From assembly GCF_024323335.1 (NCBI RefSeq), contig NC_066579.1, positions 2,557,001 to 2,621,000 of the forward strand: a stretch of DNA of 64,000 bases, read 5' to 3'. Positions 1 through 64,000 of the stretch are shown here, piece after piece. Position 1 is the stretch's first letter; each line of letters begins with the position of its first letter. Origin of the DNA: Lathyrus oleraceus (Eukaryota > Streptophyta > Magnoliopsida > Fabales > Fabaceae). A program made the position numbers and the translations under genes. The notes beneath the pieces were generated by a model that worked only from the letters and a program-made list of their open reading frames with translations, was not told the origin of the DNA and searched no databases.

Positions 1-747
1 CTTGTGTCTATCAAAAACACAATTGCCTTCAATTAAGGAAGAAAATGATCACATGAATAATATCTCATATGCATCTGCAATAGGATCCATCATGTATGAC
101 ATGTTATGCATTCTACCAGATGTCTCATATACTTTAAGTGAACAAGTAGGTGTTAGTATGATCCTGATGATGCTCATTAGGTTGCTCTCAAGAATATACT
201 TAAGTACTTGAGAAGGAATGAGGACTCATTCTTGATATATGGAGGTCAGGAAGAGATCATTATAATTGGATACATCGATGCTAGCCTTTAGACAAATAAG
301 GATGGATTTTGATTGTAATCTAGTTATGAGTTTTATTTAATTAGGGGTGTTGTTAGGTGGAAAATTTTAAAGTAGGATACACTTACTGATTCTACAACCG
401 AAGTCGAGTATGTTGTCGCCTCAAACACAATAGAGGAAGTTGTTTGGATTACGAATTTCATTAGTGAACTTGAAATAGTCCCAAGAATTGGGAATCACAT
501 TGATCTCTATTGTGAAAATAATGGTTCCATCGCACAAGATAAGAAGCCTATATCTCACCAACAATCCAAGCACATACTTAAGCAATATCACACTATGTCA
601 TAGATAATAGATAAAGGATATGTAAATATATGCAGAGTACCAACACTTAACAATGTGACTAACCCACCGAAAAATCCTCTTGCACAACAAAATCATGAAG
701 GTCATACTAGATCTATGGGTATTAGGTGTATGTATATAGGCCAATAG
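1..747 (+). pseudogene. Ty1/copia pol 3' remnant (RT end and RNase H)
   Basis: Conceptual translation in changing frames gives the typical end of a copia polyprotein: the linker after RT (frame starting at 2), then around 388-600 an RNase H segment beginning DSTTEVEY, with CENN where copia elements normally have CDNN, then a terminal stretch (SMGIRCMY) ending at the TAG at 745-747. Several stops and frame changes make it non-functional. It runs off the left edge, so RT proper, integrase and gag are not visible. Positions 81-386 recur at the start of units 2 and 3, so the left boundary of the tandem array lies inside this remnant. Lineage within copia cannot be fixed from this much sequence. 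Confidence 0.75.
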
Positions 748-2327
748 TTTAATATTAAACTTGGTACTTGTATTGAATCATCTATTAATAATAATAATAA
801 GACATTTCTTTGTTATCTTTGTCTTTCTAAAATAATAAAGTTCACTTAATGAAACATTAAGTGTAACTTAATCATGATATCTCATTAAATATTAGGACAA
901 TATTCTTAAAGTATCTATAGTCGATCTTTATTTTGAAGTGAGATAATATTAAAGCATTGTGACTATTATGTGGATAGATTAATGATTATGTCTCACAAAT
1001 CATGGATAAAGAGTTATCAAGTCTTCACATAGGTATAAATATTATGAGTTATATTTATACTAGATTGTCTCACTGTGAGAATACTACATAGAATGTTATG
1101 CAAGTGTTATAAGTTATTATCAAGGTAATAGTGGTGTATAACACCCTTCGACCTGAATCTACTATGGACCCTATATGTAGAATCGAGAACTTTATCTCCA
1201 GCCAAATGTTTTTTGTAGTAGGAAGACCATAAAGATGATTGATGGGTACTCCACAAATCATGTTGAGGGACATGAGTGACCTAGATGGAATTTTCTAATC
1301 CTCTATACCAGGATAAATATCTAAAGACCTAATATTGAACTAGACAATGGTGACACAGTCTATTCCTTGTGTCCAACATAGACATGAGTAATTATACACA
1401 TAAAAAAATTCATGGGAAGGTTTTGTTCGATCACATGACATTTTCGTGACTTGGGTAGCAACAATGTATTTTTAGATACTGCTCATTGTTTATTATATTA
1501 AATGTGTAATTTGATATAATTGTCAGCGTTACGAGAACCTACGGGGTCACATACATAAGAACAAATTGATGGGAGAAAATAAATAAATGAAGCTTATTCG
1601 AGTGTGCGGTCTCGTAGTGCACTAGAGTTAATTAAAGAAACATGGTACACTATAAGTTTCCAGTCATTCCTGCATACATCTAAACAAATTGGTTAGTTCA
1701 ATCATGGATGAATCAAACTTAGAGAATCTCTTAATTCAATTAGTGATCATATAACATTCTAGTAAAGAATTACTTGATATTATTCCTTATTGAATATTCA
1801 ATCATTAAGATCTCAATGAAACATGTTTGGTTTTGACTTAGATGAGAAGGCTTCCAAAAACAAAAAAATTAGGATCGAAAAGACTTTATATTCTCGACTT
1901 TTAAAGTCACTTAGACTTAATCAAAAGACCATATCTAAGACCACTTATTGGTTAGGAGTATAAGTATGAAAAAGTTCTAGAATGAGGGTTGAATATACTG
2001 ATCCCATTTTAAAACAATTTGAAAACTTTCAATATAAAAATTAGAATTTGGTGAGCGGAAGCAAAAACAACATAAGATGAAAACATAAAATCTCATCATT
2101 ATGGATTCTAAGCAATGTATTTTAAATCTATCACTAAGATAATTATCAAACAATGACTTAAGCCAACTTGGACAATTCAATTTTCTTAATCTAAGCAATT
2201 TAATATCTCAACTTAGACATGTTATTTAACACAATCAACTTAAGCATGATTCAATATGTTTGATGCAACATAAACATATGCTTATATAATAAATCACTAC
2301 AAGCTTGATATAACCTGGATGACATAC
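748..2327. other. Non-coding stretch, probable copia 3' flank or LTR remnant
   Basis: No gene seen; short frames here have no recognisable protein content. It follows directly on the copia pol stop, so part of it (roughly 770-1700) is probably the 3' untranslated region and 3' LTR of that element, but I found no convincing TG...CA boundary or polypurine tract. Positions 387-2327 are missing as a block from units 2 and 3; a shared TAC lies at the deletion edges (384-386 and 2325-2327). Confidence 0.4.
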
Positions 2328-2908
2328 AAATTATTTCATGACTTAACTTCTACGTGCTAAACAAAGAAAATTAAAAAGAGACATGGAAGGAAGAAAGTAC
2401 ATAGAGAATTATAGTGGTTTGGCAACCGACCTCGATATGTTTACTCCACTCTTCAATGTTTTGAAACCATTGGGAACAAATATTCACGTCTTTCACTATT
2501 TTCAAGATTTAATATACACGTATTTTGATACAATGAACTATCTTTAATCTGGATGCTAATAGACATACTATATTATCCTACACATGAATCCAATAACAAT
2601 CCCTTATGTTTATGCAGATACTCAATTGCTACACACAAGATCCTCAATGATATTGATCCAATAATCATGCTATCCACAATAACATGCTCAAAGATTCCTT
2701 TCTATAGTATTCTTCCCTCGATTATGATGAAGAATTATCTGAGCGGTTTCCATTAGCCTCAATTAATTGGATAATTTCTAACTTTGTTCTGCGACAACAT
2801 TCACATGGTTTCACCAAAGTCTTCAATGGAGTAGAAAGACATTATTCTCTCTTTATGAACAACATAAAACCAAAATCCTTATCCATAAAGCGATTCTTCT
2901 GCCTGATA
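2328..2908. other. Unit DNA left of the solo LTR, no gene
   Basis: AT-rich DNA shared by all three units (19448-20028 and 34591-35171). The frame at 2553-2756 has no recognisable motif and is probably chance. The style, with short purine runs and a conserved block around 2405-2470, suggests an old LTR or non-autonomous element, but no termini could be defined. The last five bases, TGATA at 2904-2908, are the left target-site duplication of the solo LTR. Confidence 0.5.
2904..2908. repeat. Target-site duplication, left copy (TGATA)
   Basis: Five-base direct repeat immediately outside the solo LTR; the right copy is at 4881-4885. The intact single copy in units 2 and 3 is the empty site. Confidence 0.95.
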
Positions 2909-3588
2909 TGTAACACCCTTCTAAAATACCCCAATAATTAATTAAACACAAAATATAAATCAGAGTAGATATGCAATTAAGGGTGTCACACTTGACACTT
3001 CACACCATTCACCATAATAACTTGTCATGCTCATTTATTAATCAAAATAAAACATTGCACAATACGCAGCGGATAAAGATCAAAGCAATCATGCAAACCA
3101 TGTAACACATTACATGTAAAGTTGTTCAACAACCAAATGAAAACAAGTAAAACATCCCGTCCCGATGTTACATCTACCAGAGCATGACTCACTAATGAAC
3201 TACGCTAGACTCCAATCACTAGCTTCTACTCAATCATTGCTCGTTACCTGAAACATAGTTGTAAGGGTGAGTTCCTCAATCGATATAATAAGCATTATAA
3301 AATATCATGTAATGCTAAGTAAATTAACACATTTCATCACCCAAATCAGATCACACATTCAGCAACGGCAACATCAACTCAAAATCATAATCATACTCAA
3401 CTCAACACAAAACACACGTACAATATTGGAATACATCCATTCATATTATACGCCATACATACATTATGCAATGAGACTCCATGCATGCGGTACCGACTAT
3501 TCGTGAACACATAGTTCAACCTCACCGATCAAATCCAGATACGGCTACCAAGCTCACTAGTCCCACTCATTTGAGACCTAGTGACTCA

Positions 3589-3792
3589 CATCACTAATTC
3601 CTCACCATGGGAATTAGCTACCACCCCAAGGGCCATGCTATGCACGCTAAATCACCTAGCATGCAACATCAACAACAATCCACAATAACTCATCACTAAT
3701 TCCTCACCATGGGAATTAGCTACCACCATAAAGGCCATACTATGCACGCTAAATCACCTAGCATGCAACCAACAACAACAATCCACAATGGA
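3589..3792. repeat. Two-copy 102-base tandem repeat in the solo LTR
   Basis: The block starting CATCACTAATTCCTCACC at 3589 recurs at 3691 with few mismatches; both contain the same sequence around a GCACGCTAAATCACCTAGC core. It lies inside the LTR and is probably part of its U5 or leader given minus orientation. Confidence 0.85.
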
Positions 3793-4071
3793 CATATGCT
3801 CACACTCTAAGCCATAAACAGTCCATCCACAATTGCATACACAATAGATATATTCACAGTGTTATGCATACCAACATACATCATCAGCATATTTATCATA
3901 GAATCATATCATGTCATGCCAAATAATAAATCACAGTATTAGCACACTCTACTAATACCTATACTGCTCAAAACAACGGGAAATAATCCCTACTATATCA
4001 TACACCAATATAGGCCAATCATCAAATATGTCCACAATATTTAAATATCAATTTTCCACTTTCCAAACAGT

Positions 4072-4321
4072 GTTAACCGGTTAACGCCCTGGGTTAACCG
4101 GTTAACGCAACATAGAACACGCTTCCTGGCACATTTTAACAGTGTTAACCAGTTAACGCCCTGGGTTAACCGGTTAACGCAAGACAGACAACAATTTCTC
4201 ATAATTCATAACAGTGTTAACCGGTTAACACCCTGGGTTAACCGGTTAACGCAGAACAGAAATTAATTCTTCTAAATCATAACAGTGTTAACCGGTTAAC
4301 ACCCTGGGTTAACCGGTTAAC
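4072..4321. repeat. Four-copy ~72-base tandem repeat with paired GTTAACCGGTTAAC palindromes
   Basis: Eight copies of the 14-base palindrome GTTAACCGGTTAAC occur as four doublets at 4072/4093, 4143/4165, 4216/4237 and 4287/4308, spaced 71, 73 and 71 bases. Seven are perfect; the copy at 4143 has one mismatch (CCAG for CCGG). Within a doublet the members are separated by a short GCCCTGG or ACCCTGG spacer. This looks like a structured minisatellite inside the LTR. Confidence 0.92.
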
Positions 4322-4880
4322 GCAAGACAGAAAGCTGTTCCTGCGCTAACACGAACAGAATGCAGAATTTCCGCATTTTTCGCCGTCGGAGGACTTCCGG
4401 ACCTCCGATTTCGATTCCGTAAACGGCTACACGTCCAGAAAATCACAACTCATCCAAATATAGATTCAATCACAGTTTTTAACGCAATTCATTCATCACA
4501 ATTCAAGGCATTTCTCAAAACCTAATTAGAGTCAATCAATGGCTTATTACTACCCATCACATGTTAATCCATAATACCCATTAAACGACGATAAACCCCC
4601 CTTACCTGAGTTAATCCGGCAAATCCTTTAGCTTCAAGCTTTTCCCTTCTTCAACCCTCGTTCTCTTGCTCTTCCTCCTTGCCCTTTTCTCACTTTCTGT
4701 CGCTTCTCTGGTTTTCACGTGAAAAAACCCTTTTTACCAAATGGAACTCTTTATATATATTCCAACTTATTATTCCAATAATAATAATAATTCCAAATAA
4801 TATTCCAATTATTTAATTAAATTAATAAATATTCAATTAACTTAATTTAAATAATTATCATATTTTATCGGGGTGCTACA

Positions 4881-4885
4881 TGATA
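4881..4885. repeat. Target-site duplication, right copy (TGATA)
   Basis: Second copy of the 5-base target duplication next to the CA end of the solo LTR, identical to 2904-2908. Confidence 0.95.
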
Positions 4886-6644
4886 CACAAAAATATAACT
4901 TCAAAGAAAAACATTAGATTCCACAATGTACTTTTATCTACCTCTCATACTTAATCTTTATAGTAGAAGGTCCACAATAATCGTTTTTGAGACATGTTGA
5001 AGATGATGAATAATATTTGAAGAATCTCACACACACAACTAAAATTCATAAAATCCATATTCTAGAAGGTCAATCACAAGATTTCAACAAGAAATTAGGA
5101 GTTGGTGAACGAAGAACAACTCTAAGTTCTCTCAAGCTTCTTGGAAAAATGGGTTTCAATGTTCTTTGGTGATTGTTCTAAGATTGATAAATTCTATCTC
5201 GATTGATCAAATCCTTTCACTTTCGCTGGGTTTCTTGGTCTTCAACAAGAATACGAGAACACAAGAACACAAGAACACAAGAACAACAATTCATATTCTT
5301 GCTTTTGATTCATGTTTATATCATTTGAGTTAATCTTGAATTTTTATTTTCATTTTCATGAATCATACCAACTTGGAACCTTTTGAACTTAAAATATGTA
5401 TTATCTACAAACTTTAAATATAAAACGATGCATAGTTTTAAGTGCTTAAACCTTATTTAAATATTTTTTGTAGTACTTATGTTTAAGGGCAAACCAAGTC
5501 CTATGTTAAGGTATATTTGTTATGTGCCTAAAATGATTGATTTTCCATAGAATAACCATGACCCTTATTAACTTAAATTGGTAGAAAATATATGGTCTCT
5601 TCTCAATTCTTTTATTTTTGTCGATTAAATCATAAAATGTTAATTTGGATGTATTTCCCTTAAATCAGTCCAAAGTTACACTACTTCCAACATCTCTATG
5701 TAGAAACACAACTACCATTTAAAAGATATCATATATTTCACATATTGGAAAAGCAGAAAGAATATGGAGAGCTATCAAGAGTTGAATAAGAGTTGAGAAG
5801 TTTAAGGAATCATCTTCAACATTAGATATCTTCTCTTTTGATAGGATTATATTTAAGTTAATCATAATCTTGTGTAAACTCTAAATTTGAATTATTTTAT
5901 ATATAGTTTTTTTTTATATATTGATGTTATTATTCTCATTCTTAATGCTTTTGTGACATTAGTTTTCAAAATTGAGTCTTTGATTAGAAAATACTAGAAG
6001 TGAATTTTCTATTTAACGGATCTAGAATAAAATTATATTTAAATGTTAAGTGATAGAAATAAGGTTGAATTTACTGTCACTATATACATCGTATTAAACG
6101 AACAAGGAATAAAAAGTTAATAGATTTACTAGATCTCACATCATTTATATTCAAACTATTAAAACTATATAATTGATTAAGATAATACATTAAAAAGAAG
6201 TTAACTAAAATCTAATTACAATAAAATTTATTTCGATGTTATTTATTTTACATATTTATACTTAGCATCATCTTAATATATAAATAACAACTTATTTTTT
6301 TACTTGAAATAATATATTTTGTTGGAAGGCCCTAATATCACACTAGTTCATGAGGATACAATAACTTTGAATACTTAATATATTGATATTCCTACAAGAA
6401 TATATCATATATTTTAATATGTTGTGGATTAAAAAAGAAATTTTGATATGCTTGAAATATAGACTCAGAAAACACTTTCAAGTTAAGAAATAAGATGTAA
6501 ATATTAGTAATATTCATTGCAACATTATTTCATTTCATTTTCTTTGAAATAGACTACAAAAGTCATAACTGCAAGATTTCTAATATGATAATTCATTCAT
6601 CACTTTAAGATATATTGGATATAATCTTCAAAGAACATGTGGTA
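4886..6644. other. AT-rich unit DNA left of the NCR gene, no other gene seen
   Basis: Present in all three units with only a few differences. It includes a short minisatellite at 5255-5285 (repeats of AAGAACACAA). No credible coding sequence, RNA gene or element terminus was recognised. The part up to about 5400 continues the block interrupted by the solo LTR. Confidence 0.5.
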
Positions 6645-6897
6645 TCATATGCGACATTGACATATGAAATCAACACATCTCATAGCACATCCCGGACCAC
6701 ACATAAGTATGCGACAATCAGAATCAGTAAGACATCCATCAAATGCTGTAATGAAAGATTATTAATTAGTATTGTTAAACAAAGAAATAAAGAAGTAAAT
6801 TTGAAGGAAAAATTAACTTACCCTCAACATTATTTACAACTAGAAATGTGAAAAGAAATAGAAACACAATATAATTAAACTTGAAAATTGCAACCAT
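6645..6897 (-). CDS. Nodule-specific cysteine-rich (NCR) peptide gene, copy 1, two exons
   Basis: Exon 1 is 6822-6897 and exon 2 is 6645-6745, separated by a 76-base intron (6746-6821) with a GTAAGT donor and ACAG acceptor. The spliced frame is 177 bases, giving 58 residues. Residues 1-25 form a hydrophobic signal peptide rich in Phe, Leu and Val. The mature part has Cys at 30, 36, 41, 45, 49, 54 and 56, matching the NCR pattern C-x5-C...C-x4-C-x-C, with a CxTDSDC start typical of the family. The phase-1 intron falls at the signal/mature boundary, as in known NCR genes. In IRLC legumes NCR peptides are secreted into the symbiosome and drive terminal bacteroid differentiation; that role is inferred by family here. 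It has one cysteine more than the six-cysteine class. Mature net charge is near -1 (four Asp, three Arg). No stop or splice defect is visible, so it may be functional. Similarity to a defensin-like peptide is the main alternative. Confidence 0.85.
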
Positions 6898-9293
6898 ATT
6901 TTTCTCTTTTTTTGAATTATGAAATTGAACCAGATCTGGTTACTTTATAATGTGTAAAGCCTTTGTTCTCATAATAAAATTAAAAACAAAACTAAAACTT
7001 AGGGAGTTGTAAGAAACCATTTCCAAAATTAAAATCAATGTTTAATGTCTCTTAAGTAAATCAATATGTTATGTTGCTCCTTAAGCATGTTTAGTAAAGA
7101 GGCCATATAAAATATTATCAAATCATAAGAGTTCATAATTTTTAACCAACTTTTAATTATCTTTTTAGCTCTACATATTACGAAGGTGAAAAGAAATTGT
7201 TGGATCATAGCAAATTTATATGTAGAAATGATGCACCAATGTAATGAAAACATATTTATGTACAACTTCAATATATTGTATGATGGGTATTTCTTCATAA
7301 ATACGTTTAATCAAAGTGAATTTCTATCCAACTTTTAAATTGCATGATTTATTACCATTTTTCATAAATTACAATTCTATAATTTTTATACAAAATTGTT
7401 AGTACAAAAGAGTCATTATAATTTGTTGACATCTTAATTATGCTGGCACTAAACAAACCAAAAACAACCATTTTATGATGAAATAAGAAAAATGAAAATT
7501 GTTTGTGGGCATTTACTAAATATATTTTAGAAATGAAGACAATTTTTTTTACAAAAATGTTTCTAGCGGCCAAGAAGTGTCCACTAATGTCAACATTTTT
7601 TTTTTTTCAAATAAATATTTTTTACCGCAAAAAGTATAATAATATTAAATAATTAAATAAAATATTTAAAAAATTAGAATATATAATTATATAAATATAT
7701 TTAAATTAAGTAAAATAATATTTGTATTTATTAATATATAAAGTAGATTAATAGAAGAAATAATGAAAAAAATTTATATGTTAAAAAATAAGTTAAAAAG
7801 ATAGAGATTAGGGAGAGTAAATGAATGTTGAGAAGGAAAATGATAAATGAATTAAAATTGGAAAACTGATTATTTATTTTATTTTCTAACTAGATAAATA
7901 CCCGAACTTTTGCATGGGTTTGCGGTAGATAATGTTATTATGTTACTCTTAATAAATAATATATTTTTCTTTAAAAAGTAAAATTATATATATTGAACCC
8001 GTAATTTTTATTATGTTTAAATAAAAACTATTTGTCCCATATATATATTTTTAAATTATTGATGAGAAATATGTGTATGTAATTTTGTATATATTAAACA
8101 ATAATAAATATGTGTTATATATTTTACTTTGATGGATATAGAGTTGCGTGGAGTTTTTAAATTATGCAATTTTGAAGAGAACTTACTCCTTTGATGCTTA
8201 CATTGTCAATTGCCTATCTGATTACTTTATTCTCTAGGGGAGAGTAATATGACACTTGATTCCATCAACTCCATGACTAAGTTTTCTCTAACTTTGTTGA
8301 CTGTCGGATATTCTTAGTCTTTGACTTGATTCTTCCCAAACACTAGAAATTCCTTCCTTTCTCATTGCGTAAATCTGAGTTCAAATGAGTTGCATAACTT
8401 CTTAGAGTTCTCGAGTTCCACCTTAACGTATTCGTAAGTTCACTTAGTTTCATGACTCTACTTCACTCGATTTATGTTTAACGACTGATCATTTTCTGCA
8501 TTTCACGGTGTACCGTCCTACAAATTCGAGTTTATTATTGTGTCATTGATACATTGTCTCCTAAACTATTCCTTGATGTTGTGGTAGAGCCCAACTTTCA
8601 GTTTGATCCCAACCTATCGGTTCTCACTTGAACCATTATTGATTAATCATGCCTATTCAACTGGCTTATTATCTTCATAAATAATAATGCAATCATTCCA
8701 TCACTACTTTTATTACTAGTTAAGTGAGGAAATTTTAAACCTGGGTCATATGACTATCATATAAATCCTAAGCATTCTTGGTCGATTCTAAACTTGTTTC
8801 TCTCCCCTCGGAGTTCCCTATTCTAGATTACCTCAAGTTGAATGCTCATAATGTGGAGTTTTCATTGTATAAATATTGAACATACAATACACTTGTTGGT
8901 GTATGCTATAAGAGTCTATCCTCATAACCTACCACCTGCCTCGCAATCCTATACATATATGGCCTCAAGATTCCTCATGTCTCACTGAAGGGTTAACTAA
9001 CATATTCATTCTCTTTGGCTAGAAGTTGGGTTAGTAGTACCTGCTTTCCATACTCACACTCCAGCTGTTACTACCTTCCTTAACTCATCATTGGAGTCAT
9101 ATTTTTTTCCATAGTCCGTTAATACATCTTTTCAACTAATTTCGACGCATCTTAATCGCATGTTGTGGGTTAGCCTCTTTGCATATTTACCTAAAGATTA
9201 TTGTAATAGGTCTAAAGTCCAACTTTAGGTAACTTATCATTATAACCTTACAAAATTCAAATCCAATGTAACTGCTTCACATTTAACTCTCGG
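6898..9293. other. AT-rich unit DNA right of the NCR gene, no other gene seen
   Basis: It holds the NCR upstream region, then very AT-rich low-complexity DNA (about 7600-7890), then a more balanced 1.1-kb stretch (8160-9293) with no open frames. The minus-strand frames at 7035-7298 and 7352-7573 have no recognisable motif and biased AT-rich composition. A sequence at about 7893-7930, with ACCC and GGGT flanking TTTTGCAT, vaguely resembles a helitron end, but this is not enough to call one. Confidence 0.45.
6930..6950 (-). promoter_or_regulatory. Putative NCR core promoter: TATA-like box and CCAGATCTGG palindrome
   Basis: On the minus strand TTATAAAG (6943-6950) lies about 46 bases before the NCR start codon, leaving room for a short leader. 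A perfect 10-base palindrome, CCAGATCTGG (6930-6939), sits between it and the start. Both are kept in units 2 and 3. The assignment rests on position and sequence only. Confidence 0.5.
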
Positions 9294-10035
9294 TGTAACA
9301 CCTCAAAATTTGATTAATTTAATTAATCAAATTATTTATGTTTTTATTTAATTAATTAGTATGTGATGTGCTTTTAATTAAAAACACATATTGAGTTGTA
9401 TGTGCATGTGGTGTATGGTGGGGTGTAGGTAGAGCCTTGGTGGGTAGAATAATTAATTAATTAGAAATTATTGGAATTGATAATTATTTTAATTAATTAA
9501 TTAAAATAAATAAGAAAAGAGGTTTTTGGATGGAAAATATAAATTTAGAGGAAATAAGAGAAGTGGTGAACATTTTAAAAAGAGTTGAGCCTTAGTGTAA
9601 TTAACAAAAGAGTAAATTAAGTTTTTAGAGATAAAAAAGGGTTAGCGTGACTTTTGAGGAGCCAGTACATACAATTGAAGTTGTGAGAGAAAATGAGGCT
9701 AGGGCTTGAAGAGGGAATAATATCAACCATTGATCTCAATCAATTCAGAAATTTTGCAAGGAATTTGAGGTAAGGGAGGAGAAATGACTTATATATGAGG
9801 CTTTAGCATGAAATGGTAGAGAAGAGAGACCCTTACTCTCATTAGGGATTGTGTAAATTCTGTTTTGTTATGTTGTTATTGTTGTATGATTTTTATGTTC
9901 TATTGAGTGATCTGTGTTCATTCTTGTATTTTGATTTGATACCTATGTTGATGCCTTTAATAAGGCAATGTTAGTATGATAATCCCGTTGATGCCTTTTG
10001 ATAAGGAAATGCTAATGTGATTTCTAGCTCTACCA
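9294..10035 (+). mobile_element. Truncated LTR-like sequence starting TGTAACACC
   Basis: It starts with TGTAACACCTCAAAATTTG, a start common to plant gypsy LTRs, and continues in LTR-like non-coding DNA with an AT-rich first third and a G/A-rich middle (about 9640-9790). Near the right end two imperfect repeats each begin GTTGATGCCTTT (about 9949 and 9987). No matching CA end or target duplication is visible before the Ogre fragment begins at about 10036, so it is truncated. The family is unknown. Confidence 0.4.
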
Positions 10036-10394
10036 AGGAGTTTTGAAAATTGGAACAATCACATTCACGTAATCATCCAAATTTCTAGCTTGGTGGATAT
10101 GAATCATACCTTCATCCATTAAGATTTGAACATCCCTTTTCACAATCACGCATGTACGTGGATTGACACTACAAATGATACAACTGTCATGATCATGCTC
10201 GCACTCACTGATCTGACACAAAGTCTTGTGAAGCTCTACCAAGGATCTTCAGATATGTCGAACATCACAAACTCTGTATTCACCGGGACAACCATCCACC
10301 ATATTTACAGAGGAGGTACCATGAGAGGGTAACAAATTGGCTTTAACATTTGGCGCACGGTCCTTAAAAGTACCATCCCACTTCTTACCAACCT
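10030..10394 (-). pseudogene. Ogre post-gag linker toward protease, broken
   Basis: The minus-strand frame at 10030-10242 contains ELHKTLCQISECEHDHDSC and VNVIVPIFKTP, typical of the segment between gag and protease in legume Ogre-like polyproteins. Between it and the gag stop at 10395 the translation needs a frame change and one stop to be followed. Element sequence ends right after FKTP, at the junction near 10036. The bases AGCTCTACCAAGGA occur both at this junction (10025-10038) and 209 bases inside (10234-10247). Confidence 0.7.
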
Positions 10395-11888
10395 TTAGAA
10401 CTCGTATTTCAATGGATAATAGTTCTCAATATCATGGCCTGATGCCCCTTGATGATAGACACAATGCTGACCAGGCTTATACCACGACGACATAGGTTCA
10501 AGCATAAGTGAAAGACTTCTTGGCTGAACTAGATTCTTGACAATTAGAGACAAATATAATTCGGCATAGGACATCAGAATAGGGTCAAACGTGACATTCT
10601 TCCTCTCATAGTTGTTGTGCTTATTATTGTTGTGATTGTTATTATGATGATTGTTCTTATGAGTATGTTGTTGTTGTTGTTGAGGTTGGATTGTTGATGA
10701 TTGAACGTCATAATTATTGGCAAACACAGGAACAACAGAAGACACTCGATGATCATGCTGATGAGATTTGGAACTCTTCTTCACATAAGGCTTCCTTTTC
10801 CTCTCCACAGTCACTGAATTAGTTTCTCCATCCTTCTTTTTCGAGAAACCACTCCCATACTTCTTATTGGTTGATGCTTCTTCTCTAGACAATCTGCCCT
10901 CACAGACACCTTCCTCTAGACGCATCCCCATGTTCACCATCTCGGTGAAATCATTGAGAGAACTAGCAATCATACACTCATAGTAAAATGAACTCAAAGT
11001 CTTGAGAAATATCTTTGTCATTTCTTTTTCTTCCAACAAAGGACTGATCTGAGCAGCTAGCTCTCTCCATCTCTGCGTATATTCTTTAAATGTCTCTTTG
11101 TCTCTCTGAGACATAGACCGAAGTTGGTCATGATCATGCACCATATCCAAATTGTATTTATACTGCTTAATAAAGGCCTCACCTAAGCCATTGAAAGTAG
11201 GAATGCTACCATTGTCCAGATCCATGTACCAACGAAGAGCGGCACCGATCAAGCTATCTTGGAAATAATGAATGAGCAACTGGTCGTTGTCTGTTTGGGT
11301 TGACATCTCACGAGCATACATCACAAGATGACTTATAGGACAAGTGTTCCCTTTGTATTTCTCAAAGTCAGGGACCTTGAACTTAATAGGAATCTTCACA
11401 TTAGGCACCAAGCAGAGCTCAGAAGCGCTCTTCCCAAACAAATCTTTTCCCCTCAGAGTCTTCATTTCCTTCTTCAGTTCTTGAAACTGATCCTTCATTT
11501 CATCCATATTTTCATACATATTTGGGCCTTTAGACGGCTCATCATGGTACATAGTCTCTTAAACACGAGGCATGACATGCATAACAAGAGGATGAGTAGA
11601 CATGATCTGGCGAGATGCCGACATAGGAGCAATGGTAGGAGCATAACCCTTAGGAACATGGTTTTGAGGCATTCCCCAAGGGAATCCAGTAGGCATAGAG
11701 TGCGCAGGCTGGTTGACTAAAGCCACAAACACGAGCGTTGAGGTAGTCTTGGAGATAACTGTCCGTTGTTGCAGAGTTGTAGGAGTCAGAGCCGCTTGAC
11801 TCTGAGCTGTGATGATAGACTCCTTAAAAGTAGTACGTCTAGCAATCTCTTTTTTGCGCTCACAGTTTTCTTTCTCCAATTGATCCAT
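10395..11888 (-). pseudogene. Ogre-type gag, split by an in-frame stop
   Basis: The start ATG is at 11888 (MDQLEKEN, a short coiled-coil-like start). The frame is interrupted by TAA at 11559-11561 and then continues to a second stop at 10395-10397. The downstream 385-residue part contains the retrotransposon gag core (capsid-like helices around DNDQLLIHYFQDSLIGAALRW and the KEYTQRWRELAAQI block), then a basic, His/Asn/Gln-rich linker and a zinc-knuckle-like CVYHQGASGHDIENYY, where the last position is Tyr rather than Cys. In a working element gag would form virus-like particles. The same stop before MYHDEP is present in all four units, so gag was already dead before the segment was multiplied. 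Confidence 0.85.
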
Positions 11889-12209
11889 CTTGCATTGATG
11901 ATTAACACGGGTGTTGTACTAATTCATCAGCTTAACTGATACAAAGATGAAGATCATGAGACACCTAACCGAAGGGCTAGAATGCAAGAAACCTGCGATG
12001 CAAATGATGAATGAATGCAATATTTTTGATTTTATTATTTTCAAGTAACATACAAAGTCTTATTTGTAAATATTTCAACAATAATAATCAATAATAACAA
12101 TTTGAATTGACCATAAAGTCTCATTTTTATTCATAATATTTGGAAGGATTACACTGAGTATAATTTCAGAAACCAAAATACAAATACAAGAGAAAAGGAA
12201 AATAGCATT

Positions 12210-13717
12210 CTAAGGATCCCTAACAACTATATCAGATGAACTGGCTATGGGCATGTACTTCCTTCGAATGTGTCTGATCTCGGACTCGTAGGCGGTCTTC
12301 ATATGAGCTTTCTCGGCGACGAGCTGATCGACGATCTTCTTCCAAGCACCAGAAAACTGAGGGATACTAGAGGAAAATAAATCATCTGGCCCTCTCTCTC
12401 TCTCTTAACTGCACGACCTTCGAGGATCTCAATGAGTGCATCCTTGTCTTTCATCTCAAGTTGTAACTCCACTTGCTTTCGATTCAAAACATGGAACCGT
12501 TCTTCCCAAAGGCCCTTCTCTTGATTCATCTTAGCTAGTGCATCTTCCAACTCCTCTACGTCTTGGTTAGGGAGAGTTGATGGATCAACCACAACCATAG
12601 ACATAGGTCTTTCATAAGCATACGACATCTTAAGCTCTAAGGCTCTCTTATTCACCCAACAAGTGTAAGGTTCCAAAGCTACGCAATTGCACGGCCCAAG
12701 CTCGGCTCTTCCCCTCCTATGGACACTATGCCAAGCACGCACCATCCTACCCTTCATGTTTTGGGGATCTTTACCCTCTTGATAGAATAGACCTTTTAAC
12801 TGAACATTATTAGGTTTATCCTTAAAGGGGAATCCAAGTTGACGGCGAGCCATAGCAGGATTGTAATTGATTCCTCCTTGTGTACCAATGAGAGACACAT
12901 TAGAGAATTCACCACAATTATCAATAATCTTTAAGCCATAGTTTACATAATTATACCAAGTAATATCATCATTACTGAGAGACGTAAGTCTCTGGGACCA
13001 CCGTAGACATTGCTTGTTCTCTAAGAAGACTGGTATCTGAGGTAAGTGCAAAATAAACCACTTGTACAGAAGAGGTACGCAACACACAATGGTTCCACTA
13101 CCCTTAGAATTCCTTAGATGTGGAGAGAAGTACATGTCACCCAACAAAGTTGGAACATGATTCCCAATCAAGAAGATTCTAATGGCATTAACATCAACAA
13201 AGTTGTCAATGTTAGGGAACAATGCTAGACCATAGATAAACAATAAGAAGATAGCCTCAAAGGTGTCCGTACTACCAACTTGAGCAAAAGAGGTAGCTCT
13301 TCCAATCAGAAACTCAGAAGTCAGACCTCAGATACCTCCTTTCTTCTTCATACTTGCATCAATCTCATACTTCTTCAAATGAAGAGCATCGGCTATGACT
13401 TGAGATTTTAGAATCTCCTATAATCCACTAAAAGTCACCCTATCAGATACGGGTATACCCAAGAGATAGACATACTCCTCTAACATAGGCATAAGCTGAT
13501 AATCAGGAAAGGCGAAGCATCGGTAGAGAGGATCATAGAACTGAACCAACACACTCAAGAATCCTTCAACAACCTCGGTACACAACACATACAAAAGCTT
13601 CCCATGATGTTCTTTAAAATCCAAGGGATCAACTACAAATGATGCTAGCTTCCTTAACTCTTTCAAATCTGGACATCTGAAACCGTATTTCTTAGTGTTC
13701 CTTCGTCCATAATCCAT
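12210..13717 (-). pseudogene. Ogre ORF1 (DUF7745-like), broken
   Basis: It starts at ATG 13717 (MDYGRRNTKKYGF). About 502 codons can be followed to a stop at 12210-12212, comparable to the 445-residue intact ORF1 at 50590-51927. Breaks: TAG at 13415-13417; TGA at 13328-13330, where units 3 and 4 have CGA (Arg); and a two-base frame shift at the CT run 12390-12405, which encodes an Arg-Glu-type repeat and is two bases shorter in unit 4. The C-terminal third is a coiled coil (EELEDALAKMNQEKGLWEER). ORF1 lies upstream of gag in Ogre elements; its function is unknown. Confidence 0.8.
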
Positions 13718-14173
13718 GGTCTCAAAATATTTGCAAACACGACCTTAGTTCCTTTAAATTTATTTTTGTGATGAATGTTATGATGTGCATGTATGCATAA
13801 ATGCAACAATCATACACAAGGGATCACACACAAGTCAAACACAAACAAAGGTCAAGGGATGAATCAAGTCATCGCCATCAATAATCCATTTTGGTGGATT
13901 AGGATTTTCACCCCATCAACACCCAAGATCCATTTATATTGATGGTAACTGATCGAATCAACCAAGAATCAATGGGTTTGTTGTGAGTCACGAGTATGGA
14001 GTCGGGTTAAAAACCATCCCAAAGGAGTGTACTAAGGATAAAAACATGTAGAGCATGTTCGAAAAAGTTCCCAGAGTCATGATCCCATCTATCAGATACT
14101 ATAGGTTTAGATGACTGACTCATCAACCCATAGTATTCTCAAGAGAAACTCGTTTGAGTGTAGTATCGCGTAA
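13718..14173 (-). other. Ogre leader (5' untranslated) remnant
   Basis: Non-coding sequence upstream of ORF1. It shares the GAGTGTAGTATCG block with the leader of the second Ogre element (near 52253), which supports the assignment. The leader is cut at 14173/14174 where plus-strand Athila RT sequence begins, so no primer site or LTR is present. Confidence 0.7.
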
Positions 14174-16161
14174 ACGAACCTAATTCTGAATTGGGCGAAA
14201 TGTCATTTCATGGTGCGCGGGGGGATAGTTTTGGGGCACAAAATTTCGTATAAAGGAATTCAAGTGGACCAAGCGAAAATGGAAGTGATCTCTAAACTCC
14301 CACCCCCTGTGAATGAGAAGGGTATCAGGAATTTCTTAGGACACGCAGGTTTTTACCGTTGGTTTATAAGAGATTTCTCAAAAATTGTTAAACCGCTAAC
14401 CACTATGTTGGTTAAAGATAAGGTGTTTCTGTTCAACAAAGAATGCACCATGGCATTTGAGACATTGAAAAGCAAGTGGATTTATGCACCTATTATTATT
14501 GCCCCAAAATGGTCTCTACCATTTAAGATCATGTGTGATGCTAGTGATATTGCGGTAGGGGCAGTTTTAGGACAACGAAGAGAGAAGTTGTTACATGTCA
14601 TCTACTATGCGAGTCATGTGTTAAACCTAGCACATATGAACTACGCAACCACGGAAAAAGAATTGTTGGTCGTGGTTTACGCGTTTAACAAGTTCAGGCA
14701 GTATCTGTTGGGATCAAAGGTTATAGTGTATACGTATCATGCCGCTTTGAAATATTTGTTTGCTAAGCAAGACTCTAAGCCGAGACTCCTCAGGTGGATC
14801 TTACTCCTATAAGAATTTGATGTTGATATCCGAGACAAAAGAGGGTGTGAAAATACAGTGGCAGACCATTTATCCCGCATGTCACCTATTGAAGAAATAG
14901 AAGAAAAGAGACTGATAAAGGATGAATTCGCTGATGAACACATACTAGCTGTCATTAATATCCCGTGGTTCGCGGACTACGCGAATTATTTAGTGGGGGG
15001 TGTAATCCCCAACGATTTTGATTCTAACAAAAAGAAAAAGTTTGTTCATGATTGCAGGTTCTACTTGTGGGATGACCCATTCCTTTACAAAAGAGGAGTG
15101 GATGGGCTGATCAGAAGATGTATCCCAGAGGAGGAGCAAAGGGATGTACTTAGAGCTTGTCATGATTCAGAATACGGAGGACATTTCAGTGGAGACCAAA
15201 CAACAACCAAAGTTCTTTAATCAGGTCTATATTGGCCTACTCTATTCAAAGATGCCTAGGACATAGTCAAAGAATGTGACAGATGTCAAAGAACAGGGAA
15301 TATTTCAAAGAGAAATAAAATGCCGCAAAATGCTATGCTGGAGGTTGAATTGTTTGATGTCTGGGGAATAGACTTTATGGGGCCATTCCCACTATTCTGT
15401 GGAAAAAGTTATATCTTGATAGCAGTTGACTATGTATCCATGTGGGTAGAAGCTGTAGCATTACCCTCCAATGATGCTAAAGTGGTGGTGACATTTTTGA
15501 AAAACAATATCTTTTCTAGATTTGGAGTGCCAAGATCACTTATCAGTCATGGAGGCACCCACTTTTTGAACAAATTAATGGAAAACCTGCTGAAGAAGTA
15601 TAATGTTAAACACAAGATCGTCACTCTGTGTCACCCTCAAACGAATGGCCAGGTCGAAGTATCCAATAGGCAGATTAAGCAAATATTGGAAAAGACTGTG
15701 TGCGCATCTAGGAAGGATTGGGCACTAAAGTTAGAAGATGCACTATGGGCATACAGAACAACCTTCAAAACACCCATAGGGATGTCCCCATATCAGTTGT
15801 TTTATAGTAAAGCTTGTCACTTGCCATTAGAGTTTGAGCACAAAGCATTTTGGGCATCCAAATTCTTGAATTATGACCTGGTTAAAGTAGGTGAGTCCCG
15901 CATCCTTCAGCTCTATGAGTTAGAGGAATTTCGTAATCAAGCGTATGAAAATGCTAAGATGTACAAAGAACGGATAAATAAATGGCACGACCAGAATCTG
16001 CAGAGAAAAGAGTTTGTCGAGGGACAGTTAGTGCTCTTGTTCAACTCCAGACTAAAGCTTTTTCCAGGAAAGTTGAAATCTAGCTGAATGGACAACGGTT
16101 GAAGCACTACTATCAGGGACAGGAAAGTGGTCTGATTGAGAATGTTCGTCTCCAAGGATGA
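14174..16161 (+). pseudogene. Athila-type Ty3/gypsy pol 3' part (RT end, RNase H, integrase), broken
   Basis: Domains in order: end of RT and connection (14174 to about 14450; [23 protein letters not shown]), RNase H (about 14510-14830; CDAS and TEKELL present), integrase zinc-binding region (about 15140-15300; CHDSEYGGH, CDRCQ), and integrase core (15320-16087). Inactivating changes: a Tyr codon at 14735-14737 (VYTYHAAL) where the RNase H Asp is expected; a His codon at 15548-15550 (SHGGTHF) where the second catalytic Asp of integrase is expected; and stops at about 14810, 15218 and 15260. A short deletion after 16081 is followed by the conserved end (NGQRLKHYYQG...) to the stop at 16159-16161. 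The 5' part is missing; the break is at the fusion with the Ogre leader. Confidence 0.85.
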
Positions 16162-16906
16162 GGGTGACGACTGTCGAGCCATGCGACGTTAAACGCAACG
16201 CTTCGTGGGAGGGAACCCACGCGGTTTATCTAACTATTTTCATGTTTGGTATGTCTACAGGTTCACTCGTAGGTTCGCGGTTGCATCGCGCAGTTCAGAA
16301 GAGAAAGGTTGATTAAGATGGTCGGACACCGGAAGAACAGTGAAAAATCTGAAAACAGAAAGGAAAAAAAGTCGGAAAATTTTGAAAAAACAGGGCCCTA
16401 ACACGGGCGCCCGTGTCAGGAAAGGAATCAAAATCACTTTTTTTACAGTAGGTTGACATGGCCGCCTGTGTCAGCTGACACGGCCCGTGTCATCCCTACT
16501 GAGCCACGTCTCCAATTACAGTGGCTTGACAAGGCCGCCCGTGTCAGCTGACACGTCCCGTGTCAGGCCCAACGACCATATTTTTCAATTTTTTTTTTGT
16601 GTTTTGTGGGCCCCAACCAAAATTTTCACCACTTAAACACATTTTATCCATTATCTACCAATAAATTCTATTTTTTCTTACTCTCTCTCTTTCATTACCT
16701 CATTATCTTTCTCCTTCCTCACACTTTCTCCACATTCCTTAATTACCTAACTCACTTAAAGCTCCAAGCTTTACCGCCATTTCCAGTCCAATGTGTCGAC
16801 ACCCTTCACGAAAGTTGTTATACTCGCCACCCTCTACAAAGCTACGGTAATCTTTTTCCGTTTTCCTTAAATTTTTGGGTGATGATTTGTATTTCAAGAA
16901 ACAAAA
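16162..16906 (+). other. Athila spacer between pol and env-like frame, with GC-rich palindromes
   Basis: No coding sequence. It contains the purine-rich pol trailer and then perfect palindromes ACACGGGCGCCCGTGT (16402-16417), GTGTCAGCTGACAC (16468-16481) and CGTGTCAGCTGACACG (16540-16555) in an otherwise GC-richer 180-base block, followed by a pyrimidine-rich stretch (about 16680-16740). Apparent frames here are chance. Confidence 0.65.
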
Positions 16907-18184
16907 ATGCCGCCAAAAAGCATCTCCAAAGGGAAGCAAGCAGACGCGAAATCATCCCGTCCAAGGAAACGGACAATCCGTCATCCAAATTCACATGACA
17001 TAATTTTTGATAACCCGAAGCATGAACGGAGGTACGCATCTCATGTCAAACGGAAAATCACTCCGACCAGGTACCTTTGCTCCGATACTCTTTTTCAATT
17101 AGGCATGTCTGAAGAACTGGATAGGATGTTTCATGTGCTTGGAATGCTGGAGTTTTTCCATTGTGAAGCGGCAACCTTTGAGCGCATCACATTAGAATTT
17201 CTGAGCACAATTGAGTTCAAGCTCAAAAAGGGTTGGAAGGGTACAACTATGTACTTTGGAGGAACAATGTCTTTCAGGTTGTACAATGTCGACCATGAGT
17301 TAACGGTGGAGCAGTTGGGCAAAATTCTTCGCCTACCCCTTTATGGCCCCGAAGCCGTACCAGACATCTTTGATGCTAAGACGTTCTGGTTGGCCATTAC
17401 GAGACGCTCCGACTATGTCGCTAAAGGAGTAAAGGCGTCGGGCATTCAAAACCCCTGTTTCAGGTATGCCCAGAAGGTGTCAGCCTTCACACTATTTGGC
17501 AGGGGTGACAGTACAGGTGTAGCCACCCAGAGAGAGCTGTTCTTTTTGTTTGCCATGGCAAACCGGGTAGCTGTGAGTGTTGCAGCATTTGCTGCAGATT
17601 ATCTGGGTCGTGTGGGGAGAGCAGCCCAAGGAGGAATCTCCATAGGAGGCATCATCACTCAGATTGCCCAACATTTCAAATATGATCCGGCTGCACTCAA
17701 TGAGACATCAGTAGCAGGTAAGAGCAAACTGGACATGAACGCATTGGTCCATCAAGGTAGGATTTCACAAGTTTCTGATTATTATGCCTTAATGAGTTCG
17801 GGTCAGTTTATTATGGCTCTACCTAACTCAGCACGAATTAGCATCTAAAACACGGCCAATTGGCTTTATGAAAGTGCCATCCAAGATGATATGGACGAGC
17901 ACAATGCTGATACATTTGCTGCAGGTGACCCACAGGAGGAAGAAGTACAGGAAGAGATGCAGGATCAAAAGCAATTTGCTGCCCCACCAGAAGAATCCAT
18001 GCACCCCGGTGCCGGTTCATCATATGTGACGCCGGACCAATGGTCATGGATGCAAACAGAAATTGGTGATCTCTGAGCGGAGCAAGCACGCCAAGGTGTA
18101 GAGCAGGCCCGTCAAGGGACTCTGATGGATGAGATGCATGCGATGATGCAACGTCTGATGTTGCAATTTCCGCCGCCACAGTGA
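16907..18184 (+). pseudogene. Athila ORF1-family / env-like frame, two internal stops
   Basis: ATG at 16907 opens 313 residues to TAA at 17846-17848; the same frame then continues through a TGA at about 18074 to a final TGA at 18182-18184, about 425 codons in all. The start is basic (KRKITPTRY, nuclear-localisation-like). The middle resembles the ATHILA ORF-1 family found downstream of pol in Athila/Calypso elements, there described as env-like. The end is acidic and Gln-rich (DPQEEEVQEEMQDQ). I see no clear signal peptide or transmembrane helix, so envelope function is not supported by the sequence. The stops make it a pseudogene. Confidence 0.7.
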
Positions 18185-19124
18185 GCCGATTTGAGCCCCT
18201 CTCTATCTTGGATGAAAACATTATGGACAATGTTTAGTTCAAGTGTGGGGAGGTTTTGATTATTTATTGCTTTTGTTATTTGTTTTGTTCTTAATATTTT
18301 TGTTTAATTAAGTTGTGTGTTACTCTATGTGTTACAGATAAAGGACATTCGTGTCGGATGAACGATGAAGCTTGGAACGATTGGATGGAAGACACACCCC
18401 TCTACTTGCTCTTCTGGAAACCCCCAAAGGTTGATGCCACCGACTCGAAAAATCGGACGTGACTCTCTGTCACTGGATTTTGTAGTGATACTCCACAACT
18501 GAAGAGAAGGCGAAGCTACATCACACTGAGAGACATCTTGGAAGCCTGAAAGCTAGACAAAACATGGTGAGAACTACAAAAAGCCAAACACTTATCATCA
18601 TGAGAGTTGTTCTGGTATGTCTTTGTCTCTCTGGGTTTGCATTAGAGATACTGAAATTGCATAGCACACGATACACACTGAGGCATTGTTTTTGTATTTT
18701 AACCCTAAGCCTTTCAAGCCAACCCGTCATAATTACCCTTCGTTCACCAATTTTGAGCCATATTTCCTTTTGTTTTTATTTTCACCATTGTATATAGCCA
18801 TAAGCCCATACACTACCACACCCTGCTTAGACAAGTGTTGTTTACCCTGAAGCTACCGAAAAGATTAAGTTTGGGGTTTCATCCAAATTTAGGGACACCG
18901 ACAAACCTTAGATAAGTGCAAAAAGATGAAGAAAAAAAATTCAGAGAAAAAGAAGAGAAAGAAAAAAGAAGAAGTCATGAAGCACTTATCTAGAAAGACT
19001 ATGGTTGGCAATGCATCAAAAGAGCAATAAAAGAAAATATATGCGCCAATGAACCTAAAAAAAATGGTGTCCAAAAGAAATACCCCTGAGTTTTAAATTT
19101 GAACAACGGTACAAGGGTAACAAG
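18185..19124 (+). other. Athila 3' untranslated remnant, LTR missing
   Basis: Contains AAGTGTGGGGAGG at 18241-18253 and AAGTTTGGGGTTTC at 18867-18880, both typical of Athila 3' regions (polypurine-tract-like), and a purine-rich run (about 18920-18975). The 3' LTR that should follow is absent; sequence passes straight into the copia remnant of unit 2 at 19125. The small frames at 18521-18797 are not credible genes. Confidence 0.6.
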
Positions 19125-19158
19125 TAGGATCCATCATGTAATAGGATCCATCATGTAT
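19125..19158. repeat. 17-base tandem duplication at the unit 1/unit 2 junction
   Basis: TAGGATCCATCATGTAA occurs twice in a row here but once in unit 1 (81-97, followed by T rather than A at the last base). The left copy abuts the end of the Athila 3' remnant. The same arrangement stands at 34268-34301. Confidence 0.9.
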
Positions 19159-19447
19159 GGCATGTTATGCATTCTACCAGATGTCTCATATACTTTAAGT
19201 GAACAAGTAGGTGTTAGTATGATCCTGCTGATGCTCATTAGGTTGTTCTCAAGAATATACTTAAGTAGTTGAGAAGGAATGGGGACTCATTCTTGATATA
19301 TGGAGGTTAGGAAGAGGCTATTATAATTGGATACATCGATGCTAGCCTCTAGACAAATAAGGATGGATTTTGATTGTAATCTAGTTATGAGTTTTATTTA
19401 ATTGGGGGTGTTGTTATGTGGAAAATTTCAAAGTAGGATACACTTAC
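19125..19447 (+). pseudogene. Copia RNase H remnant, unit 2 copy (internally truncated)
   Basis: Corresponds to 81-386 of unit 1 with about 2-3% differences. It then jumps, at a shared TAC, to the sequence matching 2328. Only the linker before RNase H is left, so it codes for nothing. Confidence 0.75.
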
Positions 19448-21787
19448 AAATTATTTCATGACTTAACTTCTACGTGTTAAACAAAGAAAATTAAAAAGAG
19501 ACATGGAAGGAAGAAAGTACATAGAGAATTATAGTGGTTCGGCAACCGATCTCGATATGTCTACTCCACTCTTCAATGTTTTGAAACCATTGGGAACAAA
19601 TATTCACGTCTTTCACTATTTTCAAGATTTAATATACACGTATTTTGATACAATGAACTATCTTTAATCTGGATGCTAATAGACATACTATATTATCCTA
19701 CACATGAATCCAATGACAATCCCTTATGTTTATGCAGATACTCAATTGCTACACACAAGATCCTCAATAATCTTGATCCAATAATCATGCTATCCACAAT
19801 AACATGCTCAAAGATTCCTTTCTATAGTATTCTTCCCTCGATTATGATGAAGAATTGTCTGAGCGATTTTCATTAGCCTCAATTAATTGGATAATTTCTA
19901 ACTTCGTTCTGCGACAACATTCACAAGGTTTCACCAAAGTCTTCAATGGAGTAGAAAGACATTATTCTCTCTTTATGAACAACATAAAATCAAAATCCTT
20001 ATCCACAAAGCGATTCTTCCGCCTGATACACAAAAATATAACTTCAAAGAAAAACATTAGATTCCACAATGTACTTTTATCTACCTCTCATACTTAATAT
20101 TTATAGTAGAAGGTCCACAATAATCGTTTTTGACACATGTTGAAGATCATGATTAATATTCGAAGAATCTCACACACACAACTAGAATTCATAAGATCCA
20201 TATTCTAGAAGGTCAATCACAAGATTTCAACAAGAAATTAGGAGTTGGTGTACGAAGAACAACTCTAAGTTCTCTCAAGCTTTTTGGAAAAAATGGGTTT
20301 CAATGTTCTTTGGTGATTGTTCTAAGATTGATAAATTCTATCTCGATTGATCAAATCCTTTCACTTTCGCTGGGTTTCTTGGTCTTCAACAAGAATACGA
20401 GAACACAAGAACACAAGAACACAAGAACAACAATTCATATTCTTGCTTTTGATTCATGTTTATATCATTTGAGTTAATCTTGAATTTTTATTTTCATTTT
20501 CATGAATCATACCAACTTGGAACCTTTTGAACTTAAAATATGTATTATCTACAAACTTTAAATATAAAACGATGCATAGTTTTAAGTGCTTAAACCTTAT
20601 TTAAATATTTTTTGTAGTACTTATGTTTAAGGGCAAACCAAGTCCTATGTTAAGGTATATTTGTTATGTGCCTAAAATGATTGATTTTCCATAGAATAAC
20701 CATGACCCTTATTAACTTAAATTGGTAGAAAATATATGGTCTCTTCTCAATTCTTTTATTTTTGTCGATTAAATCATAAAATGTTAATTTGGATGTATTT
20801 CCCTTAAATCAGTCCAAAGTTACACTACTTCCAACATCACTATGTAGAAACACAACTACCATTTAAAAGATATCATATATTTCACATATTGGAAAAGCAG
20901 AAAGAATATGGAGAGCTATCAAGAGTTGAATAAGAGTTGAGAAGTTTAAGGAATCATCTTCAACATTAGATATCTTCTCTTTTGATAGGATTATATTTAA
21001 GTTAATCATAATCTTGTGTAAACTCTAAATTTGAATTATTTTATATATAGTTTTTTTTATATATTGATGTTATTATTCTCATTCTTAATGCTTTTGTGAC
21101 ATTAGTTTTCAAAATTGAGTCTTTGATTAGAAAATACTAGAAGTGAATTTTCTATTTAACGGATCTAGAATAAAATTATATTTAAATGTTAAGTGATAGA
21201 AATAAGGTTGAATTTACTGTCACTATATACATCGTATTAAACGAACAAGGAATGAAAAGTTAATAGATTTACTAGATCTCACATCATTTATATTCAAACT
21301 ATTAAAACTATATAATTGATTAAGATAATACATTAAAAAGAAGTTAACTAAAATTTAATTACAATAAAATTTATTTCGATGTTATTTATTTTACATATTT
21401 ATACTTAGCATCATCTTAATATATAAATAACAACTTATTTTTTTACTTGAAATAATATATTTTGTTGGAAGGCCCTAATATCACACTAGTTCATGAGGAT
21501 ACAATAACTTTGAATACTTAATATATTGATATTCCTACAAGAATATATCATATATTTTAATATGTTGTGGATTAAAAAAGAAATTTTGATATGCTTGAAA
21601 TATAGACTCAGAAAACACTTTCAAGTTAAGAAATAAGATGTAAATATTAGTAATATTCATTGCAACATTATTTCATTTCATTTTCTTTGAAATAGACTAC
21701 AAAAGTCATAACTGCAAGATTTCTAATATGATAATTCATTCATCACTTTAAGATATATTGGATATAATCTTCAAAGAACATGTGGTA
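19448..21787. other. AT-rich unit DNA left of NCR copy 2; empty solo-LTR site
   Basis: Matches 2328-2908 plus 4886-6644 without the solo LTR. The single TGATA at 20024-20028 is the empty target site. No gene recognised; the frames at 19673-20097 are conserved only because the whole segment is duplicated. Confidence 0.6.
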
Positions 21788-22040
21788 TCATATGCGACAT
21801 TGACATATGAAATCAACACATCTCATAGCACATCCCGGACCACACATAAGTATGCGACAATCAGAATCAGTAAGACATCCATCAAATGCTGTAATGAAAG
21901 ATTATTAATTAGTATTGTTAAACAAAGAAATAAAGAAGTAAATTTGAAGGAAAAATTAACTTACCCTCAACATTATTTACAACTAGAAATGTGAAAAGAA
22001 ATAGAAACACAATATAATTAAACTTGAAAATTGCAACCAT
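21788..22040 (-). CDS. NCR peptide gene, copy 2, two exons
   Basis: Exon 1 is 21965-22040 and exon 2 is 21788-21888, with a 76-base intron between. Both exons are identical to copy 1, so the predicted 58-residue secreted peptide with seven cysteines is identical. The base just before the start codon differs (C for T on the coding strand), and one base at about 22145 upstream differs. The TATA-like box and palindrome are intact. Function as for copy 1: a predicted symbiosome peptide, inferred from family pattern and gene structure. Confidence 0.85.
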
Positions 22041-24434
22041 GTTTTTCTCTTTTTTTGAATTATGAAATTGAACCAGATCTGGTTACTTTATAATGTGTAA
22101 AGCCTTTGTTCTCATAATAAAATTAAAAACAAAACTAAAACTTACGGAGTTGTAAGAAACCATTTCCAAAATTAAAATCAATGTTTAATGTCTCTTAAGT
22201 AAATCAATATGTTATGTTGCTCCTTAAGCATGTTTAGTAAAGAGGCCATATAAAATATTATCAAATCATAAGAGTTCATAATTTTTAACCAACTTTTAAT
22301 TATCTTTTTAGCTCTACATATTACGAAGGTGAAAAGAAATTGTTGGATCATAGCAAATTTATATGTAGAAATGATGCACCAATGTAATGAAAACATATTT
22401 ATGTACAACTTCAATATATTGTATGATGGGTATTTCTTCATAAATACGTTTAATCAAAGTGAATTTCTATCCAACTTTTAAATTGCATGATTTATTACCA
22501 TTTTTCATAAATTACAATTCTATAATTTTTATACAAAATTGTTAGTACAAAAGAGTCATTATAATTTGTTGACATCTTAATTATGCTGGCACTAAACAAA
22601 CCAAAAACAACCATTTTATGATGAAATAAGAAAAATGAAAATTGTTTGTGGGCATTTACTAAATATATTTTAGAAATGAAGACAATTTTTTTACAAAAAT
22701 GTTTCTAGCGGCCAAGAAGTGTCCACTAATGTCAACATTTTTTTTTTTCAAAATAAATATTTTTTACCGCAAAAAGTATAATAATATTAAATAATTAAAT
22801 AAAATATTTAAAAAATTAGAATATATAATTATATAAATATATTTAAATTAAGTAAAATAATATTTGTATTTATTAATATATAAAGTAGATTAATAGAAGA
22901 AATAATGAAAAAAATTTATATGTTAAAAAAATAAGTTAAAAAGATAGAGATTAGGGAGAGTAAATGAATGTTGAGAAGGAAAAATGATAAATGAATTAAA
23001 ATTGGAAAACTGATTATTTATTTTATTTTCTAACTAGATAAATACCCGAACTTTTGCATGGGTTTGCGGTAGATAATGTTATTATGTTACTCTTAATAAA
23101 TAATATATTTTCTTTAAAAAGTAAAATTATATATATTGAACCCGTAATTTTTATTATGTTTAAATAAAAACTATTTGTCCCATATATATATTTTTAAATT
23201 ATTGATGAGAAATATGTGTATGTAATTTTGTATATATTAAACAATAATAAATATGTGTTCTATATTTTACTTTGATGGATATAGAGTTGCGTGGAGTTTT
23301 TAAATTATGCAATTTTGAAGAGAACTTACTCCTTTGATGCTTACATTGTCAATTGCCTATCTGATTACTTTATTCTCTAGGGGAGAGTAATATGACACTT
23401 GATTCCATCAACTCCATGGCTAAGTTTTCTCTAACTTTGTTGACTGTCGGATATTCTTAGTCTTTGACTTGATTCTTCCCAAACACTAGAAATTCCTTCC
23501 TTTCTCATTGCGTAAATCTGAGTTCAAATGAGTTGCATAACTTCTTAGAGTTCTCGAGTTCCACCTTAACGTATTCGTAAGTTCACTTAGTTTCATGACT
23601 CTACTTCACTCGATTTATGTTTAACGACTGATCATTTTCTGCATTTCACGGTGTACCGTCCTACAAATTCGAGTTTATTATTGTGTCATTGATACATTGT
23701 CTCCTAAACTATTCCTTGATGTTGTGGTAGAGCCCAACTTTCAGTTTGATCCCAACCTATCGGTTCTCACTTGAACCATTATTGATTAATCATGCCTATT
23801 CAACTGGCTTATTATCTTCATAAATAATAATGCAATCATTCCATCACTACTTTTATTACTAGTTAAGTGAGGAAATTTTAAACCTGGGTCATATGACTAT
23901 CATATAAATCCTAAGCATTCTTGGTCGATTCTAAACTTGTTTCTCCCCTCGGAGTTCCCTATTCTAGATTACCTCAAGTTGAATGCTCATAATGTGGAGT
24001 TTTCATTGTATAAATATTGAACATACAATACACTTGTTGGTGTATGCTATAAGAGTCTATCCTCATAACCTACCACCTGCCTCGCAATCCTATACATATA
24101 TGGCCTCAAGATTCCTCATGTCTCACTGAAGGGTTAACTAACATATTCATTCTCTTTGGCTAGAAGTTGGGTTAGTAGTACCTGCTTTCCATACTCACAC
24201 TCCAGCTGTTACTACCTTCCTTAACTCATCATTGGAGTCATATTTTTTTCCATAGTCCGTTAATACATCTTTTCAACTAATTTCGACGCATCTTAATCGC
24301 ATGTTGTGGGTTAGCCTCTTTGCATATTTACCTAAAGATTATTGTAATAGGTCTAAAGTCCAACTTTAGGTAACTTATCATTATAACCTTACAAAATTCA
24401 AATCCAATGTAACTGCTTCACATTTAACTCTCGG
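22041..24434. other. AT-rich unit DNA right of NCR copy 2, crossover zone
   Basis: Counterpart of 6898-9293, with no gene seen. Unit 2 switches from unit-3-like to unit-1-like sequence between 23943 (CTCC rather than CTCTCC, as in unit 3) and 24045 (T, as in unit 1; G in unit 3). Confidence 0.55.
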
Positions 24435-25177
24435 TGTAACACCTCAAAATTTGATTAATTTAATTAATCAAATTATTTATGTTTTTATTTAATTAATTAG
24501 TATGTGATGTGCTTTTAATTAAAAACACATATTGAGTTGTATGTGCATGTGGTGTATGGTGGGGTGTAGGTAGAGCCTTGGTGGGTAGAATAATTAATTA
24601 ATTAGAAATTATTGGAATTGATAATTATTTTTAATTAATTAATTAAAATAAATAAGAAAAGAGGTTTTTGGATGGAAAATATAAATTTAGAGGAAATAAG
24701 AGAAGTGGTGAACATTTTAAAAAGAGTTGAGCCTTAGTGTAATTAACAAAAGAGTAAATTAAGTTTTTAGAGATAAAAAAGGGTTAGCGTGACTTTTGAG
24801 GAGCCAGTACATACAATTGAAGTTGTGAGAGAAAATGAGGCTAGGGCTTGAAGAGGGAATAATATCAACCATTGATCTCAATCAATTCAGAAATTTTGCA
24901 AGGAATTTGAGGTAAGGGAGGAGAAATGACTTATATATGAGGCTTTAGCATGAAATGGTAGAGAAGAGAGACCCTTACTCTCATTAGGGATTGTGTAAAT
25001 TCTGTTTTGTTATGTTGTTATTGTTGTATGATTTTTATGTTCTATTGAGTGATCTGTGTTCATTCTTGTATTTTGATTTGATACCTATGTTGATGCCTTT
25101 AATAAGGCAATGTTAGTATGATAATCCCGTTGATGCCTTTTGATAAGGAAATGCTAATGTGATTTCTAGCTCTACCA
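24435..25177 (+). mobile_element. Truncated LTR-like sequence, unit 2 copy
   Basis: Near-identical to 9294-10035 (one base longer in a T run). Same TGTAACACCTC start and same cut-off at the Ogre fragment. Confidence 0.4.
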
Positions 25178-25536
25178 AGGAGTTTTGAAAATTGGAACAA
25201 TCACATTCACGTAATCATCCAAATTTCTAGCTTGGTGGATATGAATCATACCTTCATCCATTAAGATTTGAACATCCCTTTTCACAATCACGCATGTACG
25301 TGGATTGACACTACAAATGATACAACTGTCATGATCATGCTCGCACTCACTGATCTGACACAAAGTCTTGTGAAGCTCTACCAAGGATCTTCAGATATGT
25401 CGAACATCACAAACTCTGTATTCACCGGGACAACCATCCACCATATTTACAGAGGAGGTACCATGAGAGGGTAACAAATTGGCTTTAACATTTGGCGCAC
25501 GGTCCTTAAAAGTACCATCCCACTTCTTACCAACCT
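25172..25536 (-). pseudogene. Ogre post-gag linker, unit 2 copy, broken
   Basis: Same as 10030-10394, including the stop after the FKTP motif and the frame changes toward gag. Confidence 0.7.
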
Positions 25537-27030
25537 TTAGAACTCGTATTTCAATGGATAATAGTTCTCAATATCATGGCCTGATGCCCCTTGATGATAG
25601 ACACAATGCTGACCAGGCTTATACCACGACGACATAGGTTCAAGCATAAGTGAAAGACTTCTTGGCTGAACTAGATTCTTGACAATTAGAGACAAATATA
25701 ATTCGGCATAGGACATCAGAATAGGGTCAAACGTGACATTCTTCCTCTCATAGTTGTTGTGCTTATTATTGTTGTGATTGTTATTATGATGATTGTTCTT
25801 ATGAGTATGTTGTTGTTGTTGTTGAGGTTGGATTGTTGATGATTGAACGTCATAATTATTGGCAAACACAGGAACAACAGAAGACACTCGATGATCATGC
25901 TGATGAGATTTGGAACTCTTCTTCACATAAGGCTTCCTTTTCCTCTCCACAGTCACTGAATTAGTTTCTCCATCCTTCTTTTTCGAGAAACCACTCCCAT
26001 ACTTCTTATTGGTTGATGCTTCTTCTCTAGACAATCTGCCCTCACAGACACCTTCCTCTAGACGCATCCCCATGTTCACCATCTCGGTGAAATCATTGAG
26101 AGAACTAGCAATCATACACTCATAGTAAAATGAACTCAAAGTCTTGAGAAATATCTTTGTCATTTCTTTTTCTTCCAACAAAGGACTGATCTGAGCAGCT
26201 AGCTCTCTCCATCTCTGCGTATATTCTTTAAATGTCTCTTTGTCTCTCTGAGACATAGACCGAAGTTGGTCATGATCATGCACCATATCCAAATTGTATT
26301 TATACTGCTTAATAAAGGCCTCACCTAAGCCATTGAAAGTAGGAATGCTACCATTGTCCAGATCCATGTACCAACGAAGAGCGGCACCGATCAAGCTATC
26401 TTGGAAATAATGAATGAGCAACTGGTCGTTGTCTGTTTGGGTTGACATCTCACGAGCATACATCACAAGATGACTTATAGGACAAGTGTTCCCTTTGTAT
26501 TTCTCAAAGTCAGGGACCTTGAACTTAATAGGAATCTTCACATTAGGCACCAAGCAGAGCTCAGAAGCGCTCTTCCCAAACAAATCTTTTCCCCTCAGAG
26601 TCTTCATTTCCTTCTTCAGTTCTTGAAACTGATCCTTCATTTCATCCATATTTTCATACATATTTGGGCCTTTAGACGGCTCATCATGGTACATAGTCTC
26701 TTAAACACGAGGCATGACATGCATAACAAGAGGATGAGTAGACATGATCTGGCGAGATGCCGACATAGGAGCAATGGTAGGAGCATAACCCTTAGGAACA
26801 TGGTTTTGAGGCATTCCCCAAGGGAATCCAGTAGGCATAGAGTGCGCAGGCTGGTTGACTAAAGCCACAAACACGAGCGTTGAGGTAGTCTTGGAGATAA
26901 CTGTCCGTTGTTGCAGAGTTGTAGGAGTCAGAGCCGCTTGACTCTGAGCTGTGATGATAGACTCCTTAAAAGTAGTACGTCTAGCAATCTCTTTTTTGCG
27001 CTCACAGTTTTCTTTCTCCAATTGATCCAT
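25537..27030 (-). pseudogene. Ogre-type gag, unit 2 copy, split by the same stop
   Basis: Predicted proteins are the same as in unit 1: a 109-residue N-terminal part (26701-27030) and a 385-residue gag core (25537-26694), separated by the shared TAA. Confidence 0.85.
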
Positions 27031-27351
27031 CTTGCATTGATGATTAACACGGGTGTTGTACTAATTCATCAGCTTAACTGATACAAAGATGAAGATCATG
27101 AGACACCTAACCGAAGGGCTAGAATGCAAGAAACCTGCGATGCAAATGATGAATGAATGCAATATTTTTGATTTTATTATTTTCAAGTAACATACAAAGT
27201 CTTATTTGTAAATATTTCAACAATAATAATCAATAATAACAATTTGAATTGACCATAAAGTCTCATTTTTATTCATAATATTTGGAAGGATTACACTGAG
27301 TATAATTTCAGAAACCAAAATACAAATACAAGAGAAAAGGAAAATAGCATT

Positions 27352-28858
27352 CTAAGGATCCCTAACAACTATATCAGATGAACTGGCTATGGGCATGTAC
27401 TTCCTTCGAATGTGTCTGATCTCGGACTCGTAGGCGGTCTTCATATGAGCTTTCTCGGCGACGAGCTGATCGACGATCTTCTTCCAAGCACCAGAAAACT
27501 GAGGGATACTAGAGGAAAATAAATCATCTGGCCCTCTCTCTCTCTCTTAACTGCACGACCTTCGAGGATCTCAATGAGTGCATCCTTGTCTTTCATCTCA
27601 AGTTGTAACTCCACTTGCTTTCGATTCAAAACATGGAACCGTTCTTCCCAAAGGCCCTTCTCTTGATTCATCTTAGCTAGTGCATCTTCCAACTCCTCTA
27701 CGTCTTGGTTAGGGAGAGTTGATGGATCAACCACAACCATAGACATAGGTCTTTCATAAGCATACGACATCTTAAGCTCTAAGGCTCTCTTATTCACCCA
27801 ACAAGTGTAAGGTTCCAAAGCTACGCAATTGCACGGCCCAAGCTCGGCTCTTCCCCTCCTATGGACACTATGCCAAGCACGCACCATCCTACCCTTCATG
27901 TTTTGGGGATCTTTACCCTCTTGATAGAATAGACCTTCTAACTGAACATTATTAGGTTTATCCTTAAAGGGGAATCCAAGTTGACGGCGAGCCATAGCAG
28001 GATTGTAATTGATTCCTCCTTGTGTACCAATGAGAGACACATTAGAGAATTCACCACAATTATCAATAATCTTTAAGCCATAGTTTACATAATTATACCA
28101 AGTAATATCATCATTACTGAGAGACGTAAGTCTCTGGGACCACCGTAGACATTGCTTGTTCTCTAAGAAGACTGGTATCTGAGGTAAGTGCAAATAAACC
28201 ACTTGTACAGAAGAGGTACGCAACACACAATGGTTCCACTACCCTTAGAATTCCTTAGATGTGGAGAGAAGTACATGTCACCCAACAAAGTTGGAACATG
28301 ATTCCCAATCAAGAAGATTCTAATGGCATTAACATCAACAAAGTTGTCAATGTTAGGGAACAATGCTAGACCATAGATAAACAATAAGAAGATAGCCTCA
28401 AAGGTGTCCGTACTACCAACTTGAGCAAAAGAGGTAGCTCTTCCAATCAGAAACTCAGAAGTCAGACCTCAGATACCTCCTTTCTTCTTCATACTTGCAT
28501 CAATCTCATACTTCTTCAAATGAAGAGCATCGGCTATGACTTGAGATTTTAGAATCTCCTATAATCCACTAAAAGTCACCCTATCAGATACGGGTATACC
28601 CAAGAGATAGACATACTCCTCTAACATAGGCATAAGCTGATAATCAGGAAAGGCGAAGCATCGGTAGAGAGGATCATAGAACTGAACCAACACACTCAAG
28701 AATCCTTCAACAACCTCGGTACACAACACATACAAAAGCTTCCCATGATGTTCTTTAAAATCCAAGGGATCAACTACAAATGATGCTAGCTTCCTTAACT
28801 CTTTCAAATCTGGACATCTGAAACCGTATTTCTTAGTGTTCCTTCGTCCATAATCCAT
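27352..28858 (-). pseudogene. Ogre ORF1, unit 2 copy, broken
   Basis: Carries the same TAG, TGA (28469-28471) and CT-run shift as unit 1, plus a one-base deletion in the A run at about 28190, which splits the frame into 27441-28226 and 28163-28384 pieces. Start ATG at 28858. Position about 27946 reads CTTCT, as in units 3 and 4, where unit 1 has CTTTT. Confidence 0.8.
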
Positions 28859-29314
28859 GGTCTCAAAATATTTGCAAACACGACCTTAGTTCCTTTAAAT
28901 TTATTTTTGTGATGAATGTTATGATGTGCATGTATGCATAAATGCAACAATCATACACAAGGGATCACACACAAGTCAAACACAAACAAAGGTCAAGGGA
29001 TGAATCAAGTCATCGCCATCAATAATCCATTTTGGTGGATTAGGATTTTCACCCCATCAACACCCAAGATCCATTTATATTGATGGTAACTGATCGAATC
29101 AACCAAGAATCAATGGGTTTGTTGTGAGTCACGAGTATGGAGTCGGGTTAAAAACCATCCCAAAGGAGTGTACTAAGGATAAAAACATGTAGAGCATGTT
29201 CGAAAAAGTTCCCAGAGTCATGATCCCATCTATCAGATACTATAGGTTTAGATGACTGACTCATCAACCCATAGTATTCTCAAGAGAAACTCGTTTGAGT
29301 GTAGTATCGCGTAA
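28859..29314 (-). other. Ogre leader remnant, unit 2 copy
   Basis: Counterpart of 13718-14173 with the same cut at the Athila fusion. Confidence 0.7.
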
Positions 29315-31301
29315 ACGAACCTAATTCTGAATTGGGCGAAATGTCATTTCATGGTGCGCGGGGGGATAGTTTTGGGGCACAAAATTTCGTATAAAGGAAT
29401 TCAAGTGGACCAAGCGAAAATGGAAGTGATCTCTAAACTCCCACCCCCTGTGAATGAGAAGGGTATCAGGAATTTCTTAGGAAACACAGGTTTTTACCGT
29501 TGGTTTATAAGAGATTTCTCAAAAATTGTTAAACCGCTAACCACTATGTTGGTTAAAGATAAGGTGTTTCTGTTCAACAAAGAATGCACCATGGCATTTG
29601 AGACATTGAAAAGCAAGTGGATTTATGCACCTATTATTATTGCCCCAAAATGGTCTCTACCATTTAAGATCATGTGTGATGCTAGTGATATTGCGGTAGG
29701 GGCAGTTTTAGGACAACGAAGAGAGAAGTTGTTACATGTCATCTACTATGCGAGTCATGTGTTAAACCTAGCACATATGAACTACGCAACCACGGAAAAA
29801 GAATTGTTGGTCGTGGTTTACGCGTTTAACAAGTTCAGGCAGTATCTGTTGGGATCAAAGGTTATAGTGTATACGTATCATGCCGCTTTGAAATATTTGT
29901 TTGCTAAGCAAGACTCTAAGCCGAGACTCCTCAGGTGGATCTTACTCCTATAAGAATTTGATGTTGATATCCGAGACAAAAGAGGGTGTGAAAATACAGT
30001 GGCAGACCATTTATCCCGCATGTCACCTATTGAAGAAATAAAGAAAAGAGACTGATAAAGGATGAATTCGCTGATGAACACATACTAGCTGTCATTAATA
30101 TCCCGTGGTTCGCGGACTACGCGAATTATTTAGTGGGGGGTGTAATCCCCAACGATTTTGATTCTAACAAAAAGAAAAAGTTTGTTCATGATTGCAGGTT
30201 CTACTTGTGGGATGACCCATTCCTTTACAAAAGAGGAGTGGATGGGCTGATCAGAAGATGTATCCCAGAGGAGGAGCAAAGGGATGTACTTAGAGCTTGT
30301 CATGATTCAGAATACGGAGGACATTTCAGTGGAGACCAAACAACAACCAAAGTTCTTTAATCAGGTCTATATTGGCCTACTCTATTCAAAGATGCCTAGG
30401 ACATAGTCAAAGAATGTGACAGATGTCAAAGAACAGGGAATATTTCAAAGAGAAATCAAATGCCGCAAAATGCTATGCTGGAGGTTGAATTGTTTGATGT
30501 CTGGGGAATAGACTTTATGGGGCCATTCCCACTATTCTGTGGAAAAAGTTATATCTTGATAGCAGTTGACTATGTATCCATGTGGGTAGAAGCTGTAGCA
30601 TTACCCTCCAATGATGCTAAAGTGGTGGTGACATTTTTGAAAAACAATATCTTTTCTAGATTTGGAGTGCCAAGATCACTTATCAGTCATGGAGGCACCC
30701 ACTTTTTGAACAAATTAATGGAAAACCTGCTGAAGAAGTATAATGTTAAACACAAGATCGTCACTCTGTGTCACCCTCAAACGAATGGCCAGGTCGAAGT
30801 ATCCAATAGGCAGATTAAGCAAATATTGGAAAAGACTGTGTGCGCATCTAGGAAGGATTGGGCACTAAAGTTAGAAGATGCACTATGGGCATACAGAACA
30901 ACCTTCAAAACACCCATAGGGATGTCCCCATATCAGTTGTTTTATAGTAAAGCTTGTCACTTGCCATTAGAGTTTGAGCACAAAGCATTTTGGGCATCCA
31001 AATTCTTGAATTATGACCTGGTTAAAGTAGGTGAGTCCCGCATCCTTCAGCTCTATGAGTTAGAGGAATTTCGTAATCAAGCGTATGAAAATGCTAAGAT
31101 GTACAAAGAACGGATAAATAAATGGCACGACCAGAATCTGCAGAGAAAAGAGTTTGTCGAGGGACAGTTAGTGCTCTTGTTCAACTCCAGACTAAAGCTT
31201 TTTCCAGGAAAGTTGAAATCTAGCTGAATGGACAACGGTTGAAGCACTACTATCAGGGACAGGAAAGTGGTCTGATTGAGAATGTTCGTCTCCAAGGATG
31301 A
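29315..31301 (+). pseudogene. Athila pol 3' part, unit 2 copy, broken
   Basis: Same domains and same inactivating changes as unit 1 (RNase H Asp to Tyr, integrase second Asp to His, shared stops). Differences: near 29480 it reads [10 protein letters not shown], as unit 3 does, not [10 protein letters not shown] as in units 1 and 4; and one base is missing at about 30041 (ATAAAGAAA), which shifts the frame before the integrase zinc region. The integrase core frame 30460-31227 gives the same 255-residue product as unit 1. Confidence 0.85.
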
Positions 31302-32048
31302 GGGTGACGACTGTCGAGCCATGCGACGTTAAACGCAACGCTTCGTGGGAGGGAACCCACGCGGTTTATCTAACTATTTTCATGTTTGGTATGTCTACAG
31401 GTTCACTCGTAGGTTCGCGGTTGCATCGCGCAGTTCAGAAGAGAAAGGTTGATTAAGATGGTCGGACACCGGAAGAACAGTGAAAAATCTGAAAACAGAA
31501 AGGAAAAAAAGTCGGAAAATTTTGAAAAAACAGGGCCCTAACACGGGCGCCCGTGTCAGGAAAGGAATCAAAATCACTTTTTTTACAGTAGGTTGACATG
31601 GCCGCCTGTGTCAGCTGACACGGCCCGTGTCATCCCTACTGAGCCACGTCTCCAATTACAGTGGCTTGACAAGGCCGCCCGTGTCAGCTGACACGTCCCG
31701 TGTCAGGCCCAACGACCATATTTTTCAATTTTTTTTTTGTGTTTTGTGGGCCCCAACCAAAATTTTCACCACTTAAACACATTTTATCCATTATCTACCA
31801 ATAAATTCTATTTTTTTCTTACTCTCTCTCTTTCATTACCTCATTATCTTTCTCCTTCCTCACACTTTCTCCACATTCCTTAATTACCTAACTCACTTAA
31901 AGCTCCAAGCTTTACCGCCATTTCCAGTCCAATGTGTCGACACCCTTCACGAAAGTTGTTATACTCGCCACCCTCTACAAAGCTACGGTAATCTTTTTCC
32001 GTTTTCCTTAAATTTTTTGGGTGATGATTTGTATTTCAAGAAACAAAA
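31302..32048 (+). other. Athila pol/env spacer, unit 2 copy, with palindromes
   Basis: Counterpart of 16162-16906; ACACGGGCGCCCGTGT is at 31541-31556 and the two GTGTCAGCTGACAC palindromes follow. No gene. Confidence 0.65.
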
Positions 32049-33326
32049 ATGCCGCCAAAAAGCATCTCCAAAGGGAAGCAAGCAGACGCGAAATCATCCC
32101 GTCCAAGGAAACGGACAATCCGTCATCCAAATTCACATGACATAATTTTTGATAACCCGAAGCATGAACGGAGGTACGCATCTCATGTCAAACGGAAAAT
32201 CACTCCGACCAGGTACCTTTGCTCCGATACTCTTTTTCAATTAGGCATGTCTGAAGAACTGGATAGGATGTTTCATGTGCTTGGAATGCTGGAGTTTTTC
32301 CATTGTGAAGCGGCAACCTTTGAGCGCATCACATTAGAATTTCTGAGCACAATTGAGTTCAAGCTCAAAAAGGGTTGGAAGGGTACAACTATGTACTTTG
32401 GAGGAACAATGTCTTTCAGGTTGTACAATGTCGACCATGAGTTAACGGTGGAGCAGTTGGGCAAAATTCTTCGCCTACCCCTTTATGGCCCCGAAGCCGT
32501 ACCAGACATCTTTGATGCTAAGACGTTCTGGTTGGCCATTACGAGACGCTCCGACTATGTCGCTAAAGGAGTAAAGGCGTCGGGCATTCAAAACCCCTGT
32601 TTCAGGTATGCCCAGAAGGTGTCAGCCTTCACACTATTTGGCAGGGGTGACAGTACAGGTGTAGCCACCCAGAGAGAGCTGTTCTTTTTGTTTGCCATGG
32701 CAAACCGGGTAGCTGTGAGTGTTGCAGCATTTGCTGCAGATTATCTGGGTCGTGTGGGGAGAGCAGCCCAAGGAGGAATCTCCATAGGAGGCATCATCAC
32801 TCAGATTGCCCAACATTTCAAATATGATCCGGCTGCACTCAATGAGACATCAGTAGCAGGTAAGAGCAAACTGGACATGAACGCATTGGTCCATCAAGGT
32901 AGGATTTCACAAGTTTCTGATTATTATGCCTTAATGAGTTCGGGTCAGTTTATTATGGCTCTACCTAACTCAGCACGAATTAGCATCTAAAACACGGCCA
33001 ATTGGCTTTATGAAAGTGCCATCCAAGATGATATGGACGAGCACAATGCTGATACATTTGCTGCAGGTGACCCACAGGAGGAAGAAGTACAGGAAGAGAT
33101 GCAGGATCAAAAGCAATTTGCTGCCCCACCAGAAGAATCCATGCACCCCGGTGCCGGTTCATCATATGTGACGCCGGACCAATGGTCATGGATGCAAACA
33201 GAAATTGGTGATCTCTGAGCGGAGCAAGCACGCCAAGGTGTAGAGCAGGCCCGTCAAGGGACTCTGATGGATGAGATGCATGCGATGATGCAACGTCTGA
33301 TGTTGCAATTTCCGCCGCCACAGTGA
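32049..33326 (+). pseudogene. Athila ORF1-family / env-like frame, unit 2 copy
   Basis: Same 313-residue first part and the same two internal stops as the unit 1 copy; final stop at 33324-33326. Confidence 0.7.
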
Positions 33327-34267
33327 GCCGATTTGAGCCCCTCTCTATCTTGGATGAAAACATTATGGACAATGTTTAGTTCAAGTGTGGGGAGGTTTTG
33401 ATTATTTATTGCTTTTGTTATTTGTTTTGTTCTTAATATTTTTGTTTAATTAAGTTGTGTGTTACTCTATGTGTTACAGATAAAGGACATTCGTGTCGGA
33501 TGAACGATGAAGCTTGGAACGATTGGATGGAAGACACACCCCTCTACTTGCTCTTCTGGAAACCCCCAAAGGTTGATGCCACCGACTCGAAAAATCGGAC
33601 GTGACTCTCTGTCACTGGATTTTGTAGTGATACTCCACAACTGAAGAGAAGGCGAAGCTACATCACACTGAGAGACATCTTGGAAGCCTGAAAGCTAGAC
33701 AAAACATGGTGAGAACTACAAAAAGCCAAACACTTATCATCATGAGAGTTGTTCTGGTATGTCTTTGTCTCTCTGGGTTTGCATTAGAGATACTGAAATT
33801 GCATAGCACACGATACACACTGAGGCATTGTTTTTGTATTTTAACCCTAAGCCTTTCAAGCCAACCCGTCATAATTACCCTTCGTTCACCAATTTTGAGC
33901 CATATTTCCTTTTGTTTTTATTTTCACCATTGTATATAGCCATAAGCCCATACACTACCACACCCTGCTTAGACAAGTGTTGTTTACCCTGAAGCTACCG
34001 AAAAGATTAAGTTTGGGGTTTCATCCAAATTTAGGGACACCGACAAACCTTAGATAAGTGCAAAAAGATGAAGAAAAAAAATTCAGAGAAAAAGAAGAGA
34101 AAGAAAAAAAGAAGAAGTCATGAAGCACTTATCTAGAAAGACTATGGTTGGCAATGCATCAAAAGAGCAATAAAAGAAAATATATGCGCCAATGAACCTA
34201 AAAAAAATGGTGTCCAAAAGAAATACCCCTGAGTTTTAAATTTGAACAACGGTACAAGGGTAACAAG
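33327..34267 (+). other. Athila 3' remnant, unit 2 copy
   Basis: Counterpart of 18185-19124, one A longer in the purine run near 34105. It passes into unit 3 at 34268 with no LTR. Confidence 0.6.
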
Positions 34268-34590
34268 TAGGATCCATCATGTAATAGGATCCATCATGTA
34301 TGGCATGTTATGCATTCTACCAGATGTCTCATATACTTTAAGTGAACAAGTAGGTGTTAGTATGATCCTGCTGATGCTCATTAGGTTGTTCTCAAGAATA
34401 TACTTAAGTAGTTGAGAAGGAATGGGGACTCATTCTTGATATATGGAGGTTAGGAAGAGGCTATTATAATTGGATACATCGATGCTAGCCTCTAGACAAA
34501 TAAGGATGGATTTTGATTGTAATCTAGTTATGAGTTTTATTTAATTGGGGGTGTTGTTATGTGGAAAATTTCAAAGTAGGATACACTTAC
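34268..34590 (+). pseudogene. Copia RNase H remnant, unit 3 copy
   Basis: Essentially the same as 19125-19447, including the 17-base junction duplication (34268-34301) and the 1,941-base deletion. Confidence 0.75.
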
Positions 34591-36930
34591 AAATTATTTC
34601 ATGACTTAACTTCTACGTGTTAAACAAAGAAAATTAAAAAGAGACATGGAAGGAAGAAAGTACATAGAGAATTATAGTGGTTCGGCAACCGATCTCGATA
34701 TGTCTACTCCACTCTTCAATGTTTTGAAACCATTGGGAACAAATATTCACGTCTTTCACTATTTTCAAGATTTAATATACACGTATTTTGATACAATGAA
34801 CTATCTTTAATCTGGATGCTAATAGACATACTATATTATCCTACACATGAATCCAATGACAATCCCTTATGTTTATGCAGATACTCAATTGCTACACACA
34901 AGATCCTCAATAATCTTGATCCAATAATCATGCTATCCACAATAACATGCTCAAAGATTCCTTTCTATAGTATTCTTCCCTCGATTATGATGAAGAATTG
35001 TCTGAGCGATTTTCATTAGCCTCAATTAATTGGATAATTTCTAACTTCGTTCTGCGACAACATTCACAAGGTTTCACCAAAGTCTTCAATGGAGTAGAAA
35101 GACATTATTCTCTCTTTATGAACAACATAAAATCAAAATCCTTATCCACAAAGCGATTCTTCCGCCTGATACACAAAAATATAACTTCAAAGAAAAACAT
35201 TAGATTCCACAATGTACTTTTATCTACCTCTCATACTTAATATTTATAGTAGAAGGTCCACAATAATCGTTTTTGACACATGTTGAAGATCATGATTAAT
35301 ATTCGAAGAATCTCACACACACAACTAGAATTCATAAGATCCATATTCTAGAAGGTCAATCACAAGATTTCAACAAGAAATTAGGAGTTGGTGTACGAAG
35401 AACAACTCTAAGTTCTCTCAAGCTTTTTGGAAAAAATGGGTTTCAATGTTCTTTGGTGATTGTTCTAAGATTGATAAATTCTATCTCGATTGATCAAATC
35501 CTTTCACTTTCGCTGGGTTTCTTGGTCTTCAACAAGAATACGAGAACACAAGAACACAAGAACACAAGAACAACAATTCATATTCTTGCTTTTGATTCAT
35601 GTTTATATCATTTGAGTTAATCTTGAATTTTTATTTTCATTTTCATGAATCATACCAACTTGGAACCTTTTGAACTTAAAATATGTATTATCTACAAACT
35701 TTAAATATAAAACGATGCATAGTTTTAAGTGCTTAAACCTTATTTAAATATTTTTTGTAGTACTTATGTTTAAGGGCAAACCAAGTCCTATGTTAAGGTA
35801 TATTTGTTATGTGCCTAAAATGATTGATTTTCCATAGAATAACCATGACCCTTATTAACTTAAATTGGTAGAAAATATATGGTCTCTTCTCAATTCTTTT
35901 ATTTTTGTCGATTAAATCATAAAATGTTAATTTGGATGTATTTCCCTTAAATCAGTCCAAAGTTACACTACTTCCAACATCACTATGTAGAAACACAACT
36001 ACCATTTAAAAGATATCATATATTTCACATATTGGAAAAGCAGAAAGAATATGGAGAGCTATCAAGAGTTGAATAAGAGTTGAGAAGTTTAAGGAATCAT
36101 CTTCAACATTAGATATCTTCTCTTTTGATAGGATTATATTTAAGTTAATCATAATCTTGTGTAAACTCTAAATTTGAATTATTTTATATATAGTTTTTTT
36201 TATATATTGATGTTATTATTCTCATTCTTAATGCTTTTGTGACATTAGTTTTCAAAATTGAGTCTTTGATTAGAAAATACTAGAAGTGAATTTTCTATTT
36301 AACGGATCTAGAATAAAATTATATTTAAATGTTAAGTGATAGAAATAAGGTTGAATTTACTGTCACTATATACATCGTATTAAACGAACAAGGAATGAAA
36401 AGTTAATAGATTTACTAGATCTCACATCATTTATATTCAAACTATTAAAACTATATAATTGATTAAGATAATACATTAAAAAGAAGTTAACTAAAATTTA
36501 ATTACAATAAAATTTATTTCGATGTTATTTATTTTACATATTTATACTTAGCATCATCTTAATATATAAATAACAACTTATTTTTTTACTTGAAATAATA
36601 TATTTTGTTGGAAGGCCCTAATATCACACTAGTTCATGAGGATACAATAACTTTGAATACTTAATATATTGATATTCCTACAAGAATATATCATATATTT
36701 TAATATGTTGTGGATTAAAAAAGAAATTTTGATATGCTTGAAATATAGACTCAGAAAACACTTTCAAGTTAAGAAATAAGATGTAAATATTAGTAATATT
36801 CATTGCAACATTATTTCATTTCATTTTCTTTGAAATAGACTACAAAAGTCATAACTGCAAGATTTCTAATATGATAATTCATTCATCACTTTAAGATATA
36901 TTGGATATAATCTTCAAAGAACATGTGGTA
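34591..36930. other. AT-rich unit DNA left of NCR copy 3; empty solo-LTR site
   Basis: Counterpart of 19448-21787; the single TGATA at 35167-35171 is the empty site. No gene recognised. Confidence 0.6.
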
Positions 36931-37183
36931 TCATATGCGACATTGACATATGAAATCAACACATCTCATAGCACATCCCGGACCACACATAAGTATGCGA
37001 CAATCAGAATCAGTAAGACATCCATCAAATGCTGTAATGAAAGATTATTAATTAGTATTGTTAAACAAAGAAATAAAGAAGTAAATTTGAAGGAAAAATT
37101 AACTTACCCTCAACATTATTTACAACTAGAAATGTGAAAAGAAATAGAAACACAATATAATTAAACTTGAAAATTGCAACCAT
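36931..37183 (-). CDS. NCR peptide gene, copy 3, two exons
   Basis: Exon 1 is 37108-37183 and exon 2 is 36931-37031, with the same 76-base intron. Coding exons are identical to copies 1 and 2. Upstream bases match copy 1 where copy 2 has its private changes. The predicted product is the same 58-residue, seven-cysteine secreted peptide. Intact splice sites and frame in all three units argue for a young duplication, retained function, or both. Confidence 0.85.
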
Positions 37184-39580
37184 ATTTTTCTCTTTTTTTG
37201 AATTATGAAATTGAACCAGATCTGGTTACTTTATAATGTGTAAAGCCTTTGTTCTCATAATAAAATTAAAAACAAAACTAAAACTTAGGGAGTTGTAAGA
37301 AACCATTTCCAAAATTAAAATCAATGTTTAATGTCTCTTAAGTAAATCAATATGTTATGTTGCTCCTTAAGCATGTTTAGTAAAGAGGCCATATAAAATA
37401 TTATCAAATCATAAGAGTTCATAATTTTTAACCAACTTTTAATTATCTTTTTAGCTCTACATATTACGAAGGTGAAAAGAAATTGTTGGATCATAGCAAA
37501 TTTATATGTAGAAATGATGCACCAATGTAATGAAAACATATTTATGTACAACTTCAATATATTGTATGATGGGTATTTCTTCATAAATACGTTTAATCAA
37601 AGTGAATTTCTATCCAACTTTTAAATTGCATGATTTATTACCATTTTTCATAAATTACAATTCTATAATTTTTATACAAAATTGTTAGTACAAAAGAGTC
37701 ATTATAATTTGTTGACATCTTAATTATGCTGGCACTAAACAAACCAAAAACAACCATTTTATGATGAAATAAGAAAAATGAAAATTGTTTGTGGGCATTT
37801 ACTAAATATATTTTAGAAATGAAGACAATTTTTTTTACAAAAATGTTTCTAGCGGCCAAGAAGTGTCCACTAATGTCAACATTTTTTTTTTTCAAAATAA
37901 ATATTTTTTACCGCAAAAAGTATAATAATATTAAATAATTAAATAAAATATTTAAAAAATTAGAATATATAATTATATAAATATATTTAAATTAAGTAAA
38001 ATAATATTTGTATTTATTAATATATAAAGTAGATTAATAGAAGAAATAATGAAAAAAAATTTATATGTTAAAAAAATAAGTTAAAAAGATAGAGATTAGG
38101 GAGAGTAAATGAATGTTGAGAAGGAAAAATGATAAATGAATTAAAATTGGAAAACTGATTATTTATTTTATTTTCTAACTAGATAAATACCCGAACTTTT
38201 GCATGGGTTTGCGGTAGATAATGTTATTATGTTACTCTTAATAAATAATATATTTTTCTTTAAAAAGTAAAATTATATATATTGAACCCGTAATTTTTAT
38301 TATGTTTAAATAAAAACTATTTGTCCCATATATATATTTTTAAATTATTGATGAGAAATATGTGTATGTAATTTTGTATATATTAAACAATAATAAATAT
38401 GTGTTCTATATTTTACTTTGATGGATATAGAGTTGCGTGGAGTTTTTAAATTATGCAATTTTGAAGAGAACTTACTCCTTTGATGCTTACATTGTCAATT
38501 GCCTATCTGATTACTTTATTCTCTAGGGGAGAGTAATATGACACTTGATTCCATCAACTCCATGGCTAAGTTTTCTCTAACTTTGTTGACTGTCGGATAT
38601 TCTTAGTCTTTGACTTGATTCTTCCCAAACACTAGAAATTCCTTCCTTTCTCATTGCGTAAATCTGAGTTCAAATGAGTTGCATAACTTCTTAGAGTTCT
38701 CGAGTTCCACCTTAACGTATTCGTAAGTTCACTTAGTTTCATGACTCTACTTCACTCGATTTATGTTTAACGACTGATCATTTTCTGCATTTCACGGTGT
38801 ACCGTCCTACAAATTCGAGTTTATTATTGTGTCATTGATACATTGTCTCCTAAACTATTCCTTGATGTTGTGGTAGAGCCCAACTTTCAGTTTGATCCCA
38901 ACCTATCGGTTCTCACTTGAACCATTATTGATTAATCATGCCTATTCAACTGGCTTATTATCTTCACAAATAATAATGCAATCATTCCATCACTACTTTT
39001 ATTACTAGTTAAGTGAGGAAATTTTAAACCTGGGTCATATGACTATCATATAAATCCTAAGCATTCTTGGTCGATTCTAAACTTGTTTCTCCCCTCGGAG
39101 TTCCCTATTCTAGATTACCTCAAGTTGAATGCTCATAATGTGGAGTTTTCATTGTATAAATATTGAACATACAATACACTTGTTGGTGTAGGCTATAAGA
39201 GTCTATCCTCATAACCTACCACCTGCCTCGCAATCCCATACATATATGGCTTCAAGATTCCTCATGTCTCACTGAAGGGTTAACTAACATATTCATTCTC
39301 TTTGGCTAGAAGTTAGGTTAGTAGTACCTGCTTTCCATACTCACACTCCAGCTGTTACTACCTTCCTTAACTCATCATTGGAGTCATATTTTTTTCCATA
39401 GTCCGTTAATACATCTTTTCCACTAATTTCGACGCATCTTAATCGCATGTTGTGGGTTAGCCTCTTTGCATATTTACCTAAAGATCATTGTAATAGGTCT
39501 GAAGTCCAATTTTAGGTAACTTATCATTATAACCTTACAAAATTCAAATCCAATGTAACTGCTTCACATCTAACTCTCGG
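37184..39580. other. AT-rich unit DNA right of NCR copy 3
   Basis: Counterpart of 6898-9293. From about 38967 and clearly from 39191 it shows unit-3-specific differences. No gene seen. Confidence 0.5.
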
Positions 39581-40250
39581 TGTAACACCTCGAAATTTGA
39601 TTAATTTATTTAATCAAATTATTTATGTTTTTATTTAATTAATTAGTATGTGATGTGCTTTTAATTAAAAACATATATTGAGTTCTATGTGCATGTGGTG
39701 TATGGTGGGGTGTAAGTAAAATAAATAAGAAAATAGGTTTTTGGATGGAAAATATAAATTTACAGGAAATAAGAGAAGTGGTGAACATTTTAAAAAGAGT
39801 TGAGCCTTAGTGTAATTAACAAAAGAGTAAATAAAGTTTTTAGAGATAAAAAAGGGTTAGCGTGACTTTTGAGGAGCCAGTACATACAATTGAAGTTGTG
39901 AGAGAAAATGAGGCTAGGGCTTGAAGAGGGAATAATATCAACCATTGATCTCAATCAATTCAGAAATTTTGCAAGGAATTTGAGGTAAGGGAGGAGAAAT
40001 GACTTATATATGAGGCTTTAGCATGAAATGGTAGAGAAGAGAGACCCTTACTCTCATTAGGGATTGTGTAAATTCTGTTTTGTTATGTTGTTATTTTTGT
40101 ATGATTTTTATGTTCTATTGAGTGATCTGTGTTCATTCTTGTATTTTGATTTGATACCTATGTTGATGCCTTTAATAAGGCAATGTTAGTATGATAATCC
40201 CGTTGATGCCTTTTGATAAGGAAATGCTAATGTGATTTCTAGCTCTACCA
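39581..40250 (+). mobile_element. Truncated LTR-like sequence, unit 3 copy with internal deletion
   Basis: Counterpart of 9294-10035, starting TGTAACACCTCG. It lacks roughly 70-90 bases at about 39715 relative to unit 1; the missing part contains the AATTAATTAATT-rich stretch, so slippage or repeat-mediated deletion is likely. Confidence 0.4.
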
Positions 40251-40609
40251 AGGAGTTTTGAAAATTGGAACAATCACATTCACGTCATCATCCAAATTTC
40301 TAGCTTGGTGGATATGAATCATACCTTCATCCATTAAGATTTGAACATCCCTTTTCACAATCACGCATGTACGTGGATTGACACTACAAATGATACGACT
40401 GTCATGATCATGCTCGCATTCACTGATCTGACACAAAGTCTTGTGAAGCTCTACCAAGGATCTTCAGATATGTCGAACATCACAAACTCTGTATTCACCG
40501 GGACAACCATCCACCATATTTACAGAGGAGGTACCATGAGAGGGTAACAAATTGGCTTTAACATTTGGCGCACGGTCCTTAAAAGTACCATCCCACTTCT
40601 TACCAACCT
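40245..40609 (-). pseudogene. Ogre post-gag linker, unit 3 copy
   Basis: Counterpart of 10030-10394 with two residue changes in the 70-residue frame; same truncation after FKTP. Confidence 0.7.
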
Positions 40610-42081
40610 TTAGAACTCGTATTTCAATGGATAATAGTTCTCAATATCATGGCCTGATGCCCCTTGATGATAGACACAATGCTGACCAGGCTTATACCAC
40701 GACGACATAGGTTCAAGCATAAGTGAAAGACTTCTTGGCTGAACTAGATTCTTGACAATTAGAGACAAATATAATTCGGCATAGGACATCAGAATAGGGT
40801 CAAACGTGACATTCTTCCTCTCATAGTTGTTGTGCTTATTATTGTTGTGATTGTTATTATGATGATTGTTCTTATGAGTATGTTGTTGTTGTTGTTGAGG
40901 TTGGATTGTTGATGATTGAACGTCATAATTATTGGCAAACACAGGAACAACAGAAGACACTCGATGATCATGCTGATGAGATTTGGAACTCTTCTTCACA
41001 TAAGGATTCCTTTTCCTCTCCACAGTCACTGAATTAGTTTCTCCATCCTTCTTTTTCGAGAAACCACTCCCATACTTCTTATTGGTTGATGCTTCTTCTC
41101 TAGACAATCTGCCCTCACAGACACCTTCCTCTAGACGCATCCCCATGTTCACCATCTCGGTGAAATCATTGAGAGCACTAGCAATCATACACTCATAGTA
41201 AAATGAACTCAAAGTCTTGAGAAATATCTTTGTCATTTCTTTTTCTTCCAACAAAGGACTGATCTGAGCAGCTAGCTCTCTCATCTCTGCGTATATTCTT
41301 TAAATGTCTCTTTGTCTCTCTGAGACATAGACCGAAGTTGGTCATGATCATGCACCATATCCAAATTGTATTTATACTGCTTAATAAAGGCCTCACCTAA
41401 GCCATTGAAAGTAGGAATGCTACCATTGTCCAGATCCATGTACCAACGAAGAGCGGCACCGATCAAGCTATCTTGGAAATAATGAATGAGCAACTGGTCG
41501 TTGTCTGTTTGGGTTGACATCTCACGAGCATACATCACAAGATGACTTATAGGACAAGTGTTCCCTTTGTATTTCTCAAAGTCAGGGACCTTGAACTTAA
41601 TAGGGATCTTCACATTAGGCACCAAGCAGAGCTCAGAAGCGCTCTTCCCAAACAAATCTTTTCCCCTCAGTTCTTGAAACTGATCCTTCATTTCATCCAT
41701 CTTTTCATACATATTTGGGCCTTTAGACGGCTCATCATGGTACATAGTCTCTTAAACACGAGGCATGACATGCATAACAAGAGGATGAGTAGACATGATC
41801 TGGCGAGATGCCGACATAAGAGCAATGGTAGGAGCATAACCCTTAGGAACATGGTTTTGAGGCATTCCCCAAGGGAATCCAGTAGGCATAGAGTGCGCAG
41901 GCTGGTTGACTAAAGCCACAAACACGAGCGTTGAGGTAGTCTTGGAGATAACTGTCCGTTGTTGCAGAGTTGTAGGAGTCAGAGCCGCTTGACTCTGAGC
42001 TGTGATGATAGACTCCTTAAAAGTAGTACGTCTAGCAATCTCTTTTTTACGCTCACAGTTTTCTTTCTCCAATTGATCCAT
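40610..42081 (-). pseudogene. Ogre-type gag, unit 3 copy, further damaged
   Basis: Shares the stop before MYHDEP. In addition it has lost 21 bases in frame (KKEMKTL missing after QFQEL, near 41667) and one base at about 41282, which splits the gag core into 41281-41745 and 40610-41284 frames. It shares several residues with unit 4 (for example MIASALND, RKRNPYVKK). Confidence 0.85.
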
Positions 42082-42401
42082 CTTGCATTGATGATTAACA
42101 CGGGTGTTGTACTAATTCATCAGCTTAACTGATACAAAGATGAAGATCATGAGACACCTAACCGAAGGGCTAGAATGCAAGAAACCTGCGATGCAAATGA
42201 TGAATGAATGCACATTTTTGATTTTATTATTTTCAAGTAACATACAAAGTCTTATTTGTAAATATTTCAACAATAATAATCAATAATAACAATTTGAATT
42301 GACCATAAAGTCTCATTTTTATTCATAATATTTGGAAGGATTACACTGAGTATAATTTCAGAAACCAAAATACAAATACAAGAGAAAAGGAAAATAGCAT
42401 T

Positions 42402-43907
42402 CTAAGGATCCCTAACAACTATATCAGATGAACTGGCTATGGGCATGTACTTCCTTCGAATGTGTCTGATCTCGGACTCGTAGGCGGTCTTCATATGAGC
42501 TTTCTCGGTGACGAGCTGATCGACGATCTTCTTCCAAGCACCAGAAAACTGAGGGATACTAGAGGAAAATAAATCATCTGGCCTTCTCTCTCTCTCTTAA
42601 CTGCACGACCTTCGAGGATCTCAATGAGTGCATCCTTGTCTTTCATCTCAAGTTGTAACTCCACTTGCTTTCGATTCAAAACATGGAACCGTTCTTCCCA
42701 AAGGCCCTTCTCTTGATTCATCTTAGCTAGTGCATCTTCCAACTCCTCTACGTCTTGGTTAGGGAGAGTTGATGGATCAACCACAACCATAGACATAGGT
42801 CTTTCATAAGCATACGACATCTTAAGCTCTAAGGCTGTCTTCTTCACCCAACAAGTGTAAGGTTCCAAAGCTACGCAATTGCACGGCCCAAGCTCGGCTC
42901 TTCCCCTCCTATGGACACTATGCCAAGCACGCACCATCCTACCCTTCATGTTTTGGGGATCTTTACCCTCTTGATAGAATAGACCTTCTAACTGAACATT
43001 ATTAGGTTTATCCTTAAAGGGGAATCCAAGTTGACGGCGAGCCATAGCAGGATTGTAATTGATTCCTCCTTGTGTACCAATGAGAGACACGTTAGAGAAT
43101 TCACCACAATTATCAATAATCTTTAAGCCATCGTTTACATAATTATACCAAGTAATATCATCATTACTGAGAGACATAAGTCTCTGGGACCACCGTAGAC
43201 ATTGCTTGTTCTCTAAGAAGACTGGTATCTGAGGTAAGTGCGAAATAAACCACTTGTACAGAAGAGGTACGCAACACACAATGGTTCCACTACCCTTAGA
43301 ATTCCTTATATGTGGAGAGAAGTACATGTCACCCAACAAAGTTGGAACATGATTCCCAATCAAGAAGATTCTAATGGCATTAACATCAACAAAGTTGTCA
43401 ATGTTAGGGAACAATGCTAGACCATAGATAAACAATAAGAAGATAGCCTCAAAGGTGTCCATACTACCAACTTGAGCAAAGAGGTAGCTCTTCCAATCAG
43501 AAACTCAGAAGTCAGACCTCGGATACCTCCTTTCTTCTTCATACTTGCATCAATCTCATACTTCTTCAAATGAAGAGCATCGGCTATGACTTGAGATTTT
43601 AGAATCTCCTATAATCCACTAAAAGTCATCCTATCAGATACGGGTATACCCAAGAGATAGACATACTCCTCTAACATAGGCATAAGCTGATAATCAGGAA
43701 AGGTGAAGCATCGGTAGAGAGGATCATAGAACTGAACCAACACACTCAAGAATCCTTCAACAACCTCGGTACACAACACATACAAAAGCTTCCCATGATG
43801 TTCTTTAAAATCCAAGGGTCAACTACAAATGATGCTAGCTTCCTTAACTCTTTCAAATCTGGACATCTGAAACCGTATTTCTTAGTGTTCCTTCGTCCAT
43901 AATCCAT
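42402..43907 (-). pseudogene. Ogre ORF1, unit 3 copy, broken
   Basis: Keeps CGA at 43519-43521 where units 1 and 2 have TGA. It carries the CT-run shift, a one-base deletion at about 43817 near the start and another at about 43480. The longest frame is 42491-43462 (323 residues). Confidence 0.8.
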
Positions 43908-44363
43908 GGTCTCAAAATATTTACAAACACGACGTTAGTTCCTTTAAATTTATTTTTGTGATGAATGTTATGATGTGCATGTATGCATAAATGCAACAAT
44001 CATACACAAGGGATCACACACAAGTCAAACACAAACAAAGGTCAAGGGATGAATCAAGTCATCGCCATCAATAATCCATTTTGGTGGATTAGGATTTTCA
44101 CCCCATCAACACCCAAGATCCATTTATATTGATGGTAACTGATCGAATCAACCAAGAATCAATGGGTTTGTTGTGAGTCACGAGTATGGAGTCGGGTTAA
44201 AAACCATCCCAAAGGAGTGTACTAAGGATAAAAACATGTAGAGCATGTTCGAAAAAGTTCCCAGAGTCATGATCCCATCATTCGGATACTATAGGTTTAG
44301 ATGACTGACTCATCAACCCATAGTATTCTCAAGAGAAACTCGTTTGAGTGTAGTATCGCGTAA
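43908..44363 (-). other. Ogre leader remnant, unit 3 copy
   Basis: Counterpart of 13718-14173; same fusion to Athila sequence at 44363/44364. Confidence 0.7.
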
Positions 44364-46344
44364 ACGAACCTAATTCTGAATTGGGCGAAATGTCATTTCA
44401 TGGTGCGCGGGGGGATAGTTTTGGGGCACAAAATTTCGTATAAAGGAATTCAAGTGGACCAAGCGAAAATGGAAGTGATCTCTAAACTCCCACCCCCTGT
44501 GAATGAGAAGGGTATCAGGAATTTCTTAGGAAACACAGGTTTTTACCGTTGGTTTATAAGAGATTTCTCAAAAATTGTTAAACCGCTAACCACTATGTTG
44601 GTTAAAGATAAGGTGTTTCTGTTCAACAAAGAATGCACCATGGCATTTGAGACATTGAAAAGCAAGTGGATTTATGCACCTATTATTATTGCCCCAGAAT
44701 GGTCTCTACCATTTAAGATCATGTGTGATGCTAGTGAGTGTATTGCGGTAGGGGCAGTTTTAGGACAACGAAGAGAGAAGTTGTTACATGTCATCTACTA
44801 TGCGAGTCATGTGTTAAACCTAGCACATATGAACTACGCAACCACGGAAAAAGAATTGTTGGTCGTGGTTTACGGCGTTTAACAAGTTCAGGCAGTATCT
44901 GTTGGGATCAAAGGTTTAGTGTATACGTATCATGCCGCTTTGAAATATTTGTTTGCTAAGCAAGACTCTAAGCCGAGACTCCTCAGGTGGATCTTACACC
45001 TACAAGAATTTGATGTTGATATCCGAGACAAAAGAGGGTGTGAAATACAGTGGCAGACCATTTATCCCGCATGTCACCTATTGAGAAATAAGAAAAGAGA
45101 CTGATAAAGGATGAATTCTTCGCTGTGACCACATACTAGCTGTCATTAATATCCCGTGGTTCGCGGACTACGCGAATTATTTGGTGGGGGTGTAATCCCC
45201 AACGATTTTGATTCTAACAAAAAGAAAAAGTTTGTTCATGATTGCAGGTTCTACTTGTGGGATGACCCATTCCTTTACAAAAGAGGAGTGGATGGGCTGA
45301 TCAGAAGATGTATCCCGGAGGAGGAGCAAAGGGATGTACTTAGAGCTTGTCATGATTCAGAATACGGAGGACATTTCAGTGGAGACCAAACAACACCAAA
45401 GTTCTTTAATCAGGTCTATATTGGCCTACTCATTCAAAGATGCCTAGGACATAGTCAAAGAATGTGACAGATGTCAAAGAACAGGAATATTTCAAAGAGA
45501 AATCAAATGCCGCAAAATGCTATGCTGGAGGTTGAATTGTTTGATGTCTGGGAATAGACTTAAGTGGGACCATTCCCACTATTCTGTGGAAAAAGTTATA
45601 TCTTGATAGCAGTTGACTATGTATCCACGTGGGTAGAAGCTGTAGCATTACCCTCCAATGATGCTAAGTGGTGGTGACATTTTTGAAAAACAATATCTTT
45701 TCTAGATTTGGAGTGCAAGATCACTTATCAGTCATGGAGGCACCCCACTTTTTGAACAAATTAATGGAAAACCTGCTGAGAAGTATAATGTTAAACACAA
45801 GATCGTCACTCTGTGTCACCCTCAAACGAATGGCCAGGTCGAAGTATCCAATAGGCAGATTAAGCAAATATTGGAAAAGACTGTGTGCGCATCTAGGAAG
45901 GATTGGCACTAAAGTTAGAAGATGCACTATGGGCATACAGAAACAACCTTCAAAACACCCATAGGGATGTCCCCATATCAGTTGTTTTATAGTAAGCTTG
46001 TCACTTGCCATTAGAGTTTGAGCACAAAGCATTTTGGGCATCCAAATTCTTGAATTATGACCTGGTTAAAGTAGGTGAGTCCCGCATCCTTCAGCTCTAT
46101 GAGTTAGAGGAATTTCGTAATCAAGCGTATGAAAATGCTAAGATGTACAAAGAACACGGATAAATAAATGGCACGACCAGAATCTGCAGAGAAAAGAGTT
46201 TGTCGAGGGACAGTTAGTGCTCTTGTTCAACTCCAGACTAAAGCTTTTCCAGGAAAGTTGAAATCTAGCTGAATGGACAACGGTGAAGCACTACTATCAG
46301 GGACAGGAAAAGGTCTGATTGAGAATGTTCGTCTCCAAGGATGA
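44364..46344 (+). pseudogene. Athila pol 3' part, unit 3 copy, heavily frameshifted
   Basis: Same gene fragment as unit 1. It keeps the Gln codon (LHLQEFD) where units 1 and 2 have a stop. From about 44730 on it has many single-base insertions and deletions, often in short homopolymers, so no frame longer than about 160 residues remains. The integrase Asp-to-His and RNase H Asp-to-Tyr changes are shared. Confidence 0.8.
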
Positions 46345-47082
46345 GGTGACGACTGTCGAGCCATGCGACGTTAAACGCAACGCTTCGTGGAGGGGAACCC
46401 ACGCGTTTATCTAACTATTTTCATGTTGGTATGTCTACAGGTTCACTCGTAGGTTCGCGGTTGCATCGCGCAGTTCAGAAGAGAAGGTTGATTAAGATGG
46501 TCGGACACCGAAAGAACAGTGAAAAATCTGAAAATAGAAAGGAAAAAAAGTCGGAAAATTTGGAAAAAACAGGGCCCTAACACGGGCGCCCGTGTCAGGA
46601 AAGGAATCAAAATCACTTTTTTTACAGTAGGTTGACATGGCCGCCTGTGTCAGCTGACACGGCCCGTTTCATCCCTACTGAGCCACGTCTCCAATTACAG
46701 TGGCTTGACAAGGCCGCCCGTGTCAGCTGACACGTCCCGTGTCAGGCCCAACGACCATATTTTTCAATTTTTTTTTGTTTTTTGGGCCCAACCGAAATTT
46801 TCAACAACTTAAACACATTTTATCCATTATCTACCAATAAATTCTATTTTTTTCTTACTCTCTCTCTTTCATACCTCATTATCTTCTCCTTCCTCACACT
46901 TTCTCCACATTCCTTAATTACCTAACTCACTTAAAGCTCCAAGCTTTACCGCCATTTCCAGTCCAATGTGTCGACACCCTTCACGAAAGTTGTATTACTC
47001 GCCACCCTCTACAAAGCTATGGTAATCTTTTTCCGTTTTCCTTAAATTTTTTGGGTGATGATTTGTATTTCAAGAAACAAAA
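46345..47082 (+). other. Athila pol/env spacer, unit 3 copy
   Basis: Counterpart of 16162-16906 with scattered indels; the GC-rich palindrome block is present at about 46580-46745. No gene. Confidence 0.6.
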
Positions 47083-47596
47083 ATGCCGCCAAAAAGAATC
47101 TCCAAAGGGAAGCAAGCAGACGCGGAATCATCCAGTCCAAGGAAACGGACAATCCGTCATCCAAATTCACATGACATAATTTTTGATACACCCGAAGCAT
47201 GAACGGAGGTACGCATTCTCATGTCAAACGGAAAATCACTCCGACCAGGTACCTTTGCTCCGATACTCCTTTTCAATTAGGCATGTCTGAAGAACTGGAT
47301 AGGATGTTTCATGTGCTTGGAATGCTGGAGTTTGTCCATTGTGAAGCGGCAACCTTTGAGCGCATCACATTAGAATTTCTGAGCACATTGAGTTCAAGCT
47401 CAAAAAGGGTTGGAAGGGTACAACTATGTACTTGGAGGAACAATGTCTTTCAGGTTGTACAATGTCGACCATGAGTTACGGTGGAGGCAGTTGGGCAAAA
47501 TTCTTCGCCTACCCCTTTATGTCCCCGAAGCCGTCCAGACATCTTTGATGCTAAGACGTTCTGGTTGGCCATTACGAGACGCTCCGACTATGTCGC
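47083..47596 (+). pseudogene. Athila ORF1-family / env-like frame, unit 3 copy, truncated
   Basis: Starts with MPPKRISKGKQ but is frameshifted repeatedly (short frames 47199-47474 and 47410-47667). It ends at the junction with the second Ogre element; the last 60% of the frame is missing. Confidence 0.75.
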
Positions 47597-47953
47597 ATCA
47601 ATCAAATTTATCTGGTCGAGTCGAGTCTGAATCCATTCATCCTCGTCTAAACCTGCCTCTTTCATGATTCTTAGAGAGGGAATCTGAACTTCCACTGGTA
47701 ACACGGCTTCCATTCCGTAGACCAAAGAGAAAGGAGTTGCCCCTGTCAAAGTGCGCACTGAAGTGCGATAACCATGAAGAGCAAAGGGTAACATCTCATG
47801 CCAGTCTTTGTATGTTTATGTCATCTTTTGTATGATCTTCTTAATATTCTTATTAGCAGCCTCCACGGTGCCATTCATCTTTGGCCGGTACAAAGAAGAG
47901 TTATGGTGTTTTATTTTGAACTGCGTGCAGAGTTCAGCAATCATCTTGTTGTT
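47597..47953 (-). pseudogene. Ogre integrase core fragment
   Basis: The minus frame 47588-47794 and the sequence upstream of it give the end of a gypsy integrase (YRPKMNGTVEAANKNIKK with the catalytic Glu, then HGYRTSVRTLTGATPFSLVYG). A stop precedes TYKDWHEM. The N-terminal zinc region and first catalytic Asp are absent: at about 47946-47953 the sequence jumps from RNase H to integrase. The C-terminus is cut at the junction with unit 3. Confidence 0.8.
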
Positions 47954-48327
47954 CTTCCGGAGAGAGCAGGTTTCTCAGATGTATATTTGATAAGATCCAT
48001 CTTAGAAATCAATAAAGTGGTATGATTCAACATATACTGTCTTAGTCGGCGAGCAGCCTAAGCCAAAGCATAGCAAGCTTTCTCGAGCTGGGAGTATCTT
48101 GTTTCACAGTCGGTACCTTTTGCTAAGGTAGTATATTGCATGCTCTTTTCGACCAGACTCGTCATGTTGCCCCAACACACACCCTATTGAATTTTCTAAC
48201 ACGGTCAAATACATGATTAGAGGTCTTCCTTCAACTGGTGGCATCAGATTTATAGGTTCTTGGAGATACTTCTTGATTTTGTCAAAAGCTTCTTGACATT
48301 CATCATTCCATATCATCTCTTGATTTT
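47954..48327 (-). pseudogene. Ogre RNase H fragment
   Basis: The frame 48104-48316 (WNDECQEAFDKIKKYLQEP, then ENSIGCVLGQHDESGRKEHAIYYLSK) is the start of gypsy RNase H. A frameshift near 48110 and a stop follow before TRYSQLEKACYALA and RQYMLNHTT. Both ends are deletion junctions (to RT linker at about 48327, to integrase at about 47953). Confidence 0.8.
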
Positions 48328-48625
48328 TCCAGCGAAAACCTCTACATAGTCACGTAACATCCGACTCAATCTTTCTTTGACATTGTTTTCCAAGCCTGCT
48401 CCTATTTTGACTTCTTTCTTGTCTACTTCAGTACCCAGATTTACAACCTCAATTGATTCCTCATACGGCTGTGTAACTTTCTCTTCTTGTTGTAATAACC
48501 TAGCAAGCTCTACAGGTACTTCACAATCTTCATCCTTTCCATCTTCAGCTTGATAGATCGGATTCTCGAAATTATAATTGGCAATAGTAGAACTGTTATC
48601 AACAGGATCCAAAGTGGATGAGGAT
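48328..48625 (-). pseudogene. Ogre pre-RT linker, RT domain deleted
   Basis: After a plausible intron acceptor (TGCAG, ending at 48626) the frame reads through an acidic linker with PVELARLLQQEEK and LSRMLRDYVEVFA, normally the lead-in to RT. It then jumps directly to RNase H sequence (KNQEMIWND), so the whole polymerase domain is missing and the frame shifts at the joint. Confidence 0.75.
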
Positions 48626-48834
48626 CTGCATTTTAGTGATGTGGGTGTGTGTAAGAACACATAGCTGATGAAAATAAAATAAAAGAAAAACAAAGAGCCC
48701 AATATTTACGAAAACGAAACGTCCATTGATTTTTATTGAATGAAGTATGCAAATGAAATGACATCCCGAAACAAGCATACGATTGTGCCCCGGGTAAGGC
48801 ACAAGGCTTAAAAATAACAACTCAGTAATAGTAT
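48626..48834 (-). other. Putative Ogre intron between protease and RT parts
   Basis: Non-coding on the minus strand between the protease-frame stop (48835-48837) and a pyrimidine-rich tract ending in TGCAG at 48626. Ogre elements are known to carry a spliced intron here. The acceptor is visible; I could not fix the donor, which may lie inside the end of the protease frame. Confidence 0.5.
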
Positions 48835-50379
48835 TTACTCCTGACTAAAGGAGATAGGAATAACGTCTTCAGTCTTCCAATTGTTGAGCCCATCACCCAC
48901 AGTAGGAAAAATCCAGTTATCCAGATTGTAGTCTTCATTATAGTCACCCACAACATTGATTTGATCTTTCATGTTCCCTGGATTGGTGATACGAACAGCA
49001 CGAGCACGACGAACAGCCTTCTGGGACTCTGCAGTGAAACCCAAACCAAACTTGTCAGACTTGTAAGGAATGTCGAGAAGCTGACCCCAAATAGCGCAAC
49101 CACCTTCTTCAACCACAGCTCTAGCATCTTTGAGGGAAGCCATTGTAGGAGGTACTCTGGTAACCACAGGAACTCTTTTAACCACAGGAGGAGCTTCAGT
49201 AGCGGGAACGACCCAAGGAACTACTTCAAATGTCTGGCAAGGAGTCTCAACATATTCACTTTCCACTTCAACATACTTAAATGTATTCACATGACTGACC
49301 ATATATTCTTCCTCTCCATAAACAGTTACGATCTTTCCCTTCACTGGATATCTCAACTTCTGATGTAGAGTGGAGGTCACAGCACCTGCCCCGTGGATCC
49401 AGGGGCGCCCAAGCAAACAAGAGTACGCAGGACGAATATCCATTACATAGAAGGTAGAATCGAAGACTTGAGAGCCTACTTTGATCGGGAGATCTATTTC
49501 TCCATGCACCACTCTTCTTGAACCATCAAAGGCTCTCACCACTATATTACTTGATCTAAACACATCATCTTCAGGACTGAGCTTGTTCAGAACCTCTTTG
49601 GGAAGTACATTCAATGAAGATCCATTGTCTATCAACACATGAGACAAGGTAGTGCCCCTACATTCAATGGAGATATGTAAAGCTCTATTATGGTTTCTTT
49701 TGGCAGGAGTCAAGTCAGCATCAGAAAAACCTAACCCATTATCATAAGTCAGATGTGCAACACAATTTTCAAATTGATCCACAGAAATTTCATTTGGTAC
49801 ATGAGCAGTCCTTAAGAATTTGATCAAGGCTTTAGCATGAGCCTCAGAACACAACAACAAAGACAACATGGAAATTTTGGGGGGAGTATGCCCCAACTGG
49901 TCAACAATATCATAATCACTCTTACGAATGATCTTCAGCACTTCTTCCATCTGTTTAGAGAGATTTTCAGCAGTCGGTGCTTCAGCTTGCACAGGTTCAA
50001 CCACAGGACCTTTGCCTCGAGCATTAGTACTTGGCTCAGAAGTGGAGGTAGTAGTTGGAGGAACTGTATTTTTTGAGGTAGCTGGAGGAGAGAAAATTCT
50101 TCCACTTCTGGTGATCTTACTAGATCCAGCAATATTATCAACATCAAGGTTATCATCAGTAACAGGTGTATCAGTCAAAGGTTCCTGCTTAACACCATGG
50201 ATATAAACATCAGAACTGTAATTCCAGGGTATAGCTTTATCAGAAGTATAAGGAATAGGGCCAGGAGTGGTAATAATCATGGGAGGCACTCTAACTTCAG
50301 CAACAGTCTTCACCAGGCCTTCAGCAGTAATTTTGATAGGACCCTTGGAAGTGATCTTGACAGTCTGTTCAAGAGCCAT
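48835..50379 (-). CDS. Ogre gag-tail/protease polyprotein without gag, intact 514-residue frame
   Basis: The preferred start is ATG at 50379 (MALEQTVKI), preceded by a leader resembling that upstream of gag in the other Ogre fragment; the frame is open further up to 50475. Residues 1-100 correspond to the post-gag linker (GPIPYTSDKAIP, ITRSGRIFSPP), with no capsid or zinc-knuckle region, so gag has been deleted in frame. Residues about 225-370 form a retropepsin-like aspartic protease (LIDNGSSLNVLP with Asp251, then CLLGRPWIHGAGAV). The C-terminal part is a linker toward the RT exon. In an active element the protease processes the polyprotein. The frame has no stop, unlike nearly everything else here, but the element as a whole is defective. 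Confidence 0.8.
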   Translation of the reverse strand: MALEQTVKITSKGPIKITAEGLVKTVAEVRVPPMIITTPGPIPYTSDKAIPWNYSSDVYIHGVKQEPLTDTPVTDDNLDVDNIAGSSKITRSGRIFSPPATSKNTVPPTTTSTSEPSTNARGKGPVVEPVQAEAPTAENLSKQMEEVLKIIRKSDYDIVDQLGHTPPKISMLSLLLCSEAHAKALIKFLRTAHVPNEISVDQFENCVAHLTYDNGLGFSDADLTPAKRNHNRALHISIECRGTTLSHVLIDNGSSLNVLPKEVLNKLSPEDDVFRSSNIVVRAFDGSRRVVHGEIDLPIKVGSQVFDSTFYVMDIRPAYSCLLGRPWIHGAGAVTSTLHQKLRYPVKGKIVTVYGEEEYMVSHVNTFKYVEVESEYVETPCQTFEVVPWVVPATEAPPVVKRVPVVTRVPPTMASLKDARAVVEEGGCAIWGQLLDIPYKSDKFGLGFTAESQKAVRRARAVRITNPGNMKDQINVVGDYNEDYNLDNWIFPTVGDGLNNWKTEDVIPISFSQE

Positions 50380-50589
50380 TTCTGCTGAAATAAACAGCGA
50401 GAAGATAAGATACCTGTTCATAAGAAACCTGTGATGCAATAATATGGTATGTAGATGCTTATGCAATGTTTTCAAGGACCGTAGGATTTAAATTTGTTTA
50501 AACCACCAAAAAGTAAACTTTTATTAGTAATAAACTTGTTTGCCCCTTGGGCTTACAATAAAAATGAAATGAATACAAAAAATGGGGTT

Positions 50590-51927
50590 TTAAGTCTCCC
50601 ATGGACGTTTCCTCTTTGTGTTGAGGTATGAGTTGAGATTCCGCTCCTCGTGAAGTTGTTTTGTTAGCTCCAGGATTCTTTCTTGACTTGCCTTGTAATG
50701 AGTCTGAAAAGTATCTTTTTGCTCCTTCAACTGGATCCAGGACCTCTGTAACTCTTCCATGTCAGTGGGCATGTCTGGATGAAGAATGATGTAAGAAGTA
50801 TCTCCTTCAGCAACAGGCTCCATGGTAACTGGCAGGATAGCAGGATATGGCATCATAAGAGTCTGAGCACGAGATCGTACCCATCTGAGATATGGTTCCA
50901 TAGGAATAGTGTACTTGGGTTCCAGAGTCTTGCTGTCAACCTTGTTCACTTTACCCCATGCTCGTATGAACCTTTGACGGTAACCTTGAAGATTGTTGTC
51001 GTAATCGAACACAATACCCTGAATAAGCATGTCATGAGGACCATCAGCCCGAGCGTAACCAAACTGACGTAGAGCTAAAGAAGGGTTGTAGGTAATGCCC
51101 CCTCTTATGCCAAGGAGTGGCACATTAGGGAACTCCCCACAACGGTCAATGATGGTAACATTCTCCATAGATCTAGAGCACCAACGAATATCTGAATGAG
51201 AAAGTGACATAATCCTCTTGGACCACCTGAACCGTTGTTCATTCTTCATCACTGATCGAGGAAGGTGAGAAATAAACCACCTAGATAATAGAGGTATGCA
51301 ACACATCAGAGTTCCTCGTGCCTTCGTAGTACGGGTATGAAGAGAGTGTAAGATGTCTCCAAGTAATGTAGGCACTGGATTGCGAGTCAGAAATATGTTG
51401 ATGGCGTGTACGTCTATGAACTGGTCTGGATTGGGGAACAGTACTAAGCCATAAATCAATAGGGCTAAGATCTCCTCAAAAGCATCATAACTCATAGCCT
51501 TCAGGAATACTCGAGCTTTCTCCATCAATACCTTAGCAAGAATACCCTTAACTCCACTCCTTGTTTCTAGGACAATGTCTGATTTCTTTAAATGTAAGGC
51601 TGCAGCAATGACTTCAGGTTTAGGCTCTTTTTCCAAGCCTGTGAAGGGTTTCTGATCAAGAATAGGTATACCCAGAAGCTTGGAGAACTCTTCCATTGTA
51701 GGAACCAGCTGATAGTCGGGAAATGTGAAGCAATGATGTTTAGGGTCAAAGAACTGAAACAGGACACTCATCATGTCTTCATTGAACCCTGAAGTGACTA
51801 GATCCAGTAGGTGACCATGCCTCTTGATGAACTGGGAGTTTTCAGAAACTTGAGAGACCAATTCCTTAAGCTTAGGAGGTATTCCTACAAAGTTGATCCG
51901 GATAGTATACCTACGAGCAGAAGCCAT
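50590..51927 (-). CDS. Ogre ORF1 (DUF7745-like), intact 445-residue frame
   Basis: ATG at 51927 (MASARRYTIRINFVG) is preferred over the upstream in-frame ATG at 52002 because it is the first after a leader-like AG/GT context and matches the protein start style. Motifs shared with the broken ORF1 copies of the array: FPDYQLVPTMEEF, LLGIP, IYGLVLFPN, PVPTLLGDI, FISHLPRS, GECGGF-like spacing and RGGITYNP. The C-terminal 70 residues are a coiled coil (EELQRSWIQLKEQKDTF...). This uncharacterised product lies upstream of gag in Ogre elements. No stop or frameshift is seen. Confidence 0.8.
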   Translation of the reverse strand: MASARRYTIRINFVGIPPKLKELVSQVSENSQFIKRHGHLLDLVTSGFNEDMMSVLFQFFDPKHHCFTFPDYQLVPTMEEFSKLLGIPILDQKPFTGLEKEPKPEVIAAALHLKKSDIVLETRSGVKGILAKVLMEKARVFLKAMSYDAFEEILALLIYGLVLFPNPDQFIDVHAINIFLTRNPVPTLLGDILHSLHTRTTKARGTLMCCIPLLSRWFISHLPRSVMKNEQRFRWSKRIMSLSHSDIRWCSRSMENVTIIDRCGEFPNVPLLGIRGGITYNPSLALRQFGYARADGPHDMLIQGIVFDYDNNLQGYRQRFIRAWGKVNKVDSKTLEPKYTIPMEPYLRWVRSRAQTLMMPYPAILPVTMEPVAEGDTSYIILHPDMPTDMEELQRSWIQLKEQKDTFQTHYKASQERILELTKQLHEERNLNSYLNTKRKRPWET

Positions 51928-52630
51928 GACCTGCAACAAAGAACAAAGATAAATCCTTTGGTCCTTGAAATGGTTAGTGAAAATGCTATGCTTATGATGC
52001 ATGATGATGCTATGATGTTATGCTCAATCACAAACATGTGGCACACACAAACAAGTCACACAATAGCCCTAGGTTTGAAGGCTTGCATGAGGTTTAAAGG
52101 TAAGTACCCTCCCCTGAAGTTTAGTTGATTCATCCTGTCCTACAAAAGTAACCAGGTTCTAAGGGATCTCAAAATCATTGATCCTTCACAAGGGTGGTTG
52201 TTCAGTAGGCAACTTACTTGCCAACCAAAACCCTCCAAGTTTAGGATCTCAATGAGTGTAGTATCGAGTATCAACCAACTTCAGTCTTCACCAAAGCCGG
52301 TTATCTCACTACTTTCTAAAGGCCAAGATGGGATGACTAGGGTTCTAAAAGTCAGTTAGTGTATTGACAACATATGGCAGCCTCATATTATCCTCAACTT
52401 GCTTAAGGAACATAAGCACCAACCAAGAAGTCACACTAACTATGGCCACCAGATCAACCATATCGATATACGCCGTACAGTTTCCTTGGTCTATTTCCAT
52501 TTACCTAAGGTACACTAGATCCGGGTTAGGGTCTTTCACATATAAAAGCACCCAACAGATAAGTATAAAGCAAACAAGGCAAACAATTTTAAAGTGATCT
52601 AATTCCTAAGGGTACCCCTCTTTTATTAAG
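51928..52630 (-). other. Ogre leader (5' untranslated region)
   Basis: Non-coding stretch between primer site and ORF1; contains GAGTGTAGTATCGAGTATC (about 52253-52271), shared with the leader remnants of the array. No credible gene. Confidence 0.7.
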
Positions 52631-52648
52631 TCCCCAGCAGAGTCGTCA
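52631..52648 (-). promoter_or_regulatory. Primer binding site, tRNA-Arg type
   Basis: Minus-strand TGACGACTCTGCTGGGGA lies four bases inside the LTR end. It resembles the complement of the tRNA-Arg 3' end used by Ogre/Tat elements, with the usual GGC replaced by GAC at the third base. Confidence 0.75.
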
Positions 52649-52652
52649 GTTC

Positions 52653-55556
52653 TGTAACACGGTGGGAGAACTGACTTTAGTTAAATGTTGCGGATAGCAA
52701 GAGTCGCCACCGACTTTTATTTTATCCAAAAGGAAAGGACATAAAAGAACAGGAAAGACCTTAAAAAGATTTTGGGTTCGGGGGGTAGGTTATACAAAGG
52801 GAAGGTATTAGCACCCTTTATATCCATGGTTATCCATGAGCTCTTAGTTACTTAGCTCACTTTGTTTGTTTGCAAGAGTGTAGTGTGTGATTAGAAAAAT
52901 TTCTTTAAGTACTTTGTAATGGCCCTCGTATGGGTGTATACAAAGCCTAGTTTAGAAATTGTGAGGTGTAAAAGTAATTTTGAAAAGTGTGAGCAAGTAA
53001 CTATGAGATACCTACCCTAGATTAAGTCTTTCGTGTTCTCGTATATTCTTTCAATGGTAAGACTGTCCCTATTATTAAGGAATATGTAGTCATTACCTTG
53101 GATGTGTTTAAGGGACGGGCGTAGAGTCATCGTATGGTCAATGAAGGCAACATAAGGGGTGTCTTTAGCAACTCGTAGGGACTATCATCATATTTACCGG
53201 GGGACAAGATCATCATATCATAGGCAACCTCATAGGGACTTGATCTTTTAAGTTTATAAGGACTTGATAATTTTTCTGTTTGAAGGGACTTTGCTTAAGA
53301 CACCCCTATTTTCGAGAGACTTGACCATTTAAAGAAGGCAACCAAGAGGAATACCCTAGGAAGTACAGATGGCGATCAAAGATCGACTTACGTGTGTGAG
53401 TGTTATTTTTCAGATATTTGTCTTGAATTTAATTTTCTAAGTTCAATTATTTACAGTTAGTTTTTTGCACTCCCTAAATTACTAACCACGCAATAAATAT
53501 TTACAAAAATAAAAGCAAGAAAAATAAATTCCTAAACTATTACATGGCTATGGGACAGATACATAATAATCAGGCGAGAAAGAATAAATTTACAACCTAT
53601 ACATTTGTTCCTAATATTATAAAAAAAACAAAATTAAAATAAGGAAAATAATGAAGCAAAAATAGAATAGATAAAAGCAAATAATAATAAAATAATAAAT
53701 AAACAATGGTAATAAAGCAATAATAAAATAACAATAATAATAAAGTGATAATAAAAAGGTTAGAATTTTAAAAGAAATTATTTTAAGTTAAACAAGTTAG
53801 ATTTTTTTAGAAGTTATTAGAAAAATATGAGTTTAAAATAAATTAGTAATAATAAAAGAATTTAAAATATATTAATGTACAAATTATAAAATAAAAGAGT
53901 TATATGAAAAATATTAAGTTTGTTATTTACAAAATAAATAAAGATTATAGAAAATATCAAATTATTAGATTAATAGGTTTATTATTATTATTCAATTAGA
54001 AAAATGGTCAATTAGGTTTTATTTACAAAATATATAAGGATTTATTATTATAAGTAAGTAATAAAAAAAAAGTTATTAAAATAATTAGTATTTATTATTT
54101 ATTTACAAAAATATAAAGGTTATAGAAAAATATTAAATAATTAATTTAGTAGGTTTTCACGCCCTACATTACTAAACCACGCAGTTAATATAGGATCAAT
54201 GGTAGGAATTTAAATGACAGAAAAATAAATGGCAGAAAAATAAAATGACAGAAAATAAAATCCTAATTATTACAACGCTTTGATGCAGTTACATAATAAA
54301 GATGGCGAAAAGTAAAACTGAAAATATTACAAGTTAAAACTTAAAATATTACAAGGGCGAAGCAGTTACAGTGTGTGAATAACATAAATATGAGCGAAAA
54401 TAGGAAATAATAATAAGGTTTGTTAAGGTTTAAGAAAAGGTTTATGGTTTAGAGGAAATAATACGGTTAAAGTTTTAGGTTTGAAATTTAGAGTTTGTGG
54501 CGAAATTGTCAGGGTTTAGGAAAAATCAGGGTAATTAGTTATGAAAAAAAATGTGCAGATCTAAATATATGTATATATAAAAAAATATATGAATTAAAAA
54601 AAACAACGGCGTTGCTAGCGCAAAATTACGATCATCGCAACTGGATCGGATAACACAAATGTCACGCCTCATACACGTATATGTGAAAACGGCGTATTGA
54701 CACGATCCGATCCGAAAACATAATCAAATTATAACATAAAATAGAAATATATATATATTTAACACACTAGTTACATATATGAACATGTATTTGAAACACA
54801 GTAACAAATATATCAACAAAATAGATAAAGTATATATCATATATAAACTATTACCAAACTGTGTGTACGATAGTATAGATCAGCCACTCTCAGTTTCTCT
54901 TTTTTGTTCTGTCTTTTGGCCTCCCTCTATCAGTCATGCTAGTAAATATATATAGGAACAAATTAGGTTAATGATAATGGGCCTAAGTTTATTTTGAAAC
55001 CCAATATTAAATTAAAAACTGAATAAAGTTAAATAATTAAAATAGTTAAAATTAAAATAAAAACTAATTAACCTATTTATTTATTCTAGACCAAATATAA
55101 AAATAAATAGACTCAAAAAAAATAAAAGTCGGGCACCAAAATGCTCGAAAAAATAAAATGAACACGTCAAAATAATCAGCGCGAAATAAATGACTCGGAA
55201 AAATACAGCGTTTGGTCGGATTTTGAAATAAAAATTATGACCGTTTAAACCGCTCATACTGATCAACATATGACCAAAAATAGTCGTAAAAATATTTTTA
55301 GCATGTCAAATTAAACCACGTGAACCGCAAATTAATGTTACCGACATTTGTAAATTTAAACTTGACATTTTTTCGTTGACTAATTTTAGGCACAATTAAA
55401 AAGTTAATTTGACCAGTCTGTTTGTAAATTCCGAGAAATTATTCCGGCTAATATTAAGACAGAAAAAAAATGTTATGCTATGAAGATGATGCAAATGAAT
55501 GTGAAACAAAAAATTGGTTAGAGTTAAAAATAGAGGGCAAATTTTGGGGTGCAACA
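52653..55556 (-). mobile_element. 5' LTR of the second Ogre element (2,904 bases)
   Basis: On the minus strand it starts TGTTGCACCCCAAAATTTGC and ends CACCGTGTTACA, giving TG...CA ends next to the primer site. The U5 side (about 52740-52850) has the TTCGGGGGGTAGGTTATAC...GGTATTAGCACCC block characteristic of Ogre/Tat LTRs. The middle (53470-54600) is very AT-rich and contains two related blocks, around 53467 and 54157, each with TACTAA(A)CCACGCA. A TATA-like run is at 54945-54956. The partner LTR is not in the window, so target duplication cannot be checked. Confidence 0.85.
54945..54956 (-). promoter_or_regulatory. TATA-like box in Ogre LTR
   Basis: CCTATATATATT on the minus strand, followed within 50 bases by a purine-rich stretch and located in the LTR's U3-side third; the probable retroelement promoter. 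Confidence 0.5.
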
Positions 55557-55582
55557 GATACCATCCCACTTCTTACCAACCT

Positions 55583-57075
55583 TTATACCTCGTATTTCAA
55601 TGGATAATAGTTCTCAATATCATGGCCTGATGCCCCTTGATGATAGACACAATGCTAACCAAGCTTATACCACGACGACATAGGTTCAGGCATAAGTGAA
55701 GGACTTCTTGGCTGAACTAGATTCTTGACAATTAGAGACGGATATAATTTGGCATATGACATCGAATAAGGTCAAACGTGACATTCTTCCTCTCATAGTT
55801 GTTGTGCTTATTATTGTTGTGATTGTTATTATGATGATTGTTCTTATGAGTATGTTGTTGTTGTTGTTGAGGTTGGACTGTTGATGATTGAACGACATAA
55901 TTATTGGCAAACACAAGAACAACAGAAGACACTCAATGATCATGCTGATGAGATCTGGAACTCTTCTTCACATAAGGATTCCTTTTCCTCTCCACAGTCA
56001 CTGAATTAGTTTCTCCATCCTTCTTTTTCGAGAAACCACTCTCATACTTCTTATTGGTTGATGCTTCTTCTCTAGACAATCTTCCCTCACAGACACCTTC
56101 CTCTAGACGCATCCCCATGTTTACCATCTCGGTGAAATCATTGAGAGCACTAGCAATCATACACTCATAGTAAAATGAACTCAAAGTCTTGAGAAATATC
56201 TTTGTCATTTCTTTTTCTTCCAACAACAGATTGATCTGAGCAGCTAGCTCTCTCCATCTCTGCGTATATTCTTTAAATGTCTCTTTGTCTCTCTGAGACA
56301 TAGACCGAAGTTGGTCACGATCATGCACCATATCCAAATTGTACTTATAATGCTTAACAAAGGTCTCACCTAAGTCATTGAAAGTACGAATGCTACCATT
56401 TTCCAGATCCATGTACCAACGAAGAGCGGCACCGATCAAGCTATCTTGAAAATAATGAATGAGCAATTGGTCGTTATCTGTTTGGGTTGACATCTCACGA
56501 GCATACATCACAAGATGACTTATAGGACAAGTGTTCCCCTTGTATTTCTCAAAGTTAGGGACCTTGAACTTAACAGGGATTTTCACATTAGGCACCAAGC
56601 AGAGCTCAGAAGCGCTCTTCCCAAACAAATCTTTTCCCCTCAGAGTCTTCATTTCCTTCTTCAGTTCTTGAAACTGATCCTTCATTTTATCCATCTTTTC
56701 ATACATATTTGGGCCTTTAGACGGCTCATCATGGTACATAGTCTTTTAAACACGAGGCATGACATGCATAACAGGAGGATGAGTAGACATGATCAGGCGA
56801 GATGCCGACATAAGAGCAATGGTAGGAGCATAACCCTTAGAAACATGGTTTTGAGGCATTCCCCAAGGGAATCCAGTAGGCATAGAGTGCGCAGGCTAGT
56901 TAACTAAAGCCACAAACACGAGCGTTGAGGTAGTCTTGGAGATAACTGTTCGTTGTTACAGAGTTGTAGGAGCCGGAGCCGCTTGACTCTGAGCTGTGAT
57001 GAGAGACTCCATAAAAGTAGTACGTCTAGCAATCTCTTTTTTGAGTTCACGGTTTTCTTTCTCCAATTTATCCAT
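55583..57075 (-). pseudogene. Ogre-type gag, unit 4 copy, broken
   Basis: Starts at 57075. Same TAA before MYHDEP (at about 56746). A frameshift and stop near 55930 separate the 268-residue gag core (55933-56739) from the His/Asn/Gln-rich and knuckle-like end. Keeps KKEMKTL, absent in unit 3. Confidence 0.85.
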
Positions 57076-57396
57076 CTTGCATTGATGATTAGCACGGGTG
57101 TTGTACTAATTCATCAGCTTAACTGATACAAAGATGAAGATCATGAGACACCTAACCGAAGGGCTAGAATGCAAGAAACCTACGATGCAAATGATGCATG
57201 AATGCAATATTTTTGATTTTATTATTTTCAATTAACATACAAAGTCTTATTTGCAAATATTTCAACAATAATAATCAATAATAACAATTTGAATTGACCA
57301 TAAAATCTCATTTTTATTCATAATATTTGGAAGGATTACACTGAGTATAATTTCAGAAATCAAAATACAAATACAAGAGAAAAGGAAAATAGCATC

Positions 57397-58902
57397 CTAA
57401 GGATCCCTAGCAACTGTATCAGATGAACTGACTATGGGCATGTACTTCCTTCGAATGTGTCTGATCTCGGACTCGTAGGCGGTCTTCATATGAGCTTTCT
57501 CGGGGACGAGCTGATCGACGATCTTCTTCTAAGCACCAGAAAACTGAGGGATACTAGAGGAAAATAAATCATCTGGCCCTCTCTCTCTCTTAACTGCACG
57601 ACCTTCGAGGATCTTAATGAGTGCATCCTTGTCTTTCATCTCAAGTTGTAACTTCATTTGCTTTCGATTCAAAGCATGGAACCGTTCTTCCCAAAGGCCC
57701 TTCTCTTGATTCATCTTAGCTAGTGCATCTTCCAATTCTCCTACGTCTTGGTTAGGGAGAGTTGATGGATCAACCACAACCATGGACATAGGTCTTTCAC
57801 AAGCATACGGCATCTTAAGCTCTAAGGCTCTCTTCTTCACCCAACAAGTGTAAGGTTCCAAAGCTACGCAATTGCACGGCCCAAGCTCGGCTCTTCCCCT
57901 CCTATGGACACTATGCCAAGCACGCACCATCCTACCCTTCAAGTTTTGGGGATCTTTACCCTCTTGATAGAATAGATCTTCTAACTGAACATTATTAGGT
58001 TTATCCTTAAAGGGGAATCCAAGTTGACGGTGAGCCATAGCAGGATTGTAATTGATTCCTCCTTGTGTACCAATGAGAGACACGTTAGAGAATTCACCAC
58101 AATTATCAATAATCTTTAAGCCATCGTTTACATAATTATACCAAGTAATATCATCATTACTGAGAGACATAAGTCTCTGGGACCACCGTAGACATTGCTT
58201 GTTCTCTAAGAAGACTGGTATCTGAGGTAAGTGCGAAATAAACCACTTGTACAGAAGAGGTACACAACGCACAATGGTTCCACTACCCTTAGAATTCCTT
58301 AGATATAGAGAGAAGTACATATCACCCAACAAAGTTGGAACATGATTCCCAATCAAGAAGATTCTAATGGAATTAACATCAACAAAGTTGTCAATGTTAG
58401 GGAACAATGCTAGACCATAGATAAACAATACGAAGATAGCCTCAAAGGTGTCCATACTACCAACTTGAGCAAAAGAGGTATCTCTTCCAATCAGAAACTC
58501 AGAAGTCAGACCTCGGATACCTCATTTCTTCTTCATACTTGCATCAATCTCATACTTCTTCAAATGAAGAGCATAAGATATGACTTGAGATTTTAGAATC
58601 TCCTATAATCCACTAAAAGTCACCCTGTCAGATACGGGTATACCCAAGAGATAGACATACTCCTCCAACATAGGCATAAGCTGATAATCAGGAAAGGTGA
58701 AACATCGGTAAAGAGGATGATAGAACTGAACCAACACACTCAAGAGTCCTTCAACAACCTCGGTACACAACACAGACAAAAGCTTCCCATGATGTTCTTT
58801 AAAATCCAAGGGATCAACTACAAATGATTCTAGCTTCCTTAACTCTTTCAAATCTGGACATCTGAAACTGTATTTCTTAGTGTTCCTTCGTCCATAATCC
58901 AT
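57397..58902 (-). pseudogene. Ogre ORF1, unit 4 copy, broken by stops only
   Basis: Exactly 502 codons from ATG 58902 to the stop at 57397-57399 with no frameshift: the CT run is two bases shorter than in units 1-3, so this copy shows the ancestral phase. It is interrupted by the shared TAG after VTFSGL, by a TAG at 57529-57531 where a Trp codon stands in the other units, and possibly by others in 58456-58600. Confidence 0.8.
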
Positions 58903-59364
58903 GGTCTCAAAATATTTGCAAACACGACCTTAGTTCCTTTAAATTTATTTTTGTGATGAATGTTATGATGTGTATACATATGTATGCATAAATGCAACAA
59001 TCATACACAAGGGATCACACACAAGTCAAACACAAACAAAGGTCAAGGGATGAATCAAGTCATCGCCATCAATAATCCATTTTGGTGGATTAGGATTTTC
59101 ACCCCATCAACACCCAAGATCCATTTATATTGATGGTAATTGATCGAATGAACCAAGAATCAATGGGTTTGTTGTGAGTCACGAGTATGAAGTCGGGTTA
59201 AAAACCATCCCAAAGGAGTGTACTAAGGATAAAAACATGTAGAGCATGTTCTAAAAAGTTCCCAGAGTCATGATCCCATCTATCAGATACTATAGGTTTG
59301 GATGACTGACTCATCAACCCATACTATTCTCAAGAGAAACTCGTTTGAATGTAGTATCGTGTAA
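58903..59364 (-). other. Ogre leader remnant, unit 4 copy
   Basis: Counterpart of 13718-14173 with a small TATACA insertion at about 58973. Ends at the shared fusion with Athila sequence. Confidence 0.7.
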
Positions 59365-59630
59365 ACGAACCTAATTCCGAATTGGGAGAAATGTCATTTC
59401 ATGGTGCGCGAGGGGATAGTTTTGGGGCACAAAATTTCGTATAAAGGAATTGAAGTGGACCAAGCGAAAGTGGAAGTGATCTCTAAACTCCCACCCCCTG
59501 TGAATGAGAAGGGCATCAGGAGTTTCTTAGGACACGCAGGTTTTTACCGTAGGTTTATAAGAGATTTCTCAAAAATTGCTAAACCGCTAACCACTATGTT
59601 GGTTAAAGATAAGGTGTTTCTGTTCAACAA
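59365..59630 (+). pseudogene. Athila RT end, unit 4 copy, interrupted
   Basis: Encodes the RT-to-RNase H connection ([29 protein letters not shown]) and is cut after LFNN by the LTR starting at 59631. Confidence 0.85.
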
Positions 59631-59720
59631 TGTTGGTTCTAAGTGTAGGCAGCAATTTTGGTAAAACAAAGAGTGTTCACAAGATGTTATGTGTGATGTC
59701 TTAACATAAGATATCCTATG

Positions 59721-59970
59721 TACCTGCTGGAGTTCAAGAACATGATCATGCAGGATTGTTTCAGAATGTCATAATGACATGACATCTGATGATGTGTACC
59801 TGCTGAAGTTTAAATGGAAGACATGATCATGCAGGATTGTTTCAAGATGTCATACACAATGTCATGGCATCTGATATGGTTGTACCTGTTGGAAGTTATA
59901 TAAGGAATTATGGAATTATGCAGGAATTATTCCAGGATGTCAAACCTGATGTCATGACATCCTGTACATA
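59721..59970. repeat. Three imperfect ~80-base repeats in the LTR U3
   Basis: Blocks beginning TACCTG(C/T)TGG at 59721, 59797 and 59883 each contain a variant of ATGATCATGCAGGATTG and end in a GTCATGACATC-like motif; spacing 76 and 86 bases. Position upstream of the TATA box suggests enhancer-like repeats. Confidence 0.75.
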
Positions 59971-60180
59971 GAACATTCAGTAGGAATGTTTGGTGTTTTA
60001 TGATTGCATAATTAATGGCAATCTATGTATGATTGAAGATCTGATTTGCAGGCGTATTCAATCATGGATTACAACCTGATTTACTTATTTTCCAAGGAGA
60101 TCTAACCAGCTGTCATGAGAAGATTTAATTGGAAAATAGATTTAGGGTTTTCAAGATGTCCAATCCCAACTGAAAGCTTC

Positions 60181-60188
60181 TATAAAAA
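60181..60188 (+). promoter_or_regulatory. TATA box of the copia LTR
   Basis: TATAAAAA in the LTR, with a GA-microsatellite (about 60238-60250) downstream; the likely start of the R region is about 30 bases further on. Confidence 0.6.
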
Positions 60189-60373
60189 GGGACTTGGAAA
60201 ACCTGTTTTGACACATAACCAATACTGAGCGAAATATAGAGAGAGAGAGAGCTAGGGTTTGTGTCTTGTTTAGTCGTGAGACTTGTAAGCCATTTAAGTC
60301 ATCCATTGATGATTGAATTGGTCTGATTTGTGGTTGTAATTTGTCACTCTAAAGCTGTTAAGCAAGAGTGTAT

Positions 60374-60490
60374 GTCTACTTGATCAAAGCTGTGAAGCAA
60401 GATCAAGTGTGTGTCTACTTGATCAAAGCTGTGAAGCAAGATCAAGTGTGTGTCTTCTTGATTGAAACTGTGAAGTAAAATCAAGAGTGT
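60374..60490. repeat. Three-copy 39-base tandem repeat in the LTR
   Basis: GTCTACTTGATCAAAGCTG-type units start at 60374, 60413 and 60452; the third is diverged. A partial copy precedes the array at about 60350. Confidence 0.9.
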
Positions 60491-60851
60491 GTTATTGAAA
60501 AGTGTTTTCTTTTCTCAAGGGATTGTTGTTTAAGATCACAAGTGTGATTGTAGGGAAGTGAGTGGGTTCTCATATCTAAGAGTGCTTAGGTAGAAATTGC
60601 ACGGATAGAGATTAGGTGAGAAAGACTGTAACTTGTTAAAGTGTACGGAGAGTCTTTGAACTGATTCTATTTTAGTGAATTTCCTTCCTGGCTTGGTAGC
60701 CCCCATACGTAGGTGAGTTGCACCGAACTGGGTTAACAATTGCTTGTGTTTTTTGCATTACCATTCTATATCTTTCTTCTGTTTGTGTAACTCAGATATT
60801 AGTGTCGTGACATTACCTTCGACATCTCATATTTGATACCAGAATTTCAAT

Positions 60852-60863
60852 TGGTATCAGAGC
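60852..60863 (+). promoter_or_regulatory. Primer binding site, initiator tRNA-Met
   Basis: TGGTATCAGAGC, the standard plant copia primer site, two bases after the LTR end. Confidence 0.92.
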
Positions 60864-60916
60864 AGGCATCCTGCTCTGGTTCTGGGTGAGATATAGGGAC
60901 TATACTTTCTGGTACA

Positions 60917-63136
60917 ATGGAGAGAGATGGAGGATCTTTTCACAGGCCACCAATTTTGGATGGTTCTAACTATGAATATTGGAAACCTCGAATGGTAGCT
61001 TTCCTAAAATCTCTTGATAACAAGGCTTGGAAGGTTGTGTTAACAGGCTGGGTACATCTTGTAATTACTAAAGAAGGAGAAGCTACAACTGATAAGAAAC
61101 CTGAAGAACAATGGTCCAAGGAGGAGGATGATCTAACCCTTGGAAATTCTAAAGCATTGAATGCAATATTCAATGGGGTAGACAAGAATATTTTCAGGTT
61201 GGTAAATAACTGGGAAGTGGCCAAAGATGCTTGGGACATTCTCAAGACCACTCATGAAGGCACCTCTAGGGTAAAGATGTCTAGACTTCAGCTGCTCACC
61301 TCCAAGTTTGAAAATTTAAGGATGAAAGAAGATGAAAATATTCATGAATTTCACATGAGTATCCTTGAAATTGCTAATGCCTCAGGAGCCCTGGGAGAGA
61401 AGATGTCAGATGAAAAACTGGTAAGAAAAAAACTCAGGTCACTCCCTAAGAGATTTTCTATGAAGGTGACTGCCATAGAAGAGTCTCAAGACATTTCCAA
61501 CATGAGGGTTGATGAGCTAATTGGTTCCCTCCAAACATTTGAGATGGGATTGAATGATGGTTTTGAAAAGAAAACCGAAAGCATGGCCTTTTTGTCAAAC
61601 ACAAAAGAGGAAAACAGTCAGGAGGTTGATGAAGATTTGGCCAATGAAGTAGCAATGCTGGGAAGACAGTTCAATAAACCATTGAAAAAGATGGATGTAA
61701 GATCTAAGGCAAATGTCAAGAACATCTCATCTGACATCAGTAAATCCAACAATGCTGGAAGAAGAGCAAGATCAGATGAGAAGCCCAAAGAAGGAAAAGA
61801 GGTACAATGCTATGAATATGATGGGTATGGACACATCAGGACTGAATGTGGAACCTACCTCAAGAAGCAGAAGATGAGTCTTGCTGCCACTTGGTCTGAT
61901 GAGAGTGAAATAGAGGAAGCTGCAAATCTTGTGACTGCATTGACAGGAAGATGGGGATCTGATGAAGACTCAAGTGATGATGAAGTAACCTTTGAAGAGT
62001 TGGCCTCTACCTACAGAAAGTTGTGTCACAAAAGTGTAGAGTTGTGCAAATAGGTTGAAAGACAGAAGAAGGAAATAACTCAACTTGAGAATGAGAAGGT
62101 AGAATATTTGGAAACCATCTCCAAATTACAAACAGAAGCAGTGGTTCTGAATGCCAAGCTAGATGAAAATCAACAAGCTGAAAGTCAGAAGATAGCACAG
62201 CTGGAGAGTGAGAAGGCAGACCATGTGAAAACCATCTCTAAGTTGAAAACTGAAGCTATGTTCCTAAATTCTAAACTAGAAGAGATGACCAAGTATGTAA
62301 GGATGTTAAGCAATGGATCTGACTCCTTAGACAAGATTCTCCAAACTGGACAAATAACAGGAGAGAAATCTGGCATTGGGTATAATGATTCAAAGCCTGA
62401 GAGCAGTTACACTGGTGCCAAACCTCAAGCCAAACCTAAGTGCATCCATAATAAAAGTAAACATGTGATGTCACATCATATGTCACAACACCAGAGGAGA
62501 AGACAACAGAAGGGGAAACACCAAAGATGGAGATGCCATTACTGTGGGAAATTTGGTCACCTGAAGCCTTTCTGCTATAAGCTGTATGGTTATCCTAGCC
62601 CTATTCATCATCAAAATCACTATCAACCCAGACCCAAACAACACATACCTATCATCAAGAAGCAATGGGTTCCTAAGACTAATGTTACAAGTCTAATAGC
62701 TCACATTCCCCTCAGAATCTTAGCCAAAGAAGAGTCGTATTTTAATAGTGGATGTTCTAGACACATGATTGGAAACATAGACTTGATAACTGATCTTCAT
62801 CCTCATGCCATAAGCTATGTAACCTTTGGTAATGGAGCAAAGGGTGAAATAAAGGGGATAGGCAAGCTTGATTGTCCTGGAGTTCCTAAACTTGACAATA
62901 TCCTACTGGTTAAGGGCTTGACTGCAAATCTAATAAGCATCAGTCAACTATGTGATCAAGGTCTGAATGTTAACTTCACCAAAACTGAATGTCTAATTTC
63001 TAACAAAGATAGTGAAGTAATTATGAAAGGAATCAGGACCAAAGACAACTGTTACATGTGGAGCTCTCAAATTGATTATTCCTCAAAGTGTACCTATGTC
63101 AAAGAAGAAGGGATGAAGATGAGTATAGCTGCTTGA
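60917..63136 (+). pseudogene. Copia gag-protease frame with one in-frame stop
   Basis: ATG at 60917 opens a frame broken once by TAG at 62051-62053, continuing in the same phase to TGA at 63134-63136. Order: UBN2-type gag (about residues 10-250; YEYWKPRMVAFLKSLD), first zinc knuckle CYEYDGYGHIRTEC with Tyr where the second Cys is expected, an acidic linker, coiled coil (about 62060-62320; two related TISKL(Q/K)TEA blocks), second knuckle CHYCGKFGHLKPFC (intact), then an aspartic protease whose active site reads FNSGCSRHM: Asn at codon 62744-62746 in place of the catalytic Asp. A GAG-pre-integrase-like segment (LVKGLTANLISISQLCDQG) ends it. The protease should be inactive. Confidence 0.85.
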
Positions 63137-63770
63137 GGAACTCTCAAGAGTGATGAAAGATAAGTCTGTGGGAAATGTCAGACAAGGATGTCACACCAGA
63201 AGCTCAAACTTAACCTCACTTTCAAAGGAGAAAAGGTCATGATGGCCCAAATAGCTTAGAGGTTAGATCAAATAGGTGGACATGTGACTAGTCATATGCA
63301 GTCTGAAATTGGAGAGAGCTTTGTTGGAACTGGACCACAAAGGACTATGTGTCTATCTCAAAGCAAAAGTGCCAAGAACAATATGGAGAAGATTGAGATG
63401 GAGAGTGAAAGGACACCTGCTCCTACACATTTGAAAGATGAAAATGGTGTTGATGTTGAAAATATATTAGATGGAAGCAGCTGTTCTCAACTGGGTTGGA
63501 TGAAACTACTGATAATTGCATACAATGTCACACACGATGTCATGACATTGTATTATGACAACCTGAATGCTGCAACTATGTCCAAAAATCATATTCAGCA
63601 CAGTTGGACCAAGTACATTGTTTGTTGTCATCACTCCATTAGAAAATTTGTGGAAGACAAATTTATAGTTCTAAAGCATGAAATGCAACTAGCTGACAAG
63701 GTTGCAAGGGATTTGGATGATATTCAATTTGAATATGTAAGAGGGAAATTAGGGATTTGGACTCTTGTGA
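63137..63770 (+). pseudogene. Copia pol remnant: integrase zinc scrap fused to RNase H end
   Basis: In phase with the previous frame but with stops (near 63161 and 63258). VCGKCQ and TRMSHQKL at about 63162-63215 are the integrase zinc region. After unrelated or rearranged sequence, 63470-63760 encodes the end of RNase H (DVMTLYYDNLNA with the Asp kept, then KLGIW). The integrase core and RT are missing. Confidence 0.75.
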
Positions 63771-64000
63771 AACTATGGCAATTAAAGTGGAAAGGAAAAG
63801 GAAATAAAAATAGTGTCTGCCCACTTAAAAGAAAGAGCCTCATTAATGATAAATCATTCCCTAGCATTGGAAATAGTATCTATGCTATTTGCACACGCTA
63901 CCTGAACACAACTCTTTCCATCTTCATCAAACTTCTCAGAGAACATCTGCTAGGGCAAAGAAATTTCTTTCAAAAGTTCAACAATATGTCTCAACATTCA
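63771..64000 (+). other. Copia downstream sequence, unassigned
   Basis: The phase stays open to the window edge (VCPLKRKSLINDKSFPSIGNS...). It may be the start of the extra frame found after pol in SIRE-type elements, but I cannot confirm this. Confidence 0.35.

What the first reader, a model, noticed from the sequence alone, without database searches (positions are those of the whole stretch)
6645..6897. Unannotated two-exon NCR peptide gene, identical in three tandem units
Seen: on the minus strand a signal-peptide exon, a 76-base intron with GTAAGT/ACAG borders, and a cysteine-rich exon give a 58-residue peptide in the NCR pattern. The same exons, base for base, recur at 21788-22040 and 36931-37183. 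Established: NCR genes in IRLC legumes have this structure and control bacteroid differentiation. Inference: a retroelement-rich segment has carried an NCR gene through tandem amplification, raising its dosage. Frame finders miss it because each exon is too short.
Basis: partly seen in the sequence, partly recalled or inferred. Interest (0 to 1): 0.88.

Follow-up and report, generated by a model that had tools for sequence, protein, structure and literature searches.

The report
Tandem NCR peptide gene, probably pea
This looks like a real but ordinary member of the large family of nodule peptides with which pea-like legumes control their nitrogen-fixing bacteria, found in three identical copies apparently because a 15-kb stretch of chromosome was recently duplicated in tandem.

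Summary
Observation confirmed: the 253-bp gene is identical at 6645-6897, 21788-22040 and 36931-37183. The spliced 58-residue product matches Pfam Nodulin_late (52.7 bits, cut-off 30.4). Its promoter carries two published NCR motifs far above chance. Two diverged relatives 1.1-1.3 Mb away keep the exon structure, promoter and all seven cysteines. It is very probably a true NCR gene, in a 3.795-Gb genome that fits pea (inferred). A genome search found no further exact copy. The gene's identity is unremarkable for units this alike (P about 0.28) and says nothing about selection. The middle unit is like unit 3 on its left and unit 1 on its right: the footprint of an unequal crossover, or of an assembly error that I cannot exclude. 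Retroelement sequence fills part of the unit, but nothing shows that it carried the gene. NCR duplication in transposon-rich clusters is already published for pea. Expression, annotation status and dosage were not testable. New member of a known kind.

The parts
6822..6897 (-). NCR gene copy 1, exon 1 (signal-peptide part, 25 codons plus 1 base)
6746..6821 (-). NCR gene copy 1, 76-base intron, GTAAGT...TACAG
6645..6745 (-). NCR gene copy 1, exon 2 (mature peptide, seven cysteines, stop)
6898..7387 (-). Promoter stretch alignable to the relative L014 (about 490 bases; 430 bases to L013), about 70% identity
7014..7054 (-). Published NCR promoter motif 4, 38 of 41 positions (-157 to -117)
   Evidence: motif from PMC3613412
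7056..7095 (-). Published NCR promoter motif 1 with one base missing, 35 of 40 positions (-198 to -159)
6918..6967 (-). Match to NCR promoter motif 3, 40 of 50, holding TATAAAG (-70 to -21); best place in the window, but the score is within the simulated range
7151..7191 (-). Match to NCR promoter motif 2, 33 of 41 (-294 to -254); second-best place in the window after 52716-52756, score within the simulated range
21788..22040 (-). NCR gene copy 2 (exon 2 21788-21888, intron 21889-21964, exon 1 21965-22040)
36931..37183 (-). NCR gene copy 3 (exon 2 36931-37031, intron 37032-37107, exon 1 37108-37183)
4881..20023 (.). Tandem unit 1, 15,143 bases
20024..35166 (.). Tandem unit 2, 15,143 bases; unit-3-like left part, unit-1-like right part
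35167..47596 (.). Tandem unit 3, cut off at unit position 12,540
23419..23821 (.). Stretch of unit 2 in which, by substitutions, it changes from unit-3-like to unit-1-like (proposed crossover)
69..386 (.). Tail of a unit left of unit 1 (unit 14,249-14,567), 95.0%
2322..2903 (.). Tail of a unit left of unit 1 (unit 14,562-15,143), 97.3%
19124..19157 (.). Unit-to-unit junction; TAGGATCCATCATGTA stands twice here, once at the left edge of the array
55559..59630 (.). Diverged copy of the unit's retroelement part (unit 5,490-9,557); continues beyond the window to unit 14,243; no NCR gene found in it

Best explanation
A genuine nodule-specific cysteine-rich (NCR) peptide gene, in tandem copies. By family knowledge (inferred for this gene) it is transcribed in infected nodule cells from its NCR-type promoter, spliced, secreted through the signal-peptide route to the symbiosome, and acts on bacteroids; the mature peptide is slightly acidic (calculated pI 4.6), so a modulating role is likelier than a membrane-killing one. 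The copies arose by tandem duplication of a 15-kb stretch made of an AT-rich half with the NCR gene and a half rich in retroelement frames. An old founding duplication (about 3-6% divergence) was followed by loss of the NCR half of the last unit. A recent unequal crossover between two units about 1% apart then made the hybrid middle unit and the third identical gene. Shown: gene anatomy, profile match, two promoter motifs, conserved cysteines, copy count in the assembly as far as the search reaches, the mosaic. Inferred: host, expression, function, dosage, the order of events, and that the assembly has the right number of units.
For: Pfam Nodulin_late 52.7 bits, E 5.3e-14, profile positions 1-54 of 54. 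Six of the seven cysteines align without gaps to Medicago NCR13, PDB 7th8, though at E 0.51 only. Promoter motif 4 scores 32.8 against a best of 12.0 in 200 simulated 4.55-kb sequences, and its three best places on either strand of the window are the three gene promoters; motif 1 with one missing base scores 26.8 against a best of 11.0 in 100 shuffled promoters. Relatives L013 and L014 keep the structure and 7 of 7 cysteines; dN/dS to the window gene 0.42 and 0.67. Mosaic: unit 2 equals unit 3 at 16 of 16 informative substitutions up to unit position 3,396 and equals unit 1 at 92 of 96 from 3,798 on. As the crossover model predicts, the two inner unit tails are identical, 0 differences in 895 sites.
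Against: No RNA evidence. Motif 1 without the gap is not found; motifs 2 and 3 score inside the simulated range; motif 5 has no convincing site near the gene. dN/dS rests on 32-34 synonymous sites; for L013-L014 exon 2 alone it is 1.92. Unit 2 has only two private substitutions, so an assembly expansion is possible. The genome-wide family search did not show the window gene among its listed rows: 150 of 1070 candidates were scored, the list was cut, and exons are matched singly.
Confidence: 0.87

Rival explanations
1. The middle unit is an assembly artefact: two real units (1 and 3) were joined through a false extra copy made of unit 3's left and unit 1's right part. The gene is real but there are two copies.
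For: Outside the exchange zone unit 2 differs from its two sources by only 2 + 4 substitutions and 4 + 7 gaps in about 13.9 kb, many of the gaps being single bases in runs of A or T. If the genome is PeaZW6, it was assembled by Canu from PacBio reads and corrected with Pilon; 15-kb near-identical repeats are hard for that (judgement).
Against: Unit 2 has two private substitutions, and right of the exchange unit 1 differs at four sites where units 2 and 3 agree, unlike a pure copy. PeaZW6 was also scaffolded with an optical map. Another NCR triple with about 12-kb spacing stands on the same chromosome, so such arrays recur, or such errors do.
Confidence: 0.22
2. A retroelement captured the NCR gene and carried it.
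For: Unit 1 contains frames with Retrotrans_gag, DUF7745, RT_RNaseH, rve and ATHILA matches.
Against: The gene keeps its intron. A search with 7400-9300, upstream of the gene, gave 43 matches with 40 of 56 candidates scored: three in full (the units) and 40 partial ones at 67-85% identity. No exact copy of the gene was found elsewhere.
Confidence: 0.04
3. A decayed NCR gene passively multiplied with its surroundings.
For: No expression data; the tandem copies are too young to show constraint among themselves.
Against: Open frame, splice sites and two promoter motifs intact; seven cysteines kept in two relatives at 53-66% exon-2 identity; dN/dS below 1 over the whole gene in three of three pairs (0.42, 0.67, 0.74).
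Confidence: 0.07

Closest known systems
NCR (nodule-specific cysteine-rich) peptides, Pfam PF07127 Nodulin_late; 360 expressed genes in pea cv. Frisson (PMC9515463: abstract, part 1 of 3 of the Results, sections 19 and 22, found passages seen)
   Same: Two exons with signal peptide and mature peptide apart, cysteine-rich product, clustered relatives, acidic class (43% of pea NCRs in that paper are anionic)
   Different: Seven cysteines, where that paper sorts pea NCRs by four or six conserved ones; whether this gene is among the 360 could not be checked
Medicago NCR13 (PDB 7th8, 8ulm)
   Same: Six cysteines at C-x5-C-x4-C-x7-C-x4-C-x1-C, aligned without gaps
   Different: An additional cysteine in the x7 loop; weak as a sequence match (E 0.51)
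Medicago NCR promoters with five long motifs (PMC3613412, passages seen)
   Same: Motif 4 strongly, motif 1 strongly with one base missing, within 200 bases upstream of the ATG
   Different: Motifs 2 and 3 weak, motif 5 not convincingly found

Membership tests
NCR peptide (Nodulin_late) | Match to the late nodulin profile above the curated cut-off | tested here: met
   52.7 bits against 30.4
NCR peptide (Nodulin_late) | Signal-peptide exon, intron, mature-peptide exon | tested here: met
   By sequence only, no transcript; same phase and split codon in two relatives
NCR peptide (Nodulin_late) | N-terminal secretion signal | tested here: inconclusive
   Hydrophobic stretch reaching 2.79 on the Kyte-Doolittle scale and covered by the profile; SignalP could not be run
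NCR peptide (Nodulin_late) | Four or six cysteines in conserved positions | tested here: met
   Six at NCR13 spacing plus a seventh that both relatives share
NCR peptide (Nodulin_late) | NCR-type promoter motifs | tested here: met
   Motif 4, and motif 1 with a gap, far above controls; 2 and 3 in place but not above the simulated range; 5 not convincing
NCR peptide (Nodulin_late) | Host in the IRLC legumes | tested here: inconclusive
NCR peptide (Nodulin_late) | Expression confined to nodules | not testable with these tools
   no RNA data
NCR peptide (Nodulin_late) | Action on bacteroids | not testable with these tools
   needs the peptide and the plant
Retroelement-carried gene | Dispersed copies, or intron loss | tested here: not met
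   Intron kept; exact gene found only in the array
Retroelement-carried gene | Gene inside the borders of one element | not tested
   Complete element borders in the unit were not mapped

The most novel reading that the evidence does not exclude
The gene belongs to a small conserved seven-cysteine branch of the NCR family (C-x5-C-x2/4-C-G-P-x-C-x3-C-x4-C-x1-C) in which the extra cysteine of the CGPxC loop stays unpaired and gives a free thiol or a disulfide-linked dimer, a chemistry unlike that of four- and six-cysteine NCRs; and the newest copy, some 15 to 45 thousand years old, still varies in number among pea lines and changes which rhizobia they accept.
Probability: 0.12. Interest if true: 0.55.

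Novelty: new member of a known kind. Interest (0 to 1): 0.3.

Why it matters
It is a readable case of how an NCR family grows: an apparent recent crossover between two older units, bracketed to about 400 bases, beside an older unit without its NCR half. It predicts copy-number variation among pea lines and points to a conserved seven-cysteine NCR branch. It does not change what is understood of NCR evolution.

Tried and rejected
A search of about 5.8 billion predicted proteins found nothing; a spliced plant product may well be missing from such predictions, so I count this neither way. tRNA (whole window) and Rfam (bases 4000-20100) scans gave nothing. The single-sequence model of the 33-residue mature part (mean pLDDT 79.5, pTM 0.42) shows a hairpin near the C-terminus, but the PDB fold search gave one match, at E 5.1, of no value. 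Comparing the window promoter by BLAST with 20 other NCR upstream regions gave a best score of 44.6 bits against at most 40.1 in 100 simulated queries, a thin margin; the published motifs were the better test. A regular expression over 30 other NCR loci and L051 found two exons with six cysteines and none with seven; it is narrow and does not measure how common seven are. Literature: 'NCR peptides' with 'odd number of cysteine' gave no paper; 'nodule-specific cysteine-rich' with 'unequal crossing' gave one, on nitrate reductase, seen in the listing only. Against the copy-number idea: in 15 Medicago genomes NCRs were less often accession-specific than core (23.8% against 34.1%) and less variable than several other families (PMC5369179, passages). 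On promoters, PMC4168050 (passages) says that the role of the five motifs, if any, needs further study.

Full report
Observation. The 253 bases at 6645-6897, 21788-22040 and 36931-37183 are identical. Read on the minus strand they give exon 1, a 76-base intron with GTAAGT and TACAG borders, and exon 2; the joined product is MVAIFKFNYIVFLFLFTFLVVNNVEAFDGCLTDSDCRILMCGPGCAMRCVDFICQCRI. It has seven cysteines; the part from residue 27 has calculated pI 4.58 and charge -1.3 at pH 7. The cleavage site is assumed, not computed.

Is it an NCR gene. The product matches Pfam PF07127 Nodulin_late over profile positions 1-54 of 54 with 52.7 bits, cut-off 30.4; it is the only family reported up to E 10. 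Among PDB sequences the only match up to E 10 is Medicago NCR13, at E 0.51; the ungapped alignment pairs six of the seven cysteines with those of NCR13. The profile match is the evidence; NCR13 only shows the spacing.

Host. The published pea assembly PeaZW6 has 3,796.7 Mb, seven pseudomolecules and 1,572 unplaced contigs (PMC9534762, passages). Pea is my inference; the contig numbers do not agree exactly. A search with PF07127 gave 170 matches at E up to 1, with 150 of 1070 candidates scored, and none in the 14 control genomes. The window gene was not among the rows listed.

Promoter. Five motifs of 41-50 bases were reported as confined to upstream regions of Medicago NCR genes; their authors' deletion tests suggest that the 400 bases with the motifs may be required but do not suffice (PMC3613412, passages). 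Motif 4 fits the window promoter at 38 of 41 positions, -157 to -117, score 32.8; the best of 200 simulated 4.55-kb sequences was 12.0, and the next score in the window is 2.6. Motif 1, allowing one missing base, fits at 35 of 40 positions at -198, score 26.8, against at most 11.0 in 100 shuffled promoters. For motif 3 the three promoters are the best places in the window and for motif 2 the second best, but simulated sequences reached higher scores (11.1 against 17.2; 11.4 against 17.6). The best sites for motif 5 lie about 800 bases upstream and are weak (6.5 against 19.6). In the relatives motif 4 scores 25 (L013) and 17 (L014) at the same distance.

Relatives. The genome search with the gene found six places: the three copies, C1:1433924 (71%), C1:1302905 (68%) and C3:123668503 (query bases 1-116, 74%). 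The two on C1 have the same exon structure, the same split codon and seven of seven cysteines, with 66% and 52% identity in exon 2. Homology covers the gene and about 490 (L014) or 430 (L013) bases upstream, about 70% identical, and stops near the end of the coding sequence. dN/dS over the gene is 0.42, 0.67 and 0.74 for the three pairs, with 32-34 synonymous sites each; exon 2 of L013 against L014 alone gives 1.92 on two synonymous differences. I read this as constraint on the scaffold, weak in numbers. A protein search with exon 2 gave the same five places and one weak one (C5:535712679, E 0.59).

The array. Units of 15,143 bases run 4881-20023, 20024-35166 and 35167-47596, the third cut off. 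I scanned nine of the 22 reading frames of 150 or more residues; the five from unit 1 gave Retrotrans_gag, DUF7745, RT_RNaseH, rve and ATHILA matches, all in the right part of the unit. Left of unit 1 stand two pieces of a unit tail (69-386, 2322-2903), separated from each other and from unit 1 by inserts; the second insert, 2909-4880, begins TG and ends CA between copies of TGATA, like an LTR insertion. To the right, 55559-59630 and, beyond the window, positions 67895-72589 carry unit 5,490-14,243 without the NCR half; no other cysteine pattern was found in the window plus 30 kb on each side. That copy ends at unit position 14,243, next to the unit-to-unit junction, where the left fragment begins (14,249); so I take it as the last unit of the array, not an independent element (inference). 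At the junction TAGGATCCATCATGTA stands twice, which suggests that the founding duplication was a non-homologous join. The left edge reads like a copia reverse-transcriptase motif; that is recalled and was not tested.

How the third copy arose. At sites where units 1 and 3 differ by substitution, unit 2 agrees with unit 3 at 16 of 16 up to unit position 3,396 and with unit 1 at 92 of 96 from 3,798 on (sums of the bins listed there; one further site, 8,170, where unit 2 has a gap is left out). Past the exchange, small indels at 3,919, 10,020, 11,790 and 11,991 also put unit 2 with unit 3. This is what an unequal crossover between units 1 and 3 would leave, with some later change in unit 1; it also predicts identical inner tails, found at 0 differences in 895 sites. 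Gene conversion, or a false extra unit in the assembly, would look alike. Divergence: founding copies 2.8-5.6%, units 1 and 3 1.1% on the right and 0.45% on the left, unit 2 from its two sources 0.04-0.06%. With rates of 1.3e-8 and 6.5e-9 per site and year (recalled), the last step is about 15-45 thousand years old and the first about 1-4 million; these are rough.

Meaning of identity. With 18 variable sites in 3,600 bases, a 253-base gene without any difference has P about 0.28. The identity reflects youth, not selection or dosage.

Against carriage by a retroelement. The gene has its intron, and a search with 7400-9300 gave 43 matches, 40 of 56 candidates being scored; only the three units match in full, the other 40 are partial and 67-85% identical. 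Complete element borders in the unit were not mapped.

What is known. For pea, 360 expressed NCR genes were described, mostly two-exon, 43% anionic (PMC9515463, part 1 of 3 of the Results), in clusters (section 19). The same paper says that the clusters contain many repeats and transposons and that repeats apparently facilitate unequal recombination that duplicates NCR genes (found passage). Another triple at C1:14924422, 14936509 and 14948579, whose sampled 2-kb pieces are 99.4-99.6% alike, shows a similar pattern in this genome.

Verdict. A very probable NCR gene in a tandem array of which at least two units are clearly distinct and the third is likely: a new member of a known kind. The unusual points are the conserved seventh cysteine and the readable crossover.

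Noticed in passing
L052, L053, L054 (three 2-kb samples of C1:14923501-14949650): A second set of three Nodulin_late matches at 12,087- and 12,070-base spacing with 99.4-99.6% alike surroundings, apparently another young tandem NCR array.
   Followed up: partly
L013:2426-2762: A second promoter-like stretch, 71-74% alike to the NCR promoters, about 2.2 kb upstream of the gene at 4924 and without a matching NCR exon in the comparison.
   Followed up: no
2904-4885: An insert of 1,972 bases, TGTAACACCC...GGGTGCTACA, between 5-base repeats TGATA: looks like a lone long terminal repeat; the matching sites at units 1/2 and 2/3 are empty.
   Followed up: partly
387-2321: Another insert of about 1.9 kb in the left unit tail, whose ends show no clear target-site duplication.
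   Followed up: no
59631-64000 (to position 67899 beyond the window): A copia-type element (gag frame) with terminal repeats 98.2% identical, inserted in the diverged last copy.
   Followed up: partly
C1:455435721-456851744 of G000: Nine listed Nodulin_late matches, eight of them covering profile positions 11-54 or 12-54 with a TAA in the frame, possibly another local expansion of exon-2 sequences.
   Followed up: no
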